Of a stretch of DNA of 64,000 bases, positions 1 to 64,000 are shown piece after piece. The notes beneath the pieces are model-generated. The model was given only the letters and a program-made list of their open reading frames with translations, searched no databases and was not told where the DNA came from. The translations under genes and the position numbers were made by a program. The stretch lies in the NCBI RefSeq assembly GCF_001687105.1, contig NZ_CP014597.1:251807-315806 (forward strand), read 5' to 3'. Source of the DNA: Salipiger sp. CCB-MM3. GTDB lineage: Bacteria > Pseudomonadota > Alphaproteobacteria > Rhodobacterales > Rhodobacteraceae. Within the stretch, counting starts at the first letter, position 1; every line of letters starts with the position of its first letter.

Positions 1-1183
1 TCGCCGAAGTAGGCCAGCAAGGGTTTCATGCGGCAGCCCGGCGTCTCAATCATAGAGATCACGCTCTCCAGTTTAGAGCGCAAAACCGCGCGGCGGTCGT
101 CATCCATGTCCCTGTTAGCTTCGATCTTCTGGCGTTGCTTCCCGAGAGCTTTCTTCTCAAACAGCATCAACGCCGAAGCAGGCTGGCCATCACGGCCGGC
201 ACGCCCGATCTCCTGATAGTACCCTTCCAAGGTCGAGGGCGGCTCCAAGTGCACGAAAAAGCGAACGTCGCCCCTATCGATCCCCATCCCAAAAGCGATC
301 GTAGCAACAACGATGATTTCCTCTTCCTCGAGGAACCTCTCTTGGGCTCTTTCACGGTCCTCTGAAGACATGCCGGCATGATAGCCCACAGCGTTCAATC
401 CCTTCCGTGTCGGTTCCAGAACAGTCTCGTCGACACCTTTTCTACTCGCGCGGTAGATGACGCCGGCCTGACCGCTACGCGATTTGAGGAACTTTTGGAG
501 GTGAGGCAGGACTTCGCCCTCAACCTGCCGGATCTCCACGGACAGCTTTTCCCTCTGGAAACTGGATTGGAACCAGCGTGCGTCCTCCAACCCCAATGAG
601 GCAACGATGTCATTCTGTGTTGCGGGGTCCGCGGTAGCTGTCAGCGCAATCTTCGGACTTCCCTCGAACTCCTCCAGGACGCAGCCAACCTCTCGGTACA
701 CACTCCTAAAATCGTGCCCCCATTGGGAGACACAGTGTGCCTCATCGATCGCGAAGAGAGAGACCTTCACGCTTCAAAGGAACTCTTGAAAGCGAGGTAA
801 TTGGAGCCTCTCTGGCGCCACGTAAAAAAATCCACCTCCCCTGCACGAATGCCCGACAGGGTGTCCCGGTGAGTGGCCGCCGACTGTGAACTGGAGATGT
901 ATTCTGCACGCAGGCCCCGCCCCCTAAGCGCGTCGACCTGATCCTTCATCACAGCGACCAAAGGAGAAACCACAACAGCAACCCCTTCACGGATGAGACC
1001 GGGAACCTGGTAGCACAAGGACTTACCGCCGCCCGTCGGCATGAGAACGAACACGTTCTCCCCCGAGACGACAGCGTCGACGATGTCCTTTTGGTTCAGG
1101 CGGAATCCATCATACCCGAAGACCTTCTTGAGTACTCCCAAGGGAGCTCCAGTGCTTTCCTTAAGGTCGTTTCCCATGTTCAT
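1..1183 (-). pseudogene. recQ: RecQ-type ATP-dependent DNA helicase, broken and running off the window edge
   Basis: The N-terminal part (1183 down to about 830) carries the RecQ start region and Walker A MPTGGGKS. Reading on in a shifted frame to base 1 gives an uninterrupted helicase core: IDEAHCVSQWGHDFR (DEAH box), ALTATAD, SRKGVDE, VVATIAFGMGI and the QEIGRAGRDG motif VI. Two lesions separate the halves: a one-base loss in a T7 run (A7 at 824-830 on the plus strand) and an in-frame TGA about 60 bases further on (near 775). The second lesion means that correcting the homopolymer alone would not restore the gene. The rest of the C-terminal zinc/RQC region lies outside the window. Confidence 0.85.
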
Positions 1184-1474
1184 GTCACCTCATTAGCGAT
1201 GCGCGAAGGAAAATAGCACACAGTGCCTTTCGCACTTCCTTCTCGGTGACGCCAAAGAGAAGCACTTTCCTTGTTCTCAACAATAGTAACAAGATCACAA
1301 AAGGAATGAAAGGTGAACGTAAAAAGAACAGATCAGCATACGGCGTCAGGTAGAAAGACAGACTCTGAATTTTTCTCTATTAAATGGATAAATTCTTGAC
1401 GAAACACTCTGAAAAGTCACATAAAGGGCCATCAACGACCCCGCTAACTCCCAGATTCATGGAGTATCCCCAAA

Positions 1475-2251
1475 ATGGCATCCGACGATAACCAGTGGTT
1501 CAAGATAGCCGAGGCTTTCGCTTCCAAAGAGTCATCCAGCGCAGACGATGTTGTAAAACTCCTTCGCGAGATGAAGTCCCTAATGGGAACAGAAGCACCC
1601 ACCTCCACTACAGCGCCAGTCGCAGAAGCGCCTGCCCCCACCCCGGCCCCAGAACAAACCGCTCCGGCTGTTGAGCCCCAGAGCGCCCCAGAAGAGGCTG
1701 CCCGCGCCGCGGACCTCTTTGAAGAGGCAACTAACACGGCTCCGGTCGCAACCGAGACCCCGGCTCCCAAAAAGCGCCGTGCACCTCGCAAGCCCAAGGC
1801 AGAGACCGCTCCCGAGGCAACCCAGCCCGTAGAAGACGCCCCTAAAACGCGGAAAAAGCGTTCGACAACCAAGGCTGAGGCCACTGTTGAGAACTTGCAG
1901 CCCGCGGTCCTCGAAGAAGGAGAACCCGAAGTCCAAGGGACTGATGAAGTCCAGGTAGAAATGCCGGATGGCCCGCCGGCGCTGCCGATCGAAGACGCTC
2001 TCACAGACGACGAGATTTTCTGTCTTGAGTGTGGCCGCGGCATGACGATGCTTAAGCGCCACTTGGGTTCAGCCCACAATCTGACACCGGAACAGTACCG
2101 CAAGCGTTGGGACCTCCCCGACGACTATCCGGTCACAGCACCGAACTACTCCGTGTCCAAATCGGACTATGCCAAGAAAATTCAGTTCGGTCAGAAGGAC
2201 TCCAAATACGCTCCCAAGCGTCGAGGCCGCAAGAAGAAGAACGCTGCCTGA
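1475..2251 (+). CDS. MucR/Ros-family zinc-finger transcriptional regulator with long N-terminal extension
   Basis: 258 residues. The C-terminal third is a MucR/Ros domain: Cys183-X2-Cys186-X9-His196-X4-His201 forms the prokaryotic zinc finger, followed by the typical LTPEQYRKRWDLPDDYP segment and a very basic tail (KRRGRKKK). MucR proteins bind AT-rich DNA and act as global repressors of surface, motility and symbiosis genes in alphaproteobacteria. Usual members are about 140-150 residues. This one has an extra 130-residue Ala/Pro/Glu-rich, probably disordered linker after a short helical N-terminus (the oligomerisation part in classical MucR lies N-terminal). It is the only clearly intact gene in the first 3.9 kb and has its own terminator downstream. 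Confidence 0.85.
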   Translation: MASDDNQWFKIAEAFASKESSSADDVVKLLREMKSLMGTEAPTSTTAPVAEAPAPTPAPEQTAPAVEPQSAPEEAARAADLFEEATNTAPVATETPAPKKRRAPRKPKAETAPEATQPVEDAPKTRKKRSTTKAEATVENLQPAVLEEGEPEVQGTDEVQVEMPDGPPALPIEDALTDDEIFCLECGRGMTMLKRHLGSAHNLTPEQYRKRWDLPDDYPVTAPNYSVSKSDYAKKIQFGQKDSKYAPKRRGRKKKNAA

Positions 2252-2271
2252 CCCTAGGGATGTTTGAATGC

Positions 2272-2308
2272 GATCGCCGGGCCAATGGTCCGGCGATTTT
2301 CTTTTTGA
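2272..2308 (+). terminator. Rho-independent terminator after the mucR-like gene
   Basis: An 11-bp stem (ATCGCCGGGCC pairing with GGTCCGGCGAT across an AAT loop, with one G-T mismatch) is followed directly by TTTTCTTTTT. It starts about 20 bases after the stop codon. Confidence 0.8.
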
Positions 2309-2373
2309 GGCCCGTGGTGGCTCCATTTTAACGGCGATGCGCTTGGTTGCAGGAAAGAACTGCGGAGCCAAGC

Positions 2374-2529
2374 ATGCAAACCAAGACAACCCTTTTCACC
2401 CTCCTGCTTTGCGGCGTTGCTGTCTGTGGGGGCGACGATCAACGCCCGGGGTACCTTACCTCCGACAGCGTCACCCCCTTGCCGCCCGTTGCGTACTGCT
2501 CTCGTAGCGCCAGGAGGTGTTCTTCGTGA
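2374..2529 (+). pseudogene. 5' fragment of an exported (lipo)protein gene
   Basis: ATG at 2374 opens a frame reading MQTKTTLFTLLLCGVAVCGG, a good signal peptide with a possible lipobox ending at Cys18. After about 25 residues the sequence runs into the tail of the exonuclease I-like remnant on the opposite strand and loses protein-like character. I read it as a truncated gene start at a recombination junction. Confidence 0.35.
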
Positions 2530-3832
2530 ACCAACTCCTCGGGGGCATGCAGGGCGACCAGCCGGCCGGCGAAGTCCTTCAACCTCGGGTCCGTGAGCTT
2601 TTCAATCTGCTGGAGTCGACGATCCCACTCCTCCTCTCGAGAAATGATCCTGCACCGATTTCTGTCCTCGTTGCTGACGCAACTTGTTGTAGATCTCGGA
2701 CTCCCGGGCAACCTTTCGGCCAGAGAACTTCTGGCACCCGTCTGCCTCCATAATGGAGGCCACCTCTTGGAACTTCTTCACGATGTCTGGCCGCCGAATG
2801 TGCTCCGCGCGACGCTCCAAGGTGTCAAAATCGCACCGGTAGCGCATCTCAGTCAGACGCATGCGCAGGCTTCTATCGTGCCGCTCCACGAGTACGGGAC
2901 ATGCAATATGCTTGATGATACGAAAAGGACCGTCGCCCTTGTAAAGGTTTTCAGCGATCTCTTCCGCCGACATGTGCATCCACTCTCTTGGATGAATAGC
3001 CAGGTCGACACCAACTGTCTTGAAGCCACTGTTTCCGACCTTCGCCATCGGGCGAACGGCGTAACCTCTGGTGCACCAAAGTGCGAAATTCGAAAAGGAA
3101 GTCGCCACCAGTCATGTGCTTCTGGATAAGACTCCCAACATACTTCTTGTTGGAGAGGTCGACGAACTGGTGGAACACGGACGGGGCAGCCCGCACAAAG
3201 ATGACAAGCAGATCCTTGGTCATCAGAGTGTCCGCCTCAGCATCGTGGGCATTATCAGAGATCATTCCATTGGCGATCATCACATCTGAGAGGCGCCAAC
3301 TTACAGAACCGTCATCCTTCGTCCCCGGTTTGATGATCCCCGGGCGGATAAAATCCAGATACTGAAATGCAGGATACAAATCGAGACGCCGCACATCCTT
3401 ACCCGTGGTAAGGTAAGTATCCTGCAGGTTGCGAAAAAGGAAGTATCTCAGGAGCCGCTCATCGTAAGAAAGGATGTTGTACCCGAAGATCACAGTCTTT
3501 TGTCCGTCAACTGCGGAGCGCGTTCCCACAGTCTTGCTGACTTCCTTAGCGGCTTCATATTCGGTCACACGGTCTGAGGAGGTAAGATCGGAAGGGCGAA
3601 GTCCCGTGACTTCAAGAGCTTTGGGGCCCGGAACCGCATAGGGCGTTCGCGCAATCTTGAGATTTACTGTCTTGATCACGTCCAGGTTTTGGTCAAGCTT
3701 AACGAAGGCCGCCTGCATTGGCTGGTCGGTGTCACAAAATAGACCTAGAGCCTCAAAGTCGTAACCAATATAGTTAAATTCGGGCAGAGAAGGCTTCTTC
3801 GGCGCTCTTCTGCCCATCAGTTTGATCGCCAT
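2439..3832 (-). pseudogene. Exonuclease I (SbcB)-like 3'-5' exonuclease, split over three frames
   Basis: The first segment (3832 to about 3090) contains a DEDDh exonuclease: YIGYDFEALG (ExoI: DxE), GYNILSYDERLLR, and the NAHDAEADT motif near residue 195. The second segment (about 3100-2640) continues with TVGVDLAIHPREW and FRIIKHIACPVL, equivalent to the ExoI C-terminal domain that follows the nuclease. The third (about 2690-2439) ends in EEEWDRRLQQIEKLTDPRL. Each switch is a single-base shift, the first near 3083 and the second between 2640 and 2700. Total length (about 460 residues) matches the ExoI family. ExoI removes single-stranded DNA 3' ends in recombination and mismatch repair. Confidence 0.75.
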
Positions 3833-3919
3833 AAGATGTAGTTCCGTTGGGCTCTAAGTGTGATAAAGCGCTACACTACACTTCTTACGAGAACGTTAAC
3901 CGCAGGGTGAAGCCGTCGA

Positions 3920-5020
3920 ATGAGACCTCAGTTCAAATCTCAGGGCCAGTTTAGTGTCGTACGCAAGAAGACCAAAAGCGTTCAGCAAGGCTTTCAGGAG
4001 TTTGACCAGAAGAGCGTGTTTGACACGACAGAACCCTCGCAGGGTAACGTGCTAGCGTCGGTCATAAGCACTGGTGACGTTCCGGTCATGAAAGTGAGAT
4101 CAGATGCATTTGGAGCAGGCTCCAAAGAGGTAACTGTGCGCTTTCGAAGCGAAGAAGCCGCTAAGAAGTCTGCACCAGCCGAAGACGTGTACTCCTCATT
4201 CGCGATCAAGCCCGCTTGCCACGGGGAAGTTCCCAGAATTGCCGACAGCCTCCAGCCCGGCGATCTGGTAGAGCTTCAGGGGGTGATCGTCGATCAGTTT
4301 GAGCAGTCAGAGGTCTTCCCATGGAATGCGAAAACGGTTGTTCCGGCGGCTGAGACCAGAACAACCGTCGCTATGTCTGAAGCCCTCTGCAGCATCTTGC
4401 ATTCAGTGAACCCGAAGGACGATGCGAAAAAAGACTTTCGCATCGTGATCGCCTCACCTGCCGAGGCGCAAGAGGTTACAGATGTCTTGGGTGATCTAAC
4501 GCGACTGAAAGAGTATCTCGGTTTCAAGCATGGTGCCGTGAACGGCTTCGTCATCCGCGGTACGCACCGGGCCGGCGGCCGAGAGCTCAAAGGCGCTGCA
4601 TGCTACCGGACTCTGCAAGACGACGAGAGAGGCCTCAGCGACGAAGCTGTCATCCTGAATTTCCTGAAAACGAAAAGCCATGTTTTCGCGCCTTACATGT
4701 CGGCAAAGAATCCCTGGGAAATCATACCGCTTCACGTTGTAAACGTGCTCAATAGCGCCTCTCACCGGTTGGAAAGCCTTACGAAGCGGTATAGCTTCAT
4801 GGCCCAGATAGATGGCTCTCATCAGGAAATGGAGTTTGGACACGCGAATGTGGTCCTGGACTTCAGAAGTGGTTCTCAGCGCCCTGTCTGCCGACATTTC
4901 AACCTCTGCCGCCAGAAGCCAATCCGAATAGACACAGGCCTCCCAACGCGCGCACGCCCAAGGAAACTAAAGACCAACGAAGAGTCTGAGAGCTCAAAGA
5001 TCACCAAGCTCTTCGGTTAA
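3920..5020 (+). CDS. Protein of unknown function, 366 residues
   Basis: Intact frame starting at ATG 3920 and ending just before the motB fragment. It is soluble and basic at both ends, with no signal peptide or membrane segment. No domain is recognised. The ends (FKSQGQFSVVRKKTK and the KTNEESESSKITKLFG tail) look flexible. The gene is divergent from the broken exonuclease gene (about 90 bases between them), so it has its own promoter. Confidence 0.6.
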   Translation: MRPQFKSQGQFSVVRKKTKSVQQGFQEFDQKSVFDTTEPSQGNVLASVISTGDVPVMKVRSDAFGAGSKEVTVRFRSEEAAKKSAPAEDVYSSFAIKPACHGEVPRIADSLQPGDLVELQGVIVDQFEQSEVFPWNAKTVVPAAETRTTVAMSEALCSILHSVNPKDDAKKDFRIVIASPAEAQEVTDVLGDLTRLKEYLGFKHGAVNGFVIRGTHRAGGRELKGAACYRTLQDDERGLSDEAVILNFLKTKSHVFAPYMSAKNPWEIIPLHVVNVLNSASHRLESLTKRYSFMAQIDGSHQEMEFGHANVVLDFRSGSQRPVCRHFNLCRQKPIRIDTGLPTRARPRKLKTNEESESSKITKLFG

Positions 5021-5068
5021 CGGTCAGGAAAGCGATGTCTGCCACCTTGCGGGACAAAGGTGGACGAC

Positions 5069-5596
5069 ATGGCAGACGACAAGAAACAACCAATTATCGT
5101 AAAGAAGGTCATCGAAGAGGGCAGCCACGGGCACCATGGCGGGGCTTGGAAAGTGGCTTACGCTGATTTCGTGACGGCCATGATGGCCTTCTTCCTGCTT
5201 CTCTGGAGCCTAGCTTCCTCAGAGGAAGATGAGCTCAAAGGACTTGCGGACTACTTTACTCCCACGATGAGCACCGCAAATGGCGCTGGGGGAGATGGAG
5301 CTCTCGACGGCGACACTATCGGCCCCCCGGGCACTCTAAACTCGTCGAACTTCCCCATGAGCACTGTGGCCATGCCACAGTTCGGCCAGCAAGACCCAAT
5401 GGGCGCGTCTTCGGCCGGCATCACGGAAACCATCGTTGAATACGAAGAGGTAACCGCTGAGGGCGAGCCATCTGATGAAGCCATGCAAATGCAGGGCGAG
5501 CTCGAGGAAGCGCTGCTAGAAAAGCATGAGCAGAGCTTCAAGAACCTCGAGGAAGAGATCGTCCAAGCGATGAATGAGGTTCCCGATCTCAAGCCG
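5069..5596 (+). pseudogene. motB: Flagellar stator protein MotB, N-terminal part only
   Basis: The start at 5069 (MADDKKQPIIVKKV) gives the usual MotB beginning, with HGHHGGAWKVAYADFVTAMMAFFLLLWSLA. This is the single membrane helix containing the proton-channel Asp (residue 33). About 130 residues of acidic linker follow. The frame stays open to 5779, but after about 5596 it reads antisense through the recJ fragment. The OmpA-like peptidoglycan-binding domain that anchors MotB to the cell wall is therefore missing and the product cannot act as a stator. The junction is tail-to-tail with recJ. Confidence 0.8.
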
Positions 5597-5597
5597 C

Positions 5598-6235
5598 TTA
5601 TTCCTCGCGCTTATCGAAGAAGCCAGCTTCACGTAGCGCCCTTTGCAGCGCCACGACATAGAGAAACGCGAGGCCAGCCGTGCATAGATATCTGTAGGCA
5701 CCGGTCTCATCATCCCGGTTGGGGTGCACCAGAATACCGGCAGGATGCTTCTCATCCGACAGGTGGTGGTCGAGCGTGATGATATCCATTCCGAGCTCAG
5801 CAGCTTTGGCCAAGGGCTCAAAAGCGACCGTACCGCAGTCGGCGAAGATGATCAGGTCCGGATTGTTATCTTCTCGATTGCCGGCACGTTGGGCCCATAC
5901 CCTTCCGAAAGCCTTTGCGGGATGTAGTAGCTCACCTCACACCCCATCTCCTCCAAGTATAGAAGCAGCATAGACGAGGATGTCGCCCCGTCGACGTCAT
6001 AGTCGCCAAAGACACAGACTTTCTGCTTCTCTTGCGCAGCTGTGCCGCCACGCGCGACCGCTTTATCCATGTCTTTGAGAACCAACGGGTCCGGCATGGA
6101 GCCTTTGAGGGTGGGTTTGAAGAACTCCTGCAGATCTTCAATGCCACGGGACATCGCGAACGAGACCACTTCGCTAGGGATTCCTGCAAGCTTACCTTCT
6201 ACAGGTTCAGCCACCTTCCAGTCCAATCCTCGCAC
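5598..6235 (-). pseudogene. recJ: RecJ single-strand exonuclease, N-terminal fragment with frameshift
   Basis: Reading from 6235: DWKVAEPVEGKLAGIPSEVV, then VCVFGDYDVDGATSSS (DHH-family motif I, metal-binding Asp residues), IPQRLSEGYG, a one-base shift near 5864, then NPDLIIFADCGT and ITLDHHLSD (the DHH motif). The gene then breaks at about 5598 against the motB fragment, so the rest of the catalytic core and the OB domain are lost. A GGAAGGA box lies just ahead of an ATA codon upstream of 6235, so the original start may also be mutated. RecJ is a 5'-3' ssDNA exonuclease of the RecF pathway. Confidence 0.8.
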
Positions 6236-6317
6236 AGAGAGACCAGCTATACTTATCCTTCCTATGTTGCCGCCATTCTATTCAATCCAGGCGGACTGTG
6301 AAAGGATAAATATTCGG

Positions 6318-6640
6318 TTAGCCATTCTCTCTCTTCAGGTGGAATGAGTGACCTTCCTCCTTTGTAGCGGTAGGTTTTCCCCCGCCTGCGTCCGCCGGCG
6401 CTCTTCTTAGGCTTGGTCGCCGTCTCCTTGAGCTTTTTTTCTCCGCAGGTTTTTCAGAACTTCGTTCCGGATCGCTCCACTTGAACACGCCGACATTCTT
6501 CCCCTCTGCAAGGGCCGCCTCCTGCAGAAATCGGGAGGGTTTCTTCGGTTTGTTGTACCTGCGGCGTGCATAGCTCATCACAAGCTGACTGCGCGCGCGC
6601 GTCATGCCTAGCCATGTTGTCCTCTTCTCTTTCAATCCTT
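6318..6640 (-). pseudogene. 3' fragment of a UvrD/PcrA-type superfamily 1 helicase
   Basis: About 105 residues reading TTWLGMTRARSQLVMSYARRR and then PSRFLQEA. This is motif VI (the arginine-finger GMTRAR element) and the end of the 2B/2A region of UvrD/PcrA/Rep helicases, followed by a basic C-terminal tail. All upstream motifs are absent: the frame begins abruptly at about 6640 next to the promoter of the following plus-strand gene. It is the fourth broken DNA-repair gene in 6.7 kb. Confidence 0.7.
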
Positions 6641-6694
6641 GTTTACGTTGCAAACCAACGTCTGTTGAGAATTGTGACGGCAGGTGAAAGAAAG

Positions 6695-7179
6695 ATGATC
6701 TCGCTCGACATCGACAAGCTGAGACTGTGGTACTCTAAGCTGCCCAGCGACTTCCAGAAGGTCATTGAAAGCGACTTTCCCGACCCAGATGACGCGTTTC
6801 TCAAGGCATTCGCGGAGGAACTCGCCGAGCTAGAGTTTGTCGAGCTCAAGGAATTCTTTGACGAGTTTACCGAAGCCCTCACTAAGCTGGGCCGGATCGG
6901 CCGAATACGTCTTCTGGCGTCGCTGAGTGGGAAGACCTTCCCCTACCAGGTGAAGACTTAAAAGAAATCACCGAGGACCCTCAAGAGGGGGAAGACGGAA
7001 CAACCTCTCAGTCGGCCTCTCAGGTCCTTTTCATCGAGGACATCAAAGCATTCGCTGAGGCAGTCGCAGCCCGCACCTTCACGGCGCAAAACCTCGACAG
7101 CATTGCTTTGTCAGCTCTCAACGACGCGGCGCTCGACCAGGAAGACGCTCCCGCTCCGCCGTCCGGACCTCCGTCTTAA
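6695..7179 (+). pseudogene. Acidic protein of unknown function, apparently frameshifted
   Basis: The start at 6695 (MISLDIDKLRLWY) follows AGGTGAAAG. The first frame stops at 6961 after 88 residues (GKTFPYQVKT). Adding one base in the GGG run near 6931 gives a continuous reading SGEDLPLPGEDLKEITEDP and on to SGPPS at 7179, with the same acidic composition. I infer one gene of about 161 residues broken by a single-base deletion. No family is recognised. It precedes the exported gene at 7252 by 70 bases. Confidence 0.5.
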
Positions 7180-7251
7180 TAAACAAATTTTGAGCGCCTT
7201 ACCCCACAAGTGATCGTCGGGCGCATATATCGACACAAAAGGATAGACGAA

Positions 7252-8014
7252 ATGAAGAACAAATCTCTGGTCGCTTCAGCGCTCGCCCTTCTGGCCACCT
7301 CAGCCGGGGCTCAATCTATGACAGCGCTCAAATTCAATGCAGGAGACAATGGCGGCGCGCTAGGGGTCGCGCAATCCAAGTTTGGGCGCGCCCAGACGAT
7401 GTCCACCGCCATCGTGGACATAAACGACGTTGGGAATGCTGAGATCGCAGTGAAATTCGATGAAACGTGCGAGCAAGATAGATGCGACATCTCTCTCCTC
7501 TACTATGGGGGGGGCTCGTTGGCAGGAGATCTTGGAGACCCGTAGCGCGACACTGGCAGTCGGCTCTGAAAAGCAGCAGTGCGCTCGCACGCTATATCAG
7601 GATCACAACGTTCAGTGGTCTTGGATGAATGGCGCCTACGAGCCCTCCCCTACCGACTTCGCACGCGTTGAATCCATCAGCAGCCCTTCCAACGCGCTTT
7701 CGCGCTCCGATTCCGATATTCGCAAAATCAGCCAGGTGACGCGTGAACTCGCCGACCTCACCGGCAATGGGGAAGACGAGAGTATCGTCCGTTCCCGGAT
7801 TATCCCCGACTGCACGGGCACCAACATCTGCCCTGTACTGGTCTACGACAGTGACGGCAACAAGATCGGAGACTTCCTGTCCTACGCCGGCCAACTCGGC
7901 CTCTCTGGAGACGATCTCTACACCTTCGGCCGCTACGGTTTCTCGTCCTATGCTTTCGACGGGCAAACTTACTCACACAAAGAGACATTCACGTCCCTGG
8001 CAGTGCCGGGATAA
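7252..8014 (+). pseudogene. Exported protein of unknown function, frame broken at a G8 run
   Basis: ATG 7252 follows AAAGGATAGACGA and opens a clear signal peptide (KSLVASALALLATSAGAQS). The first frame ends at 7545. The same protein continues in another frame as RWQEILETRSATLAVGSEKQQ up to 8014. The switch coincides with eight consecutive G at 7507-7514. The mature part has several Cys (CEQDRCDI, PDCTGTNICP), as expected for a periplasmic protein with disulfides. It lies directly upstream of, and probably in one operon with, the transglycosylase-like gene. Possible explanations are slipped-strand phase variation, a sequencing error or decay. Confidence 0.6.
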
Positions 8015-8029
8015 AGAGAGGTTTTGCCC

Positions 8030-9352
8030 ATGAGATTTCAGAATAAACAATTCGTTGCGGCCGTTTCGGTTATCTCCTTGATGGCTTCGAGCGCGATACC
8101 AGCTTTCGCTGCGCCGGTTGCCCCTATGGAGTGGTTCGAGCAAACCGCTGGCCAGGAGAGCCGAGGCTGGCCCAATGATGGCTACGGAGCTGACCATGGC
8201 TCAGGGCCAAATGACCCGATTGGGAGTGGCATCGGCCAAGGATCAACTGCGGCTGGGAAGTACCAAATCACAATCGAGAACTGGCAGAACCTTGGGTATG
8301 TCGAGCCAGGCGCGTCGGACTGGGATCAAGCAGTATTCACCGACAAAGCAGTGTCGATGGGTGTCTCCTCTTATCAGGACCTACTCGCATCGGACTCCGG
8401 AAGGGTTGTGCAGGATCAGATGGCAATGGAGCTGGCAGGCAACATGTGGGACAGTCTCAGTTCCACTGCAAAGTCAGGCGTGGGTGGCCAAATCAACGAA
8501 GCTGGCTTGTTGGGTGGCGCTTGGTTTTTAGGTCCCGGCGCAATGAATACGTGGGCAGAAGGAGGTTTCTCAGCAGAGGCCCTAGGCAATCTCGACAACA
8601 TTGACCAGATCCTCGAGCTGAACGGATTTGACTCTCCAGCAGAACTCCAAAGCTACCCTATCGGCGACGTCGATGTTTCCAAAGATCCCCGTAAGCTCGG
8701 TGACGATCACGGCGTGAGAACAATGGTCGCTCGCAACATGGTGCGCTCTTCCCTCCCCCGCGAGCGGCAGATCGCTCGTTCAGGCGAGATCGAGACCTTC
8801 CTTAAACGGAGCGGCTTCGACGACAAGGTCGCCAAATTCGTTGCCGGCCGGAACTGGACGCGTGAGATCGGACCTCGTTTTCCGGGAGAGAAGACGTTTC
8901 AGGAAAGCTCGACGACACAGCGTATGCCGGACACCGTCTTGCTTGAGAAAGCTGTTGCCCTCGGTCTTGGTCGCCCCAGCACATGGGCCAATCACATCGA
9001 AAACTTCATCGAACGAGAGCTTTGTGACGAGAACTTGCAGCTCACGGAGAAGGGCCAATCCTGGGCGGCTGCGTCACCGGATGAGCTTCTCAACCCAAGG
9101 CTCTCAAATCTCACCGAGAACGCCTGCGAGCATGTCCTTCCAGGCATGATGGAGGATGCAGAACGGGAACCCTGGAGTATTCTCGCAGAAAAGATCTCGA
9201 GCTCCCTTCCGGAAGGTCTTTCTGCTGCAATGGGCCATGATCTCGAGCCCGAACCCAAGACACCAGAGGACCCTTATGCTTCTGTCATCGCACGGGTGGA
9301 GCACAGCGATGAGCCACCCACAAGCGAGAGCGACCAAAAACTCGCGAGCTAG
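8030..9352 (+). CDS. Exported transglycosylase/muramidase-like protein
   Basis: The start at 8030 (MRFQNKQFVAAVSV) follows AGAGAGG; an upstream TTG at 8024 is less likely. The signal peptide ends near AIPAFA|AP. Residues 30-170 look like a lysozyme/lytic transglycosylase fold: EQTAGQESRGWP supplies a candidate catalytic Glu, STAAGKYQIT matches the GxYQ element of this superfamily, and GGAWFLGPGAMNTW follows. The remaining 260 residues are helical and unrecognised. A cell-wall-cutting enzyme here could serve conjugation or flagellum assembly. The gene is followed, 18 bases after its stop, by the first parS-like palindrome. Assignment rests on short motifs only. Confidence 0.55.
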   Translation: MRFQNKQFVAAVSVISLMASSAIPAFAAPVAPMEWFEQTAGQESRGWPNDGYGADHGSGPNDPIGSGIGQGSTAAGKYQITIENWQNLGYVEPGASDWDQAVFTDKAVSMGVSSYQDLLASDSGRVVQDQMAMELAGNMWDSLSSTAKSGVGGQINEAGLLGGAWFLGPGAMNTWAEGGFSAEALGNLDNIDQILELNGFDSPAELQSYPIGDVDVSKDPRKLGDDHGVRTMVARNMVRSSLPRERQIARSGEIETFLKRSGFDDKVAKFVAGRNWTREIGPRFPGEKTFQESSTTQRMPDTVLLEKAVALGLGRPSTWANHIENFIERELCDENLQLTEKGQSWAAASPDELLNPRLSNLTENACEHVLPGMMEDAEREPWSILAEKISSSLPEGLSAAMGHDLEPEPKTPEDPYASVIARVEHSDEPPTSESDQKLAS

Positions 9353-9369
9353 AGCTTCGACCTCGGCAG

Positions 9370-9387
9370 CTGTTACCGTGGTAACAG
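9370..9387. repeat. parS-like palindrome 1
   Basis: CTGTTACCGTGGTAACAG is a perfect 18-bp palindrome between the transglycosylase-like gene and parA. It is one of eight close variants of GTTACCRYRGTAAC between 9.37 and 12.97 kb, the presumed ParB binding sites (centromere). Confidence 0.8.
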
Positions 9388-9565
9388 CCGCTCCGATCAA
9401 CCGGTGATTGGCTTCTCAACCGTTGCGAATAGGCAACCTAACACTCAAACCTCAGACATCTCTGGCCTAATTTCTGAATTCCCTTGATATTTAGATTCAA
9501 TGCAGGCCATTTTGGGTCAAAACACAAAAAACCCAAAGCATAGAGCAGCTATCAAGGACAACGAG

Positions 9566-10942
9566 ATGAAACACACGGCTATCGGGCAGATGCCGAGCTT
9601 TTTCCGTCGTTTGAGCGCGATGCTGAGAAGCATCGACAGCGTTGGCCGGCGGGACGACACCGTAAATCGACGCGTGGAGCGCAAGTTCTCTCTTAAGGAA
9701 GTCGCAGAACTCCTCGACGTCGATCCCGCCACGATCACGAGAGCAAGCGCTGCAGACGCTGATTTCCCGCAGGTCGATAAGATCGGGCGCGAAAAGCGCT
9801 TCGACATCGAGGACGTTATGAAAGTCCGCGCGATGCTCTCCAGCGCCCCGAGAGCACGGAAAAACCACCTTTTCTGGCGCGACCCCGAGGACACTTCTCC
9901 CATCCCGGTTGTATGCTTTTCCAGCCTCAAGGGTGGCAGCGGAAAATCAATCTCGGCATCGCACTTCGCACAGTACCTTAGCCTCTACTACGGCATGCGC
10001 GTCGGGATCATGGATACCGACCCTCAGGCGACCACGACGCTCTACTATGCGAACCAACAGCTCGAAGTGTTCGACCGGAAGGACGGCACCGTTGCCAGCT
10101 TTATGGGCGTTCGCGACTATGGCTCCAATGACGTTGTCGATGAGCCGGCCGATAAGCTCAATGCCATGTGGCAGCCAACTCCTTGGCCCGGCATTCGCAT
10201 CATCCCTGGTGGGCCTGAAATCCAGCGCGGAGACCTGGTCCTCTACAACTTGAGCCTTAAAGCCGACAACCGTCGCCGCCTCGACTTCATCTTAAAGGAC
10301 GCGATCGAACGTTGGAGTGCAGGGTACCCATCCAAAACCCAGCCGAGCGATCTGCGCCGTGCAGATGGAAGCTTTGACAACGAGCGGTACCAAGAAGCGC
10401 TCAACGAGACGGTTGATATCATCATTATCGACCAGCAGCCCTCGCTGACGACGACACAGATGAACGGCATTATCGCAGCGACCAACCTTGCTGTGGTCAT
10501 CGGCTCCCGCGGCTTCGATCTGAACTCTCTCAGCGTTTACGTAGAGAGCGTTCGGAGCATCATCGACACCCACATGGAGCTCGACCCCAACCTCGAACTC
10601 GGCCAAGGGACGCATAGTGTCCTGGTAACAAACGTCGATGAGACCAATAGCACTGACCGTGAACAGTTCGCAGAACTGATCGAGCGTGCTCCGACCGACT
10701 TCCTGCCTCTCTACGCGATCAGAAGCGTCGCGGTGCCTAACGCAGCCAAAGAGTACAAGAGCAACTATGAGTGGACCCCTACTCCCGGCGGCCGTGTTGC
10801 TCAGCAACGTTTCATCAAATACGTGAACGCGGTCAATGATGCGCTGTTTAAGCGCGTGTATCCGAACCAACCCGGCAGGGGTTTCCAAGAGATCGTCGAA
10901 GCTGAGCTTTGGGCTGACGACGACGAGGAGCAGGCAGCATGA
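9566..10942 (+). CDS. parA: ParA-family partition ATPase with N-terminal helix-turn-helix
   Basis: The start at 9566 (MKHTAIGQ, preceded by AAGGACAACGAG) is preferred over 9500, giving 458 residues. Residues 40-90 form a MerR-like helix-turn-helix (FSLKEVAELLDVDPATITRA), typical of type Ia ParA proteins that repress their own operon. The deviant Walker A is SLKGGSGKS (about 120-128). The Walker A' region reads GIMDTDPQATTT and the Walker B region DIIIIDQQPS. ParA drives plasmid copies apart by ATP-dependent, dynamic DNA binding. The stop overlaps the parB start (ATGA), so the two genes are translationally coupled. Confidence 0.92.
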   Translation: MKHTAIGQMPSFFRRLSAMLRSIDSVGRRDDTVNRRVERKFSLKEVAELLDVDPATITRASAADADFPQVDKIGREKRFDIEDVMKVRAMLSSAPRARKNHLFWRDPEDTSPIPVVCFSSLKGGSGKSISASHFAQYLSLYYGMRVGIMDTDPQATTTLYYANQQLEVFDRKDGTVASFMGVRDYGSNDVVDEPADKLNAMWQPTPWPGIRIIPGGPEIQRGDLVLYNLSLKADNRRRLDFILKDAIERWSAGYPSKTQPSDLRRADGSFDNERYQEALNETVDIIIIDQQPSLTTTQMNGIIAATNLAVVIGSRGFDLNSLSVYVESVRSIIDTHMELDPNLELGQGTHSVLVTNVDETNSTDREQFAELIERAPTDFLPLYAIRSVAVPNAAKEYKSNYEWTPTPGGRVAQQRFIKYVNAVNDALFKRVYPNQPGRGFQEIVEAELWADDDEEQAA

Positions 10943-12009
10943 GCAAACTTTCCCGCAAGAAACCGACGGCAGCACCTGTTACCGCGGTAACAGCCGACGC
11001 CGAAACGGCGCCTCTGCAGCATCAAGAGGCTGAGGCATCGAACCTGCATGAGCAGCCGTCGGGACAGCACGATGCAATGCGGATGAACGCTATCCGCCGA
11101 AAGACACTCGACCAAATTTTCTCGCGTCAGCAAACGGTTGAGGTCCCCGTATCCCTCATCGAAGACGAAGTCGGAACCGACCGCTCGCACGACTGGCAAA
11201 ACGACCCGGAGATTGAGGCTCTGGCCTACAATATCCAGAAGGAAGGCCAGATGACGCCAGTTGAACTTCGTGTCAGCGATCCGAACTGGGTTCCACGTGC
11301 CGGCAGATATGAAGTCCGCGATATCCAAGACGATGAGGACGTCAAGTTCTTGGTTCAGGCAGGCCGTCGTCGGATCGAAGCCTGCCGTCGGCTTGGGATC
11401 AAGGTCGTTGCGTTCTTGAATGCCGGCGAGCTCTACGATGACCTCCGCAAGCGTTTCTTCGAGAACTCGATGCGTCAGGACCTGACGCCAATCGACTTCT
11501 TGCGTTCAGTTGGCGGTCTTGCCAAGGAAATGCAGCAGAGGACCGAAGGTGTTTCCGGCGAAACCATCGCGAAGGAACTCGGAGTGAACCGCCAGTACGT
11601 TGTGAACGGTCTTAAGGTCCTTTCGTTGGAAACCGAGATCAATACGCTTCCGAACCAGGGCCGCGACCTCACACACACTGCCCTTCGCAAGCTTCTACCG
11701 CAGCTCACAAGCGGAGAGCCTGTAGAGGCTGTTACCGCAGTAACAGCAGAAGACTCACCGACTGCAATCGCGCACGATGACATTGAGATCGGACAAGAGC
11801 AGGATACTCGCGAAGTCAAAGACCACCGTTCGCGTTCTGTATCGGCTCCTCCGATCCGCCAGACGCGGCGGTTTGCTGGCTACCAATGCCACATGGACAG
11901 TCTCAAAACTGGCGCCGACCTGAAGATCCGCGGCGGAAAGATTTCCGACGAAACCCTGCAAAAGATCGGCGCGGCGATTGAAGACATCCTGCGAGACGCT
12001 CTCGACTAA
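10939..12009 (+). CDS. parB: ParB-family partition protein
   Basis: 356 residues. Near residues 70-150 lies a ParB/Srx fold (VPVSLIEDE, the NIQKEGQMTPVELR box, VQAGRRRIEACRRLG and FFENSMRQDLTPIDF). It is followed by a helix-turn-helix (GETIAKELGVNRQYVVNGLKVL) for binding the centromere. Two parS-like palindromes sit inside this coding sequence. One is at 10978-10991 near the 5' end, where it is read as codons around PVTAVTAD; the other is at 11731-11744. A strong terminator follows the stop. Confidence 0.92.
   Translation: MSKLSRKKPTAAPVTAVTADAETAPLQHQEAEASNLHEQPSGQHDAMRMNAIRRKTLDQIFSRQQTVEVPVSLIEDEVGTDRSHDWQNDPEIEALAYNIQKEGQMTPVELRVSDPNWVPRAGRYEVRDIQDDEDVKFLVQAGRRRIEACRRLGIKVVAFLNAGELYDDLRKRFFENSMRQDLTPIDFLRSVGGLAKEMQQRTEGVSGETIAKELGVNRQYVVNGLKVLSLETEINTLPNQGRDLTHTALRKLLPQLTSGEPVEAVTAVTAEDSPTAIAHDDIEIGQEQDTREVKDHRSRSVSAPPIRQTRRFAGYQCHMDSLKTGADLKIRGGKISDETLQKIGAAIEDILRDALD
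10976..10993. repeat. parS-like palindrome 2, inside parB
   Basis: CTGTTACCGCGGTAACAG, a perfect 18-bp palindrome about 37 bases into parB. A ParB site here could allow feedback on operon expression. Confidence 0.8.
11731..11744. repeat. parS-like palindrome 3, inside parB
   Basis: GTTACCGCAGTAAC with one mismatch in the palindrome, in the linker-coding part of parB (read as AVTAVTAE). The same VTAV peptide appears at palindrome 2 and on the opposite strand at palindrome 8, so DNA sequence rather than protein seems to be conserved. Confidence 0.75.
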
Positions 12010-12034
12010 ACTCGCATCACCATACCTAAATGCC

Positions 12035-12066
12035 AAAGAGCCTCGGTTGCACCGGGGCTCTTTTTT
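12035..12066 (+). terminator. Rho-independent terminator of parAB
   Basis: AGAGCCTCGG pairs with CCGGGGCTCT around TTGCA, followed by six T. It lies about 27 bases after the parB stop and just before palindrome 4. Confidence 0.85.
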
Positions 12067-12071
12067 CGTCT

Positions 12072-12968
12072 GTTACCGTGGTAACGACCGTGCTCATTGC
12101 ACATCGAAGCCACAGTCCCTACGAAGGTTACCTTCCCACAGGACAGCTGAAATCTGCCTTACCCCTCTTTTCATTCGCTGGCTAAAAAGGGGGGTAATAA
12201 GGCATGAAGGTCACCCAGCCGCACGGGATGTTGTCCAACCGGAAAGACCCGTGACACGACTCAAGACATTACCCTCCGCACAATCATGACCGTCGTGCGT
12301 CACTTCCCGATCCGCAAACAATTCTTGTGCGAGCTCTCCTGTTACCACGGTAACAGCTCTACCAAAGCTTCCTCAGAGGGACCCTGCTCAACAAAACCTA
12401 CCGGACCGTGGTCCAGACCCTGCGCTGTTACCACAGTAACAAATCACTGGCTGCCTGATAGAGTTCCTTGCTCTATCATCGCCTCAACCGGGGACAAGTT
12501 CCTATAGATGCGCATCCTGACCGGCTGAACATTCCCTCGAAATCATACCTAGAGGATTTCCGTCCCGGTCGACCGGACGCCCGCTTCTGTTACCACGGTA
12601 ACAGCTTCCGCTCACACAGACGGCTCTACTTGCTCGGTATATAGCTCTCCCTTGAAGTGAGAGAGCAGGCTCTCGACGCCGACTAGCACTTGCTCGACAG
12701 TTTCTTCAGGCTCGTGAACGTCGTCACGTCTCTCGTCGGCTGCCTGCGACACTCCGCTATTCTCTCGCTCAAGCCTTAATGCGCTCTCGAAAATGGCGCT
12801 CTTCAGAGTTCCCATCACAGGCTGACAACGGGCGTGCAAGCTCGGAGCGCCTTCCGCTACCGGCTCGTAAGACAAGGCCAGCCCACAATAAATACAGCGA
12901 TCGTCCGGGCAGGGGACATCCAACAGCCCCCAAAAATCCTCAGTCGAGCTCTCTGTTACCACCGTAAC
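12072..12968. repeat. Cluster of five further parS-like palindromes (4-8)
   Basis: Copies lie at 12072-12085 (GTTACCGTGGTAAC), 12341-12354 and 12589-12602 (both GTTACCACGGTAAC), 12427-12440 (GTTACCACAGTAAC) and 12955-12968 (GTTACCACCGTAAC). The first four are in the 600-bp gene-free stretch after parB. The last is within the gene on the minus strand. The 12.0-12.6 kb stretch otherwise holds only an imperfect inverted repeat near 12152-12200 (GCCTTACCCC ... GGGGTAATAAGGC). The outline GTT...AAC recalls RepABC and other alphaproteobacterial parS sites. Confidence 0.78.
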
Positions 12969-13256
12969 AGCAGACACCGCGAGAGCCTTTGCATGCGCCA
13001 GAGCCTGCGAAACCCGATCGAAGTCGTCTTCTCGCGCGCTCATAACCAACGGCCATGCGAAATCCCCGTGGGTCCGATCGACTTCGAAGTCCTCAAATAG
13101 CTCCGCCTCCCAAAGGTGCCGAACTGATCGCCAGAGTGCGGTCCGGACATCGTCACCACAGCGGATACGCGCCGAGGCATCTGCCATAACGGCGTCCAGA
13201 GTGTCTTCGGCCATAGCCTCCCGCACCTCGTCTGGCAAATGACCTCCGCTCGTCAC
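12612..13256 (-). CDS. Unknown protein with a Cys-rich putative zinc site
   Basis: 214 residues, soluble. CPDDRCIYCGLALSYEP with a later HARC gives four or five candidate metal ligands around residues 117-145. The rest is acidic and helical. No family is recognised. The gene lies between parB and the replication genes, on the opposite strand to parB, and carries a parS-like palindrome in its coding region, which suggests it belongs to the replication/partition module. No Shine-Dalgarno sequence is obvious. Confidence 0.55.
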   Translation of the reverse strand: MTSGGHLPDEVREAMAEDTLDAVMADASARIRCGDDVRTALWRSVRHLWEAELFEDFEVDRTHGDFAWPLVMSAREDDFDRVSQALAHAKALAVSAVTVVTESSTEDFWGLLDVPCPDDRCIYCGLALSYEPVAEGAPSLHARCQPVMGTLKSAIFESALRLERENSGVSQAADERRDDVHEPEETVEQVLVGVESLLSHFKGELYTEQVEPSV

Positions 13257-13342
13257 GTGGCAAATCTATTCTTATAATTCTCCGAAACCTAAAGATCAAC
13301 ACTTACATCTAAAAGAATAAATTAACAGTAGATAAGGATAAC

Positions 13343-13987
13343 CTGAAACCGCTCGACTCTGCAGACAGCCGTGTTGCCGAGGACAACGCCGACCTTATCG
13401 CCGTCGATTGCGCACGCCTCTCGTCTAAGCGTCCCGTCGTTATCAGAAAGACCCAGGGCTGGGTCGAGCTCATTCAAGATGAGCAGGTCAGAGTTCAGTT
13501 CCGTCTGCGCGCGGATCAGCCTCGCCATGACGGAGACGTCTTCCGCGGGTTACTGCAGGTGATCCGCAACGAGCGCACAACCCTACAAGACACGCGCAAC
13601 CTCTTGTCGAGCGTCGCCCGACTACAGATCGTGAGCCTCGAAGACCACGGCTCGAGCTTCTTTGTTCACGTATCCGAAGGCCACAACGGCTTGCCGCGCG
13701 CGCTTTGCCATCTCGATGGCATCCACTTGTGTATTCACGGGTCTGATCCTCGTTATCTGTACTCCTCAGGTTGGCCAAATCATCGCAAGGCACAACGAAG
13801 CTGCCAGTTGCCGCGCTATGAAAACCTAAGACGCTGGAAGCGCAGTCCTGCAGCCCGGCAAGCTCGGGTGAGGGCGCCATCACAGTTCTCGCTGACATAT
13901 CGACGGCCGAATACCGTCCCACCCGAGACCACGAGCGTATCATCTTTGATTGCCCCCATTTTCAGAGAAGACAGCCACGACCGGTAG
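13343..13987 (+). CDS. Unknown protein; open frame without a standard start codon
   Basis: The frame is open from 13313 to 13987 and reads like real protein (VVIRKTQGWVELIQDEQ, VFRGLLQVIRNERTTLQ, IVSLEDHGSSFFVHVSEGH, SDPRYLYSSGWP). No ATG, GTG or TTG occurs before GTG 13559. AAGGA at 13334-13338 sits four bases before a CTG at 13343, a possible rare start. The last 170 bases overlap, on the opposite strand, the 3' end of the DnaA-N-like gene and look less protein-like, so the true end may be near 13830. It may be a decayed or 5'-mutated gene. Confidence 0.35.
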   Translation: MKPLDSADSRVAEDNADLIAVDCARLSSKRPVVIRKTQGWVELIQDEQVRVQFRLRADQPRHDGDVFRGLLQVIRNERTTLQDTRNLLSSVARLQIVSLEDHGSSFFVHVSEGHNGLPRALCHLDGIHLCIHGSDPRYLYSSGWPNHRKAQRSCQLPRYENLRRWKRSPAARQARVRAPSQFSLTYRRPNTVPPETTSVSSLIAPIFREDSHDR

Positions 13988-14847
13988 AAATCGACCCCGC
14001 GATCTCTTGCCACAAGAAGGCAGGCCGCCCGGAACCGAGACGCTTCAGAAGCCTGAGGGGGAAGGGCGCTGCCAGCCAGGAGAGCCCCGGCGACCACCTT
14101 CGTTTGTCCAGAGATCATTGCATCGGACGCCATGAGCGCCTCAACATCGGTATCGATCTTGCTTCCGACCTCTTTCGTTGGCCTCGACGAGCTACGGGCA
14201 CCAGATTTCGGGACCGAGGTCTGAGTTAGTCCCCGCTTCCGATCTGCATCGAGCCATTCCAAGATCGCGAGGTCGAAATCCGAGTACTGATAGCCGCGAT
14301 CTTTGACCTTCGCACGGAACTTGCCGAGATACCGCTTCCCGGCTTCGGAGCCGAGAGCGTCCGTCAGCGTGGTTACGGTTGCGGGCTTCGGCTCCCATTC
14401 ATCAACTGAAATTTCAGAGAGAGATTTGTTAGTTGGATTCTTGTTTGTGTTAGGCTGCTTTACAGGGGGTGTCAGAGGACTGACACTCAAAATTCTATCT
14501 GCATTCTCAGTCTCTTGCTCAGCAGCAACGCAGCAGTCGTTCTCACGATAGATGAGCTTGTAGAGACAGCTTGTAGTCGCGTAGCCGGTGCGGGTTTTCT
14601 TGATGCGGTTGACTTTCACGAGAAGCCCAAGGTTCACGAGCTCTTTGATTGCCGCATTCACCCAAGGTCGAGAGCGACCAAGAATCTCGGCAAGTTCTCC
14701 CTGCGAGGGAAAACAAGTGTCAGCTGTTGCGTCGGCGTGCGAAGAGAGCGTGTTCAAGAGCGAAAGGTGCATACCCTTCCCCTTGAGACGCTTGCCCCAC
14801 CACGCCGGATGCCGAACAAACGGCTCCGGGGTTTCGATAGACATCAC
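13816..14847 (-). CDS. Plasmid replication protein: winged helix plus DnaA N-terminal-like domain
   Basis: 343 residues. Residues 28-105 form a winged helix (HTH_36 style: CFPSQGELAEILGRSRPWVNAAIKELVNLGLL) typical of plasmid and phage replication factors. A flexible linker follows (KQPNTNKNPTNK). Residues 285-335 (DFYRSWLSSLKMGAI, DDTLVVSG, VFGRRYVSENCDGAL) match the pattern of the DnaA N-terminal domain, which in DnaA contacts DnaB helicase. Rhodobacterales have a known DnaA-like plasmid replicon type consisting of parAB, palindromes and a replicase weakly similar to DnaA. This gene, next to parAB, is a good candidate for that replicase. It could instead be an accessory helicase loader for the RepA downstream. 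Confidence 0.65.
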   Translation of the reverse strand: MMSIETPEPFVRHPAWWGKRLKGKGMHLSLLNTLSSHADATADTCFPSQGELAEILGRSRPWVNAAIKELVNLGLLVKVNRIKKTRTGYATTSCLYKLIYRENDCCVAAEQETENADRILSVSPLTPPVKQPNTNKNPTNKSLSEISVDEWEPKPATVTTLTDALGSEAGKRYLGKFRAKVKDRGYQYSDFDLAILEWLDADRKRGLTQTSVPKSGARSSSRPTKEVGSKIDTDVEALMASDAMISGQTKVVAGALLAGSALPPQASEASRFRAACLLVARDRGVDFYRSWLSSLKMGAIKDDTLVVSGGTVFGRRYVSENCDGALTRACRAAGLRFQRLRFS

Positions 14848-14998
14848 TGCTCCGTGGCCGGAATTTACTCATTCCGGTCCTTTTCTATTGTAAGCGGTTC
14901 CGAGGATGCCTATGATCAGAGTGCTAGTATGATCTAAGGCCCTCAGGGGTTTTATATCGAGGGGTGATCAGAGTTGGCGCTCTGGTCACCTCTTTCAT

Positions 14999-16138
14999 TT
15001 AGTGCCTCTTGCTTGCTGCCTCCTTCAGTCGCTCCGCGCTCGGAGTAATCGTTCTGATTTCATAGTCATTGAGCGACGGGTCCCAGTCCGGGATGTCGTC
15101 GAGGTGACGATCAAGACGTGCCTGTTGTTTGGCGCCTCGAACGAACACGTACCACTGGTCTTCCGCTTTTACGCGGCGATTGAACTCGACGGATCTACCA
15201 GGTGCCGCAGTACTGTAAGCGTATACGGCATGGCCAGGAACCATCGTGGCGCCATTGGCGCCCACAACCTGCCGGCGGAAGTTCTTCCTGAATGCCTTAG
15301 GGTCCTGGTCGAAACCAGTGTGCATCATGAGTTTCTCGAGGCTGATCTTGAAAACCTCCTGAGCGCTTTCTACCCTCGCGACTTCATAAATCCTCTGCAC
15401 AAAGGCGCTCTTGAGCTGGAAGTACTCAGGCGCATAGTTGAGAAGCTCAGCGTCTTCGTCGATTGCGGCAACGATCCAGTCACACGGCTCGATCGAGAAA
15501 GACGTCATGCAGCGGCGCTCTTTCCCGCCCACATTCCGAGTCTCATAGTGCATGCTCGCCCTCTGGAACCAGCTGAACCACTCATCTACACCGCGGCCGT
15601 TCATCTCGATGTTGGTGTAGATCCGCATGCTCTGAAGGCGCTGAATGCTCAAACGGACCTGATCGTAAGCGTAGCCAGTCGAAGTCGTGTTGGTAGCGCG
15701 GAGGTACTCGGAGATCGTCACGTCTACGTTCCGCGGCGTGGTGCCGGTCGAACGCCTGATATGAGCCATTTTTGAGATGACGAACATGAAGAAGTGCTTG
15801 TCGAACTGAGTTGCCAAACCGTACTTTGGGTTCGGTTCACACCGCAGTTCCACCGTCACATCGTTCCAAGGCGCTTTAGTAACCAGAGACATCTCTGTGG
15901 TCGCAATCGCGAAGAACTTGAAGACCATGAGCAACGGCTTGTTGCCGATGCCCGTCACACGGCTTTGGTCGCCGAGGTCAAGAGGCAGCTGCGCTACATC
16001 CATGCCCTCGAGCTCTTCCGTACCCTCAATGTCTACCGTTTCCAGCATTCTAGACGCCATTTCTCGGCCTGATTTTATGTTCCCTGCTCGTTGGTCACCA
16101 TTGTTCACATCCGCCTCTTTCGACGCAAACGGATTCAT
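14999..16138 (-). CDS. repA: Replication initiator protein A (RPA family)
   Basis: With the start at MNPFASKEAD (16138) the protein has 379 residues. The longer frame to 16300 would be built entirely from iteron DNA and is rejected. Family features are the N-terminal LMVFKFFAIATTEMSL region, TPRNVDVTISEYLRATN, RLSIQRLQSMRIYTNIE (winged-helix-like) and LLNYAPEYFQLKSAFVQRIYEVARV. RPA-family initiators bind iterons and open the origin of low-copy alphaproteobacterial plasmids (the RepA class). About 17 iterons lie immediately upstream, some right up to the start codon, which suggests autorepression by the initiator. Confidence 0.85.
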   Translation of the reverse strand: MNPFASKEADVNNGDQRAGNIKSGREMASRMLETVDIEGTEELEGMDVAQLPLDLGDQSRVTGIGNKPLLMVFKFFAIATTEMSLVTKAPWNDVTVELRCEPNPKYGLATQFDKHFFMFVISKMAHIRRSTGTTPRNVDVTISEYLRATNTTSTGYAYDQVRLSIQRLQSMRIYTNIEMNGRGVDEWFSWFQRASMHYETRNVGGKERRCMTSFSIEPCDWIVAAIDEDAELLNYAPEYFQLKSAFVQRIYEVARVESAQEVFKISLEKLMMHTGFDQDPKAFRKNFRRQVVGANGATMVPGHAVYAYSTAAPGRSVEFNRRVKAEDQWYVFVRGAKQQARLDRHLDDIPDWDPSLNDYEIRTITPSAERLKEAASKRH

Positions 16139-17117
16139 ACGTAGTTGCCGGTCCGTCAGACAGAAATCTGACGTAGTTGATGGTCCATCTTCAAGGTCAC
16201 TTTGGGTGCCCCGCGTAGTTTCTGGTCCAACGCGGCACAAGAACGATCCAGGTGGGACTCCTGGCCCCGAATCTTCTCTTGCACGTAGTTGGTGGGCCAT
16301 AGGGTCCTCAAGTTCTTGATTTACAGACGTAATTATTCACCCAAGGGTGGCGTCTGCGGTTTATAGTTGGATACCTCGGGAGCCGTTCTAGATTCCCGCA
16401 AGCTGCCCGTCGCCTACCGGTTCGCCCCTTGGACCCTCAACTACGCTCCGCGGAGATCAGCAGTAAGTGTGACCTGAAAACCTCGCGTAGTTCTCGGTTC
16501 GTTGGTAGGCTAACATCCAGTTTAAAGCAGTAATAACAGATATTTAAGTATATCTCGAACCACTTACTACGCGAGATATCTCGACTAAGGAGCCGATCCT
16601 GAAGGGACCATCTGCGACGTGTGGAGGCCCTTGATTGGACCGAGAACTACGCGTGTCAGAGTCAAATGGACCGTCAACTACGTGCTAGACGCGGTGATCG
16701 GGCGAAATATTGGGGGAATGCGACAGTTGCGGTCCTGTGAAAGCTCAAACCACGCCAATGACTTCGGACAGAATGGACCATGTATGACGCGTTTTCAGTG
16801 TCGCTTGGACCGGCAACTACGCGTCGATGTTGGGGTTGGACCCTGAACTACGTGGATAACTCTGTGCACGAAAATGCGACGGACCAAGTGTGACGCGATC
16901 AATTATCTCAAACTAGGTTTCGCGCAATGAGTTCTGAAGCAATGGACCATCTATTACGTGCTTTTCGGCCTCCTGAGAGACGATCGGACTGAGAATGGAC
17001 CATGTGTTACGTGGATCGCGGGGACTTTGGACCATCAACTACGTGGAAAACTCGCAGCTGCTTGCGAATGGACCATCAGCGACGTGCATCGCTAGTCAAC
17101 GGACCACCAACTACGTG
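16139..17117. repeat. Iteron array and probable replication origin (oriV)
   Basis: About 17 copies of a 17-bp element with consensus GGACCATCAACTACGTG. Copies on the minus strand start at 16139, 16171, 16213, 16283 and 16483. Copies on the plus strand start at 16430, 16637, 16668, 16775, 16807, 16838, 16881, 16944, 16997, 17029, 17070 and 17101. The GGACC and ACG(T/C)G ends are most conserved. The orientation flips across an AT-rich stretch at about 16505-16590 (TAATAACAGATATTTAAG), a plausible unwinding element. The spacing is irregular. The array fills the whole gap between repA and the next gene. Confidence 0.85.
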
Positions 17118-17157
17118 AGTTCAATCGTCGTTAAGAGAGGCGAGCTAGTCTCGAGAG

Positions 17158-17970
17158 ATGACCCCAGATTCCCTGCAAGACGAAACCAACACCCTTCTAG
17201 AAGACCTCCAGGCCATGCTTGCGACCGTCCCTGGTGCGCCTGAGCGAGACCAATTGCTGGCCCTTCTGCCTGACGCCAGGCAGTTCGATGTCTCTGACGG
17301 CTTGGCCACGGCAGTTTCAGACACGGTTTCGGAGTTTCCGCACACGATCGAGCACAACCTCGACTTCCTGATGCTACCTGACACAGTCTGCTGGTTCGAG
17401 TGGTCTGAACGCGCGAGACGGACCGATGTCGACGTGCTCATGCATGATGTCGAACATCCAGAGAGGATCGGCGTGATGGTGACTTATGGCGGTGAGGACA
17501 GCGATGCTGTGATCGGAACCGTTGCCTGGCGGTTCTCTGACGGGCGCGTTGATCATGCGCCGGCCTTCTTTTCCTGGGACGAGGCGCAGCTTGAGGACCT
17601 CTCACAGAGGGCTCGCTTCTCCTACAGTAAGGTTCCGGCGGAGTCCTGGGCCCGGATGATGTCTCTTATCTATACGCACGTTCCCAAAGGATACGTTGAT
17701 CAAATGGAAGTGCTCGAGGACCTCAGGAAGAACGGTCCCGACATTGACACCATGACGGGCGCCGCCCGGCGCGAGGCTTCTGCAGAAGCTCTATTCATGC
17801 TGGGCGTTCTACTCATGCTTCAAACCGGACGAGTGCAAGCCGAAGGGCAGGGGGATCGAGAAACTCTGAAAATGATGGAGCCTAAGCCATGGAGGTTTTT
17901 ACCTTCCAAGAAAGGCTTTTTCAGAAAAAAGCGCCGCGGTGGTGTCCATCTGAACTGGTTCCACGCCTGA
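17158..17970 (+). CDS. Unknown soluble protein next to the origin
   Basis: 270 residues starting MTPDSLQDETNTLLEDL, about 40 bases after the last iteron. Mixed acidic protein with a basic tail (PSKKGFFRKKRRGGVH) that could contact DNA. Segments such as DHAPAFFSWDEAQLEDLSQRA suggest a folded domain, but no family is recognised. Its position beside oriV suggests a plasmid housekeeping role; this is inference. A weak inverted repeat (AAGGCCG ... CGGCCTCCTT, 17982-18019) separates it from the convergent gene. Confidence 0.6.
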   Translation: MTPDSLQDETNTLLEDLQAMLATVPGAPERDQLLALLPDARQFDVSDGLATAVSDTVSEFPHTIEHNLDFLMLPDTVCWFEWSERARRTDVDVLMHDVEHPERIGVMVTYGGEDSDAVIGTVAWRFSDGRVDHAPAFFSWDEAQLEDLSQRARFSYSKVPAESWARMMSLIYTHVPKGYVDQMEVLEDLRKNGPDIDTMTGAARREASAEALFMLGVLLMLQTGRVQAEGQGDRETLKMMEPKPWRFLPSKKGFFRKKRRGGVHLNWFHA

Positions 17971-18033
17971 GCTCACACAAGAAGGCCGAGAACCAAACAT
18001 TGGACCCGGCCTCCTTAAGAGTCTTAGCATTCT

Positions 18034-19277
18034 TCACATGGTCATACTGGCGGGCTCGAACTCGTCGTCGTGCTTTCTGGTGGCGCCATAGATCGGGTCG
18101 ATTGAGGCTACCACGTTCTGAAGAACCGGATGCCCGACAAAGTCGTCAATGCCGCGGACTGTCTTGGTGACACCCTTATGAACCAGACGACCGACAGCCA
18201 TCATGGCGTTGGTGACATTGCCATCCTCTCTCCATTTATAGGCACAGACGGATTCCACCTCGTCGAACTGAACTCTCTCCCCATTCGCTTCCATGTACTG
18301 GCCAATTTGTTCTTCATTGAGCGAAATCGTCTTGGTCGATACAGCCTGTTCAAACCAGCGCAAAGCGTCCTGCATTTCTGCTGATGGACGGGTGTCGTTC
18401 ACTGCGTAGAACTGACCTCGTGTGAGAGGCTTGCTGAAGTCTTGGATCTTGTGAAACTGGACGGTGGCCAAGCGCTGAAAGCTCTCTTCAACGACGCCAG
18501 TAACTGGGTCCGTCTTCTGAATGCGCCGGCGAAGGCTCGCGATGTGCGAAAGGAGCTCTTGCATTGGTGAGTGTAGCCACCGACACAGTGGGACAGACCT
18601 TGTGTGCCGTCGGCATTGCGACCAGGATTTCCTTCCGCCTGGAGTTCTTCGGTGCAGTCCAGGCTTTCGAAGTAGATCCCGTTGGGCGCGACTGGATTTC
18701 CTGGGAAGAGCCTCGGCCAATGCCCTTCCTTGAGGGTGCCCAACGTGTTCATCTGGATGCCGTCGCCGATGGTCTGAGACGAGATCCGCGCGAAGTCGTT
18801 AAGGAAGTACCTGGTGTTTTCGAAGATGTTTGGAGCGGTCTTCCCGGCGCCCGGGTTTTCGGGGTCCGGAAGAAACAATAGTCGGATCGCAGCTTCCCAG
18901 CCAGAGTTGAACTGGTTCCCAGCGATGCAGAAGTCATCGATGTTGCCGATCTCAAGCGCCCGCGTGGCAGCGGCCGGGATGACGACATGGTTCCGCACGA
19001 AATCCACCATCTCCATGGTCTGGTCAACGGCAGTCTGCAGTCCGAACTCCGACATGTCTGGCTTGTGCAGTCGAAGCATCCAGGCCTGAATATCGGCGCG
19101 CATTTCGGGGTCTGGGATCTCGAACTGTGACAGCTGACGGTTCACCGCCGAACGATGGTCCCGGCCTACTTTCTTGGCGGCGGCCTTCTCAAGCTCTTTC
19201 CAGTCAACCTTCTCACGCAGCTCCGTCTCGGGTTTAGGTTCTAGTCCCTGTGGCGGGCGGGTGTCGAGAAAGGCCAT
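18034..19277 (-). pseudogene. PcfJ-like protein with an internal frameshift
   Basis: The first frame (19277 to about 18545) ends in the PcfJ-type core LSHCVGGYTHQC. The second frame resumes with LLSHIASLRRRIQKTDPVTG and FHKIQDFSKPLTRGQFYAVN. In PcfJ proteins the HCVGSY box is followed by exactly such a region (substrate-like strands, then Q..g..N). A one-base shift within TGCAAGAGCTCCTTTCGC (about 18540-18557) explains the break. Together they make about 414 residues. PcfJ homologues occur on conjugative plasmids and phages; their function is not established. Confidence 0.6.
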
Positions 19278-19531
19278 GGCGCAGCGACGGTGAAACTCCT
19301 GCCATCGCCCTTTGCTCCCCTTGTAAAGAACGTCGAGCGGACGATCCGTGATCTCACCGAGAGTGTCCGGCGTCAGCGCCCATGGGACATCTGAATTGGA
19401 GACCGGCTAAGTGCATGACTTCAGATGAGATCGCTGAACTGATGCTTTTCGGTCTATGACTGTAGGCCATTTGTGCGCGGCCCGAGCATGACGGCTTGCA
19501 CGTCAGAACCTTAACAACGTATGTCAAAGAC

Positions 19532-20368
19532 ATGCTCATAGTTAGAACTACTCCCGACTACCAGTTTGGCCCCATCGTTCGAATGTGTCGAACTGAGCCT
19601 GATTTATTTTGGGGCGTCGATGGCGCCGATGAGGGGTGGGTCGTGTACGGAGATCGGCGCATCCAGCTCTACGACGCCGAGCTTGCTCTGAAGGGGTCGC
19701 CGGACCGAGAAAGTATCTATGTCGAGTTGCTGAAGCATGCGCCAAGCTTCCCGAATTTTCCGGACATGGGATGCGCGGCGAAGAGCTTTAAGGTAAACTA
19801 CGACTTCAGCTCTCCGCATGCCGATGAGATCGTATGGGACATGATTTCAGGCACTCCTTCGCGGCTGGTTGGGATGCATGTCGATGAGCACGACAATTAT
19901 TATCGGCTTAGACGGCAAGATGGCTCTGACATTTTTGCGTCGATGACATTCAAGCTTGCGTTGCTGAGAGGCGAGTGCCCTGCAGAAGAGTATGCAGCCG
20001 TTGATCATGAGCTTACTGAAGGAGGAGCAGGTCCAGTAGGCGAGTTCCTCGTTACTCGAGAGATAGATTCAGTCCTCGAGTATGTGGAGCCCTACCGGAC
20101 GAGTGTGATTATCCGGTTCTTCACCAAGGATGATTACCTGATTTTCGGCCCGTTCGAGGAAGAAGCGGACTACGATGCTTTCAATGAAAGGCTCTCGGCC
20201 TTCGGCGACTTCAGTCGACAAAATAGATGGCTAGAGAAGATCAAAGACCACCCGCGATTCTGTGGTCATGAATTACCGGAGGGCATTGCCGTACGGCACA
20301 CCGAGAACATTGACGGCGAAGGCTTCATCGAAACTCTTTTTGTGAATATCGAGGACCTGGAAAGCTAA
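19532..20368 (+). CDS. Unknown acidic protein
   Basis: About 278 residues if started at MLIVRTTPDYQFGP (19532); an upstream ATG at 19496 has no better ribosome site. Soluble, with no recognised domain. Segments such as LVGMHVDEHDNYYRLRRQDG and EYVEPYRTSVIIRFFTKDD suggest a beta-rich fold. It ends 26 bases before the left end of an IS3-family element, and its sequence up to the stop looks intact. Confidence 0.5.
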   Translation: MLIVRTTPDYQFGPIVRMCRTEPDLFWGVDGADEGWVVYGDRRIQLYDAELALKGSPDRESIYVELLKHAPSFPNFPDMGCAAKSFKVNYDFSSPHADEIVWDMISGTPSRLVGMHVDEHDNYYRLRRQDGSDIFASMTFKLALLRGECPAEEYAAVDHELTEGGAGPVGEFLVTREIDSVLEYVEPYRTSVIIRFFTKDDYLIFGPFEEEADYDAFNERLSAFGDFSRQNRWLEKIKDHPRFCGHELPEGIAVRHTENIDGEGFIETLFVNIEDLES

Positions 20369-20474
20369 GCGCATCAAGCGCGCTTGTTGCTTCTGATGTG
20401 ATCCCCTAAAACGTCCCCGTTCCTGCTTAGAGTTTTCCGGACGGATTCCTTGGCTGGGAGAGGAGCGGAAACGC

Positions 20475-20771
20475 ATGAAGGCATCGAAGTTCACGGACGC
20501 GCAGAAGGCGTTCATCATCAAGCAGGCAGAGGATGGCACGCCTGTCGTGGAGGTCTGCCGCAAGGCGGGGATCAGCACGGCGACCTTTTTCAATTGGAAG
20601 AAGAAGTACGCGGGATTGATGCCGTCCGAGATGAAGCGGCTGCGGGAGCTCGAGCAGGAGAACACGCGGTTGAAGAAGATCGTCGCCGATCTCGCGCTGG
20701 ACAAGGAGATGTTGCAGGACGTCATCAAGCGAAATGTATGGTTCGCCCCGCCTGTGCAAGGTTCTTCCTGA
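20475..20771 (+). pseudogene. IS3-family OrfA, 3' end replaced by the inserted IS
   Basis: 98 residues. The helix-turn-helix is FTDAQKAFIIKQAEDGTPVVEVCRKAGISTATFFNWKKKY, followed by the leucine-zipper region RLRELEQENTRLKKIVADLALDKEML. The native reading DVIKR is interrupted at about 20735. The remaining residues (NVWFAPPVQGSS) come from the inserted IS end. The native continuation (KALRPARKRTLVDEMRADW) is found after the insertion at about 22091. Confidence 0.85.
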
Positions 20772-20975
20772 TGACGTTCAGGATTGCATAAATGTATCCG
20801 GCCTCTCGCGAGTGGGCTGGTTTTCCAGCCAGGCCATGATGAGATCCGCACGCGCCGTTCCCAATTAGCTTGTTCGGGCACGGAGCCCGCTTTCGGAACG
20901 GGTTTACAGCGCGTCGATCGTCCTTTTCGTCATCATTTCGAGCCTCGCATTCTGATCCGGGTTTTCCGGATAGGT
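20735..20975 (-). ncRNA. Predicted bridge RNA region of the IS1111-type element
   Basis: The stretch between the transposase stop and the element end has no reading frame with protein character and contains local inverted repeats, for example CCCGCTTTCGGAACGGG near 20886. Its position matches the right-end bridge RNA of IS1111-subgroup elements. No fold was computed, so this is inference from family architecture. Confidence 0.4.
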
Positions 20976-22028
20976 TTAGACGCAGCCCCCTTCGGGAGCG
21001 CGCCGTTCGTATGTGGCCCCAGGTTCGCTGAGCACCACCCAAATCACCCTCGCCAACTTAGCCGCCAGTGCGACAGTCACCTTATTCACGTGCATCCTGG
21101 TTCGGAGTTCGTCCACCCACAGGCCAAGCCGGTCCTTGGCGCGATCGAGATGCATCAAGACTGACCGGGCGCCGTGGATTAGAAGCGTTCGTACGTAGCT
21201 GCTCCCGCGCTTCGCTATGCCGAGCAGCGTCTGTTTGCCGCCAGTAGAATGTTGCCTCGGCACAAGTCCTAGCCAGGCAGCAACATCACGTGCTTTCTTG
21301 AAACGCGTAGGGTCACCAATGGATGCTAGGATTGCCGTCGCCCCGAGAGGGCCGACACCAGGAATGGTCATAAGCCGACGCGCAGTTTCGTCGCTGTCTG
21401 CGATGTTCTTAATCTCGGTCGAGACGCTGAGGATCCGTTCTTCAAGACGGAGAAGGTCCTCCTGCAGCTCGCGCAAGACAACCCGTGCTCGATCAGTCAA
21501 ATCGTTCTCAAGATTATCGATCGCGCGGACGATATCGAGCTTGAACACCCCGGCGCCTTGGCGAAGCGCGACGCCGTGTTCCAAGCAATACGACCGCATC
21601 TGACATATGAGATTGGTCCGTGCTTTCACCAGCCGGCTGCGAACACGATGCAGCATCTGCAAATCGACCTGATGCGCCTCCTTTATCCCGACGAACCGCA
21701 TCGTCGGTCTGGTCGCAGCTTCCGCGATCGCCTCGGCATCGATAATGTCGTTCTTGTGCGACTTCACGTAGGGCTTGACGAACTGAGCCGGGATGATGCG
21801 GACATCATGGCCGAGCTCCCGAAGCTTCCTGGCAAGCCACTGCGAACCCGGACAGGCTTCCATGCCGACGAGGGTCGGGTCTGCCTCCGCGAAGAACTGA
21901 AGAACTGTGTCGCGTCGTAGCTTTGCTTTTTGGATAGGTGCGCCAAAGGCGTCGAGGCCCACGACGTGAAAGAGCGTCTTGCCGATGTCGACGCCGAAGA
22001 CGGCGCAAGTCTTGGGGTTAAGTTGCAT
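20976..22028 (-). CDS. IS110-family transposase (DEDD recombinase)
   Basis: 350 residues from MQLNPKTC, start chosen because GGGAGGTAAGAAG precedes it. N-terminal RuvC-like DEDD domain: FGVDIGKTLFHV (Asp), GMEACPGSQW (Glu), and KNDIIDAEAIAEAATRP with two Asp. The C-terminal Tnp_20 domain carries the nucleophile region (MTIPGVGPLGATAIL, then GIAKRGSSYVRTLLIHGAR with the expected Ser). It appears intact, so this element may still be mobile. Confidence 0.92.
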   Translation of the reverse strand: MQLNPKTCAVFGVDIGKTLFHVVGLDAFGAPIQKAKLRRDTVLQFFAEADPTLVGMEACPGSQWLARKLRELGHDVRIIPAQFVKPYVKSHKNDIIDAEAIAEAATRPTMRFVGIKEAHQVDLQMLHRVRSRLVKARTNLICQMRSYCLEHGVALRQGAGVFKLDIVRAIDNLENDLTDRARVVLRELQEDLLRLEERILSVSTEIKNIADSDETARRLMTIPGVGPLGATAILASIGDPTRFKKARDVAAWLGLVPRQHSTGGKQTLLGIAKRGSSYVRTLLIHGARSVLMHLDRAKDRLGLWVDELRTRMHVNKVTVALAAKLARVIWVVLSEPGATYERRAPEGGCV

Positions 22029-22151
22029 CTTCTTACCTCCCGAGTTGATATCCAACGATTGTCGCCCGGGGCGGCGGGGCGAACCATCCCATTAGCTTTG
22101 AGGCCTGCCCGGAAGAGGACGCTGGTCGACGAGATGCGGGCGGATTGGTAG

Positions 22152-22862
22152 GTGTCGATCCGCCGCGCCTGCGAGGTGATCCGGTTCGATCCAAGGACCT
22201 ATCGCTACAAGTCTCGGCGACCTGGGCAGGCCGCTTTGGAACAGCGGATCCGAGAGATTTGCCAGACCCGTGTCCGCTTCGGTTACAGGCGGGTGCATGT
22301 GCTGTTGCGCCGCGAGGGCTGGGAGATCAACGCGAAAAAGACCTATCGCATTTACAAGGAGTTGGGCATGCAATTGCGGAACAAGACGCCGAAGCGGCGG
22401 GTAAAGGCCAAGCTCCGCGACGACCGGAAGGAGGCCGTCGGGCCCAACGATATCTGGGCGATGGACTTCGTCCACGATCAGCTCGCGACGGGGCGCAAGC
22501 TTCGCGTGCTCACGGTGGTGGACACCTTCTCGCGCTACGTGCCGGTGCTCGATGCACGCTTCACCTATCGCGGCGAGGATGTGGTCGCGACACTGGAACG
22601 GGTGTGCAAACGCAGCGGCTATCCAACCACAATCCGCGTCGATCAGGGCAGCGAGTTCATCTCGAAGGACATGGACATATGGGCCTATGCCAAGGGCGTG
22701 ACGCTGGACTTCTCGCGTCCCGGAAAACCCACGGACAACGCCTTCATCGAGGCGTTCAACGGGCGCTTCCGGGCGGAATGCCTGAACAGCCACTGGTTCA
22801 TGAGCCTTGAAGATGCCGCCGAAAAGCTAGAGGCTTGGCGTAGAGACTACAACGAAGAATGA
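22152..22862 (+). pseudogene. IS3-family OrfB transposase, truncated by a nonsense mutation
   Basis: Retains the integrase catalytic residues: Asp in WAMDFVHDQL, Asp in RVDQGSEF and Glu in AFIEAFNGRF. The frame stops at RRDYNEE-TGA, and the next codons read PHGAIGKKVPADLIKSAHD, the normal family C-terminus. A single CGA-to-TGA change explains this. Without orfA it could not act in any case. Confidence 0.88.
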
Positions 22863-23169
22863 CCGCATGGGGCCATCGGCAAAAAGGTCCCGGCAGACCT
22901 GATCAAATCAGCTCACGACACCAGCCCGTGAGCCTGATGCAAGCGCGGAAACTCTAAGGACGGCCGAGGGCGCGTCGGGTAGCACATCAACCCTGAACAG
23001 AGCGAACTCGTAAACCCGGACTCTATGGGGAGCAGGTCACCAGTGATGTCGAACTTGGTTTTGCTTGCGAAGTGTCGATATCACGGTAAACTCTGACTTA
23101 CGTTCATTTTATGACTCGCCGTATATTTCTTGGCCTTTTGTGTTTTTTATTTAATGCAAAGGATTCATA

Positions 23170-24189
23170 ATGCTTTTTATCACTAACAGATTTCCCGAAC
23201 AAAGTATTCGCTCCAGAATGGGTCGAAAGTTCACCTTCGACCTGGATAACAACGCTCCGTCGAACTCCATGTTCTTCTGCGAAGCGGGCTCTATAAAGAC
23301 GCGGGGTGGCAAAAAGGAATACACTGAAAAAGTCGAACACATCGAAATCATGAGCGAAGGTCTCCTTGGACGCATTCGGGGACAGGATTATGATCAGGTT
23401 CTGATATACATCCACGGGTTCAACACACTTCCTCACGACGCTCTCACTAGAGCTCATGAACTGCAGGAGTTGTGCGACCAACAGGCAGGAAAAGTGCTTG
23501 TTCTCCCGGTCATCTGGCCTTGTGACAACGACTTTGGCATCGTTCAGGACTACTGGGACGATCAATGGTCCGCGTACTATAGTGGTGCATCCCTATCTCG
23601 TGTCATTTCAAGGTTTTTGGAGTGGCAACTCGAGATGGAGAAGAAGCTTTCGAAAAACTCTGAATTCCCCAGATGCTTGAAGAGACTGAATGTGCTCGCC
23701 CACTCGATGGGCGCTCGAGTATATCGCCAAACCCTTATCGATTGGCGCCGGAAAAACGTGTCGGCCGGGTTCCCAAGGCTTTTTCAGAACTCATTTCTCG
23801 TAGCTGCTGACGTGGTCAACGATACTTTGGACCCCGGGCACTCGGGCTCACTGATCTGCGAAGCGTCTCGAAACGTTGTGGTCTACTACGCGGTGGATGA
23901 CAAAGCGCTGAATGCCAGCGTTGCTGCCAACGTGAAGAATGGCAACGTCATGCGGCGCCTCGGGAGCACTGGACCACACATGGAACTTCGAAAAGGCGAG
24001 GGGAACGTCTATCAGGTCAACTGTGACAACGTGAATTCGCTCTATGGTGACGATAAGGGCCACAACTACTTCCTCTCCCATCCAGGAACCAAAGAGGCGG
24101 GGAAGGTCTTCCTACACATATTCCAGTGCATGATGCGCAAGAGCGTTTACCCCGCGGACCCAAGCCAGAGATCCTTCAAGATTGGCTGA
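23170..24189 (+). CDS. DUF900-type alpha/beta hydrolase
   Basis: 339 residues, no signal peptide. VLIYIHGFNTLPHDALTRA is the oxyanion/HGFN region. LNVLAHSMGARVYRQTL carries the Ser nucleophile elbow (HSMG), and GHNYFLSHPG holds a candidate catalytic His. VIWPCDNDFGIVQDYWDDQWSA fits the family. DUF900 proteins are predicted lipases or esterases of unknown substrate. The gene stands alone after the IS cluster with an AT-rich upstream region and ends at a shared bidirectional terminator. Confidence 0.72.
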   Translation: MLFITNRFPEQSIRSRMGRKFTFDLDNNAPSNSMFFCEAGSIKTRGGKKEYTEKVEHIEIMSEGLLGRIRGQDYDQVLIYIHGFNTLPHDALTRAHELQELCDQQAGKVLVLPVIWPCDNDFGIVQDYWDDQWSAYYSGASLSRVISRFLEWQLEMEKKLSKNSEFPRCLKRLNVLAHSMGARVYRQTLIDWRRKNVSAGFPRLFQNSFLVAADVVNDTLDPGHSGSLICEASRNVVVYYAVDDKALNASVAANVKNGNVMRRLGSTGPHMELRKGEGNVYQVNCDNVNSLYGDDKGHNYFLSHPGTKEAGKVFLHIFQCMMRKSVYPADPSQRSFKIG

Positions 24190-24227
24190 GGGTACTCATG
24201 ACTCGGTAGAGGTCATCAAAAACAAAA

Positions 24228-24250
24228 AGAGCCCCACTCGGGGCTCTTTA
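24228..24250. terminator. Bidirectional terminator between convergent genes
   Basis: AAAGAGCCCCACTCGGGGCTCTTT is an almost perfect hairpin with A-rich and T-rich flanks on opposite sides. It serves both the DUF900 gene and the membrane-protein gene. Confidence 0.85.
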
Positions 24251-24270
24251 CGAAGGCATAGCTGGGTGCC

Positions 24271-25314
24271 TTAGGCTGCAGACTTGGCCTCGTCGATCGC
24301 CTTGTGAGCAAGGTCACGCTCCCGCCGGGTAATGAGGCCGACCTTGAGAAGTTCGTTGGCATCTTTCTTGGCGGAGGCCCTAGGGGCGCTGTGCATGAAG
24401 TTCTCCGGCTTGGCCCGCGAGAGATCGTAGTCGGGGTCGACCTCAACGATTGCACGGCGGAAGGTGTCCATCGAGATCGCGCGGCACTCTGCCAAATCGA
24501 ACAAGTGGCCCTGCATGTAACCGATATCGCCCTTCTGCCGAAGCATACGGAGGTCATATCCAGCACGCTGGGCGCTCTCCTCGCTCTGCCCGTCGAGTTG
24601 GAGGCTCTTATATTCGTCATCAGGCAGGTCCGAGATCTGGGTTTCAATCACGGCGATCGCTGCATCACCTTCGGCATCCGAGATCAGTTGGCTCTCTCCT
24701 AGGATGGTCGCAAGGTAGAGGCTGTAAGGGGTAACCTCTTCTCTCTCGAGTGTCTTCATGTCGATAGCGTTCGGTGGAACTCGGGCGAATTCCAAAGGAA
24801 GCTTTACGATGGCCCGGTTGTAAGTGGACTGTTTGATCGCCCTGGCGCGAAGCAAGTGGTCGAGGGCGTGAGCTAGTTGCCACGTGTCGTTACCATCCAG
24901 AATGGGCTCATCATCTACGTGCGTGTCGTCATAGTCCGGGCCTGTCACGTTCGAAACGGAGTGGATTGCCGCTTGCTGCTGGGGGGCTTGACGATTCATG
25001 TAGCCGTTTTGGGCTGCAAATTTGAAATTGGCGAAGCCGCCAACTGCACCCAGAAGTACGGTTGCGGCAACGACAGTGTCTGTCCCCAAATTGTACTCGG
25101 TCGTAAGTGAGAACCCTACCCAGGCCCATGCCAGAGCGCCGACCACACTCATGATGCGGGGCATGAGTCCGATGATGAACCCGTAGATCAGGCACGCGGG
25201 GATCGAGCCGAATACAAACGATGCGAGGCCGCCAAGTCCAACGACATCGGACATGAATCCCCAACCGAGACCCATAGCGAAAAGGGCCTGAAAGCCCACC
25301 AATAAGTTACTCAT
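24271..25314 (-). CDS. Membrane protein with large cytoplasmic domain, unknown function
   Basis: 347 residues. Three to four hydrophobic helices fill residues 1-100 (LLVGFQALFAMGLGWGFM, ACLIYGFIIGLMPRIMSVVGALAWAWVGFSL, VVAATVLLGAVGGF). A hydrophilic helical region of about 220 residues follows, with repeated helical hairpins (WQLAHALDHLLRARAIKQSTYNRAI; ELLKVGLITRRERDLAHKAI). The two hairpin-like segments resemble each other loosely and may be short internal repeats. No family recognised. Confidence 0.55.
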   Translation of the reverse strand: MSNLLVGFQALFAMGLGWGFMSDVVGLGGLASFVFGSIPACLIYGFIIGLMPRIMSVVGALAWAWVGFSLTTEYNLGTDTVVAATVLLGAVGGFANFKFAAQNGYMNRQAPQQQAAIHSVSNVTGPDYDDTHVDDEPILDGNDTWQLAHALDHLLRARAIKQSTYNRAIVKLPLEFARVPPNAIDMKTLEREEVTPYSLYLATILGESQLISDAEGDAAIAVIETQISDLPDDEYKSLQLDGQSEESAQRAGYDLRMLRQKGDIGYMQGHLFDLAECRAISMDTFRRAIVEVDPDYDLSRAKPENFMHSAPRASAKKDANELLKVGLITRRERDLAHKAIDEAKSAA

Positions 25315-25522
25315 CTAAAGCCCTTCAACTTCTCAGACGTCGAGAAAGACGTCATAACGTTTGGCACTAAAGCAATGACATCATGTCCGAAATTCGGAGA
25401 AGGTGTGGCGAGACGCATTCATCTGCGGAATGATGACCTTCCGCCACACCTTTGGTCGTGGCTACGGGATGATCACGCGACGCTCGGTTACAACTGCGAA
25501 GTTTCCGTCCATCCGCATGAAT

Positions 25523-25840
25523 TCACGAATGCGACCTGCTCCTGGAATCTCCTGGCCGACACCGAATATGGATACGCCAGTTCTTGTCTTCGATGACCTT
25601 CATCTTCCACTTGTCCGGGATGATTGGGAGATCGTCTAGGCTCCATTTCTGGCAGAGCTCATCGTACTCTTTGGCCTCACGCAGCTCGTACATCTGACCG
25701 AATAGCCAGCAGACTTCATCGTCTCCGACCTTCCAGGCACCACCTGACTTGGTGGCCGTGGTCTTATTGATGTCTGCCAGCGCCTTTGCGATCGCTTCCG
25801 CCAGCGATGGCTTCTCCGCGATGTATAAATGATGGGCCAA
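25523..25840 (-). pseudogene. topB: N-terminal fragment of DNA topoisomerase III
   Basis: HLYIAEKPSLAEAIAKALAD is the start of the TOPRIM domain of TopB-type topoisomerases, with the catalytic Glu in AEKPS. GGAWKVGDDEVCWLFGQMYEL follows as in plasmid TopB proteins. After about 90 residues (EDKNWR) the frame diverges and stops, and the catalytic Tyr domain is absent. An adjacent frame (GVGQEIPGAGRIREFMRMDG) appears to belong to a different gene, so this is a fusion point of fragments. Confidence 0.7.
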
Positions 25841-25930
25841 AACACGTCCTTGGGATTACTCCCCGGAGACGTACTAAGAGATCCTGAAAGCGGGTTTTAC
25901 GCGCGGCGGAGGGCTGCTTCGGTCATCACC

Positions 25931-26854
25931 TCAGTTCTGCATCGTTGATTTCAGGATATCCGACATTAGGATCATGGGGTGAGACTTGGTACGCCCGGTT
26001 TCTTGAGCCACGACGAACTCTGTCTTTCTACGCAAATGCTCGCTTCCCGGAACTTCGACAAACGGTCGGCGGGTTCGGATGCCTTCTACATAGTGGCGCG
26101 GCATAAATCCCACGCATCGTCCAGTATTGATGTAGGTTGCGACAGCTTCGAGCCCGCTCGCCAATACGATCCAAGCTGCAGTAATCTTGCGAGAATCCGC
26201 GCTGGGCCCAGGTCCGGAAAAATTGCGGTGAACAACTCCGACACCGCGCGAGCGCAGTGTGTTCAGGTGTGGTGGATGTTGCCCCGGTTGGGGACAACAA
26301 TAAAGCGCGTAGTCCTCTTCAAAAAGACGCGTCGCCGTCATGTTCGGTTCTAGATTGGTCGCGCCGATCACTGCGAGATGGACTTTACGATCCGCGAGCG
26401 CTTGCGCGAGTTGATCGGGTGGAAGAATGGATAGTGACACACTCACCGCCGGGGCACGCTGAAAGAACACCTCAAGTGCATCAGAGATCTTGGCCGCCGG
26501 GTTTGTGAGCATGTTGTCCGCGACACCTAGACTGATTGCGCCGGTTAAGCGCTTTCGGGCGCCGTTGATTTCTGTGCGCACGTTTCCAAGGGCATCTTCT
26601 AGAGATGTGGCTGCTGAGTAGACCCTGCGGCCGTACTCTGTGAGACGGAAACCATTAGGCCCGCGCTCGCAAAGGGCGCCATCTAGACGCTCTTCAAGAG
26701 CTTTCAGCGAACGGCTGTAGGTCGACTTCTCCGCGCCATGGAGCTCGGCTGCAGCGGTAACGCCACCGGCATCCGCAACCCTACGGAAAATACGCATATT
26801 TTTGAGATCGGCTTCCGACAAGTTCCCGATCAAACGCGTCTGCCTTACGCCCAT
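25931..26854 (-). CDS. LysR-type transcriptional regulator of the ureohydrolase/ABC operon
   Basis: 307 residues from MGVRQTRLIG (26854); the longer frame to 27046 would overlap the divergent gene. N-terminal winged helix: LKNMRIFRRVADAGGVTAAAELHGAEKSTYSRSLKALEERL. The effector-binding domain follows (GAISLGVADNMLTNP, ILPPDQLAQALADRKVHLAVIG). Divergent orientation to the operon is the classic LysR arrangement, so it probably activates the operon in response to the transported compound. The gap between the two starts is about 175 bases and contains a palindrome. Confidence 0.88.
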   Translation of the reverse strand: MGVRQTRLIGNLSEADLKNMRIFRRVADAGGVTAAAELHGAEKSTYSRSLKALEERLDGALCERGPNGFRLTEYGRRVYSAATSLEDALGNVRTEINGARKRLTGAISLGVADNMLTNPAAKISDALEVFFQRAPAVSVSLSILPPDQLAQALADRKVHLAVIGATNLEPNMTATRLFEEDYALYCCPQPGQHPPHLNTLRSRGVGVVHRNFSGPGPSADSRKITAAWIVLASGLEAVATYINTGRCVGFMPRHYVEGIRTRRPFVEVPGSEHLRRKTEFVVAQETGRTKSHPMILMSDILKSTMQN

Positions 26855-26878
26855 TTTGTGCTCCAAGTTGTTCGTTTC

Positions 26879-26892
26879 GCAACCACGGTTGC
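26879..26892. promoter_or_regulatory. Candidate LysR operator
   Basis: GCAACCACGGTTGC is a 14-bp palindrome in the divergent promoter region, flanked by a weaker outer inverted repeat (CAAGTTG ... CAACTTCG). This is a fitting site for the adjacent LysR protein. Binding is inferred. Confidence 0.45.
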
Positions 26893-27030
26893 CAACTTCG
26901 CCCTTTTGGGAACCGCGGTGAACGCTCACCTTGGTGTCACGGCAAGAAGCCGACGGTATGAGCGCAAGGATGACTGATTGAGCGCCGCCGACACCCGACC
27001 ATGATGAATTCGAATGCAGGAGCCGATTGC

Positions 27031-28026
27031 ATGAACGAGGTCTCAAATATTGAGAACGAACAACTGACTGTGCCGGCGCCAGTCAGTTACGGCAGCTTCC
27101 TCTTCTCGGAAGTGAACACCGATCTCGACAAGCTGGACGCGGACATTGCCTTCGTCGGCATCCCAAATGGGAGTGCCTATACACCAGACGCTCTCGCCAA
27201 CGATCAGTCGAATGCACCGGATACGATCCGTCGCATGAGTGATCGCGTTTCGCGTAGTTTAGAACGCCATGATTTTGATGTCGGTGGCCCCATCTACGAC
27301 AACCGGCCGATTAAGGCCGTAGACGTGGGTAATGTGCCCTACGATCTCACCGTGCCCGGCGGGGATCACTACCGCAAAGCCGAAGAAGCAATGCGCAAAA
27401 TTTTCAAGGCCGGCGCCATGCCGATCACGTTCGGTGGCGACCACGGGATCCCGATCCCGATCTTTAGAGCTTTGGAGGACTGTGAGCCGGAGAAGGGCCC
27501 AATCACACTCGTACAGATTGATGCTCACATCGATTGGCGTGACGAGGTGAACGGTGTTCACGATGGTCTGTCGAGCCCGATCCGGCGCGCGTCGGAGATG
27601 AGCCACTTCGGAGATATCTTCCAAATCGGCATTCGCGCGCAAGGTAGTGGGCGGCCTGAGGAATACCAAGCTGCTATGGAGTATGGCGCCAACATCGTAC
27701 CAGCTTTCGAAGTCCATGACGCTGGAGTGGAGGCCGTGCTCGAGCGTATCCCCTCCGGCGGTCGCTATTACATTACGATCGATGCCGACGGGATCGACCC
27801 TTCGGAGGCTCCAGGAGTGGAAGGTCCGGCTCCCGGAGGTCTGACCTTCCATCAATGCCGAAAGCTTATCCACGGCCTTGTAGGTAAGGGGCGGGTCCTT
27901 GGAATGGACATTGTCGAGATCACACCGTCGCGGGATGTGAACAACATCACATCGATCTTGGCGGGCCGCCTCGCTGTGAACCTCATCGGCGCTGCAGTGC
28001 GCGCTGATTATTTCGAAGGCAAGTAA
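27031..28026 (+). CDS. Ureohydrolase (arginase/agmatinase family), first copy
   Basis: 331 residues from 27031, where AGGAG lies eight bases upstream; ATG 27001 has no ribosome site. Metal-binding motifs: GGDHGIPIP, QIDAHIDWRDEV and ITIDADGIDPSEAPG. These correspond to the GGDH, DAHxD and DxDxxDPxxxPG signatures that hold the dinuclear Mn or Ni centre. The family hydrolyses guanidino groups (agmatine, guanidinobutyrate, guanidine) to urea or an analogue. The substrate cannot be read from the sequence. The first gene of the operon. Confidence 0.88.
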   Translation: MNEVSNIENEQLTVPAPVSYGSFLFSEVNTDLDKLDADIAFVGIPNGSAYTPDALANDQSNAPDTIRRMSDRVSRSLERHDFDVGGPIYDNRPIKAVDVGNVPYDLTVPGGDHYRKAEEAMRKIFKAGAMPITFGGDHGIPIPIFRALEDCEPEKGPITLVQIDAHIDWRDEVNGVHDGLSSPIRRASEMSHFGDIFQIGIRAQGSGRPEEYQAAMEYGANIVPAFEVHDAGVEAVLERIPSGGRYYITIDADGIDPSEAPGVEGPAPGGLTFHQCRKLIHGLVGKGRVLGMDIVEITPSRDVNNITSILAGRLAVNLIGAAVRADYFEGK

Positions 28027-28043
28027 GTCACCTCCCACGAATA

Positions 28044-28080
28044 CCCAGACCGAGCCGGCAAAAAGACTGGCAGGTCTGGG
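28044..28080 (+). promoter_or_regulatory. Intergenic hairpin ahead of the binding-protein gene
   Basis: CCCAGACC pairs with GGTCTGGG over a 21-base loop, 28 bases before the start codon of the periplasmic binding protein. It may be an attenuator or an mRNA-stabilising stem. There is no T-run. Confidence 0.5.
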
Positions 28081-28108
28081 ACCTTCCTAATCCAACATGG
28101 AGAACCAG

Positions 28109-28963
28109 ATGAAACTCACCCGACGCCAATTCGGACTGATGACTATTGCTGGCGCAAGTGCATCCGTGCCCTCGCTTTCCTGGGCCCAGTCCGGCGGCAC
28201 ACTAGCCAAGATCCGGGAGACCGGTAAGGTAACCGTTGGCACCGAAGCGGCCTTCCCCCCGTTTGAATTCGTTGATGATAGTGGCGAGATCGTCGGCTAC
28301 GGCAAGGATATCCTAGATGTGATAATCGCGGAACTCGACGTTGAGCTCGAGCAGTTGGACCTGCCTTGGCAGGGTATTCTGCCGGGTCTTCTTGCAGGTA
28401 ACTTCGACTTCGTGGCGACAACAGTATCGATCAATGAGGAGCGCGCTAAGAAGTACGCCTACACTGTGCCGATTGCCAATGGACAGCCGTATGTGATGAC
28501 CCGAAAGGGTGAAGCGATCGAGACAGAAAATGGTCTGGCTGGGATGACCGTTGGCACGCAGCTCGCGTCTTCTGCTGAGCCGATCGCTAAGGCTGTTGAT
28601 GAAAAGCTGAAATCGGAGGGAGAAGGCTTCAAGGAGCTCAAACTCTACACTGCCTACACTGATTGTTACACCGCTCTGGCATCCGGTGAGATCGATGCAG
28701 TGATCCAGTCGCTCCCGTCTCTCGCAGTTCTGGTTAAAGAACACCCGGACGTATTCGAGGTCGCGGCGCCGATCGAGACTGGCGTTCAGTGGACCTATCA
28801 AGCTTGGGTAACCCGGCCGGAAGACGCCGATCTGCGCGATTTCATTTCGTCTGTGATCCTGAAGATGCGCGACGACGGCCGACTCTACGAGCTTCAGGAA
28901 AAGTGGTTTGGCTTCAAAATGGAGATCCCTGACGAGGGATATCTTCCGCCGAGCGCTGTCTGA
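28109..28963 (+). CDS. ABC transporter periplasmic substrate-binding protein
   Basis: 284 residues from 28109 (GGAG seven bases upstream). KLTRRQFGLMTIAGASA resembles a twin-arginine signal, cleaved near SWA|QSGG. It belongs to the amino-acid-type binding proteins (SBP_bac_3): GKVTVGTEAAFPPFEFVDDSGEIVGYGKDILDVI, then WQGILPGLLAGNFDFVATTVSIN and the C-terminal GRLYELQEKWFG. Acidic and aromatic positions fit a cationic amino acid-like ligand, in line with a guanidino substrate. It is followed by two permeases and an ATPase. Confidence 0.88.
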   Translation: MKLTRRQFGLMTIAGASASVPSLSWAQSGGTLAKIRETGKVTVGTEAAFPPFEFVDDSGEIVGYGKDILDVIIAELDVELEQLDLPWQGILPGLLAGNFDFVATTVSINEERAKKYAYTVPIANGQPYVMTRKGEAIETENGLAGMTVGTQLASSAEPIAKAVDEKLKSEGEGFKELKLYTAYTDCYTALASGEIDAVIQSLPSLAVLVKEHPDVFEVAAPIETGVQWTYQAWVTRPEDADLRDFISSVILKMRDDGRLYELQEKWFGFKMEIPDEGYLPPSAV

Positions 28964-28970
28964 TCCAAAG

Positions 28971-28996
28971 CGGCTCCGGCGCATGTGCCGGGGCCG
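28971..28996 (+). promoter_or_regulatory. Hairpin between binding-protein and permease genes
   Basis: CGGCTCCGGC and GCCGGGGCCG flank a GCATGT loop directly after the binding-protein stop. Such stems typically protect the upstream mRNA, so that binding protein is made in excess over permease. Confidence 0.6.
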
Positions 28997-29020
28997 TCCT
29001 CCTCCCCTTTGGAAAAGAGC

Positions 29021-29683
29021 ATGAAGTTCGATTTTGAATACGTCCTCTCCTCGCTGCCTCGCGTGTCCGATGCGGCGATGATCAATCTCCGGATTGCGGT
29101 TTTAGCCTTCTGCCTTGCTTTGGTCGGTGGAACTCTGCTGACCCTCATTCGATCGCTAAAGATTACGCCAGTGAACGGGCTGATTGCGTTATCTCTAAGC
29201 TTCATCCGAGGCACTCCGATCCTGATCCAGATCTTCCTGATCTACTACGGGCTCCCAGCCGCAACCGGCCTTCGCTTGCCCCCGGAGGTGGCGGGGGTCA
29301 CCGCAATCGCGTTGAACTCATCTTTCTTTATTTCGGAGATCATGAGGGGGTCTCTCCCTGAAATTGACGGCGGGCAAATAGAGGCTTCAACGGCTCTTGG
29401 CCTTCCTCCTCGGATCATCTGGAGGAAAGTGGTTCTGCCTCAGCTCTTCCGCCGCATTACTCCTATGCTCATTAACGAGGGAACGGTGGTGGTGAAGGGC
29501 ACTGCACTACTATCGGTCATCACAGTCGTCGAAGCGCTGCGTGTCTCTCAACAGATTGGGGCAGCAAAGTTCCGTCCGTTCGAGCCCATCCTCGCAGCAG
29601 CCCTGATGTTTCTCCTTATCAATCTCGCGCTTACAGCTGGGGGCTGGTTCCTTGAGCGCCGCTTTGCACGGGAGAGCCGCTAA
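29021..29683 (+). CDS. ABC transporter permease 1 (HisM/GlnP type)
   Basis: 220 residues from MKFDFEYVL (preceded by GGAAAAGAG). Five to six membrane helices. The EAA loop reads EASTALGLPPRIIWRKVVLPQLFRRITP, and FIRGTPILIQIFLIYYGLP is the family signature of polar amino acid permeases. Its stop overlaps the next start by one base (TAATG). Confidence 0.88.
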   Translation: MKFDFEYVLSSLPRVSDAAMINLRIAVLAFCLALVGGTLLTLIRSLKITPVNGLIALSLSFIRGTPILIQIFLIYYGLPAATGLRLPPEVAGVTAIALNSSFFISEIMRGSLPEIDGGQIEASTALGLPPRIIWRKVVLPQLFRRITPMLINEGTVVVKGTALLSVITVVEALRVSQQIGAAKFRPFEPILAAALMFLLINLALTAGGWFLERRFARESR

Positions 29684-30399
29684 TGTCTCTTGATCCTTCT
29701 GTTATCATCGACAACCTCCCGCTCTTCATGGAGGGCGCAGGAATGACGCTCAGGATCACAGCCATCGCATTCGTCGTTGGAATGACGATCGGCGGTTTCG
29801 CATCCCTGGCCGCTCTTTCAAGGTTTGCACCTTTGCGCTGGATTTGTTCGACGTACATCGCGGTGATGCGTGGCATCCCGTTCATCGTGCTGCTCTTCCT
29901 CATTCACTATGGCTTGCCGGCCGCAGGGATCCGCTTTCCAGCAATCGTAAACGGAACCGCCGCGCTCTCACTCTTCGCGGGCGCCTACTATACAGAAATC
30001 ATTCGTGCATGCGTGCAGGCTCTACCAAAAGGACAGTGGGAGTCTGCGCGGGCGATCGGCATGTCGCCTGCGGCGGCTGCAAAAGATGTCATCATCCCGC
30101 AGATCCTAGCGCCAATGGTTCCCCCAGTGGTCAACTGTACGATGACCATGATCAAGGAAAGCTCAGTCATCTCCACGATCACGGTCGCTGAACTTACCTT
30201 TTCAGGACTAGTGGTCCAAGGGGAGACCTTTGCCCCCTTCGAAGTCTTCATCGCCGTCGCTCTGATCTATTGGGCGATAACCGCGGCATTCGCGTTTGGC
30301 GCCACCATGTTTGAGCGTCGCTTGGCAGGGGCGAGCCGCAATCGTCTGATGACACCACTGGTGTCCAGATATCTTGTCCTCGACGGGAGGCGCACATGA
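29683..30399 (+). CDS. ABC transporter permease 2 (HisM/GlnP type)
   Basis: 238 residues. VMRGIPFIVLLFLIHYGLP and the EAA loop ESARAIGMSPAAAAKDVIIPQILAPMVP identify it as the partner permease. Four-base overlap with the ATPase gene (ATGA). The two permeases probably form a heterodimer. Confidence 0.88.
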   Translation: MSLDPSVIIDNLPLFMEGAGMTLRITAIAFVVGMTIGGFASLAALSRFAPLRWICSTYIAVMRGIPFIVLLFLIHYGLPAAGIRFPAIVNGTAALSLFAGAYYTEIIRACVQALPKGQWESARAIGMSPAAAAKDVIIPQILAPMVPPVVNCTMTMIKESSVISTITVAELTFSGLVVQGETFAPFEVFIAVALIYWAITAAFAFGATMFERRLAGASRNRLMTPLVSRYLVLDGRRT

Positions 30400-31193
30400 C
30401 TGAAATTGCGCTTGAAGCAACTAACCTAATCCGAAGCTTTGGCGATACTCGCGCCCTCGATGAGGTCTATTTCCGAATACCTAAGGGGCAAGTCGTCTCT
30501 CTGGTTGGGCCTTCCGGCTGCGGTAAGTCTACGCTTCTCCGCACTCTCCTGTGGCTCGATCCGCCGGACGACGGTTTTGTGCAGGTGGGCGGTGAGTACC
30601 TTGGTCGCGACCGGTCCCCCGAGGGCCTGATAAGGCGCCAATCCAGCCGAGAGATCGACAAGATCAGACCTCGCATCGGCATGGTCTATCAGTCGCTAAA
30701 CCTTTGGCCCCATTTGACGGTCGAAGAGAACGTGACACGTGCGCAGATAAGGGTCGCAAAGCGAAGTGTCGAGGAAGCGCGGAACAATGCTCGGAGGCTT
30801 CTTGACCGCCTTCAGATTTCTCATCTTTCCGCGCGGTACCCAGGGGAAATATCTGGCGGACAGAAACAGCGTGTCGCCATCGCTCGAGCTTTGGCGATGG
30901 ACCCTGAAATCATGCTCTTTGACGAGCCAACCTCTGCGCTCGACCCGGAGCTTGTGGGGGAGGTGTTGAACCTTCTGCGTGAGTTCGCAGACGGAGGTAT
31001 GACCATGATGGTCGTTACTCATGAACTAGCCTTCGCAAGAGATGTCGCCACAAGGCTCATGTTCATGGATCACGGAAGGATAGTGGCCGACGGCGACCCT
31101 AGGGAGGTGATCTCTAGTAGAAAGAATGCGCGGGTCGCCGAGTTCTTTGATCGCGTCCAAGCCTTCCATCCAGATTTCAGAAAAGCCAACTAA
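30396..31193 (+). CDS. ABC transporter ATP-binding protein
   Basis: 265 residues. Walker A GPSGCGKST (about 39-47), Q-loop in IGMVYQSLNLWPHLT, signature ISGGQKQRVAIARALA, Walker B IMLFDEPTSALDPE, and the switch His in MMVVTHELAFARDV. Typical of the polar amino acid uptake family (GlnQ/HisP). A 12-base gap leads into the second ureohydrolase. Confidence 0.92.
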   Translation: MTEIALEATNLIRSFGDTRALDEVYFRIPKGQVVSLVGPSGCGKSTLLRTLLWLDPPDDGFVQVGGEYLGRDRSPEGLIRRQSSREIDKIRPRIGMVYQSLNLWPHLTVEENVTRAQIRVAKRSVEEARNNARRLLDRLQISHLSARYPGEISGGQKQRVAIARALAMDPEIMLFDEPTSALDPELVGEVLNLLREFADGGMTMMVVTHELAFARDVATRLMFMDHGRIVADGDPREVISSRKNARVAEFFDRVQAFHPDFRKAN

Positions 31194-31205
31194 AGGAGAC
31201 TAACG

Positions 31206-32174
31206 ATGAAGACCGTCAATCGCGGCTATACAGGTATCCCGACATTCTTGAGACAGCGTGTCGCGAGCGAGCCTTCAGAGTTCAAGGGTGCGCGGATTGG
31301 TGTTCTCGGCGTTCCCTTCGACGAGGGTTCGCCGTTTCTTCCAGGTTCTCGATTTGGGCCTCGTGGTATCCGCGAGCATTCGCTGAGGATCCCGGTCGAC
31401 GAGCCGCTGTACGATCCAGACAATGGTGAAACTTATCTCGGAACCGAACTTTCGAATGGGCACATCATCGACGTCGGCGATATCGACATCCGTCCGGCGA
31501 ACCCTGGTCGCACCTTCGAACTGATCACCGCTAAGGTGCGGGAGATGCTTGATGCAGGCCTGTTCCCGGTGATCCTCGGGGGTGATCATTCAATCACATA
31601 TCCGATCTTTGAGGCTTTCGATAAGCCGGCTCACGTGATCCAGTTCGACGCTCATCAGGACTACGCAGAAATCGATGAAGACCTGAACAGGACTAATAGC
31701 CATGCTTTCCGGTACATCACGCAGATGGACACCTGCTTGTCGCTCACGCAGGTCGGTATTCGCGGCCTGAGAACGACCAAGGGTCATGTGGATGAGCTTC
31801 GGGCAAACGGACATCGAGTTATCTGCATGACCGAAGCCCGCAAGCTTGGGCCGGCCGGAATTGCCGAACTCCTGCCAGAAGGGTCGGACGTCTATGTCAC
31901 GATTGACGTCGATGCGCTTGACCTGTCGATTGTTCCTGGATGTGTCTCGGGCGAGCCAGATGGGCTAACCTTCCGGCAACTTATGGAGAGCCTGAAAGCT
32001 CTGGCTCAAAGGCACCGGATCGTCGGCTTCGACTTTGTGGAAGTAAACCCGCCTCTCGACATCGGCACAGGGGCAACCTCTTATCTAGGGGCTCTTATCG
32101 TGACCGGTTTCTTGGGTCATATCTGCAATCAACCGTGGTGGGCGGAAACCGCAGAAGCAGAGGCCATGGCATGA
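31206..32174 (+). CDS. Ureohydrolase (agmatinase family), second copy
   Basis: 322 residues after AAAGGAGACTAACG. Motifs are VILGGDHSITYP, IQFDAHQDYAE and YVTIDVDALDLSIVPG, the full dinuclear metal-binding set. This copy is closer to classical agmatinase, with the N-terminal IGVLGVPFDEGSPFLPGSRFGPRGIRE, and is clearly different in sequence from the copy at 27031. Two ureohydrolases in one operon suggest successive or alternative guanidino substrates, or a heteromeric enzyme. Its stop overlaps the next start (ATGA). Confidence 0.88.
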   Translation: MKTVNRGYTGIPTFLRQRVASEPSEFKGARIGVLGVPFDEGSPFLPGSRFGPRGIREHSLRIPVDEPLYDPDNGETYLGTELSNGHIIDVGDIDIRPANPGRTFELITAKVREMLDAGLFPVILGGDHSITYPIFEAFDKPAHVIQFDAHQDYAEIDEDLNRTNSHAFRYITQMDTCLSLTQVGIRGLRTTKGHVDELRANGHRVICMTEARKLGPAGIAELLPEGSDVYVTIDVDALDLSIVPGCVSGEPDGLTFRQLMESLKALAQRHRIVGFDFVEVNPPLDIGTGATSYLGALIVTGFLGHICNQPWWAETAEAEAMA

Positions 32175-32776
32175 CCGTAGAACTACAGACAGGGCTTCAG
32201 ACCATACCAGCTGGACACGGCGTTGCAGTGCGGCTGAAGCCAGGAGAGACGATCTCGATCATCAACACCTCTGGAACTCAGGTCGTCGATACCTGGGCCT
32301 TCGCCGAGGGCGATATTGCACATTACATGTCGATGGAACACTCCCGCGTTGAAAATGGACGTCTATGCCCGCAGCCTGGCGGTTCCTTTTTTAGCAATAG
32401 GCGGATCGAGATGCTTGTGATGACGGAAGATACCTCCTCGGGCGTGCATGACACGATCATGGCTGCATGTGATGCAGAGCGCTACAAGAGGCTTGGCTGT
32501 GACGCATCGCATCGTTCGTGCTCTCAGAACCTGACAGAAGCCCTTGAGCGTATTGGCGAGGTTCTGAGCAATATTCCGCAGCCGCTAAATCTGTTCATGA
32601 ACATTCCGATCACAGATGACGGGCAGCTCATTCAAGGCGAACCGCCTTCGGCTCCCGGCGACCGAGTAGGCTTGAAGGCTTTGATACCATGCATCGTCGC
32701 GATGTCGGCTTGCCCTCAAGATATTACACCGATCAACGGCTTGAAGCCGACAGACGCTCACTTCTCGATAGAGTGA
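32171..32776 (+). CDS. DUF1989 (urea carboxylase-associated) protein
   Basis: 201 residues. Segments such as TQVVDTWAF, YMSMEHSRVENGRLCPQPGGSFFSNRR and CSQNLTEALERIG ... PLNLFMNI, with Cys and His clusters, are typical of DUF1989. Members of this family are subunits of carboxyguanidine deiminase in guanidine degradation or are linked with urea carboxylase. No carboxylase is present here, and only one DUF1989 gene where CgdA/CgdB form a pair. The role next to two ureohydrolases is therefore open. Last gene of the operon. Confidence 0.8.
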   Translation: MTVELQTGLQTIPAGHGVAVRLKPGETISIINTSGTQVVDTWAFAEGDIAHYMSMEHSRVENGRLCPQPGGSFFSNRRIEMLVMTEDTSSGVHDTIMAACDAERYKRLGCDASHRSCSQNLTEALERIGEVLSNIPQPLNLFMNIPITDDGQLIQGEPPSAPGDRVGLKALIPCIVAMSACPQDITPINGLKPTDAHFSIE

Positions 32777-32782
32777 ATAAAT

Positions 32783-32814
32783 AGCTGGCTTGGCGGATAG
32801 GAGCCAAGCCAGCT
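32783..32814 (+). terminator. Terminator-like hairpin after the DUF1989 gene
   Basis: AGCTGGCTTGGC pairs with GCCAAGCCAGCT around eight loop bases. Only two T follow, so it is a strong stem with a weak tail. Confidence 0.6.
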
Positions 32815-32845
32815 TTCCGCGCCGAGTTCAATGATGTGGAAGGCA

Positions 32846-33919
32846 TCACGCGGCCGCCATGGACCTCGAGCACTCAGCCTCCTCCACCTTCGCGAGGGCA
32901 GCCTCATTCACCCTATCACGGCAGAGACCTGAAAAATTCAGGGACATCCCCTGGGCGCGAATGACCTCCGTTAGAGCAAGTATGTCATCAGGATCGATCC
33001 AACCGCGCACGCCGCGCCAGTCGCCCGACAGCTGCCCGGTGATCTCTTCGAACTCCGGAACCTGATAGCGCTTAGCCAGAGACTTCTTGCCGGGAATGGT
33101 GATCCGCAGCTTGGGACCGTCGGCCTCGATGAGCATACCTTCATTGCGGTTCGATGCTTGCGTGAAGATTTCACCACCTTCGCGGAGGATGTCGAATGCA
33201 ATTTCAGGATCAGTCGTCCGGGCCGGTATGGAGGACATCGAGTTGTGCTTTGGAAGTGGGATCAACACTGCCGATTGTGTGCGCCCATCCTCCATCGTGA
33301 TCATGGTGTTAGACCCAATGTCGCGCTGGGCCGAGAGGACGGCCGCGATGAACGGGTTGCCATCCAGGACCTTACGCTGGATGGTCACCCTGCCGCTCTG
33401 CGCCTCGCCGAACTCTGAAAACGTGGGCTCATAAGTCCCAGCGGCCTTGTGAAGCTTGAAGTTCCCATCATTGCGAAGGGTGTGGGCGATCGGCCGGCAC
33501 TCGACCTGCCGCGCTCCTATCAGGCGACGCAACGTTTTGGCGCCGATGAAGTCGGTTCCGCAATCGATCAGCGGCTGCATGAAGGGCGCGATTTTATCGC
33601 CACCATCGCCCGGCAAGGAGCTTAGCTTCTCACCAGATTCTACGGCCGGCCGCACGAAGAACGCACGCAAGAAGCTGCCTCGCATCACCCCCTCGATGGC
33701 CATCGCGACAGGCACGAATGTCTTGCCGGTTCCGAAGGTACCAAGGCCGAAGCTGAGGTCATGCATTCCGATCGCACGTCGCAATGCCTTCTGACCATCG
33801 GTTCTTGGCTCGAAGCCTCTGACCTTCAGGTGCGTGATCGGAGCATGGCCGTCTTCGAACATCTTCGTCACGTTGTCTTCTGCGCGCGTGGTAGGGGTCT
33901 TCTTGGCAGGTTTTCCCAA
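32846..33919 (-). CDS. Chimeric protein: PhoH-like NTPase N-terminus joined to an unrelated C-terminus
   Basis: 357 residues. Residues 30-150 are PhoH: GTFGTGKTFVPVAMAIEGV (Walker A), FFVRPAVESGEKLSSLPGD, and LIGARQVECRPIAHTLR. In PhoH proteins this is followed at once by RGRT..., Walker B (LDEAQN) and sensor motifs. Here it switches to NDGNFKLHKAAGTYEPTFSEF and an unrecognised domain (TIQRKVLDGNPFIAAVLSA, ITIPGKKSLAKRYQVPEF). The ATPase lacks Walker B and cannot be a normal PhoH. The continuous frame suggests an in-frame fusion near 33475. Confidence 0.6.
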   Translation of the reverse strand: MGKPAKKTPTTRAEDNVTKMFEDGHAPITHLKVRGFEPRTDGQKALRRAIGMHDLSFGLGTFGTGKTFVPVAMAIEGVMRGSFLRAFFVRPAVESGEKLSSLPGDGGDKIAPFMQPLIDCGTDFIGAKTLRRLIGARQVECRPIAHTLRNDGNFKLHKAAGTYEPTFSEFGEAQSGRVTIQRKVLDGNPFIAAVLSAQRDIGSNTMITMEDGRTQSAVLIPLPKHNSMSSIPARTTDPEIAFDILREGGEIFTQASNRNEGMLIEADGPKLRITIPGKKSLAKRYQVPEFEEITGQLSGDWRGVRGWIDPDDILALTEVIRAQGMSLNFSGLCRDRVNEAALAKVEEAECSRSMAAA

Positions 33920-33947
33920 ATTCGATCTCCAGAAAAGAAAGAACCGC

Positions 33948-33975
33948 GGAGGGCATACAACCCATCCGCGGTGTC
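33948..33975. terminator. Hairpin upstream of the PhoH chimera
   Basis: CCGCGGA and TCCGCGG pair across GGGCATACAACCCA. It lies in the 340-base gap between the PhoH chimera and the next gene, where nothing else is seen. It may end transcription from the upstream minus-strand gene. Confidence 0.4.
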
Positions 33976-34259
33976 AGTTTGATGTCGCTTCTGCGACCAA
34001 GGCAGCATCACAAGTGCAAAACATGGAACTCATTCGAACTTCCCTTAGGCACTCCTGCAGGTACCGCTGGGGATGCATGCGACAAAGCATGGGACATGCC
34101 GGGGCGAAAATGGGAAGCGACCATTGCCCAACGCCGTAGTCGGCGGGCCCTCAGCGCCGAGAAACAGTCGCCCTGCCTTCTCCGGAGGGAAAGCATGACG
34201 TCCATGGATGCCAAGTGATGAGGCCCGAAGTTCTCACATCGGACCTCTTGGAACCCGGA

Positions 34260-34820
34260 CTATTGCCAGCCGATCGGGACCAAAAGACAATTGAAGGTCC
34301 CAAAGGTCTGTCCTGGTATCTTCGAGTATCCTCGCCAGTTCGCTCGAAGTTGGTCTCGCAAGATTGCCGGAGGATGGATGAGATGTGCGCTCTGCAAGCT
34401 ATCTCGAACCATCGTGTGAGGCGACCAGAACACCGGATCGTTGGTGACCATAAGGGCGGCTCCCGCTCTTGAGCTCGAGCTATTGGCGAATGCCTTCAAG
34501 CGTTCGACGCCTTGCAGGAAAGTCTGAAACCGCGCTCCTTGAGCTACCTGGTCGACGAGGTCGAAGCTCTCGCCGTCGATGGAGGTTTTCAGAGACCGGG
34601 TGCAGTACATGATCTCGAGTGCGAATTCGAAGGCACCTGCTTTGAGGATGACATCCAGGAAAGCCTTATGGGGAAGCATTGCCGGAGCCCCGGCGCGGAC
34701 CTCGATCTCGGGATCTCTGGATCTGGCGTGAGTTACAAGCTCATGCTGCAAATCTGGCTTGGAATGGAAAACGGGTCGACGGACGGCAAGCGCCCTCAGG
34801 TAGGGTGTCAGGTCAATCAT
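34260..34820 (-). CDS. Unknown protein, possibly of a PD-(D/E)XK-like fold
   Basis: 186 residues from MIDLTPYLRALAVRR (34820). The arrangement HELVTHARSRDPEIEVRAGAP ... KAFLDVILKAGAFEFALEIMYCTRSL ... FDLVDQVAQGARFQTFLQGVERL ... ALMVTNDPVFWSP resembles proteins in which a D..(E)xK nuclease-like core precedes a VTND strand. Here the expected ELKY element reads EIMY, so the Lys is missing. No function is claimed. Confidence 0.5.
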   Translation of the reverse strand: MIDLTPYLRALAVRRPVFHSKPDLQHELVTHARSRDPEIEVRAGAPAMLPHKAFLDVILKAGAFEFALEIMYCTRSLKTSIDGESFDLVDQVAQGARFQTFLQGVERLKAFANSSSSRAGAALMVTNDPVFWSPHTMVRDSLQSAHLIHPPAILRDQLRANWRGYSKIPGQTFGTFNCLLVPIGWQ

Positions 34821-34863
34821 CTCAAAAAAAATCGCAGTGCTGAAAAACACTGCGATCCTAGCT

Positions 34864-37800
34864 CTAACCCGACGGCGTTTCACCTCTTTTTCGTCTCCGA
34901 CGAGACGCGTGCCTCTCAGATAGCGTGTGAGAGAGCATTAGCATTGCCGGCGTCACAACCAGAGTGAGAACGGTGGCGAACACCAATCCACCTGCAATGG
35001 CGGAACTCAGTTCGATCCACCACTGAGTCGAGGGGGCGCCATAGATGATCTCGCGCGTGAAGAAGTTGAGGTTGACCCCGATCACCATCGGCAGAAGACC
35101 AAGGGCAGTCGTGATCGATGTCAGCAGAACCGGCCGAAGGCGTTGGGCGCCGGTGCGCAGTAGGGCTTCCTGCGCAGAGAGCCCTTCACGGCGCAGCTCA
35201 TTGTAGCTGTCGATGAGAACGATGTTGTTGTTCACGACGATGCCGGCCAAAGCGATGATGCCGATGCCGCCCATCACCACGCCAAAAGGGCGCCCCGTGA
35301 TGATCAGACCAAGGAGGACGCCGGCCACGGAGAAGACGATCGCGCTCATTACGATGAGAGCCTGCGAGAAGCTGTTAAACTGCGTGATGAGGATGATCCC
35401 CATCATCAGGATTGCTGCGACGAACGCTCCAACGAGGAAGGTCATGGCATCCTGCTGGTCTTCGGCTTCACCCTTGAACGACCAGTCGACGCTGTCGGGC
35501 AGATCCATCTCCTCAATGGACGCCCGCAGAGCGGTCACTTGGTCGTTGGCCAGCAGTCCTGGAGAGACGTCAGCCTCGATCGAGATCACCCGGCGCTGAT
35601 TGATGCGCTCGATAGAGCCCGACCGCGGAATGGCTTTGAACTCGACGAAATTCGAGATCGGAACCAGACCGCTGCTGGTCGGAACCCGCAGGTTTTGCAG
35701 CTCTTCCAGATTTCTCTCCTCGCCTGGAAAGCGCACGCGGATATCCAGGGACCCATCGGTATCATCGGGCCGGTACTCGCTCACAGTGATGCCTTGCGTT
35801 AGAAGACGCACTGCTTGGCCCAGAAGGGTCACATCCGCCCCGTAGCGAGCCGCCTCCGAACGATCCATGACGAGTTCCCACTCCACGCCGGGGAGAGCCC
35901 GTGTGTCGGTGACATCGGTAAAGCCGCCAAGCCGGTCCATGGCCTCTCGAATTTCAGAGACTGCGGCTGCCTGCGCGTCACGATCTTTTGAGACAATCTC
36001 CAAGTTGATGGGCTTGCCGCCTGACGGCCCACCTGAGTCCACCTGGGCCTGAACGTTAATGCCCGCGATGTCAGACATGTCCGATCGGATGTCAGCCCCA
36101 ATCTCTTTGGCCGGCTTCCGTGTATCCCATTCCGTGAGCTCCAGCTGGATCGTACCGATGACCTCCGAACCCTGACGGGAGCCGGCACCGGTACGGGCGT
36201 AGACGCTGGCGACGTTGTCATACTCGAGAAGACGCCGCTCAACTTGCCGTACGAAATCATCCTTCTCATAGACTGAGAAGTTGTCGCGAGCGCGAAGCTG
36301 CACCTGCATGAACTCCGGCTCCACTGAAGGGAAGAAACTCACACCATTGCCTAAGTGGCCGTAGGCGACGAAAGAGGACACAAGCGTAAGGATCGCAAAA
36401 ATCAGAGTCCGCCCAGGCCTCAGGATGGCCCACTCGAGGACACGGACGTAGAGCCCGGCAAATCCGGTCATCCGGCGGGGATCGCCTTCCTCTGCATCGT
36501 AGAGCTGCCGTGCTTGCTTGGCAGACTGAGGCTGACGACGGCCAATGAGTCCGCCGAGGACCGGGATGAACACAAGCGCCATCAGCAGAGAAGCGAACAG
36601 GGTCAGCAGAACGGTGATCGGCAGGAATTTCATAAATTCTCCGACGACGCCCGACCAAAAGAGCAGGGGGAAGAAGACGCTGAGTGTGGTGGCGGTAGAT
36701 GCAATGATTGGCCAGGCCATTCTCTTGGCCGCCTTCGAGTAGGCGTCCTTAGGGGCATCTCCTTCGTGGAGAAATCGGTCAGCAAGTTCGACCGTAACGA
36801 TGGCTCCGTCGACCAGCATGCCGACCACGAGGATTAGGCTGAAAAGCACGACGATGTTCATGCTTAGGCCCATGAAGTAGAGTGCGGCGACACCGCTCAG
36901 AAAGGCGCCAGGGATTGCCATACCGACAAGGATCGAGGACCGAACGCCAAGGGCCCAGATGATGACGATCATCACTAGCAGGATCGCGGCGATCACGTTG
37001 GACTCAAGGTCGTTGAGCATGGTTTTCACCTGCTCGGACTCGTCTTGCATGTAGGTGACGCGGACACTGTCTGGCAAGGACTCCCGCGCCTTCTCGACGA
37101 CAGCTCTAACACCCTCGACAGTGTCGATGATGTTTGACCCCACGCGCTTCTTCACTTCGAGCGCGAGAGAAGGTTGGCCGTTGATGCGGGCAAAGCCTGA
37201 GGCGTCTTCGAAGGTACGCCGTATGGTTGCCACATCGCCGAAGGTAACGACGGTATCGCCGCTGACTTTTACCGGCATAGCCCTCACGTCCTGCAGATCT
37301 TCGATCAGGCCCGGCACCTTCAGCACCATGCGTCCTGCAGCACTGTCGATGGCACCAGCCGCAATCAGCCGGTTGTTGCGGGTCACCTGGTTCATGATGG
37401 CGTCAAAGCTGAGGTTGTAGGTCTCAAAGGCGGTGGGGTCGATTAGGACCTCAAGCAGTTCATCTCTGGCTCCGCCAATGTCGACTTCGAGGACACCGGA
37501 GGTACCCTCAATATCCGTTTGAAGGTCATTGGCGATGTCGTTGAGGGTTCGCTCGGGCACTGGACCTGAAAGGATCGCCGTCAGGATCGGAAAGAGAGCA
37601 GTGTTGATCTCTCGCACAACGGGATCGTTGGCATCGTCGGGAAGATCGCTCTTGGCACGATCGACGGCTTCGCGGACCTTGTCGAGAGCCTCTTCAGAGT
37701 CAAAGCCTGGGTCGAACTCCAGCTGAACGCTCGCGCTGCCTTCAGAGGCGGTAGACGACATCTCTTTGAGGCCGGAGAGCGCACTGAGCTCGGTTTCGAG

Positions 37801-38001
37801 GGGTTCGACAAGCAAACGCTCGGAATCTTCGGGAGAGATGCCCTCCAGCGCAGCAGATACGAAGACCATCGGGATCGGCACCTCGGGAGAGGATTCCTTT
37901 GGAATAAAGGCGTAGGCCAGTGACCCCACGGTCAAAACGATCATCAGCAAGATGATGATGACGCGAGATCGGGAGAAGGCGGCAGTGATCAGCGTGTTCA
38001 T
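34864..38001 (-). CDS. RND-family efflux transporter
   Basis: 1045 residues, usual RND length, twelve membrane helices and two large periplasmic loops. The N-terminus SRSRVIIILLMIVLTVGSLAYAFIPKESSPEV and helix 4 LVVGMLVDGAIVTVELADRFL are characteristic. Where AcrB has two Asp in helix 4 (VDDA), this protein has VDGA, with only one. This occurs in other branches of the superfamily, so proton coupling is not excluded. The substrate is unknown. The start overlaps the stop of the adaptor gene (ATGA). No outer-membrane partner is encoded nearby. Confidence 0.9.
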   Translation of the reverse strand: MNTLITAAFSRSRVIIILLMIVLTVGSLAYAFIPKESSPEVPIPMVFVSAALEGISPEDSERLLVEPLETELSALSGLKEMSSTASEGSASVQLEFDPGFDSEEALDKVREAVDRAKSDLPDDANDPVVREINTALFPILTAILSGPVPERTLNDIANDLQTDIEGTSGVLEVDIGGARDELLEVLIDPTAFETYNLSFDAIMNQVTRNNRLIAAGAIDSAAGRMVLKVPGLIEDLQDVRAMPVKVSGDTVVTFGDVATIRRTFEDASGFARINGQPSLALEVKKRVGSNIIDTVEGVRAVVEKARESLPDSVRVTYMQDESEQVKTMLNDLESNVIAAILLVMIVIIWALGVRSSILVGMAIPGAFLSGVAALYFMGLSMNIVVLFSLILVVGMLVDGAIVTVELADRFLHEGDAPKDAYSKAAKRMAWPIIASTATTLSVFFPLLFWSGVVGEFMKFLPITVLLTLFASLLMALVFIPVLGGLIGRRQPQSAKQARQLYDAEEGDPRRMTGFAGLYVRVLEWAILRPGRTLIFAILTLVSSFVAYGHLGNGVSFFPSVEPEFMQVQLRARDNFSVYEKDDFVRQVERRLLEYDNVASVYARTGAGSRQGSEVIGTIQLELTEWDTRKPAKEIGADIRSDMSDIAGINVQAQVDSGGPSGGKPINLEIVSKDRDAQAAAVSEIREAMDRLGGFTDVTDTRALPGVEWELVMDRSEAARYGADVTLLGQAVRLLTQGITVSEYRPDDTDGSLDIRVRFPGEERNLEELQNLRVPTSSGLVPISNFVEFKAIPRSGSIERINQRRVISIEADVSPGLLANDQVTALRASIEEMDLPDSVDWSFKGEAEDQQDAMTFLVGAFVAAILMMGIILITQFNSFSQALIVMSAIVFSVAGVLLGLIITGRPFGVVMGGIGIIALAGIVVNNNIVLIDSYNELRREGLSAQEALLRTGAQRLRPVLLTSITTALGLLPMVIGVNLNFFTREIIYGAPSTQWWIELSSAIAGGLVFATVLTLVVTPAMLMLSHTLSERHASRRRRKRGETPSG

Positions 38002-39164
38002 AGCCGCGCCTCCGCCTCAACGGAATTTTCAGAGTCCTCAACATCGATCGATTTTGGTGCCACCATCTCTCCGTCGCGCACGAAGCCTTGGCCAACAGTG
38101 ATGATGTCAGCTTTCTCCGGCAGCCCACTGACCCAAATGCCGTCTGTTTGAGCCCGCTCGACGATGACCGGAAAGAACACCACGGTATTGGTCGCATCGA
38201 CGGTTTTCACCCCCAGGTCGCCATCCTCATTAAGCGAGAGCACGGCAGGGGAAACGAAGTGGGCCCTGAGCTTCCCTGTAGGCACCTGAACTTGAGCTGA
38301 GAGGCCGGATGGCAACTTGTTACCCGGGTTGGCAATCTCGACTTCAGCAGGGAACGTCCGGGTCTCACCGTCTGCGTCGACCCCCACGAAAGACACGAAG
38401 CCCTCTCTGGTTTCGCCGGTGATAAAGCTGACCTGGGCCGGCTGCCCGGCCCGGATGCGTGATACGCTTTGCTGGGGAACCTGGATGGATACCGTCAAAG
38501 GATCCGAGTCCAGGATCGTCCCGATTTCAGTTCCGGCCTGAACGAACTCACCCTCATCGAGATCGAGCGTATTCAGCCGCCCGGAGAAGGGGGCCCGGAT
38601 GTGTGAATTGTTGAACGCCTTCTCGGCCGCGGCGACCTGCGCTTTGGCTGTCGCCAGTGTGGCCCGAGCTTCCGCCACCCGATCAGCCGTTGCCACCCCG
38701 CGATCTAGGAGGGTGTTCGCGTTGTCAAAGTCGCGCTGGGCACGGTCAAGCTCTTCGCTTGCCTGCTCCAACTGCGCTTCGAGGTCTCGCGAGCTGAGGT
38801 GTGCAATCACTTGACCTTGTACGAGGTTCTCACCTTTCCGGGCCAAGATAGACGCCACTTGAGCCGAAGCCTCCGCTCGTATCGCGGTGCGCCGATCAGG
38901 TTGCGCCTGGCCTTCTGAAGAGAAAACTTCCAAGACATCTTGAGCACTGCTTGACCTTATGGCCACAGAGACCGGCTTGAGCTCCTGTGTTTTCAGAGAA
39001 GGATTTTCAGAGTCTTTGGGAGCAGGCAGAATATAGCCGCTACCCATCCACCCGATGAGAGCCACGGTCAGTCCGCCGGCCACCCATTTGGATCGGCTCG
39101 ACCCCGGCTCAGTCTCAAATTCAAGGCGCCCCTTGTGGCTGGAAGTCTCGGAAATATCGGTCAC
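37998..39164 (-). CDS. RND efflux periplasmic adaptor (membrane fusion protein)
   Basis: 388 residues with one N-terminal membrane anchor (WVAGGLTVALIGWMGSGYIL). The HlyD/AcrA pattern follows: a lipoyl half-motif (IRAEASAQVASILARKGENLVQGQVIAHL), a coiled-coil hairpin (SRDLEAQLEQASEELDRAQ, ARATLATAKAQVAAAEKAF), the second lipoyl half (IRAPFSGRLNTLDLDEGEFVQ) and a beta barrel. It is upstream of, and translationally coupled to, the RND gene. Confidence 0.9.
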   Translation of the reverse strand: MTDISETSSHKGRLEFETEPGSSRSKWVAGGLTVALIGWMGSGYILPAPKDSENPSLKTQELKPVSVAIRSSSAQDVLEVFSSEGQAQPDRRTAIRAEASAQVASILARKGENLVQGQVIAHLSSRDLEAQLEQASEELDRAQRDFDNANTLLDRGVATADRVAEARATLATAKAQVAAAEKAFNNSHIRAPFSGRLNTLDLDEGEFVQAGTEIGTILDSDPLTVSIQVPQQSVSRIRAGQPAQVSFITGETREGFVSFVGVDADGETRTFPAEVEIANPGNKLPSGLSAQVQVPTGKLRAHFVSPAVLSLNEDGDLGVKTVDATNTVVFFPVIVERAQTDGIWVSGLPEKADIITVGQGFVRDGEMVAPKSIDVEDSENSVEAEARL

Positions 39165-39359
39165 TGGAAGAGTCCTCTTTGTACCGACGTATAGAAATGT
39201 GCCGGCTCGCTCGGTAGGTGGCGAAGATAGACTCTGAAATGTTTCCGAAAATTTAATGGATAAAGGTGCTTAGCGCGCCTTCAGTAGGTTGCCTTTCGAG
39301 CCCGCTCGCTTTCGCGAGTAGGCCTGTTTTCTTACGTGCTTTAATGGAGCAAGCCGCGT

Positions 39360-39899
39360 CTACCGGCCGCTCCAAGTTGTCCAGCCTTCGCGCGAACTGC
39401 TACCAAAGAGCTCGAGGAAAGGACCCCAACTACAGCGCTCGATGATCTGATACTGAGCCTGGGGCTTGCCGCTCGTGTTCAGGTCCCCGTCGGGATCGAA
39501 GGGGATGAAGTTTACGGTGCTGCGCGCGGGGCCGAGAGTGCGAACGTTCTTGCCGCGAGTCCCAAATAGAAGAAGTTCGGTGACGTCGGAAAAGACTTCG
39601 TCGCCTTCCTGACCTTCAGTGGTACGGGACTTCTGCCACACGATATTGCCGGTGTACTTAAAGCCCCAGGACTGGAGGACCTTCATGCCGTCCGGAAGTT
39701 TGGAGTTCGGCACCCACAGATAGCAGTGCGCGCGATCGTCCATATGCTCCGCAACCGATAGGGCGCAGATCTCTTCGACAGTCAGGCTGCTTTCGAGTTC
39801 CGTCTGGTTGGCGTTGAACGGATCGGCGAGGAGGCATCCGAACTTCCGGCCCTCGAGAAAGGAGCTTATCTGAGGGGCGGTGCTCGGAGGTGCTGTCAT
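39360..39899 (-). CDS. MT-A70-family methyltransferase homologue with altered catalytic motif
   Basis: 179 residues from MTAPPSTAPQ (39899, AGGA upstream); the frame to 40154 lacks protein character before that. ILTVEEICALSV, HCYLWVPNSKLPDG, GFKYTGNIVWQKSR, VTELLLFGTRGKN, YQIIERCSWGPFLELFGSS and REGWTTWSGR are all MT-A70 landmarks. These enzymes methylate adenine N6 in DNA or RNA using a DPPW motif. Here the corresponding site reads ADPFN, so activity is doubtful. A role as orphan plasmid methylase or a degenerate copy is possible. Confidence 0.75.
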   Translation of the reverse strand: MTAPPSTAPQISSFLEGRKFGCLLADPFNANQTELESSLTVEEICALSVAEHMDDRAHCYLWVPNSKLPDGMKVLQSWGFKYTGNIVWQKSRTTEGQEGDEVFSDVTELLLFGTRGKNVRTLGPARSTVNFIPFDPDGDLNTSGKPQAQYQIIERCSWGPFLELFGSSSREGWTTWSGR

Positions 39900-40342
39900 G
39901 GGTCGTTCCTTTTTGTCCAAGCTCCGGTATCGGAGATAAGCTGCAGGAAGTCGAGCCTTGTTCAAACACTGGCTGGGGGAGAGTGCCCTGAGCGGAGCGC
40001 GTGGCGAATTCGAGCGTCGTATGGTCGAACGCGACGAGTGATTGTGGATGCCCCTGACAGACTTTGGGGTATCCAAGTGTTTGCCGGTAGGCGGGAAGGG
40101 CGACGGCTGCGCGGAGCAATGTGCAGGGATCAAAAATCCAGCAATTGGCAACAAGCAAAGAGCATGGAGCGCGACGACCGGGGAGCAAAGGTCAAGAGGC
40201 CCAACGCCTCGTATCGAAACCCGGATAGCACGCTCTTTCGAACTCCGTGAGGTGGTGCGAGCGATCTAACCCTTCCCAGACGGCCACCCCAAGCTCCTAG
40301 AGCAAGGAAACCAGAGGCGAGTGAGTGGCCGTCATCTCGAGC
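39900..40342. other. Gene-free stretch
   Basis: 443 bases between the MT-A70 gene and the coiled-coil gene. No reading frame with protein character, no clear hairpin and no repeat seen. It probably holds the promoter of the MT-A70 gene at its left side. Confidence 0.5.
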
Positions 40343-40915
40343 TCAGAGGATATTGTTGTCCTCGAGCAGTTTCTTGGTGGCATCGGAAATCTCGATCTTC
40401 GTGGTGAAGTTGAGCTCCTGTGCCTTGTCTTTCAGATTCCGCAGGTCACGGCGGAGCGATGCCAGGTCGGTGGTCAAGCCGTCACGAATTTGCTCGTCAA
40501 GAATGCCGAACTCGATGGAAGGAAGCTCGGAACCGAGGCGGTAAATACTGTCACCTTTGTCTTCGGACAACTTCCGGTGCGCACCCTCCAGATAGGTGAA
40601 GCTCGGCCGCTCAGGGGTCTCCAGAGCCTTCTTCACGACCTTGATGGCCTCTTCAGTGGCCGCAATGTCTGCGAGAATGTCGTTCAGGCCGGAGATCTGA
40701 TTTGCATTCGATACGTTCTTGCGAATTGCGAAGAGCGCAGACCGGACAGCAGATGCCGTACCCATGTCTTCCTGCCATTTGGACGCGGCCTCCTTTACGC
40801 GGGCGACCGGCTCTTCGATGCCGTTCACCGAGATGACCGGCTCCTTCACCAGATCGGAGATGAGAGAGGTCATTTCACGCTGAACGGCGTTTGCTGTGCG
40901 CAGGGTGATCTGCAT
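40343..40915 (-). CDS. Helical, probably coiled-coil protein of unknown function
   Basis: 190 residues from MQITLRTANAVQRE. Almost entirely helical with heptad-like spacing (TTDLASLRRDLRNLKDKAQELN; AATEEAIKVVKKALE). No signal or membrane segment. It is the last of four unknown or replication genes reading away from the Rep_3 origin (43.8 kb to 40.3 kb), so it may belong to that replicon's maintenance functions. Confidence 0.55.
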   Translation of the reverse strand: MQITLRTANAVQREMTSLISDLVKEPVISVNGIEEPVARVKEAASKWQEDMGTASAVRSALFAIRKNVSNANQISGLNDILADIAATEEAIKVVKKALETPERPSFTYLEGAHRKLSEDKGDSIYRLGSELPSIEFGILDEQIRDGLTTDLASLRRDLRNLKDKAQELNFTTKIEISDATKKLLEDNNIL

Positions 40916-40988
40916 TTTGGAGTCCAATATCTATTCTGCGCACTCGTATAAAGAATAGATCAGCACATAGTCAAGAATAGAATCGGAG

Positions 40989-41510
40989 TTAGATCGCATG
41001 GATCGCACTCACAGTTTTGCTCCAGGCGCGAGAGCGCTGGCTGTCTTCACGATTGCGATGCCGCTCGGCCGCTTCAAGCTGGCGGGCGCGTTCCAACTCT
41101 TGAGGAGAAGGTGCCGGAAGAAGTGCTTGCTTGGGCTCCGGTTCGCGCTCTGCGGGAGCGTCCGAGGCAGGCTCTTCAGTGGGCAGGCTCTCTTCTACGA
41201 GCCCCTGCCGGATCCTGGACAGCCGGCGCGGTAGCCGCTTTTCCTTTCGAGGCGAAGTCCCAGTCTCAGATGGGGCTTCTTCGATGGGCGCTTCGATGTT
41301 CCGCCAGTTACTTGCACTGAAGCGCGACGCCTCGAACGCAATCGGCTTGTCTTCCTGTTTCTGACGCCGCGCCGAGGAGGCATCAAATTTTGGGGCTTCG
41401 GGCCAGCTAGATGTGGGCTTCTTGGCTTTCTCGGCAATCGGAGCCGGCTCTGCCTTAGGCGGGGTGTCACGCCCGACGATCTCGTCGAAGAACGAAAAAT
41501 TGCTGCTCAT
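40989..41510 (-). CDS. Disordered, charged protein of unknown function
   Basis: 173 residues beginning MSSNFSFFDEIVGRD, then Pro/Ala/Glu/Arg-rich low-complexity sequence (ETGTSPRKEKRLPRRLSRIRQG) and a final helix (RARQLEAAERHRNREDSQR). No recognised domain. Its start lies about 50 bases after the preceding gene of the rep operon, so it is probably co-transcribed with it. Confidence 0.5.
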   Translation of the reverse strand: MSSNFSFFDEIVGRDTPPKAEPAPIAEKAKKPTSSWPEAPKFDASSARRQKQEDKPIAFEASRFSASNWRNIEAPIEEAPSETGTSPRKEKRLPRRLSRIRQGLVEESLPTEEPASDAPAEREPEPKQALLPAPSPQELERARQLEAAERHRNREDSQRSRAWSKTVSAIHAI

Positions 41511-41562
41511 GGTAGTGTCTTCTGCTTTGTAGTGTCTTGGTAAAGAAAATGCCGTCTGTTGT

Positions 41563-42711
41563 CTATGCCGAGAGGCGCTCGAACAAGAATAGATGGTAGT
41601 CCAGAAGCCAGTTCTCAGGGAGAGGGCGCTCTCCGTTCAAGGTCTGGGTTTGCCATTGATTGAATGTGCTCGCATCGCCACCCTCGAGGGTGAGGTGACT
41701 GTCTGTGAGCTTCCGGCTCCATGTGTGGGAAAGCCCCGAGATGTCTGATTTGCGCCTCGCGTACTCGGCATTGGAAACAGGCGGCAGGCTTCGTTTCTCT
41801 CGGCTAAAACCCGTCATCATCGACATGAAGCGGAGCTCAGGAGTCTCTCCATTCTTGGGCACGCCATCTGTCGAGAAGGATTTCAGAAACTCTTCATGCA
41901 CCTGCAGGAGCTCGTCGCTCTTGAGGCCTGCCTTGCAGGCTTCGGGAATGATCATATCATTCTGATACAGTGGATGGCTTCGGTACCACTCCTGCAGCGC
42001 AGCGATCTTCTCGGCCTCTTCCGAGAGTTCGTACTGCCGCCGGATAGCTTCGGCAGCTTTTTCCTTTGTGGTAGTCGGCATCTTGGCGTTCTTGTCTGCG
42101 CGCTTCCAACGCATGTATTCAATGCAGGAAGGGAAGATCTGCAGATCGGCTACGTCTGCCGCCATGACCTCTTCTTCTTCAAGGTCGAAGCGACGCACGG
42201 TTTCGTAAAGCCCTGGCTCGATGATCTCTTCGTAGAACTTCACGAGCCCCTTGAAGCTCTCATCACAGTCATTGCTGGTTGCCTCGCGAAGGAAATAGGT
42301 GGCGTAGAGGACGACATCATCATCGGGGTGTGCTTGCAGGGCAGTGGCCCACTCGATCTGGCGTGGCCAGATGAACTCTCGAACTTGCATGACACCAATG
42401 ACGCCATATTGCTTGACTAGGGTTCGTACGATGTGCGGGGCAGGCATATCGGGCTCCTTTGCCCGCTTTTCGGCAAACTTGAAGTAGCTGACGTCAGGAG
42501 ACTTCATCGCCGATAGCCTGATGGGGTCATCGGGTTTGTACAAGCATGTGTGGTTCAGCCATTCACGATGCAGGCTCTCGGGGGTGAAACGTGTCCCGTC
42601 GATCTCCTTGGCAACCACCTGCTTGATGTTGTCAGAGACCTCCAGGGCTGCCGCGATTTCTTCTACGTAGCGCAGGCGAGCTGAGACGTTTTCCTGAAGG
42701 GTGCTGGTCAT
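41563..42711 (-). CDS. Unknown protein coupled to the Rep_3 initiator
   Basis: 382 residues, soluble and helical (LRYVEEIAAALEVSDNIKQVV; HIVRTLVKQYGVIGVMQVREFIWPRQIEWATAL). The start codon overlaps the rep stop by four bases (ATGA), so it is translated together with the initiator. This suggests a role in replication control or plasmid stability. No family recognised. Confidence 0.6.
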   Translation of the reverse strand: MTSTLQENVSARLRYVEEIAAALEVSDNIKQVVAKEIDGTRFTPESLHREWLNHTCLYKPDDPIRLSAMKSPDVSYFKFAEKRAKEPDMPAPHIVRTLVKQYGVIGVMQVREFIWPRQIEWATALQAHPDDDVVLYATYFLREATSNDCDESFKGLVKFYEEIIEPGLYETVRRFDLEEEEVMAADVADLQIFPSCIEYMRWKRADKNAKMPTTTKEKAAEAIRRQYELSEEAEKIAALQEWYRSHPLYQNDMIIPEACKAGLKSDELLQVHEEFLKSFSTDGVPKNGETPELRFMSMMTGFSREKRSLPPVSNAEYARRKSDISGLSHTWSRKLTDSHLTLEGGDASTFNQWQTQTLNGERPLPENWLLDYHLFLFERLSA

Positions 42712-43757
42712 TCGAACTCCATGAGAATGCTGTCTAGAACGTTGTTGTCGAACCGGTCGGGCTGTGGCGATCGCTCACTTTCAAGTCGGGCACGAAGCCA
42801 GGAAAGGAACGTCTGGTCAGGGTCGGCTATCGCTTCACCGTCCACTGAGGCTCGCCAGGTATCGAGATAAGTTACGAGCGCGGTGTCGGTGCCGTAGAAC
42901 TGCTCAAGCAAGGTGCTGGCGTCGGCCACAGCCTCCTCAGAGACCACCAGCTTCCGGCCGGCTTCCGTGTCAGAGTGTCCCGTGAGCATGTCGACCGTGA
43001 GAGGGTCACGCGGCTTCTTCTTTGCCGGCTTCGACCGCTTCGTGAGTACGATCTCACTCCGGGGGACGATAGAGAACTCCAAACCGGTCACTCGCCCGCC
43101 GCGGCCACTGCGGATGTACTGAACGCGAACACCGAAGGGTGCATGTGTGTTGCATTCCTCGATGGCTTTCTCGATGACCACCCTTCTCAGATTGTCGAAG
43201 CGATTATACCGGTCCTCAGCCACGCCGAAGCGCTGCTTGAACTCCTCGAGGGAGACGTGCCAGGTCCGATGCTTTCGGTTCTGGTAGAGCGACAAGATCT
43301 CAAACATCTTGGCACCCTGTGTCGTCTTGAATTCTTTGTAGATCGCCATGTTGATCTTGGCGTAGATTTTAGGATCGAAGATGAACTGCATTAGGATGGG
43401 GTCGAAGGCGTATTCTAGGTCTCCATCGATCGTGCGAGAGACATCGAACGAGAGGAAGTGGCAGCTCACTGAGTGAGGGGTTCCATTGTTGATGTAGTCG
43501 AGGTCGATTGTCACCTTGGTGAGGTTCCGAAGACTCTGCTCAAGCCTTTCGATACTGGCGTGCCCAAGGTAGCCCAAGATCTCTTGGATCGGGACCCTCT
43601 GCAGTCCGGTGCGATCTTCGCGTTCGCCGGATTTGTACAGCAGAAAGAGGAAGGCCCTCATGTCCTGGAGCTCAAGTTGGTACTTGCCCCGAGCCATGAT
43701 GAGATCGTGGCTCTTTCGGACGGTTCCGTCGGCTTTGGGTGTTAAGTTTCTATTCAT
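42708..43757 (-). CDS. repB: Rep_3-family (RepB-type) plasmid replication initiator
   Basis: 349 residues. Two winged-helix domains typical of Rep_3 initiators: SHDLIMARGKYQLELQDMRAFLFLLYKSGE and IDLDYINNGTPHSVSCHFLSF, then IYAKINMAIYKEFKTTQGAKMFEILSLYQ and the second wing HVSLEEFKQRFGVAEDRYNRFDNLRRVVIEKAIEE. It is unrelated to the RPA-type RepA at 15-16 kb. Iterons lie 90-170 bases upstream of the start. It heads an operon of four genes. Confidence 0.88.
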   Translation of the reverse strand: MNRNLTPKADGTVRKSHDLIMARGKYQLELQDMRAFLFLLYKSGEREDRTGLQRVPIQEILGYLGHASIERLEQSLRNLTKVTIDLDYINNGTPHSVSCHFLSFDVSRTIDGDLEYAFDPILMQFIFDPKIYAKINMAIYKEFKTTQGAKMFEILSLYQNRKHRTWHVSLEEFKQRFGVAEDRYNRFDNLRRVVIEKAIEECNTHAPFGVRVQYIRSGRGGRVTGLEFSIVPRSEIVLTKRSKPAKKKPRDPLTVDMLTGHSDTEAGRKLVVSEEAVADASTLLEQFYGTDTALVTYLDTWRASVDGEAIADPDQTFLSWLRARLESERSPQPDRFDNNVLDSILMEFE

Positions 43758-43850
43758 GCTTCGGGCAAGATTACTATGGATTGTTGTAAGTTCACTACTG
43801 TTTCTATCCTTTTTCCACTAAAGTCAAGTTAGGTTAGGTGAGAAGTTCTA

Positions 43851-43926
43851 ACAATTTGTAGTTATAGAAGCTGGTTTGAGGCCAATGTTGACAAACAATT
43901 TGTAGTGAATGAGTAACAATTTGTAG
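43851..43926. repeat. Iterons of the second origin
   Basis: Three copies of ACAATTTGTAG at 43851-43861, 43895-43905 and 43916-43926. The last two are spaced 21 bases apart, two helical turns. The core ACAATTTGT is nearly palindromic. The surroundings are AT-rich compared with the rest of the window, fitting the binding site and unwinding region of the Rep_3 initiator and its autorepressed promoter. Confidence 0.75.
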
Positions 43927-44005
43927 GTTAAAAGCTCCTTTCGACCTCAATTTATCCTTTGTGGGCAATGCCTTGCGAGCCCCCAGATTTTGCTAGAATA
44001 GAGAA

Positions 44006-44068
44006 GGGCGTGTGCGTGTGCGCGTGCGGGCCCGTGTACGTGTGCGCCTACGCGTGCGCGCGCGAGAG
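44006..44068. other. Alternating purine-pyrimidine tract (possible Z-DNA)
   Basis: About 60 bases made nearly only of GT, GC and AC steps (GCGTGTGCGTGTGCGCGTGC and later CGCGTGCGCGCGCG). Such tracts can flip to left-handed DNA under negative supercoiling. It sits between the iterons of the second origin and the hairpin array. Confidence 0.5.
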
Positions 44069-44162
44069 GAGCCGATTTCGAGGCATCGGAACAGGGTCGT
44101 CTGCAAGCCCTACGAATGCTTTCGGAAACGATTCCGGAGCGTTTATTGAGAGATCTCTTACC

Positions 44163-45800
44163 GGCGCTTTTGCGCCCGACGTTGGATTCCTACCGATCAA
44201 GTTTGATGGACTCCCTAGTTCGGGCCACCACGGCCCGGTTTCGGAGGCGTTGACAGACTTTCTAGCGATCGGGATTCCTGACAGCCGCTTGCGCGGTTGC
44301 TCAGCCGAGTCCTGGAGGAGTTGTAGGGAGCCGATATCCCCGGGCGCTCACGCGCCGAAAGGTTGGATTCCGACGCTCATGAAGGGGAAGACATCGGAAT
44401 GGTGGCAAACCACCTCTTGTGGGCCGGTCTAGGCCGGTTTCCGAGTGTGACATGGGGGCGGCTTACCCATGGCGAAATCGGTTGCGGATGAGGTCCGAGA
44501 TTCCTAGGGATCGAGTGTGATGGACTCCGTACTTCGGCCCCCACGGGCCGTTAAGGTAAGCGATCCCCCAATTGGGGCGAGCCGGGTTGCTGCCCGCCGC
44601 GTGGGCGGCTGGTGCAGTCGGTTTCTTCACGTCTTGCTGGTGACCGCTCTCCCTGGGCGTCTACGCGCCGATTGGGCGGATTCCGACCCTCGGGAAGGGG
44701 AAGACATCGGAAAGACCGTAAACCCTCTCCTACGGGCCGTTCTAGGCCCTTCTGTGCGTACCATGGTTTGTGGTTTCGTCTGAGGTCGACGCTTCCTACT
44801 GAGGTTATTAGATTCCCGATGCACCCGTATGAGGATTCCTTACTCCGGCCCACCACGGGCCGGCTCAGGTATCGGTTCCCGGCAGGGAGATGCGGATACG
44901 GTTTCACGAAACCTGGTTGTCGGCGGTACCCCCAAGGCGCGTACGCCCACGTTTCTTCGCTTCCGACCCTTCGGAAGAGGAGACGCGGCAACCATCCTCT
45001 ACGGACGGTTGCTGGCCCGACTACGAGCATCCTGGCTATCGGTTTCATTTGAGGGTGACGTTTTCCGGCATCGACGTTGGACTCCTGACAGGTCGGTATA
45101 CGACTCCTCAGTTCGGCCCTTGATGGGCCGTGGGAGGGTGCGATCTCCGGCAGGCACATCTGGAGACGACTCCTTCAAGGCGCTAAAGCGCCCGATTTCT
45201 TTGAATCCGACCGTTTGGAAGGGAATGACACCGGAACGATGAGAAGCCACCACGCAAGGGCCGTTCTAGGCCCGAAAATGGCCAACCTGGCATAGGAACC
45301 TTCTGGAACTACGGTTCCTAGAGACTTCATCGGCTTCCGGTAGTAAGGATTTTTAGGTTACCTTCCCTCGGCCCTATGGCCGTTTAAGGCGACGGTTTCG
45401 GATAGGCTTGTGGAGGACGGTTCCCTGACGGCCGACACGGCCGCTGGTTGAAGACGTCTTCGGGTAAGTTCTTCCGCAAACGATCTCCTTCAAGGCGCTA
45501 CAGCGCCCGATTTCCTTGAGTCCGACCATCTGGAAGGGAATGGCACAGGAACGGTGAGAAACCGCCACGAACGAGCCGTTTTAGGCGGAATACTGGCTAT
45601 CCTGGTCTGCGATTCAAGTTGTCGTAGACCCTCCCAGATGGAGACATAGGGGCTCCCGCCATGCAGATGGAGGATCCTGACAGGGTTGAGGCTTACGGAT
45701 TCCTGTCAGCTACATCGCCGGCGAGTGGAGGTGGTGCCTTCAAGGCGCTTAAGCGCTGATTTTGTGGTAACCGCGTCGTCGTCGAAGGCGGGTGGAAACA
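44163..45800. repeat. Degenerate tandem array of hairpin-rich units, possible structured RNA locus
   Basis: Unit starts at 44163, 44343, 44655, 44936, 45179, 45494 and (partial) 45744. Each unit begins with a short GC hairpin (GGCGC loop GCGCC; loops TTTT, TCAC, CTA, GTA, AAA, ACA). Most then carry a stem TTCCGA ... TCGGAA around GGAAGGGGAAGAC, and a self-complementary GGGCCGTTCTAGGCCC (44734, 45258; variants 44421, 45573). A segment like GATTCCT..GATC.AGT.TGATGGACTCC and a hairpin CGGCCC ... GGGCCG (44221, 44535, 44845, 45114, 45369, 45429) complete the unit. Units end in CTCCTTCAA in the last three copies. No reading frame has protein character, and the strand is unknown. Confidence 0.7.
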
Positions 45801-45921
45801 CGCGTATGCGTGGAGCGGAGTGGTGACTCTCGGAACGCGCACACTGCCGGGCATTGCTTGACGATACGCTTGGTTAACCCCGGTTGCTCATATCCTGTCG
45901 GATATTGCTTGAGGGAAAACC

Positions 45922-46897
45922 ATGGAACGGATGAGAGCACGGGTAACACGAGCGCTTGCGCTCGGCCTGGTGGCGGGACTCGCGAGTGCATGCTTGCCAG
46001 AAAGCAGGGATGAGGCTGCAGACGCATCCGAGGTTTCAGTCCGAGACCTCTATCCGACCGTTTTCAAAGCGGTAGATTTTCAGAGTTTTTCTGATGTTTT
46101 TGGTCCGGAGTTGACTGAACTTAAGAAATCAGACCCCGGTCAGTATCAAGCAGTCATCCGCGGCATGGCCCGCAGCATTGCTTTCGAGCCACTGTCGGTA
46201 TCGCCTGAGCAGATGCGCGAGAAACTTCCGGAAGCTACGCCCTTTGATGATCTTCCTGAAGCCGGGTCGAGAGAGTTTCTGAAGCAGTTCTACGATGTCT
46301 CCTCTGATTTTCTTTCAGAGGGGGGGGATGACCTTTGAAAGCATTCAGACGATCGGCGAAGGTCACCAGAAGAACGCGGTGACGAAGTATCAAAACGCCT
46401 TGTATAGGTACATTGAGAAGCTTCGCGAGAAGAAGGTGGCCATCAATGCCAAGAACCGGAAGATCCAGCAATTGCTTGACCTGGTATCGTTCATCCAGCC
46501 GACCGTGCAGCAGGATGGGTCGGTTCTGACAATCAGGGTTCCCGCAAGAAACGGTACCGATCAAGCATTGGCCAGCCTCGAGGTGACGGTCAGCGCCAAG
46601 ACGGCTGCAGAAAGCTGGGCGGAGCCAGAACCTATCGGCGCGACGACAGTGCAGTTCAAAGATAATTTCCTGTCCAAGGAGAGCCGTGTCCTCGAGTTTT
46701 CGGTAGAGACCGAAGACTACACCGGTGGGCAGATTAGTTTGGACGTGACCGAGTTGACCACTGAGGGTGGATTCTCGATCAATGAGCAAACTATGGCTGA
46801 GCCAATTCAGGTGATTGATGAGCTTATCAGCGATGCCGAGTGGAAGCGCAGGATGATCGAAGATGAGCTTCAGAGTGCGACGGAACGCTACCCCTGA
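45922..46897 (+). pseudogene. Putative lipoprotein, frame broken at a G8 run
   Basis: ATG 45922 follows GAGGGAAAACC. The signal ALALGLVAGLASAC gives a probable lipidated Cys24. The first frame stops at 46338 (FLSEGGDDL). The protein continues in another frame from GGMTFESIQTIGEGHQKNA to ELQSATERYP at 46897, with a C-terminal beta-rich domain (VLTIRVPARNGTDQALASLEV) that looks like an immunoglobulin-like fold. The switch lies at eight consecutive G (46320-46327). Joined length is about 324 residues. It is the first gene after the hairpin array and reads away from it. Confidence 0.65.
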
Positions 46898-46916
46898 CTA
46901 TACCTCGCCGGGCCTT

Positions 46917-47357
46917 TCAGGGCCCGGGAGACGCCGGCATGTTGCCATTTCGTGCCTCGCGCTTTTTGGCAAAACGACCCTTTCGACGTTTGAGGGGTTT
47001 GCCTGCTTCATCGCCGGAGTCCTGCGGTTCTGTAGAAGACGGCTCGTGCTGGACGGAGGGAGCTGACTTCTCTGGAGGAACGTAGTTCAGAGGATCGACC
47101 TGCCCGAACCAGATATCCATGGCGAGATCGGTATCTGCTTCATCGATCCAGCCGCCGCGGGTAATCCACTCTTCGATCTTAATGAAGTTCCGCTCCTGAG
47201 GCGGATGATCCCTTGGGATGTAGTGGTCGGAGTAGCCGCGATCACAGAACAGTTGGTACCACGGTAGTGCGCGTAGTTGTGTCTTATCTGCGCTGGGCGG
47301 CCGACTTCCGGCAGACGCCGGCTTTCTTCTGCGTGCGAGATTTTTGTCAATTTTCAT
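46917..47357 (-). CDS. Small basic protein of unknown function
   Basis: 146 residues. Charged ends (KIDKNLARRRKPASAG; KPLKRRKGRFAKKREARNG) surround a central folded segment (WYQLFCDRGYSDHYIPRDHPPQERNFIKIEEWITRGGW). It overlaps the end of recX by 11 bases and is therefore probably co-transcribed with it. No family recognised. It lies head to head against the end of the convergent lipoprotein gene, 20 bases away. Confidence 0.5.
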   Translation of the reverse strand: MKIDKNLARRRKPASAGSRPPSADKTQLRALPWYQLFCDRGYSDHYIPRDHPPQERNFIKIEEWITRGGWIDEADTDLAMDIWFGQVDPLNYVPPEKSAPSVQHEPSSTEPQDSGDEAGKPLKRRKGRFAKKREARNGNMPASPGP

Positions 47358-47874
47358 GGTCGAATTTGCCTTCCATCACCCTGCAGCAGACATCGAAGTC
47401 AAACCCTTGCCGAGCAAGCTTTGCCATGTCTTTCTGCCGGTACTGATCGTGGTCGCCGATACGAAATGGACCAATTCGTTTCTTTCGGGCAAAGGTTACC
47501 GCCGCCTCGAGATCGCTTCCGTCCGAGTCCTCAACCAACTCCTGGTAGTCGTCTGGTGAGAGGCCTTTTTCCCGGAGCTTTCCTTCAATTTTTCGCCGGG
47601 ACATACTACGACGCCTAGCGCTCTCAATGAACAGTTCCGCGTAACGCTGATCGTCTACATACTTGCGATCCAGGCAATAGCGAACGGCCGCGTCGATCAC
47701 CGGCGAGAACTGCGCTTCTTCGAGACTGGTGCCCCGAAGTTTACGGCGAACGCGGCGTGTCAGCACAGTTCGAAGGTGGGATTCCGTCGTCTCATAGGAT
47801 TTTAGGTAGTTTAGGGCGGCCTTGACGAGGTCCCCTTCAGACAGCCCTTTGGGAGTTGTTGGCTCATTGGACAT
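47347..47874 (-). CDS. recX: RecX-like regulator of RecA
   Basis: 175 residues. The pattern AALNYLKSYETTESHLRTVLTRRVRR, then AAVRYCLDRKYVDDQRYAELFIESARRRSMSRRKIEGKLREKGL, is the three-helix repeat layout of RecX. The C-terminus is FARKKRIGPFR ... MAKLARQGFDFDVCCRVM. RecX binds RecA filaments and limits recombinase activity. A plasmid-borne copy without recA nearby could damp the host SOS response or recombination. Confidence 0.75.
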   Translation of the reverse strand: MSNEPTTPKGLSEGDLVKAALNYLKSYETTESHLRTVLTRRVRRKLRGTSLEEAQFSPVIDAAVRYCLDRKYVDDQRYAELFIESARRRSMSRRKIEGKLREKGLSPDDYQELVEDSDGSDLEAAVTFARKKRIGPFRIGDHDQYRQKDMAKLARQGFDFDVCCRVMEGKFDHEN

Positions 47875-47942
47875 TGCGGTATCTCTTAAGATTTGCGATC
47901 CTTATAGGAGAAGATGTCTTTTTTTCTGGTTAGAGGCGATAG

Positions 47943-48623
47943 ATGGCCAGCAACGAATTGAAGAAAAAAATTCAGAAGTCACGACGCGTCAACGGGGTGC
48001 GGGTACTCTCGGAGCTCGATATTGAAAGGATGCTCGAGGTCGCTGATGCAACCCGATATCCGATCCGTAACCGTGCAATTATCCTTCTGGGAACGGACGC
48101 TGGACTGACACCGCTGGAGATCTCCTACCTCAAGAGATACCACGTCTACGGGGACGACGACCTGCTGGGAGAGGCAATTGATCTCAGGGCGAAACCGGGC
48201 GTGTATCGTATGCCGCGCGTCATACCGATGGTCCGCAAGGGGCGCCTTTGGAACGCGATCCATTCACTGCTTGAAAACGTTCCGGCCGTTCCCGGCGATC
48301 CGCTGGTTATTTCAGAGCGTGCCACAGAAGGCGGGAAGGCAACCCTGAACCCAGGTTCGAAACCGCTGCGCGCCATGCGAACGGACAGCATTTCATACGT
48401 TTTCTGGAAGGTGATGGATAAGGCTGGAATATCGAACGCTTCAGCTCTTACAGCGAGGGCCACGTTCATCGTCAAGGCAGGTAAGACGGCTGCTGAGCGG
48501 GGAATGAGCATTCGGAACGTGCAGGAAATGACCGGGCTTAGATCACTGGAGTCAGTGCAGCGGCTCCTCGAGGCCAGCGAAGCAGACAAAGAGACAATCA
48601 TCCACGACCTCTTCAGCCGCTGA
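47943..48623 (+). CDS. Tyrosine-recombinase-like protein lacking catalytic residues
   Basis: 226 residues. RNRAIILLGTDAGLTPLEISYLKRYHV aligns with box I of phage integrases (normally TGLRxxEL), but the catalytic Arg is replaced by Thr. ALTARATFIVKAGKTAAERGMSIRNVQEMTGLRSLESVQRLLEAS aligns with box II (HxLRHTFAT ... LGH). The His is not conserved, and the Tyr nucleophile position reads as Leu/Arg. The fold may be kept for DNA binding while strand transfer is lost. It is divergent from recX. Confidence 0.55.
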   Translation: MASNELKKKIQKSRRVNGVRVLSELDIERMLEVADATRYPIRNRAIILLGTDAGLTPLEISYLKRYHVYGDDDLLGEAIDLRAKPGVYRMPRVIPMVRKGRLWNAIHSLLENVPAVPGDPLVISERATEGGKATLNPGSKPLRAMRTDSISYVFWKVMDKAGISNASALTARATFIVKAGKTAAERGMSIRNVQEMTGLRSLESVQRLLEASEADKETIIHDLFSR

Positions 48624-48684
48624 AGTGTTGCCTCTTGCGGACATGTAGGCAGGTTCTCGGAGATTTTTTTCCGAGGAGATAGAG

Positions 48685-49164
48685 ATGTCGGTCCTGTTGA
48701 GCGAAGATTTCGACGAACTGATGGAGGCAGCGATGGTCTCGCCCTATGGTGAGATTGACGGTCACGCGGAGGAGTACGAGTTCCTTTGGGAAGCGGAACG
48801 TACGGAGGCCGACGTCATCAACACGCGGCCCGATGGGTATTCCATTTGCGCCATGAATGACGCTGATCATCCCGCGGTGGTTTTGGTGGACCCGGACGGC
48901 AAAGTCAGCGGCTTCTACTACCGGTTCGCGGCCTGGATCGATGAGGAACATCGTGGCCACGGATTGAGTGTTGAAACGATCCTCGCTTACGACGGCTATT
49001 TTCAGGATGCGGCCTGGGAAGGGGATCTGCAGGAGTGCATCGGAGGGATGACCTTCTCTGACGGTGGCTACCGGGCGCATACTCGTGCCCAGCAGGTCGC
49101 CTTGAAGCGAGCTTCCGAGGCCAATAACCAAGATCCTGAGCTGGCGCCGGGCATGGCCCTTTGA
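48685..49164 (+). CDS. Unknown protein with a possible GNAT-like segment
   Basis: 159 residues, start preceded by GAGGAGATAGAG. AAWIDEEHRGHGLSVETILAY resembles motif A of GNAT acetyltransferases (RGxG/A), but the rest is not clearly GNAT. Acidic N-terminal half (GHAEEYEFLWEAERTEAD). It reads in the same direction as the integrase-like gene, 60 bases away, and is followed by a dispersed repeat. Confidence 0.45.
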   Translation: MSVLLSEDFDELMEAAMVSPYGEIDGHAEEYEFLWEAERTEADVINTRPDGYSICAMNDADHPAVVLVDPDGKVSGFYYRFAAWIDEEHRGHGLSVETILAYDGYFQDAAWEGDLQECIGGMTFSDGGYRAHTRAQQVALKRASEANNQDPELAPGMAL

Positions 49165-49182
49165 AAACCCGCTCAGTTGTAG
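49161..49182 (+). repeat. Dispersed direct repeat, copy 1
   Basis: TTGAAAA followed by CCCGCTCAGTTGTAG. The same element recurs at 49555 and 51086, always just after a gene end or before a gene start. Confidence 0.7.
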
Positions 49183-49280
49183 AGAGACATGTGATTTTTG
49201 CAGTTCTGTCATACATTTATGACAATTGAATTTTAGTGCGACCGGGACACTTGGCGGTTGCCAGCATAAGGAGTTCAGGC

Positions 49281-49490
49281 ATGGCGGCACACACTCTCAC
49301 GCCAGACGCATTCGACCGTCGCCTTAAGCCGGGTCACGGCTTGATCGCAGCTTGCTCGAAGATCGCAGCAACCTTCCGGGAACAGGCTGATGCGACACGT
49401 ACACGTGCGCGTCTCGCGCAGCTTACGGATCGGCAGCTCGATGATATCGGGTTGTGCCGGGCGGATCTGCAAAGGATTGGCAGGTTCTGA
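49281..49490 (+). CDS. DUF1127 protein
   Basis: 69 residues from MAAHTLTPDAF, chosen because AAGGAG precedes 49281. The C-terminal RTRARLAQLTDRQLDDIGLCRADLQRI is the DUF1127 (YjiS) motif. Short Arg-rich proteins of this type in alphaproteobacteria bind RNA and affect sRNA and phosphate/carbon metabolism. A terminator follows. Confidence 0.85.
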   Translation: MAAHTLTPDAFDRRLKPGHGLIAACSKIAATFREQADATRTRARLAQLTDRQLDDIGLCRADLQRIGRF

Positions 49491-49518
49491 GTTCAACGAA
49501 GACGATCCTCGGGAACCA

Positions 49519-49545
49519 AAATGGCCGCGCGTTCGCGGCCATTTA
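49519..49545 (+). terminator. Terminator after the DUF1127 gene
   Basis: AAATGGCCGCG and CGCGGCCATTT form an 11-bp stem with a short GTT loop, followed by ACTTTTG. Confidence 0.75.
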
Positions 49546-49554
49546 CTTTTGCGC

Positions 49555-49578
49555 TCTGAAAATCCGCTCAGTTGTAGG
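49555..49578 (+). repeat. Dispersed direct repeat, copy 2
   Basis: CTGAAAAT followed by CCGCTCAGTTGTAGGG, 17 bases before the end of the glutamate dehydrogenase gene. With copy 3 it brackets that gene. Confidence 0.75.
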
Positions 49579-49595
49579 GTGCCCTGGGGCGAGGC

Positions 49596-51020
49596 TCAGA
49601 GCCCCTTCGCTGCATAGGCTGCGGCGATCTTCTGGATGCTGAGAGCATATCCGGCTGACCTCAGATCGGGGAACCGATCATCCGACCGCAAGAAGGCCCT
49701 CATGCCCTGATAGGCTTCCCGCATCGTGTCATCGAGCCCCGAGCGCACGAGATCAAGCTCGCAGGCTCCTTTGGCGTATTGATCCCTGAAGCCCTCTGAA
49801 ATTCCATTGAGACCATTCGAAGAGAGGACCCGATCGATCTCATCAAGAAGCATCGCGTTTTGGGTTTCCTCTAGGCGCCTTTGCATGCGACCGAACCGCA
49901 TGTGGCTAAGGTTTTTCACCCACTCAAAGTAGGAAACAATCACGCCTCCAGCGTTGGCGTAGAGGTCCGGGATGATGGTCACTCCGCGCTTTCTCAGGAT
50001 CCTGTCGGCCGCGGCCGTCGTCGGTCCATTGGCGGCCTCGATGATGACCTTGGCCTTGATCTTTTCAGCGTTCCCTTCGTTCAAGACGCCTTCAACCGCG
50101 GCTGGGATGAGGATGTCGCATTCTTCCTCGAGAAATCGGGCAGGGGCCTTTGCACTGAGCACGATGCTGTTGGGGAAATTGGCCACGCCACCTGTCTCTG
50201 CGATGTGTTTGTGGAGGGCTTCAATGTTGATCCCAGACCGGTCGACGACAGTCCCGTCTCGCTCGATGACTGCGATCACCTTGGCGCCATCCTCCTCAGT
50301 CAGAAACTTGGCCGCGTGGTAGCCCACGTTTCCGAGCCCCTGGACGATGACCGTTTTGCCCTCGAGACTTCCCGAAAGCCCAGCGCCTGCGACGTCCTCG
50401 CCGTGACGGAAAAACTCCCGGAGCGCATACTGCACGCCGCGTCCTGTAGCCTCCGTTCGGCCTTTGATGCCGTGCTGTCCAACTGGCTTGCCGGTCACGC
50501 AGGCGGCTGCGTTGATGTCGGTGGTGTGCATGCGTGCGTATTGGTCAGCGATCCACGCCATCTCGCGTTCACCGGTGCCCATATCAGGAGCCGGGACGTT
50601 CTGACTGGGATGAATGAGGTCGCGCTTGATCAGCTCGTATGCGAACCGTCTGGTGATGCGTTCGAGCTCTTCCTCGGTCCATTGGGTGGGATCAATGCAG
50701 AGGCCGCCTTTGGCGCCACCGAAGGGGACGTCTGTGAGGGCACACTTGAAGGTCATGAGAGTGGCCAGAGCCTCGACCTCGTCCTGGTTGACTGAGAGGG
50801 CGTACCGGATACCGCCTTTGACGGGCTCGCGGTGCTCTGAGTGAACTGATCGGTAACCTGTGAAGGTGTGGATTTGCCCCCTGAGCTTCACGCCAAAGCG
50901 CACCGTGTAGGTGGAGTTTGCGATCCTGATTTTCTCGGCCAAGCCGGGATCAAGCTCGAGCTTGTCGACGGTTGACTGGAACATGACCTCGGTGGAGTCG
51001 CGGAAGCTGTGGTTGGTCAT
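49596..51020 (-). CDS. Glu/Leu/Phe/Val-family dehydrogenase, probably glutamate dehydrogenase
   Basis: 474 residues from MTNHSFRDSTEV (51020). VKGGIRYALSVNQDEVEALATLMTFKCALTDVPFGGAKGG contains the substrate and catalytic Lys residues. PAPDMGTGEREMAWI and the Rossmann motif VQGLGNVGYHAAKFL follow. The length and C-terminal extension fit the alphaproteobacterial NAD(P)-dependent enzyme. It interconverts glutamate and 2-oxoglutarate plus ammonium. It is flanked by direct repeats (49555 and 51086), as if carried as a cassette. Confidence 0.9.
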   Translation of the reverse strand: MTNHSFRDSTEVMFQSTVDKLELDPGLAEKIRIANSTYTVRFGVKLRGQIHTFTGYRSVHSEHREPVKGGIRYALSVNQDEVEALATLMTFKCALTDVPFGGAKGGLCIDPTQWTEEELERITRRFAYELIKRDLIHPSQNVPAPDMGTGEREMAWIADQYARMHTTDINAAACVTGKPVGQHGIKGRTEATGRGVQYALREFFRHGEDVAGAGLSGSLEGKTVIVQGLGNVGYHAAKFLTEEDGAKVIAVIERDGTVVDRSGINIEALHKHIAETGGVANFPNSIVLSAKAPARFLEEECDILIPAAVEGVLNEGNAEKIKAKVIIEAANGPTTAAADRILRKRGVTIIPDLYANAGGVIVSYFEWVKNLSHMRFGRMQRRLEETQNAMLLDEIDRVLSSNGLNGISEGFRDQYAKGACELDLVRSGLDDTMREAYQGMRAFLRSDDRFPDLRSAGYALSIQKIAAAYAAKGL

Positions 51021-51085
51021 CTGGCACCTCTTTTGCAGAAGAGATGCAGGCACCAGGTTAAGGCGCGCTTTCGGAAATCAGAGTC

Positions 51086-51109
51086 TTGAAAACCCGCTCA
51101 GTTGTAGGG
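51086..51109 (+). repeat. Dispersed direct repeat, copy 3
   Basis: TTGAAAA followed by CCCGCTCAGTTGTAGGG, 65 bases upstream of the dehydrogenase start, in the same orientation as copies 1 and 2. Confidence 0.75.
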
Positions 51110-51200
51110 CGCCCGGCGTCCGGGCGTGGCCACGTTAACGCAAGATGCAAGCGGCGAGCATATTTTCAGAGAAGGGAGAAAAAAGGAGGAGAAGAAGGCC

Positions 51201-51302
51201 ATGATGTACGTGATTGGATTTGGGGTCGGTATAGTCGTCATGTCCCCGGTGATCTTTGGCATCCTTGCGATCGGCACCGTGCACCGGCGGAAGACGCAGT
51301 GA
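51201..51302 (+). CDS. Small single-span membrane protein
   Basis: 33 residues (MMYVIGFGVGIVVMSPVIFG, then ILAIGTVHRRKTQ) with an excellent AAGGAGGAGAAG site upstream. One hydrophobic helix and a basic cytoplasmic end. Likely a real short gene. Function unknown. Confidence 0.6.
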   Translation: MMYVIGFGVGIVVMSPVIFGILAIGTVHRRKTQ

Positions 51303-51491
51303 CGAACGCCAATAGGCCTGTCCGAGGCTGATCTCTTGGTTATTGGCTCGCCCGATTGCTCGGCAATAGCGGTACCCGAACCTGAAGACGTGTGGAACGC
51401 GGAGCCCGCAGGACTGAAAGCGTGCGAACGGAGGTGTCTACCTGAGCCCATCGGTGTTAGCGTCGGCTTCGGAGTAACCGGAGATGGACAG

Positions 51492-52331
51492 ATGCCGAGA
51501 CTCACAGATGAAGGCGAGGCGGTCGTCGCCGACATCGCAGCGCGCCATGGAATAAGCGGCGATGCCGCATTGCATATGCTCATGGCTGTGTCCGCCGGGC
51601 ACGGTACGCAGGCGCAGTTCAACCATCCCGAGCTGGGTGGCATGGGGCAATGGTCACAGGGCGGCATGACCATGGTCGGTGACATGTTCAACAACGGCCT
51701 TAAGGCGCGGGTCGACGCTCTGTGCACGGACCTTTCGGGGATCGTCCAGCAGCACAGCCTGTTTGCCGCGCCTGTCTCCTCGCAGTCGCAATCGCAGGGC
51801 GGGATGCACGACCTATCCGGGGTCAGCTTGTTCGTCCAGGAAACCAGTGACTGGCCCGCTGATCTTGGTCAGCCGACCTCTGTCGGAACGCAAAATGACC
51901 TGAGGTACGCCTATTTCGCTGACAAACGGAGGCTGGCAATCAAGATCGGAGGGCGAACAACGATCTACGATACTGGTAACCACCAGTTCGGCGGCTTTGG
52001 ACAAGCTCAGGGTGCCGGACAGAGCCTCAGCTTCACTAGTCAGCATGGGCTCGTGCATCTCTCGGACTTGCCTATCGTGAACGGCACTTCGCCGGGCTCT
52101 CAAGACAGTGCCCCCCAATCACCCGAAGCGGCACCTGTTGAGGTCACTCAAGCACCGAAACCGCAAACGGAGCAAGAACCGAGAACCGCGCCGAGTTTAG
52201 AGGCGTCTCGGGACATGACCGACGATCAGATTTTTAGCCGGATCGAACGGCTCGCTGGCCTCTTCGAAAAGGGTATTCTCACCAAGGAAGAATTCGAGGC
52301 GAAGAAAGCTGAGTTGCTCGCGCGCTTGTAG
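51492..52331 (+). CDS. SHOCT-domain protein
   Basis: 279 residues from MPRLTDEGEAVVADI (51492); the frame from 51336 lacks protein character before that. The N-terminal HGISGDAALHMLMAVSAGHGTQAQFNHPELGGMGQWSQGGMTMVGDMFNNGLKARVDALC is strongly conserved in Rhodobacteraceae. A Pro/Gln/Glu linker (residues 190-240) leads to a C-terminal SHOCT motif, IERLAGLFEKGILTKEEFEAKKAELLARL. SHOCT is a short oligomerisation module. Role not established. Confidence 0.75.
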   Translation: MPRLTDEGEAVVADIAARHGISGDAALHMLMAVSAGHGTQAQFNHPELGGMGQWSQGGMTMVGDMFNNGLKARVDALCTDLSGIVQQHSLFAAPVSSQSQSQGGMHDLSGVSLFVQETSDWPADLGQPTSVGTQNDLRYAYFADKRRLAIKIGGRTTIYDTGNHQFGGFGQAQGAGQSLSFTSQHGLVHLSDLPIVNGTSPGSQDSAPQSPEAAPVEVTQAPKPQTEQEPRTAPSLEASRDMTDDQIFSRIERLAGLFEKGILTKEEFEAKKAELLARL

Positions 52332-52423
52332 TCCGGGGTTGACGTTAGCCTGGAGAAGCGGACCATTATTCCGTTCGCTGAGATGCGGGATGAGGTTCTG
52401 CGTACGTCGGCAGTGCGCAGAAA

Positions 52424-52491
52424 GTGGACCTTGCTTAGCTTGGCTCTAGCCCAAAAGCTGCCGTTCAGGCGGAGCGCAGCGCTCAGCCCTC
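52424..52491. repeat. Degenerate intergenic repeat, copy A
   Basis: GTGGACCTTGCT ... GCTGCCGTTCAGGCGGAGCGCAGCGCTCAGCCCTCC resembles copy B at 53538-53612 (GCGGACCTTGCT ... GCTGCCGTTCGGGCTGAGCG ... CCCCTCC). Both are in gene-free DNA. Confidence 0.5.
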
Positions 52492-52528
52492 CGAACTCTT
52501 TTTTCCTATGCTGCGGGGTGAAGGAAGA

Positions 52529-53176
52529 TCAGGAAGAAGCGCCAGACTCACACTTTGGTGCATAGTCTTCAAGCAATCTGATGAACTCGTCAACGTTCTC
52601 GGGCTGCAAATACAACGTGAACGAATAGCTGGGCAAAGGCTTCGTAATTTTCACGCCGGAGCAGAACGCGGTGGTCTCTTGCGATCTGGAGTATTGGTCG
52701 GGGTTTATTTCCTGCTGGTATCTTCTGCTCAAGGAATGAAGCCGAGCTTCTACATCTTTCGGGTATCTCTTATATTCTTCGTCCAGTATTCGTTCGCTGG
52801 CGTCATAGGCTAACGTCAGGAGCCGCTGATACATCCGGCCGTAAGAATATGTCAGACCTGCGCCGGGCAACGTTCTGTGTTCAGGCCGCGTCTCTGTGAC
52901 CCTGACATCTTCCTTTTGAGTTTTTAACACTCGGATATCGATGACATTTTCCCTTCCGACAAAGCTCGCGCCACGCGAACAAGCATCTAGTTTGTCCAGC
53001 GTCAGTTTAAGTATGCATCCTTCAAACGATGCCGTTGTCTTGGACATAAGGATGTTGTCAAGCGAGAGATTGTCCCTCGTTAATATCTCAGCCAAGCGTT
53101 CTGCTGGATCTGCTCCGGCCGCTCCGCATGTTGCGCCAAAAGATGCCAGAACCACCGCGACTGTAGTAAATTTCAT
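52529..53176 (-). CDS. Exported protein of unknown function
   Basis: 215 residues with a signal peptide (KFTTVAVVLASFGATCGAAGA|DP). The mature protein has about four Cys (FEGCILKL, DACSRGAS, TAFCSGVK, APKCESG), an even number suited to disulfides in the periplasm. No recognised family. Stands alone; gene-free DNA follows on both sides. Confidence 0.6.
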   Translation of the reverse strand: MKFTTVAVVLASFGATCGAAGADPAERLAEILTRDNLSLDNILMSKTTASFEGCILKLTLDKLDACSRGASFVGRENVIDIRVLKTQKEDVRVTETRPEHRTLPGAGLTYSYGRMYQRLLTLAYDASERILDEEYKRYPKDVEARLHSLSRRYQQEINPDQYSRSQETTAFCSGVKITKPLPSYSFTLYLQPENVDEFIRLLEDYAPKCESGASS

Positions 53177-53685
53177 TGAGCAACTTTTCCCTTATGATGA
53201 TCCGCGTCCAATAAGCCATAGAGGCAAACAACTCTCGACACATATAGCACCCATTTGCGGCGACCCTCGACCAAAATCGGATATCGTCCGAAAGTCACTC
53301 GACGATCAGAATGCTAAATTTTCGGACGCCGCGCCACTCGCTGCGATCAGGAGTTAAGTCCGCTACTTCGGTCGCCCAATGGCCTGGGATGCGCGTCTGC
53401 ATCACCAGAATGGGCAACTGAAGGCGAAGGGCACATTGGGCTGACTACTGCCGACTGCCGCGCTTGGCTCGACCCGCAGTCTGGAGGTGGACCTAGATCG
53501 TGCGCACCGCTTGGCTCGGTCGGCATCAAGGCGCAGGTAGCGGACCTTGCTCTACTTGGTTCATTTCCCGGACGCTGCCGTTCGGGCTGAGCGCGGCAGT
53601 CGGCCCCTCCGAGCCCATAATGACCGATACTGCACTTTGTACTAAAGTCCGCTTATCTGGGCGCAGTCAAGCCAAGGGCGACCTT
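53177..53685. other. Gene-free stretch with degenerate repeat copy B
   Basis: About 500 bases between two exported-protein genes. It holds the repeat copy at 53538-53612 and no frame with protein character. Short GC-rich segments (CGGACC, GCGCAGTC) recall the junk-like intergenic repeats of Rhodobacterales. Confidence 0.45.
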
Positions 53686-53877
53686 CTAACCTGTGCTACA
53701 GGCACATCCGCTGATTGCTCCGTCGGGGCGTGTTGAAAACCCACAACAGCGCACGCCACTAGGTAATGTGCAGCATCTAGTTCCCGCAGCGTAAAGACAC
53801 CCTGTTTGCATACGTGGATTTAGCGCGTTGGAAGCCGCCAAGCTAAGCGATAGTGCAATAAGGCTGAGCTTAAACAT
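53686..53877 (-). CDS. Small exported Cys-rich protein
   Basis: 63 residues. TTGAGGAAAAATT precedes the start. Signal peptide FKLSLIALSLSLAASNA, then a mature peptide of about 45 residues with seven Cys including two CC pairs (GCLYAAGTRCCTLPSGVRCC, then GCAC). The gene begins nine bases after the stop of the large exported protein, so the two are probably one operon. Such peptides can be toxins, inhibitors or cell-surface factors. No homologue recognised. Confidence 0.55.
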   Translation of the reverse strand: MFKLSLIALSLSLAASNALNPRMQTGCLYAAGTRCCTLPSGVRCCGFSTRPDGAISGCACSTG

Positions 53878-53886
53878 AATTTTTCC

Positions 53887-55488
53887 TCAAGGTGACGGGT
53901 TGCGATGATTGAACGCCGCAGCAAGCATCAAGTGCGCGAAGAAATCACGGACATGATCTCGTTGTTCTTTGGGGTGCCGGCTTAGCAATCGACTGGTCGC
54001 AGTGTTATCTACTTCTATAAACTTGCGCAGTGTGTCGCGCCAAATGAAATAACCGTTTAGATCTGGGATGGTCCAAAAATGCCCCTCACGCAGGGCGTTT
54101 GCGCTATTATCCGCTTTGTAGCCGTATTCAGCCCATGCTTCTAGATAACTCACGCGCAAATCGTCGCTCACGCGAACCTCCAGCACCTGACCGTCTAGCC
54201 GATGATAGTGCACGATAATCGATGTTGCAGACTTCGGAGTACCATCTTCGCATTTAGAACGAAAAACCACTCGGAAGAACCAGAGATCGGTGTCGTCTTG
54301 CTCACCGACCTGCGGCGCGTCTGCTATTGGTTCCATCATATATGTTGACATCAGCAGGTAGTCGTCGGCGCTCAGTGTTCGCGTGACCTGTGTCGTTATA
54401 CTTGTTGTCGCGCCCGCTTCAAGTTCTAAAACTCCGGCCGAAAAGCTTGCCTTCAAACCACCCGAAATAGCCGCTTCTCCCACCTCACTGAGCTCAACCC
54501 CACATTCTTTGGTGGACGTTATACGGTAGTCTATCAATGCTTGGCTGAGGGTGGAGTTTTGGCCGCTATGCGGAACATTGAAGCGGCGGTGAAATGAGCC
54601 GTCCAAATGCCACGTGAAAGCGCGCTTGGCTGCTGCCAAAGTAACCAACTTGATTGACCGGATAGCATTTGTGTCCGCACCCGCTGCACGCCGCTGCGCA
54701 CAGAACGAAAAGAAGCTGTTGCGAGGTTGATGCAATTTTCCACCAGCAGCATAAGCCTTAACGGCGAAAGGTTGGCAGGCAACTTCTTCAAGCAGCCGCT
54801 TCCTGACAATTTGTTCTTCATCGATTAAGAATTCGGGTACGTCCGTATCAGATGAATGAGACTTTATTATATGATATGCGGCAATTGTGGCTCGCGCGCG
54901 CGAATTTTGCTCCGCTGCCATTGCATAGCCGAAGCGTGCTGAAATGACATATCGACATTGCGTACGCGGTTCGCAAATGCTCTCGATAGAATTGCCAGGG
55001 CAGTCATCTTCCGTGCGGCATATACCAGCATTGCCGGGGGCATCAGAGAATAGGTACACAGCATTTTTAGTGATAGGTGCGATATCATTTTCAGCAATGA
55101 GTTTGCGTTGTCCATATTCGGTAACCACTAAAATCGCCCTATCTCCCCGCGCGTCTTCAAAAACTGGCATGTGCACGTAGGCGATTGGACGAACCATCAG
55201 CCCCAAGGGGTACATTTCCTGCTCTTCGAATTGCTGGTCGTCACATCGAACATTTACGAACCGCCCTGGTCTAATCGTAAAGAAGAATTCCTGATCGCTG
55301 TAAGCTACATCCGCTTCAACCTGATTGCTGGCAAACCAATCCCAAGCGAGGCGGAGAGCACCAGGTGACGCATCGTCGGCGTCCTGCAGGCGTGGACAAG
55401 GGTCAAAGGTCTCCGCGCTGGACATACTTGGCAATGCCAATAGACAACCAAAGAATAATGCGCGTGCGGCACAAAGGAAGCAGTTCAT
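53887..55488 (-). CDS. Large exported protein of unknown function
   Basis: 533 residues from MNCFLCAARALFFG (55488), with a signal peptide ending LPSMSSA|ET; the longer frame to 55593 is unlikely. Cys residues in short pairs (GICRTEDDCPG, SICEPRTQCRY) and a C-terminal half of beta-type (GVLELEAGATTSITTQVTRTL). No membrane anchor or catalytic motif is recognised. It is followed in operon by the small Cys-rich protein. Confidence 0.6.
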   Translation of the reverse strand: MNCFLCAARALFFGCLLALPSMSSAETFDPCPRLQDADDASPGALRLAWDWFASNQVEADVAYSDQEFFFTIRPGRFVNVRCDDQQFEEQEMYPLGLMVRPIAYVHMPVFEDARGDRAILVVTEYGQRKLIAENDIAPITKNAVYLFSDAPGNAGICRTEDDCPGNSIESICEPRTQCRYVISARFGYAMAAEQNSRARATIAAYHIIKSHSSDTDVPEFLIDEEQIVRKRLLEEVACQPFAVKAYAAGGKLHQPRNSFFSFCAQRRAAGADTNAIRSIKLVTLAAAKRAFTWHLDGSFHRRFNVPHSGQNSTLSQALIDYRITSTKECGVELSEVGEAAISGGLKASFSAGVLELEAGATTSITTQVTRTLSADDYLLMSTYMMEPIADAPQVGEQDDTDLWFFRVVFRSKCEDGTPKSATSIIVHYHRLDGQVLEVRVSDDLRVSYLEAWAEYGYKADNSANALREGHFWTIPDLNGYFIWRDTLRKFIEVDNTATSRLLSRHPKEQRDHVRDFFAHLMLAAAFNHRNPSP

Positions 55489-55920
55489 CCAAAAATTCCG
55501 ATTCTCTAAATGTGACCTCACGGTATCATAAAAGAGATACACGCGCAGCTTGCGCTGGCCCATCGACATGCAAGTTTCAAATAAGGTCAACAAAACTTAC
55601 CCAAAGAGCCTTGGCTTTGAAAACGGATTTTGGCACAGCTGCATCGAACGAGCGCTTCGTCCGCACTCGGTGAGTTCAGCTTCGGCTTGGTGAACGGCGA
55701 GGTTTTCGAACCAGCCGTCTGTGATGATTGCGGCGGAGGTCGGTAGCGAGCCCAAACTACCGCATGCTGCGTGGGTACTAATGGCAGCTCTTGCCGGCGT
55801 GTTCATCTGGGCGGAAACGTCATGCAGACAGGACGTAGCGAACTATTTCACCAATTCGCATGGAGCCGACCAGGCGTTTGAACGTCAGACAGCGTTCACG
55901 GCCCACCCTGAACCTACCAT
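55489..55920. other. Gene-free stretch
   Basis: About 430 bases between the exported-protein gene and azlD. No convincing frame, hairpin or repeat seen. Confidence 0.45.
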
Positions 55921-56217
55921 TCAGCCGCCCAGCCAGGTTAGACTTGCAAAGGCAAGTACGCCGACTGCCATAGTCGCGATCACGTTGTTCGTGATGACTG
56001 CGATGCCAAGCGCAGCACCGGCTGAGATCCAAGTCGGTAGCGTTTGCCCGATCAGCGACGAGGCCACCAAACTTACAACGATCAACCCTGGTAGCTCATC
56101 GAGCATCCACGCCAGGCGGGATGCTCGTATGCGCTCTCCTGCCATCAGCCCCGCGACCCGGATCAGGAAAGCCATCAAGGCCAACAGTCCGATGACAGCC
56201 CAATGCCCCCCGCTCAT
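55921..56217 (-). CDS. azlD: AzlD-family branched-chain amino acid exporter subunit
   Basis: 98 residues, four hydrophobic segments (VIGLLALMAFLIRVAGLMAG, LPGLIVVSLVASSLIG, WISAGAALGIAVITNNVIATMAVGVLAF). The standard small partner of AzlC. Its start overlaps the azlC stop (ATGA). Confidence 0.88.
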   Translation of the reverse strand: MSGGHWAVIGLLALMAFLIRVAGLMAGERIRASRLAWMLDELPGLIVVSLVASSLIGQTLPTWISAGAALGIAVITNNVIATMAVGVLAFASLTWLGG

Positions 56218-56906
56218 GTGCTCGCCTCATTCGCCCGGCTCGCCAGATAGATCGCTGACAAGCCGCAAAGCGCGCCCACAACGATCCCATAGGCCTTGGG
56301 AGCCCCGAGCGAGACAGCCGCGATCGTTGCCCCTGCCGCCACAAGCCAAGGGAGCGCCTGCGACTGGCCCCGCCAGAGCCCGCGCGCCATGGCGATGAAG
56401 GCCGCGGTAAAAGCAAAGCCCAAACCAAATCGCTCGAGGTTCGGTAGAACTGCTCCGATTGCCGCCCCGACCGCGGTCGACGTGGTCCAGACCGAGATCA
56501 TCACCATCCCGGATCCCAGAAGGAACGCCGCTCCAACATCAGGAGACTTCGCCCTCTCGGCCATCGTCAGAGCCCAGTTCTCATCCCCGGTCATGTGGAT
56601 CGCGACCAATTTCTTCCGCAGCGAAAGACCATCCAAGATCTCCGAAAGGGAAGCAACGATGCCGACGTAGCGGAGGTTCAAGGCGGCTCCAGCGAAGACC
56701 GCGCCTAAAACGGGACCCGTCGACGCAAACTGTTCGACGGCGACGATCTGCGAGGAACCCGCGTGGACAAGGGCACCCATCAGTCCCACGCCCCACCATG
56801 GGAAGCCGACCTGCGCAGCGAGAATTCCGAAGGCGAAGCCGTAGACGGCAGCCCCGAGGGCCAAGGGCAAGATAGCGAGGGCCCCAACTTTTATACCATG
56901 TGTCAT
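56214..56906 (-). CDS. azlC: AzlC-family branched-chain amino acid exporter subunit
   Basis: 230 residues. ILPLALGAAVYGFAFGILAAQVGFPWWGVGLMGALVHAGSSQIVAVE is the AzlC signature region. LNLRYVGIVASLSEILDGLS and FTAAFIAMARGLW follow. AzlCD exports leucine, isoleucine, valine and analogues. Transcribed divergently from the Lrp regulator, which probably controls it. Confidence 0.9.
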   Translation of the reverse strand: MTHGIKVGALAILPLALGAAVYGFAFGILAAQVGFPWWGVGLMGALVHAGSSQIVAVEQFASTGPVLGAVFAGAALNLRYVGIVASLSEILDGLSLRKKLVAIHMTGDENWALTMAERAKSPDVGAAFLLGSGMVMISVWTTSTAVGAAIGAVLPNLERFGLGFAFTAAFIAMARGLWRGQSQALPWLVAAGATIAAVSLGAPKAYGIVVGALCGLSAIYLASRANEAST

Positions 56907-57010
56907 GCCTCACACTTTAGCCGCACTTAGCTGATGTCAGCGACACACGATACAGCTATAATGTGATCTAATTGTATCACCAGCATCCGTTAGATGGAGG
57001 ATCGTCGCTC

Positions 57011-57463
57011 ATGGACACCACGGATCGGAAGCTTCTCGATCAGCTACAGAAGAACGCCAAGATCTCCATCCAGTCCTTGGCCGAGAAGACGGGCCTCTCG
57101 ACGGCCTCGGTCCAGCGGCGGATGCGAACGTTGCGGGATACCGGAGCAATCCGGCGGGAGGTTGCGATCCTCGATCCTGGACAGGTTGGGCTTGGCATTA
57201 CAGCCATCGTGGCAGTTGAATTAGAGCGCGACCGGCTCGACCAAATCGACGCCTTCAAGCGCAAGGCGCGTGAGGATCGCCAGGTGACCCACTTCTACTG
57301 CATTGCCGGAGAGTCAGATTTCATCCTGATCGTGATGGCCCGGGACATCGCCGACTACGAAGCCTTCACACACCGCTTCTTCTTTGCCGACAAAAACGTC
57401 CGCAAGTTCCGGACATCTATCGTCGTGTCGACTGAGAAGTCGACGTCGGAGGTGCCGATCTGA
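57011..57463 (+). CDS. Lrp/AsnC-family transcriptional regulator
   Basis: 150 residues from MDTTDRKLLDQLQKNAK, with GGAGG upstream. N-terminal helix-turn-helix (SIQSLAEKTGLSTASVQRRMRTLRDTGAI) and the C-terminal RAM ligand-binding domain (GLGITAIVAVEL, VTHFYCIAGESDFILIVMARDIADYE). Divergent from azlCD, hence most likely its amino-acid-responsive regulator. Its 3' end overlaps the end of the convergent GNAT gene by 47 bases. Confidence 0.9.
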   Translation: MDTTDRKLLDQLQKNAKISIQSLAEKTGLSTASVQRRMRTLRDTGAIRREVAILDPGQVGLGITAIVAVELERDRLDQIDAFKRKAREDRQVTHFYCIAGESDFILIVMARDIADYEAFTHRFFFADKNVRKFRTSIVVSTEKSTSEVPI

Positions 57464-57953
57464 GGGGGCTTTGGTACATGGTGATCCTCTGCGAATTACT
57501 AAAGCCAAAGCCTTCATAGAACCGTGTGAGGCCCTGAGTGCGTTCAGCTTCTGCAGTGATTACCAGGATTATCTCTGAGGCTCCCTGTTCTCCCGCCCAT
57601 TGCAGGACACGCTTCATTAGCATTCTTGCAAATCCACGACCGCGGAATCTCGGCGCGACGTACAAATCTTCGACCTCGGCGGCACAGCCAAACTCCACCC
57701 CGAAGGTGAGGCTTCCGGAGGACATGCCCACGATCCCCGCTTCCGTTTCAGCAACGTAGAAACACGCCCGATCGTCTCGCAGCATGCGATCCAAGTTGAC
57801 TCTAATGGCACCTTGCTCGGTCGAAATTCCGTCCTCTGCGAAGAAAGCCACAAACAGCGAGGCAAGCGCGTCGAGGTCAGAGAGCTTTGCCACACGGATG
57901 TTAGTCTCCGGTGGGCTTGCCTTGGTTGTGCCATGCTGGTCGGGACCGGTCAT
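57417..57953 (-). CDS. GNAT-family N-acetyltransferase
   Basis: 178 residues. VEDLYVAPRFRGRGFARMLMKRVLQWA is motif A with the acetyl-CoA-binding RGRGFA loop. IILVITAEAERTQGLTRFYEGFGFS is motif B. The substrate is unknown; position beside amino acid genes suggests amino acid or antimetabolite acetylation. Its start overlaps the stop of the ACT-domain gene by four bases. Confidence 0.85.
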   Translation of the reverse strand: MTGPDQHGTTKASPPETNIRVAKLSDLDALASLFVAFFAEDGISTEQGAIRVNLDRMLRDDRACFYVAETEAGIVGMSSGSLTFGVEFGCAAEVEDLYVAPRFRGRGFARMLMKRVLQWAGEQGASEIILVITAEAERTQGLTRFYEGFGFSNSQRITMYQSPLRSAPPTSTSQSTRR

Positions 57954-58402
57954 GAAATCTGCGCCTTCGCCTGTTCGATGAACTCGGCGAGCATCATCTC
58001 GGCCTGTTCGATGTCGCGCTCAAAGATGAACAGGTGGTCGAACACGGCGCCGCACTGCGGCCCGGCTTTTATACCGGCACCATTTAAACGTTCGAGCACC
58101 GGCCGCAGGAAGCCGATCACGTTGAACGGCAGTTCGCCATCGGTCGAAACGACACGGAACGGCCCGAACCGATCACGCTCCGTGGCATCCTCTCCGTACG
58201 TTTTCCAGGTATCCTCATCGATCACCAGTGACAGGCCGGCCTGATCACGGATGACGCAGGCATAACGTGCTTCGGATGCCTGAAGTGCTGTGATGGTGCT
58301 CGGGATCTGATCGGCCGTCAGATCAATCATCCAGTATCGTTCAGGCCATGTCTTCAGCGACATGTTCGCCCAAACTTCGATTGGGTCGATCTCTGCAGTC
58401 AT
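57950..58402 (-). CDS. ACT-domain (CASTOR-type) protein
   Basis: 150 residues. EARYACVIRDQAGLSLVIDEDTW and DGELPFNVIGFLRPVLERLNGAGIKAGPQCGAVFDHLFIFERDIEQAEMML give a double ACT fold with the usual DHLFV-type ligand strand. Such small proteins bind amino acids. Coupled to the GNAT gene. Confidence 0.7.
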   Translation of the reverse strand: MTAEIDPIEVWANMSLKTWPERYWMIDLTADQIPSTITALQASEARYACVIRDQAGLSLVIDEDTWKTYGEDATERDRFGPFRVVSTDGELPFNVIGFLRPVLERLNGAGIKAGPQCGAVFDHLFIFERDIEQAEMMLAEFIEQAKAQIS

Positions 58403-58456
58403 GGGCTTCTCCTTGAAATGAAATCATCTTTTACAGACGCGACTTGCGCGGAGGTG

Positions 58457-59329
58457 TCAACGGCGCTGCTTGCGTGGGGCTAGCAGCCCTGCAAGGCCGA
58501 AAGTGATGAGGCTGGCACAAATGGCCATGACCGAAGACACCGGCGCGCCAAGGATCACCCGGTCGAGGATCAGGGTGGTCACAGGGATGAGCGCCGGCAG
58601 GCTGGGGCCGACGACAGGCCCCAGCAATTCAAGCGAGCGGGTGAAGGCATAGACCGCAACGATGCTGACCAGAAATCCCTGCACGACGACCTGCGTCAGC
58701 AGAGCTGAAGCGGCCACGGAGGTGAGGTGGTCATGTGGGAGCGCCAGATAGACGGGCAGATAGCCGACAGCAGAGCCGACAGCGACGATCGTTGTCGCGA
58801 GGGGAGCGTCGATGGCATTTCGCCGCACGGTTCGCGCGTAAAGTGCCCACATCAAGCCGGTGACAAGGAGAATGAGATGCCCGGGCGCCCATCCGCCACC
58901 GGCGAGTGCAAAGCCGATCAACCCGATGCCGGTCAACGCGATGCCGATGATCGCCGAACGGGGCGGGAGGGTACGCTTGTCATAGAGGGCAAGCAGAACA
59001 GCGATAATCGCCATGGCGCCCGGGTTCAGGGCCCCGGCAGCCGCCGCCGGAACCGTCTGCATGGCTTGCGAGAGCAAAAAGACATAGGGCGCGCCGAAGG
59101 TGACAACCACCACAAGCATGCTGCGGAGGGACGGCAGGGGACGCTGCACACGGAAAAGAAACGGGGCGAGGATGAGTGCCGCGGTTCCAAAGCGCAGCGC
59201 CGCAAGGTCCGCGCCAGTCAGGCCCGTGACCACCCCGAGCTTCAGGTAGACCAGGGACCCTGACCATATCAGGATCGCCAGCAGCGCCCAAACGGCGCCG
59301 ATTGCGGTGTCTCTCGAAACGGTCGGCAT
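58457..59329 (-). CDS. EamA-family (DMT) transporter
   Basis: 290 residues from MPTVSRDTAIG (59329). Ten membrane helices in two EamA repeats (AVWALLAILIWSGSLVYLKLGV; LILLVTGLMWALYARTVRRNAIDAP; LLGPVVGPSLPALIPVTTLILDRVILG). Members export amino acids and metabolites. Divergent from the LysR gene 100 bases away. Confidence 0.85.
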   Translation of the reverse strand: MPTVSRDTAIGAVWALLAILIWSGSLVYLKLGVVTGLTGADLAALRFGTAALILAPFLFRVQRPLPSLRSMLVVVVTFGAPYVFLLSQAMQTVPAAAAGALNPGAMAIIAVLLALYDKRTLPPRSAIIGIALTGIGLIGFALAGGGWAPGHLILLVTGLMWALYARTVRRNAIDAPLATTIVAVGSAVGYLPVYLALPHDHLTSVAASALLTQVVVQGFLVSIVAVYAFTRSLELLGPVVGPSLPALIPVTTLILDRVILGAPVSSVMAICASLITFGLAGLLAPRKQRR

Positions 59330-59433
59330 GGGCTCTCCTGCTGGTTCGGGAACGAAGATAGGCAGGAAAGGAGGATTGGAAAAACGCGATGTTCTGATTG
59401 CTTGGTGCAGGATAACTGGACCATTATGGTGGC

Positions 59434-60285
59434 ATGACCATGCGACCTTTGAACCTGGACGAACTGCGCACTTTCCTGGCGATCCAGGAAGCCGGGACAT
59501 TTCGCGCCGCTGCGGCACGGGTGAACCTGTCCGCGTCGGCCGTCAGCCTGCAGATCAGCAATCTTGAGGCCGTGCTTGGCTGCCGATTGTTTCATCGCAA
59601 CGCGCGCGGCGTTGCGCTGACCGAGTGGGGCGAGCGGCTTTTGCCGAAGGCGCGGGAATTGCTCCGCCTCAGTCAGGCAACCCTGTCGGATTTTGACGAC
59701 GCTCCTCTCAGGGGCGCGCTGCATCTCGCGGCGCCGCACGATTTGGGAGTGTCTCTGGTGCCCGGCCTGCTGGCACGGTTGCGGGAAGCCTATCCGGACC
59801 TGCGCGTCGATGTCCGGCTGGCTGCCACGGATCAGGTCATCGAGAGCTTCACCACTGGGCAGAGTGCCGTGGCGTTGTTCAACGATGTGGGGCCTGCGAG
59901 ACTTGCTGTGGCAGCGCTGACCGAGGAGCCACTTGTCTGGGCCGAAGCGCGGGGTGGCGTGGCCTCTGAACAGCAGCCTTTGCCGCTTGCGGTGGCAGAG
60001 GTCGGTTGTGCTTGGCGAGATGCGGCCCTCCAAGCGCTCGCGCAGGCAGGGATCACGTACCGCGTGGCCTATGGCAGCGACACGTCGATGGGGCAGGTGG
60101 CTGCCCTGCGTGCGGACCTGGCTGTCGCTGTACTCCCAAAATCGATGCTAGGGCACGATTTGCAGGAAGTTCCGGATGGTCGTGGGCTTCCGGTCTTGCC
60201 GCGCACGCAGATTCGGGTGGCGTATGATGGAGGCACGCTGGCGGAAGCGGTGGTCAGCACTTTGCGAAAGATGAGCCTTCGCTAA
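59434..60285 (+). CDS. LysR-type regulator of the EamA transporter
   Basis: 283 residues. Winged helix: LNLDELRTFLAIQEAGTFRAAAARVNLSASAVSLQISNLEAVLGCRLFHR. Effector domain from about 95 (GALHLAAPHDLGVSLVPGLLARLREAYPDLRVDVR). The divergent layout points to control of the EamA gene. Confidence 0.88.
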   Translation: MTMRPLNLDELRTFLAIQEAGTFRAAAARVNLSASAVSLQISNLEAVLGCRLFHRNARGVALTEWGERLLPKARELLRLSQATLSDFDDAPLRGALHLAAPHDLGVSLVPGLLARLREAYPDLRVDVRLAATDQVIESFTTGQSAVALFNDVGPARLAVAALTEEPLVWAEARGGVASEQQPLPLAVAEVGCAWRDAALQALAQAGITYRVAYGSDTSMGQVAALRADLAVAVLPKSMLGHDLQEVPDGRGLPVLPRTQIRVAYDGGTLAEAVVSTLRKMSLR

Positions 60286-60298
60286 CGTCGCCCGTACC

Positions 60299-60673
60299 TC
60301 AGTCCCGGGAGGCGGGCGCAGGGTCCGCCGGCAGGGCGGCAAGATAGCCAGCGATCTGTGCTCTGGATTTCTCCATGTCGGCCAGCTTCTGATCAAGCTT
60401 CGCCACCTCTCCCTCCAGCCGCGCACGCAGGCGGTCGCAGGGGTGGAAAGTCGGTTGCGGGCTGATGATACAGGGCAACAGGTCATGCATCGCCTCGATC
60501 GTCAGCCCGGCCTCTGCCAGCTGCCGGATGCGCTTCGCCTCTTCAAGGTCGGCGTCAGAATAGTCGCGATACCCGCTGTCGGTCCTAAGTGGCCGGAGCA
60601 GGCCCTCCGCCTCGTAGAACCGCAACATCCGGACGCTGATACCGCTCAGCTGGGCAATTTCTCCGATCTGCAT
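60299..60673 (-). CDS. MerR-family transcriptional regulator
   Basis: 124 residues from MQIGEIAQLSGISVRML. MerR winged helix (RFYEAEGLLRPLRTDSGYRDYSDADLEEAKRIRQLAEAGLTI) followed by a coiled-coil dimerisation helix. Cys in LLPCIISPQPTFHPCDRL could bind metal or sense redox state. An IS3 element starts 40 bases upstream, where the regulated divergent gene would be expected. Confidence 0.88.
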   Translation of the reverse strand: MQIGEIAQLSGISVRMLRFYEAEGLLRPLRTDSGYRDYSDADLEEAKRIRQLAEAGLTIEAMHDLLPCIISPQPTFHPCDRLRARLEGEVAKLDQKLADMEKSRAQIAGYLAALPADPAPASRD

Positions 60674-60779
60674 CGTTTGATCCTCATTTTCCGTTTGACC
60701 CTTGAGCCAGCCCCTTTGAAGTGGTCCACCCACGAAGCCTGAAATCCGATAGGATTTCGGCGAACAGGAGGACTACGGA

Positions 60780-61058
60780 ATGGCTGGAAAGCGTGAGAAG
60801 CCGGAAGACATTGTCACCAAGCTGCGTCAGGTCGAGGTGTTGCATGGCCAGGGCCTGTCGATGGCCGATGCGGTGCGGCAGATCGGGATATCGCAGCATA
60901 CCTTTTACCGGTGGCGGAAGCAGTATGGTGGGATGAACCGGGCACAGTTGTCGCGGCTGAAGGAACTCGAGAAGGAGAACCTGAGGCTGCGGCGGGCGGT
61001 ATCTGACCTGACGCTCGAGAAGCTGATCCTGACCGAGGCTGCCCAGGGAAACTTCTAA
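60780..61058 (+). CDS. IS3-family OrfA
   Basis: 92 residues. Helix-turn-helix KPEDIVTKLRQVEVLHGQGLSMADAVRQIGISQHTFYRWRKQYGG, then the zipper LKELEKENLRLRRAVSDLTLEKLIL. Contains, just before its stop, a slippery heptamer for making the OrfAB fusion. Confidence 0.92.
   Translation: MAGKREKPEDIVTKLRQVEVLHGQGLSMADAVRQIGISQHTFYRWRKQYGGMNRAQLSRLKELEKENLRLRRAVSDLTLEKLILTEAAQGNF
61046..61052 (+). promoter_or_regulatory. Programmed -1 frameshift site of the IS3 element
   Basis: GGGAAAC is in the orfA frame as G GGA AAC, a classic X XXY YYZ heptamer, two codons before the TAA of orfA. A -1 shift continues as KLLSPSRRRECVEHV into OrfB, as IS3 transposases require. Confidence 0.7.
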
Positions 61059-61081
61059 GCCCTTCGCGCCGCCGCGAATGC

Positions 61082-61906
61082 GTGGAGCATGTGTGCGAGA
61101 CACTCGGCATCTCCGAACGCCGGGCCTGCCGGGTGCTCGGCCAACACCGCTCCACGCAGCGCAAGCCACCACAGGGCCGGGAAGACGAGGCGCGGCTGAC
61201 CGCCGACGTCATCGATCTGGCCCGGGAGTATGGCCGCTACGGCTACCGCCGGGTCGCCGTGCTGCTGCGGCGTGCCGGCTGGCAGGTGAACCACAAGCGG
61301 GTGGCGCGCATTTGGCGGCGCGAAGGGCTCAAGGTCCCACACAAGCAGAAGAAGCGCGGCAGGCTCTGGCTGAACGATGGCTCTTGCGTGCGGCTGAAGC
61401 CCGAGCACCCCAACCACGTCTGGTCCTACGACTTCGTGCAGGACCGGACCAGTGACGGCCGGACCTACCGGACGCTCAACATCCTCGATGAATATACGCG
61501 GGAGGCGTTAATGATCCGTGTCGACAGGCGACTGAACTCCACCGATGTCCTGGACGCCCTGACCGATCTCTTCATCCAGCGCGGCCCGCCGCGGTTCATC
61601 CGGTCCGACAACGGCCCGGAGTTCATCGCGCAGAAGGTCCGCGACTGGATCGAGTTGGTGGGGGCGAAGACCGCCTACATCGAGCCGGGGTCACCCTGGG
61701 AGAACGGTTATTGCGAGAGCTTCAACAGCAGGTTCAGGGACGAACTCCTCAATGGCGAGGTCTTCTACTCGTTGAGGGAGGCGCAAATCCTCATCGAACA
61801 ATGGCGAAAGCACTACAACACCGCTCGGCCGCATAGCGCTCTTGGATATCGGACACCGGCACCGGAGACATTCATCCCCATAGACCGAAGGCCGACCATG
61901 CATTAG
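61082..61906 (+). CDS. IS3-family OrfB transposase (DDE integrase)
   Basis: 274 residues as a separate frame, probably made as an OrfAB fusion. HTH_21 region (GRYGYRRVAVLLRRAGWQVN) and the catalytic triad Asp in WSYDFVQDRT, Asp in RSDNGPEF and Glu in YCESFNSRFRDELL. C-terminus HSALGYRTPAPE as in active copies. Confidence 0.92.
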   Translation: MEHVCETLGISERRACRVLGQHRSTQRKPPQGREDEARLTADVIDLAREYGRYGYRRVAVLLRRAGWQVNHKRVARIWRREGLKVPHKQKKRGRLWLNDGSCVRLKPEHPNHVWSYDFVQDRTSDGRTYRTLNILDEYTREALMIRVDRRLNSTDVLDALTDLFIQRGPPRFIRSDNGPEFIAQKVRDWIELVGAKTAYIEPGSPWENGYCESFNSRFRDELLNGEVFYSLREAQILIEQWRKHYNTARPHSALGYRTPAPETFIPIDRRPTMH

Positions 61907-61954
61907 CATTTAACCCGGACCACTCGATGGGGTCAGCTCAAGGTACTGGCTGCG

Positions 61955-62500
61955 GTGGACCATGGCGGCGCCGAGACGTTCGATCTTCTGGGGTTCTCGC
62001 TGGGCGCAGCCGTTGCCACGCGACTTGCCGCCCTGCATCCGGACAGAGTCGAACGGCTCATTTTGGTCGGCGGCTTTGTCTCCGGCCATGACCCTCGGTC
62101 GCAATTGCAGTTCCGGCACTGGGCCGATCTGGCAAAGCGGGACCCGGCATCTCTAGCGCGGCTCATGCTGCTGACCGGCTTCAGTCACGCCTTCCTCGCC
62201 GGAATTGGCGACGTGGAGTCGGTCGTTGCCGACATGGTGGCGAGCAGCAACTGGCAGGGCATCGGGCGGCAGGCGGAGCTGGACTTCCAGGTCGATGTCT
62301 CGCAGGATTTGGCAAATGTACGCGCCCATACGCTGGTGCTTGGCAATCGGTATGATCAGATGGTCGACCCGAGGGCCGCAATCAAGCTGGCGAACGGCAT
62401 CAGTGGTGCCACGCTCGAATGGATCGAGGGGCCGCATTTGGCACTGATGGAAGCCCCGATGTCGGTCGCAGATTTGGTAACGCAGCATTTGCACGACTAG
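61955..62500 (+). pseudogene. Alpha/beta hydrolase missing its N-terminal part
   Basis: The surviving 181 residues begin at the strand before the nucleophile elbow: FDLLGFSLGAAVATRLAALHPDRVERLILVGG (GFSLG with Ser). They continue to the acid loop TLVLGNRYDQMVDPRAA (Asp) and the GPHLALMEAP His. The preceding 30 bases up to the IS end still read as hydrolase (GQLKVLAAV), but the first strands and oxyanion HG are gone, so the gene is truncated by the IS3 event. It was probably the target of the divergent MerR regulator. Confidence 0.8.
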
Positions 62501-62672
62501 CCGTGCGCGAGGCTGGGGTACAAACGAGATTGGCAAGTGGTCCTTCACGCAGGCTTTGCAGGACCACTTTGCCCCAAGTTTGGGTCAGCCATTATGGCAA
62601 GGCGGCGTGAAGCTGTTTACAGCCGTTTGAGCAGCCCCCTAACATCACTAAGACTGATGGAAGGAGATCGAT

Positions 62673-63299
62673 ATGCCCGAAATGACTGTGCTCCTAACGT
62701 ATCTCGCAGTGCTGATCGGCTTTGTCTTGTTTCCCGGGCCATCAATTCTGCTGACACTGGCTCGCGCCTCCACCTCAGGGACGCGTGCGGGAATAGCCAC
62801 GAGCTTGGGCATCGGCTTCGGTGATGTCATTCATACACTGCTGGCCGTCATAGGTGTGTCAGCCGTTATCATGGCATCTGCCAATGCTTTTCTGGCAGTG
62901 AAGGTACTGGGGGCTGGATACCTCATCTACATTGGCCTTCGCAGTATCTTCGACAAGACGCCGCTTCAGAGCCAAATGGAGCTGCCGCTGATTACTCCCG
63001 CGAAAGCTTTCCGCCAAGCATGTCTTGCTGAAGTGCTGAACCCGAAGTCGGCTATGTTCTTCCTCGCGTTTCTTCCTCAGTTCGTCGTTCCCTCTCAGGG
63101 ATACATAGCCTCCCAACTCTTGGTGCTAGGCTTGCTTTTCGTATTGGTCGGTACTATCGCTACGCTACTTGTCGCGCTTGGCGCGGGGATCCTCACAAGA
63201 ACCTTGCGCAGAAGCTCTGCCGTACTGCACTGGCAAGGGAAGGTAGTTGGTACACTCTATTGCGCCCTTGGCATCCGACTTTTCTTCCAGCAGCGCTGA
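62673..63299 (+). CDS. LysE/RhtB-family amino acid exporter
   Basis: 208 residues, GGAAGGAGATCGAT upstream. VLLTYLAVLIGFVLFPGPSILLTLARASTSGTRAGIATSLGIGFGD is the family signature (PGP). YLIYIGLRSIF and AEVLNPKSAMFFLAFLPQFV follow. Six helices. Exports homoserine, threonine, lysine or similar. With azlCD and EamA it makes the third amino-acid-type exporter in 8 kb. Confidence 0.9.
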   Translation: MPEMTVLLTYLAVLIGFVLFPGPSILLTLARASTSGTRAGIATSLGIGFGDVIHTLLAVIGVSAVIMASANAFLAVKVLGAGYLIYIGLRSIFDKTPLQSQMELPLITPAKAFRQACLAEVLNPKSAMFFLAFLPQFVVPSQGYIASQLLVLGLLFVLVGTIATLLVALGAGILTRTLRRSSAVLHWQGKVVGTLYCALGIRLFFQQR

Positions 63300-63556
63300 T
63301 CACCGACCAAGTCGAACACTCTTACCTTTAACGTGGCACCAAGATCGGCACGCCGCCACCTGTGATCTCGGATGAATGAAAGCCGCCCTTCGCCCACAAG
63401 GTTAAAGGGCAGTTTCGTCCGAACAGGTCCCATTCATCCACGTGCCCACGAACGACAGCTTCCATGCAGACTTCTTGCTGATAGCTTGCGCAGAAATGAA
63501 AGCGTGCCCTTCGAGGGCTCGGCAGCGCGCCGCAGGTCACTGCCGAGTCCGAGCTA

Positions 63557-63874
63557 TCATTTAGGATGAGCACTGAAGAGCAGTTCGGCGCCTTCCTGGA
63601 ACTGATACTCACCGGGATCGTATTCGAACGCGGATATGTCGGAGTGGACCCAGTGGCGCTTGAACTCACGATGGACCTCGTCCACGGAGAGCGATGATGT
63701 CGACATTGCTTTCTGCGCTGCAAGCGCATCAGTGACGTCCATAATGCCGATCACGCACAGAGGCTCCCCGGGGCACAGATACCATGCTTCGTGCCGAACT
63801 CCTTCGCGGTGGAGTGAAGCCAGTACCTCGTCCATGTGGGCGAGCATGTAGTTGCTCCAACGTCGCACAGCCAC
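63557..63874 (-). CDS. DUF6176-like small protein
   Basis: 105 residues from GTG 63874. Protein-like reading extends further upstream in frame (VISYRAVKIPLSCDEVAVRRW) without a usual start codon before a TAG, so the 5' end is uncertain. EAWYLCPGEPLCVIGIMDVTDALAAQKAMSTSSLSVDEVHREFKRHWV suggests a dimeric alpha-beta barrel-type protein. The DUF6176 assignment is tentative. Confidence 0.4.
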   Translation of the reverse strand: MAVRRWSNYMLAHMDEVLASLHREGVRHEAWYLCPGEPLCVIGIMDVTDALAAQKAMSTSSLSVDEVHREFKRHWVHSDISAFEYDPGEYQFQEGAELLFSAHPK

Positions 63875-64000
63875 CTCGTCGCAGCTCAGGGGGATTTTGA
63901 CGGCTCGGTAGGAAATGACCTGATAATCAACGCGATCCTAGAAAGCTGCAACAGAGCGTATTGCATCTCCTTTTCGCCGGGATGATCATAGGGTTTCTGG

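Follow-up and report, generated by a model that had tools for sequence, protein, structure and literature searches.

The Rep3 origin region

The window, as the whole 64,000-nucleotide stretch of Salipiger sp. CCB-MM3 DNA analyzed here is called, is part of a 316-kb contig. It carries a replication initiator gene of the Rep3 family, with iterons beside it, and a lipoprotein-like gene. Between the iterons and the lipoprotein-like gene lies a gene-free array of short hairpins and GANTC sites. The features of the region are as follows.

42708..43757, minus strand: Rep3-family replication initiator gene (Pfam Rep3_N and Rep3_C)
43851..43926, plus strand: three iterons ACAATTTGTAG, at 43851, 43895 and 43916 (exact search, repeat family)
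44008..44064, no strand assigned: alternating purine-pyrimidine GTGCGC tract, which is also a long imperfect inverted repeat
44100..45800, no strand assigned: array of 18 GANTC sites and 18 perfect hairpins of at least 5 bp
45922..46897, plus strand: lipoprotein-like gene, in two overlapping open reading frames (ORFs), 45922-46338 and 46295-46897

The six best matches of the initiator in a collection of plasmids are 28.6-36.8% identical to it and come from alphaproteobacterial plasmids of 0.47-1.32 Mb. Nearer relatives are found as proteins in Roseivivax sp. CAU 1761 and Salipiger (Yangia) sp. PrR003. The origin is not of the repABC type: its initiator is Rep3, and the sole RepC match of the genome is on another contig. 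No alternating run in the window is longer than the 21 nt found in the GTGCGC tract. Its folding energy is -35.3 kcal/mol on the plus strand and -19.9 kcal/mol on the minus strand, neither being better than those of shuffled sequences.

The lipoprotein-like gene is a single ORF of 331 amino acids in Salipiger mucosus, and one source names this homolog Lipoprotein. The initial annotation, which had placed the array between a plasmid origin and a lipoprotein gene, was thus right about both flanks, with the initiator and its iterons on one side and the gene at 45922 on the other. A run of G is present near the overlap of the two ORFs (46295-46338). The homologs in S. mucosus and Roseivivax are single proteins, so that the interruption in the window is either genuine or a sequencing error.

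Organization of the array

The hairpin array is real. The interval 44160-45760 has 17 perfect hairpins of at least 5 bp compared to 7.5 ± 2.5 in dinucleotide shuffles, none of 300 shuffles having as many. The recurring elements are positioned as listed here, where R1 is a structured-RNA model built from five units of the window.

About 44163, 44343, 44655, 44936, 45179, 45494 and 45744: starts of the units, full and partial
44163..44176, plus strand: hairpin h1, GGCGC-N4-GCGCC, first copy; further copies at 44343-44356, 44656-44669, 45179-45192, 45494-45507 and 45744-45757
44207..44239, plus strand: module of a GANTC site and a CGGCCC/GGGCCG hairpin, the GANTC starting 11-12 bp before the hairpin; further copies at 44521-44552, 44832-44864 and 45100-45132, and one at 45355-45384 that has lost its GANTC
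44329..44453, plus strand: unit block (alignment, model R1) of h1, GANTCCGAC, a G-rich element and GGGCC/GGCCC; further copies, some with decayed elements, at 44642-44766, 44924-45030, 45167-45291 and 45482-45606

The seven unit starts had been located correctly, within a few bases, in the initial annotation. The fixed order of elements proposed there is most complete in units 2-5, whereas units 1, 6 and 7 are partial, as judged by reading. Two components were absent from the proposed list of elements: the clustered GANTC sites and, at 44008-44064, the alternating GC/GT tract. Individual elements vary, again by reading. The TTCCGA/TCGGAA pair encloses the G-rich element in units 2 and 3 only, and closes on itself as a tight hairpin in unit 4. 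Exact copies of GGAAGGGGAAGAC are confined to unit 3, of GGGCCGTTCTAGGCCC to units 3 and 5, and of TGATGGACTCC to units 1 and 2.

Comparison of the window with itself detects blocks that are 72% and 83% identical at spacings of 313 and 315, and the mean pairwise identity of five units is 61% over a 127-column alignment. The stems have nevertheless persisted in these diverged copies, as had been claimed. Pairing is kept in 35 of 35 cells of h1 (six window copies and one from S. mucosus, leaving out the copy of unit 4, which is shortened by an indel) and in 29 of 30 cells of the CGGCCC/GGGCCG hairpin (copies of units 1-5). The remaining hairpin set is paired in 34 of 36 cells, which brings the three sets to 98 of 101, the imperfect copies (h1 of unit 4 and a partial copy near L012:9495, L012 being the S. 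mucosus locus) being left out. Two of the six window copies of h1 contain one G-U pair. The unit alignment shows stem decay in units 4 and 6.

Two other explanations of the repeats were dropped on reading the sequence. Coding repeats would have to accommodate spacings of 313, 314 and 311, which are not multiples of 3, and the main loops lack the GGA of a CsrA sponge.

The GANTC cluster

GANTC is the methylation site of the cell-cycle methylase CcrM. The window contains 105 such sites, of which 18 are in the 1.7 kb of 44100-45800 and 87 in the other 62.3 kb; this remainder of the window served as the background. The best 1600-nt interval has 18 sites and the median interval has 2, while in 2-kb bins the array has 20 and the next densest bin 9. 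When the sites of the window were placed at random, none of 5000 trials reached 17 in any 1601-nt interval. The excess is smaller relative to dinucleotide shuffles of the array itself, where 17 sites compare to 8.3 ± 2.7 and the largest of 2000 shuffles has 19. A ranking of gapped 4-mers (gaps of 0 to 3) with 8 or more occurrences in the array puts GA.TC first, with a 7.6-fold enrichment over the remainder of the window.

Only 11 of the 116 five-column windows of the unit alignment keep their four outer letters in at least four of the five units, and among these 11 GANTC alone has three or more different middle bases. On the plus strand, 17 of the 18 array sites read GANTCC, compared to 33 of 87 elsewhere in the window. 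A GANTC starts 10-12 bp before 5 of the 18 hairpins of the window, and 2 of 1700 circular shifts give as many. Both this distance and the alignment criterion were chosen after the data had been seen, and the distance and alignment tests are not independent because the array copies are related by duplication. Four of the 17 spacings between neighboring GANTC sites are 22-24 bp, or about two helical turns. A stretch of the same plasmid that bears parS sites (12010-13815) has only 2 GANTC.

The GANTC sites could conceivably belong to a promoter region of the lipoprotein gene controlled by GcrA and CcrM and unrelated to replication. GcrA acts together with GANTC methylation (PMC11514494), and the lipoprotein gene is downstream of the array in both plasmids. 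However, the 17 or 18 sites here extend over 1.6 kb, compared to the three to six at the promoters described there. Furthermore, the GANTC sites outside the array that are nearest to the start of the gene are at 45825 and 45977, the latter being intragenic, and the consensus scan found no promoter. This explanation is very improbable.

The counterpart in Salipiger mucosus

The gene order around rep in a 702-kb contig of S. mucosus DSM 16094 matches that of the window, as judged by reading. The proteins have diverged, with identities of 50% for the Rep3 initiator, 41% for the next gene, 43% for the second part of the lipoprotein and 75% for a recombinase-like protein. The interval between rep and the lipoprotein gene in S. 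mucosus contains iterons, a GTGCGC tract (L012:8837-8882) and a gene-free stretch. BLAST found no match between this gene-free stretch and the window.

The S. mucosus stretch contains the same kinds of elements. It has 18 perfect hairpins compared to 5.6 in shuffled sequences (0 of 200 as high), and the hairpin GGCGC-N4-GCGCC recurs in it. Twelve GANTC sites start within 763 bp, a density reached in none of 5000 random placements; relative to dinucleotide shuffles, 12 sites compare to 7.5, and 25 of 500 shuffles are as high. GANTC precedes 3 of the 18 hairpins by 10-12 bp (14 of 1100 circular shifts). Model R1 aligns there at 17.4 bits, with hairpin, GANTCCGAC and GGAAG in unchanged order, and has a second match of 14.8 bits. 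Together with the same location and gene order, this suggests that the S. mucosus plasmid carries a diverged version of the array.

R1 was rejected as a model that could delimit a family. Matches of 16.7-23.7 bits occur in 35 of 292 other genomes, and the genome-wide search of the 292 genomes returned no match in S. mucosus itself. Seven of the matching loci were inspected, and each has one match, two of them with a weak second (10.6 and 8.3 bits), and no array. Because R1 matches of this strength occur elsewhere, the homology with S. mucosus is supported mainly by location.

The replicon appears to be rare. BLAST of the array region found no match in 72,556 plasmid records and, in 61 whole genomes, only the region itself and a 33-base match in one other genome (G009), which was dropped as it is inside long ORFs. 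The further searches for relatives used strict limits. The replicon is present in 2 of the 20 genomes of the genus that were searched, those of the window and of S. mucosus, and absent from 18; a search with a neighbor protein or Rep in the 19 of these other than that of the window gave one match, S. mucosus. Rep found its own genome and S. mucosus among 389 relatives (E 1e-40), and its own genome only among 385 genomes of the class (E 1e-50). The recombinase-like protein likewise found only its own genome among 394 genomes of the family (E 1e-20). A search of GTDB contigs gave one locus, that of S. mucosus, and viral contigs contained no relatives.

The rarity of the replicon (18 of 20 genomes without it), the partial state of units 1, 6 and 7 and the decayed stems of units 4 and 6 are what would be expected of a decaying satellite or palindrome-rich junk without function. 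Nevertheless, S. mucosus has the same kinds of elements at the same place, with detectable homology, and in both plasmids GANTC is dense in the array and sparse in its surroundings. The initial annotation had counted the absence of similar arrays in relatives among the signs of a degenerate satellite; since one related plasmid has such an array, a mere satellite is quite unlikely.

Hairpins as RNA or as DNA

The array was originally proposed to be a structured RNA locus. This would be a rightward transcript, either a leader of the lipoprotein gene or a separate RNA, in which the hairpins act as RNA. The persistence of the stems in diverged copies is consistent with such a function, and of the five one-sided changes seen among the two sets of GGCGC type, three give G-U on the plus strand, one A-C and one G-A. 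The G-U changes are a slight hint of a plus-strand structure. Folding is better than that of shuffles in S. mucosus stretches (z of -3.44 and -2.41) and at 43990-44160 of the window (z of -3.08).

However, two units of the window fold no better than shuffles (z of -0.64 to -1.46), and the z of -2.41 of the S. mucosus stretch 9130-9430 is the same on either strand. Compensatory changes are limited to one in each of two hairpin sets and zero in the third, and the covariation scores of the three sets were matched by 500, 140 and 81 of 500 shuffles, which is not significant. Rfam has no match in the window at the gathering score, and relaxing the limit to an E of 1 gave none in either the array or its S. 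mucosus counterpart. A consensus scan for sigma-70-like promoters found none, although alphaproteobacterial promoters may deviate from the consensus. Moreover, a structured RNA would leave GANTC with its free middle base unexplained, and the GANTC cluster, which such an RNA does not predict, is the strongest signal of the locus. An RNA is not favored and is rather unlikely.

Palindromes need not mean RNA, because the region of the window at about 10.4-12.8 kb, which contains several parS-type palindromes, is nearly as hairpin-rich as the array (16-17 per 1.6 kb). The palindromes of the array might similarly be sites for a protein that acts in partition, resolves the plasmid or handcuffs it in the manner of iterons, GANTC being secondary. 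Their variable inner bases resemble dimer sites, the eight parS-type palindromes at 9372-12968 would also pass the hairpin criterion (by reading), and a recombinase-like protein is conserved nearby (75% in S. mucosus). On the other hand, ParA-like and ParB-like genes with palindromes are present at 9.4-13 kb, so that a centromere probably already exists there. The motif GTTACC-N2-GGTAAC, with up to 2 mismatches, occurs at 8 places, all within 9372-12968 and none in the array. A single rigid dimer site would also not be expected to vary as the array palindromes do, in both sequence and spacer length (3 to 6). Protein binding of this kind is unlikely to be the main role of the array.

GANTC at other origins

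Eleven Rep3 loci were compared, namely those of the window and S. mucosus and nine plasmid records, which were taken from 364 records with a Rep match as the six best-ranked and three picked from lower ranks. GANTC near rep is clearly clustered in five of the nine, marginally in one and not in three. The clear cases are Rhizobium leguminosarum pRlX5 (15 sites in 360 bp, 0 of 3000 trials), Bosea RAC05 (11 in 336 bp directly upstream of rep, 1 of 3000), Niveispirillum (10 in 667 bp, 0 of 5000), Limimaricola (7 in 684 bp, 2 of 5000) and Tritonibacter (6 in 553 bp, 19 of 5000). Bosea ANAM02 is marginal: at 400 nt, 8 sites are found in 336 bp of a gene-free palindrome stretch (125 of 3000), and at 800 nt the best interval is elsewhere and is not significant (1030 of 3000). 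There is no GANTC cluster within 13 kb, about 6 kb on each side of rep, at the loci of M. extorquens AM1 and two Acetobacter plasmids.

Both Bosea plasmids and R. leguminosarum have gene-free stretches of repeats or palindromes that contain GANTC; the gene-free palindrome stretch of Bosea RAC05 is not its main GANTC cluster. Perfect short hairpins are enriched in R. leguminosarum (9 compared to 3.6, 1 of 200) and not in the Bosea plasmids. In pRlX5 a 20-nt inverted repeat with GANTC in both arms is positioned shortly before rep (L011:5606-5662).

The cells of the window and of S. mucosus contain other origins as well. Two RPA-type origins have small clusters, 5 GANTC in 158 bp (228 of 5000) and 6 in 272 bp (53 of 5000), and a third has no cluster. 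At a repABC locus of the same two cells GANTC is not significant (822 of 5000). All 14 loci counted have fewer GANTC sites than expected from shuffles, for example 34 compared to 109 in L012 and 10 compared to 69 in L039.

A possible control region for replication

GANTC is enriched near the origin relative to the rest of the window, and the host encodes a CcrM-type methylase, with methylase and RAMA domains. The match of this protein to the NCBIfam CcrM model is full-length, with a score of 634 bits that is below the cut-off of 830. In S. mucosus a RAMA match exceeds its cut-off, and a 239-residue ORF comprises the later part of the methylase domain and RAMA. The S. mucosus gene is thus not in one ORF as deposited, owing to either an assembly error or a real change.

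The balance of the sequence evidence tips slightly towards the array being a cis-acting, CcrM-dependent DNA control region of the Rep3 origin. GANTC sites are packed beside the iterons, and many of them have a GC-rich palindrome roughly one helical turn away; the host has a CcrM-type methylase, and a diverged version is at the same place in a related plasmid. The absence of a GANTC cluster from three of the 11 Rep3 loci weakens this interpretation. Overall, the data suggest a DNA switch in preference to a new RNA, one that may link plasmid replication with the cell cycle.

Such a switch might work as follows. Passage of the replication fork would leave the GANTC sites of the array hemimethylated, a state that would last until CcrM is produced towards the end of the cell cycle. 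A candidate reader protein would sense the methylation state of the array, for which the palindromes could provide docking sites, unless they are extruded as hairpins. Reader and array together would hold off re-initiation, or time the activity of rep, and the plasmid would then fire once per cycle.

A more specific form of the control region is a dedicated methylation-sensing array of Alphaproteobacteria for origin sequestration, in which tandem GANTC-plus-palindrome modules are bound by a putative reader of hemimethylated GANTC in a rare lineage of megaplasmids. In function it would correspond to the GATC cluster with SeqA in enteric bacteria. This form is tentative and, on present indications, somewhat doubtful. 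We know of no SeqA-like reader for GANTC, nor of a reader of hemimethylated GANTC at origins.

Relation to known systems

Several known origins resemble the array in part. The repABC loci are reported to be GANTC-rich, and CcrM to affect the timing of ori2 in Agrobacterium (PMC6090056, PMC11514494). The array is similar in that a secondary replicon, in a host that has CcrM, carries more GANTC than expected around its origin (PMC6090056, PMC11514494, PMC9040568), and cell-cycle timing, if it applies to the array, would be a further similarity. Unlike repABC replicons, however, the plasmid of the array has a Rep3 initiator and iterons. The Agrobacterium repABC region is reported to have three GANTC each in the promoter, intergenic region and ori, whereas the array has 18 in palindromic tandem units.

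Dense adenine-methylation sites beside an origin are also a property of E. coli oriC (Dam/SeqA) and of the origin of V. cholerae chromosome 2 (see PMC2865523), and some spacings in the array likewise approximate two helical turns. Those origins use GATC and Dam, whereas the array combines GANTC and CcrM with palindromes. The 3parS locus of Paracoccus aminophilus pAMI4 is also a gene-free stretch near a megaplasmid origin, with a GANTC-rich patch nearby (PMC9040568). It has five GANTC and RepB-bound parS sites on a repABC plasmid, whereas the parS-type palindromes of the window are more than 30 kb away from the array.

No such hairpin/GANTC array at a plasmid origin is described in the titles and abstracts of the open-licence literature searched, which bears out the earlier claim of a conserved gene-free hairpin locus for which no description was found. 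GANTC-rich origins of repABC replicons are already known, and the tandem hairpin/GANTC array at a Rep3 origin is regarded as a new form of this known type. GANTC clustering at origins is suggested to extend beyond repABC to Rep3 plasmids, and the array bears on how CcrM methylation feeds into the replication of secondary replicons in Alphaproteobacteria. Being compact, strongly clustered and fast-evolving, it could serve as a natural DNA bait in finding a reader of hemimethylated GANTC.

Neighboring genes

PDB sequence searches with two of the neighbor proteins gave no match. A gene for an MT-A70-type adenine methyltransferase (39360-40154, minus strand; Pfam PF05063, PHROG DNA methyltransferase) is downstream of the rep gene group; S. 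mucosus has a ribonucleotide-reductase-like ORF at this position, by reading. The recombinase-like protein (47943-48623, plus strand) is the most conserved of the four neighbors compared. It is 46-48% identical to proteins of a Microvirga plasmid and of the M. extorquens AM1 megaplasmid and, by eye, seems to lack the usual catalytic residues. A transposase-like gene with an rve integrase core is found at 61082-61906 on the plus strand. The window also contains a second replication and partition module at 9372-16300, composed of ParA-like and ParB-like genes, parS-type palindromes and a diverged RPA initiator, and a similar diverged RPA is present on the 702-kb contig of S. mucosus.
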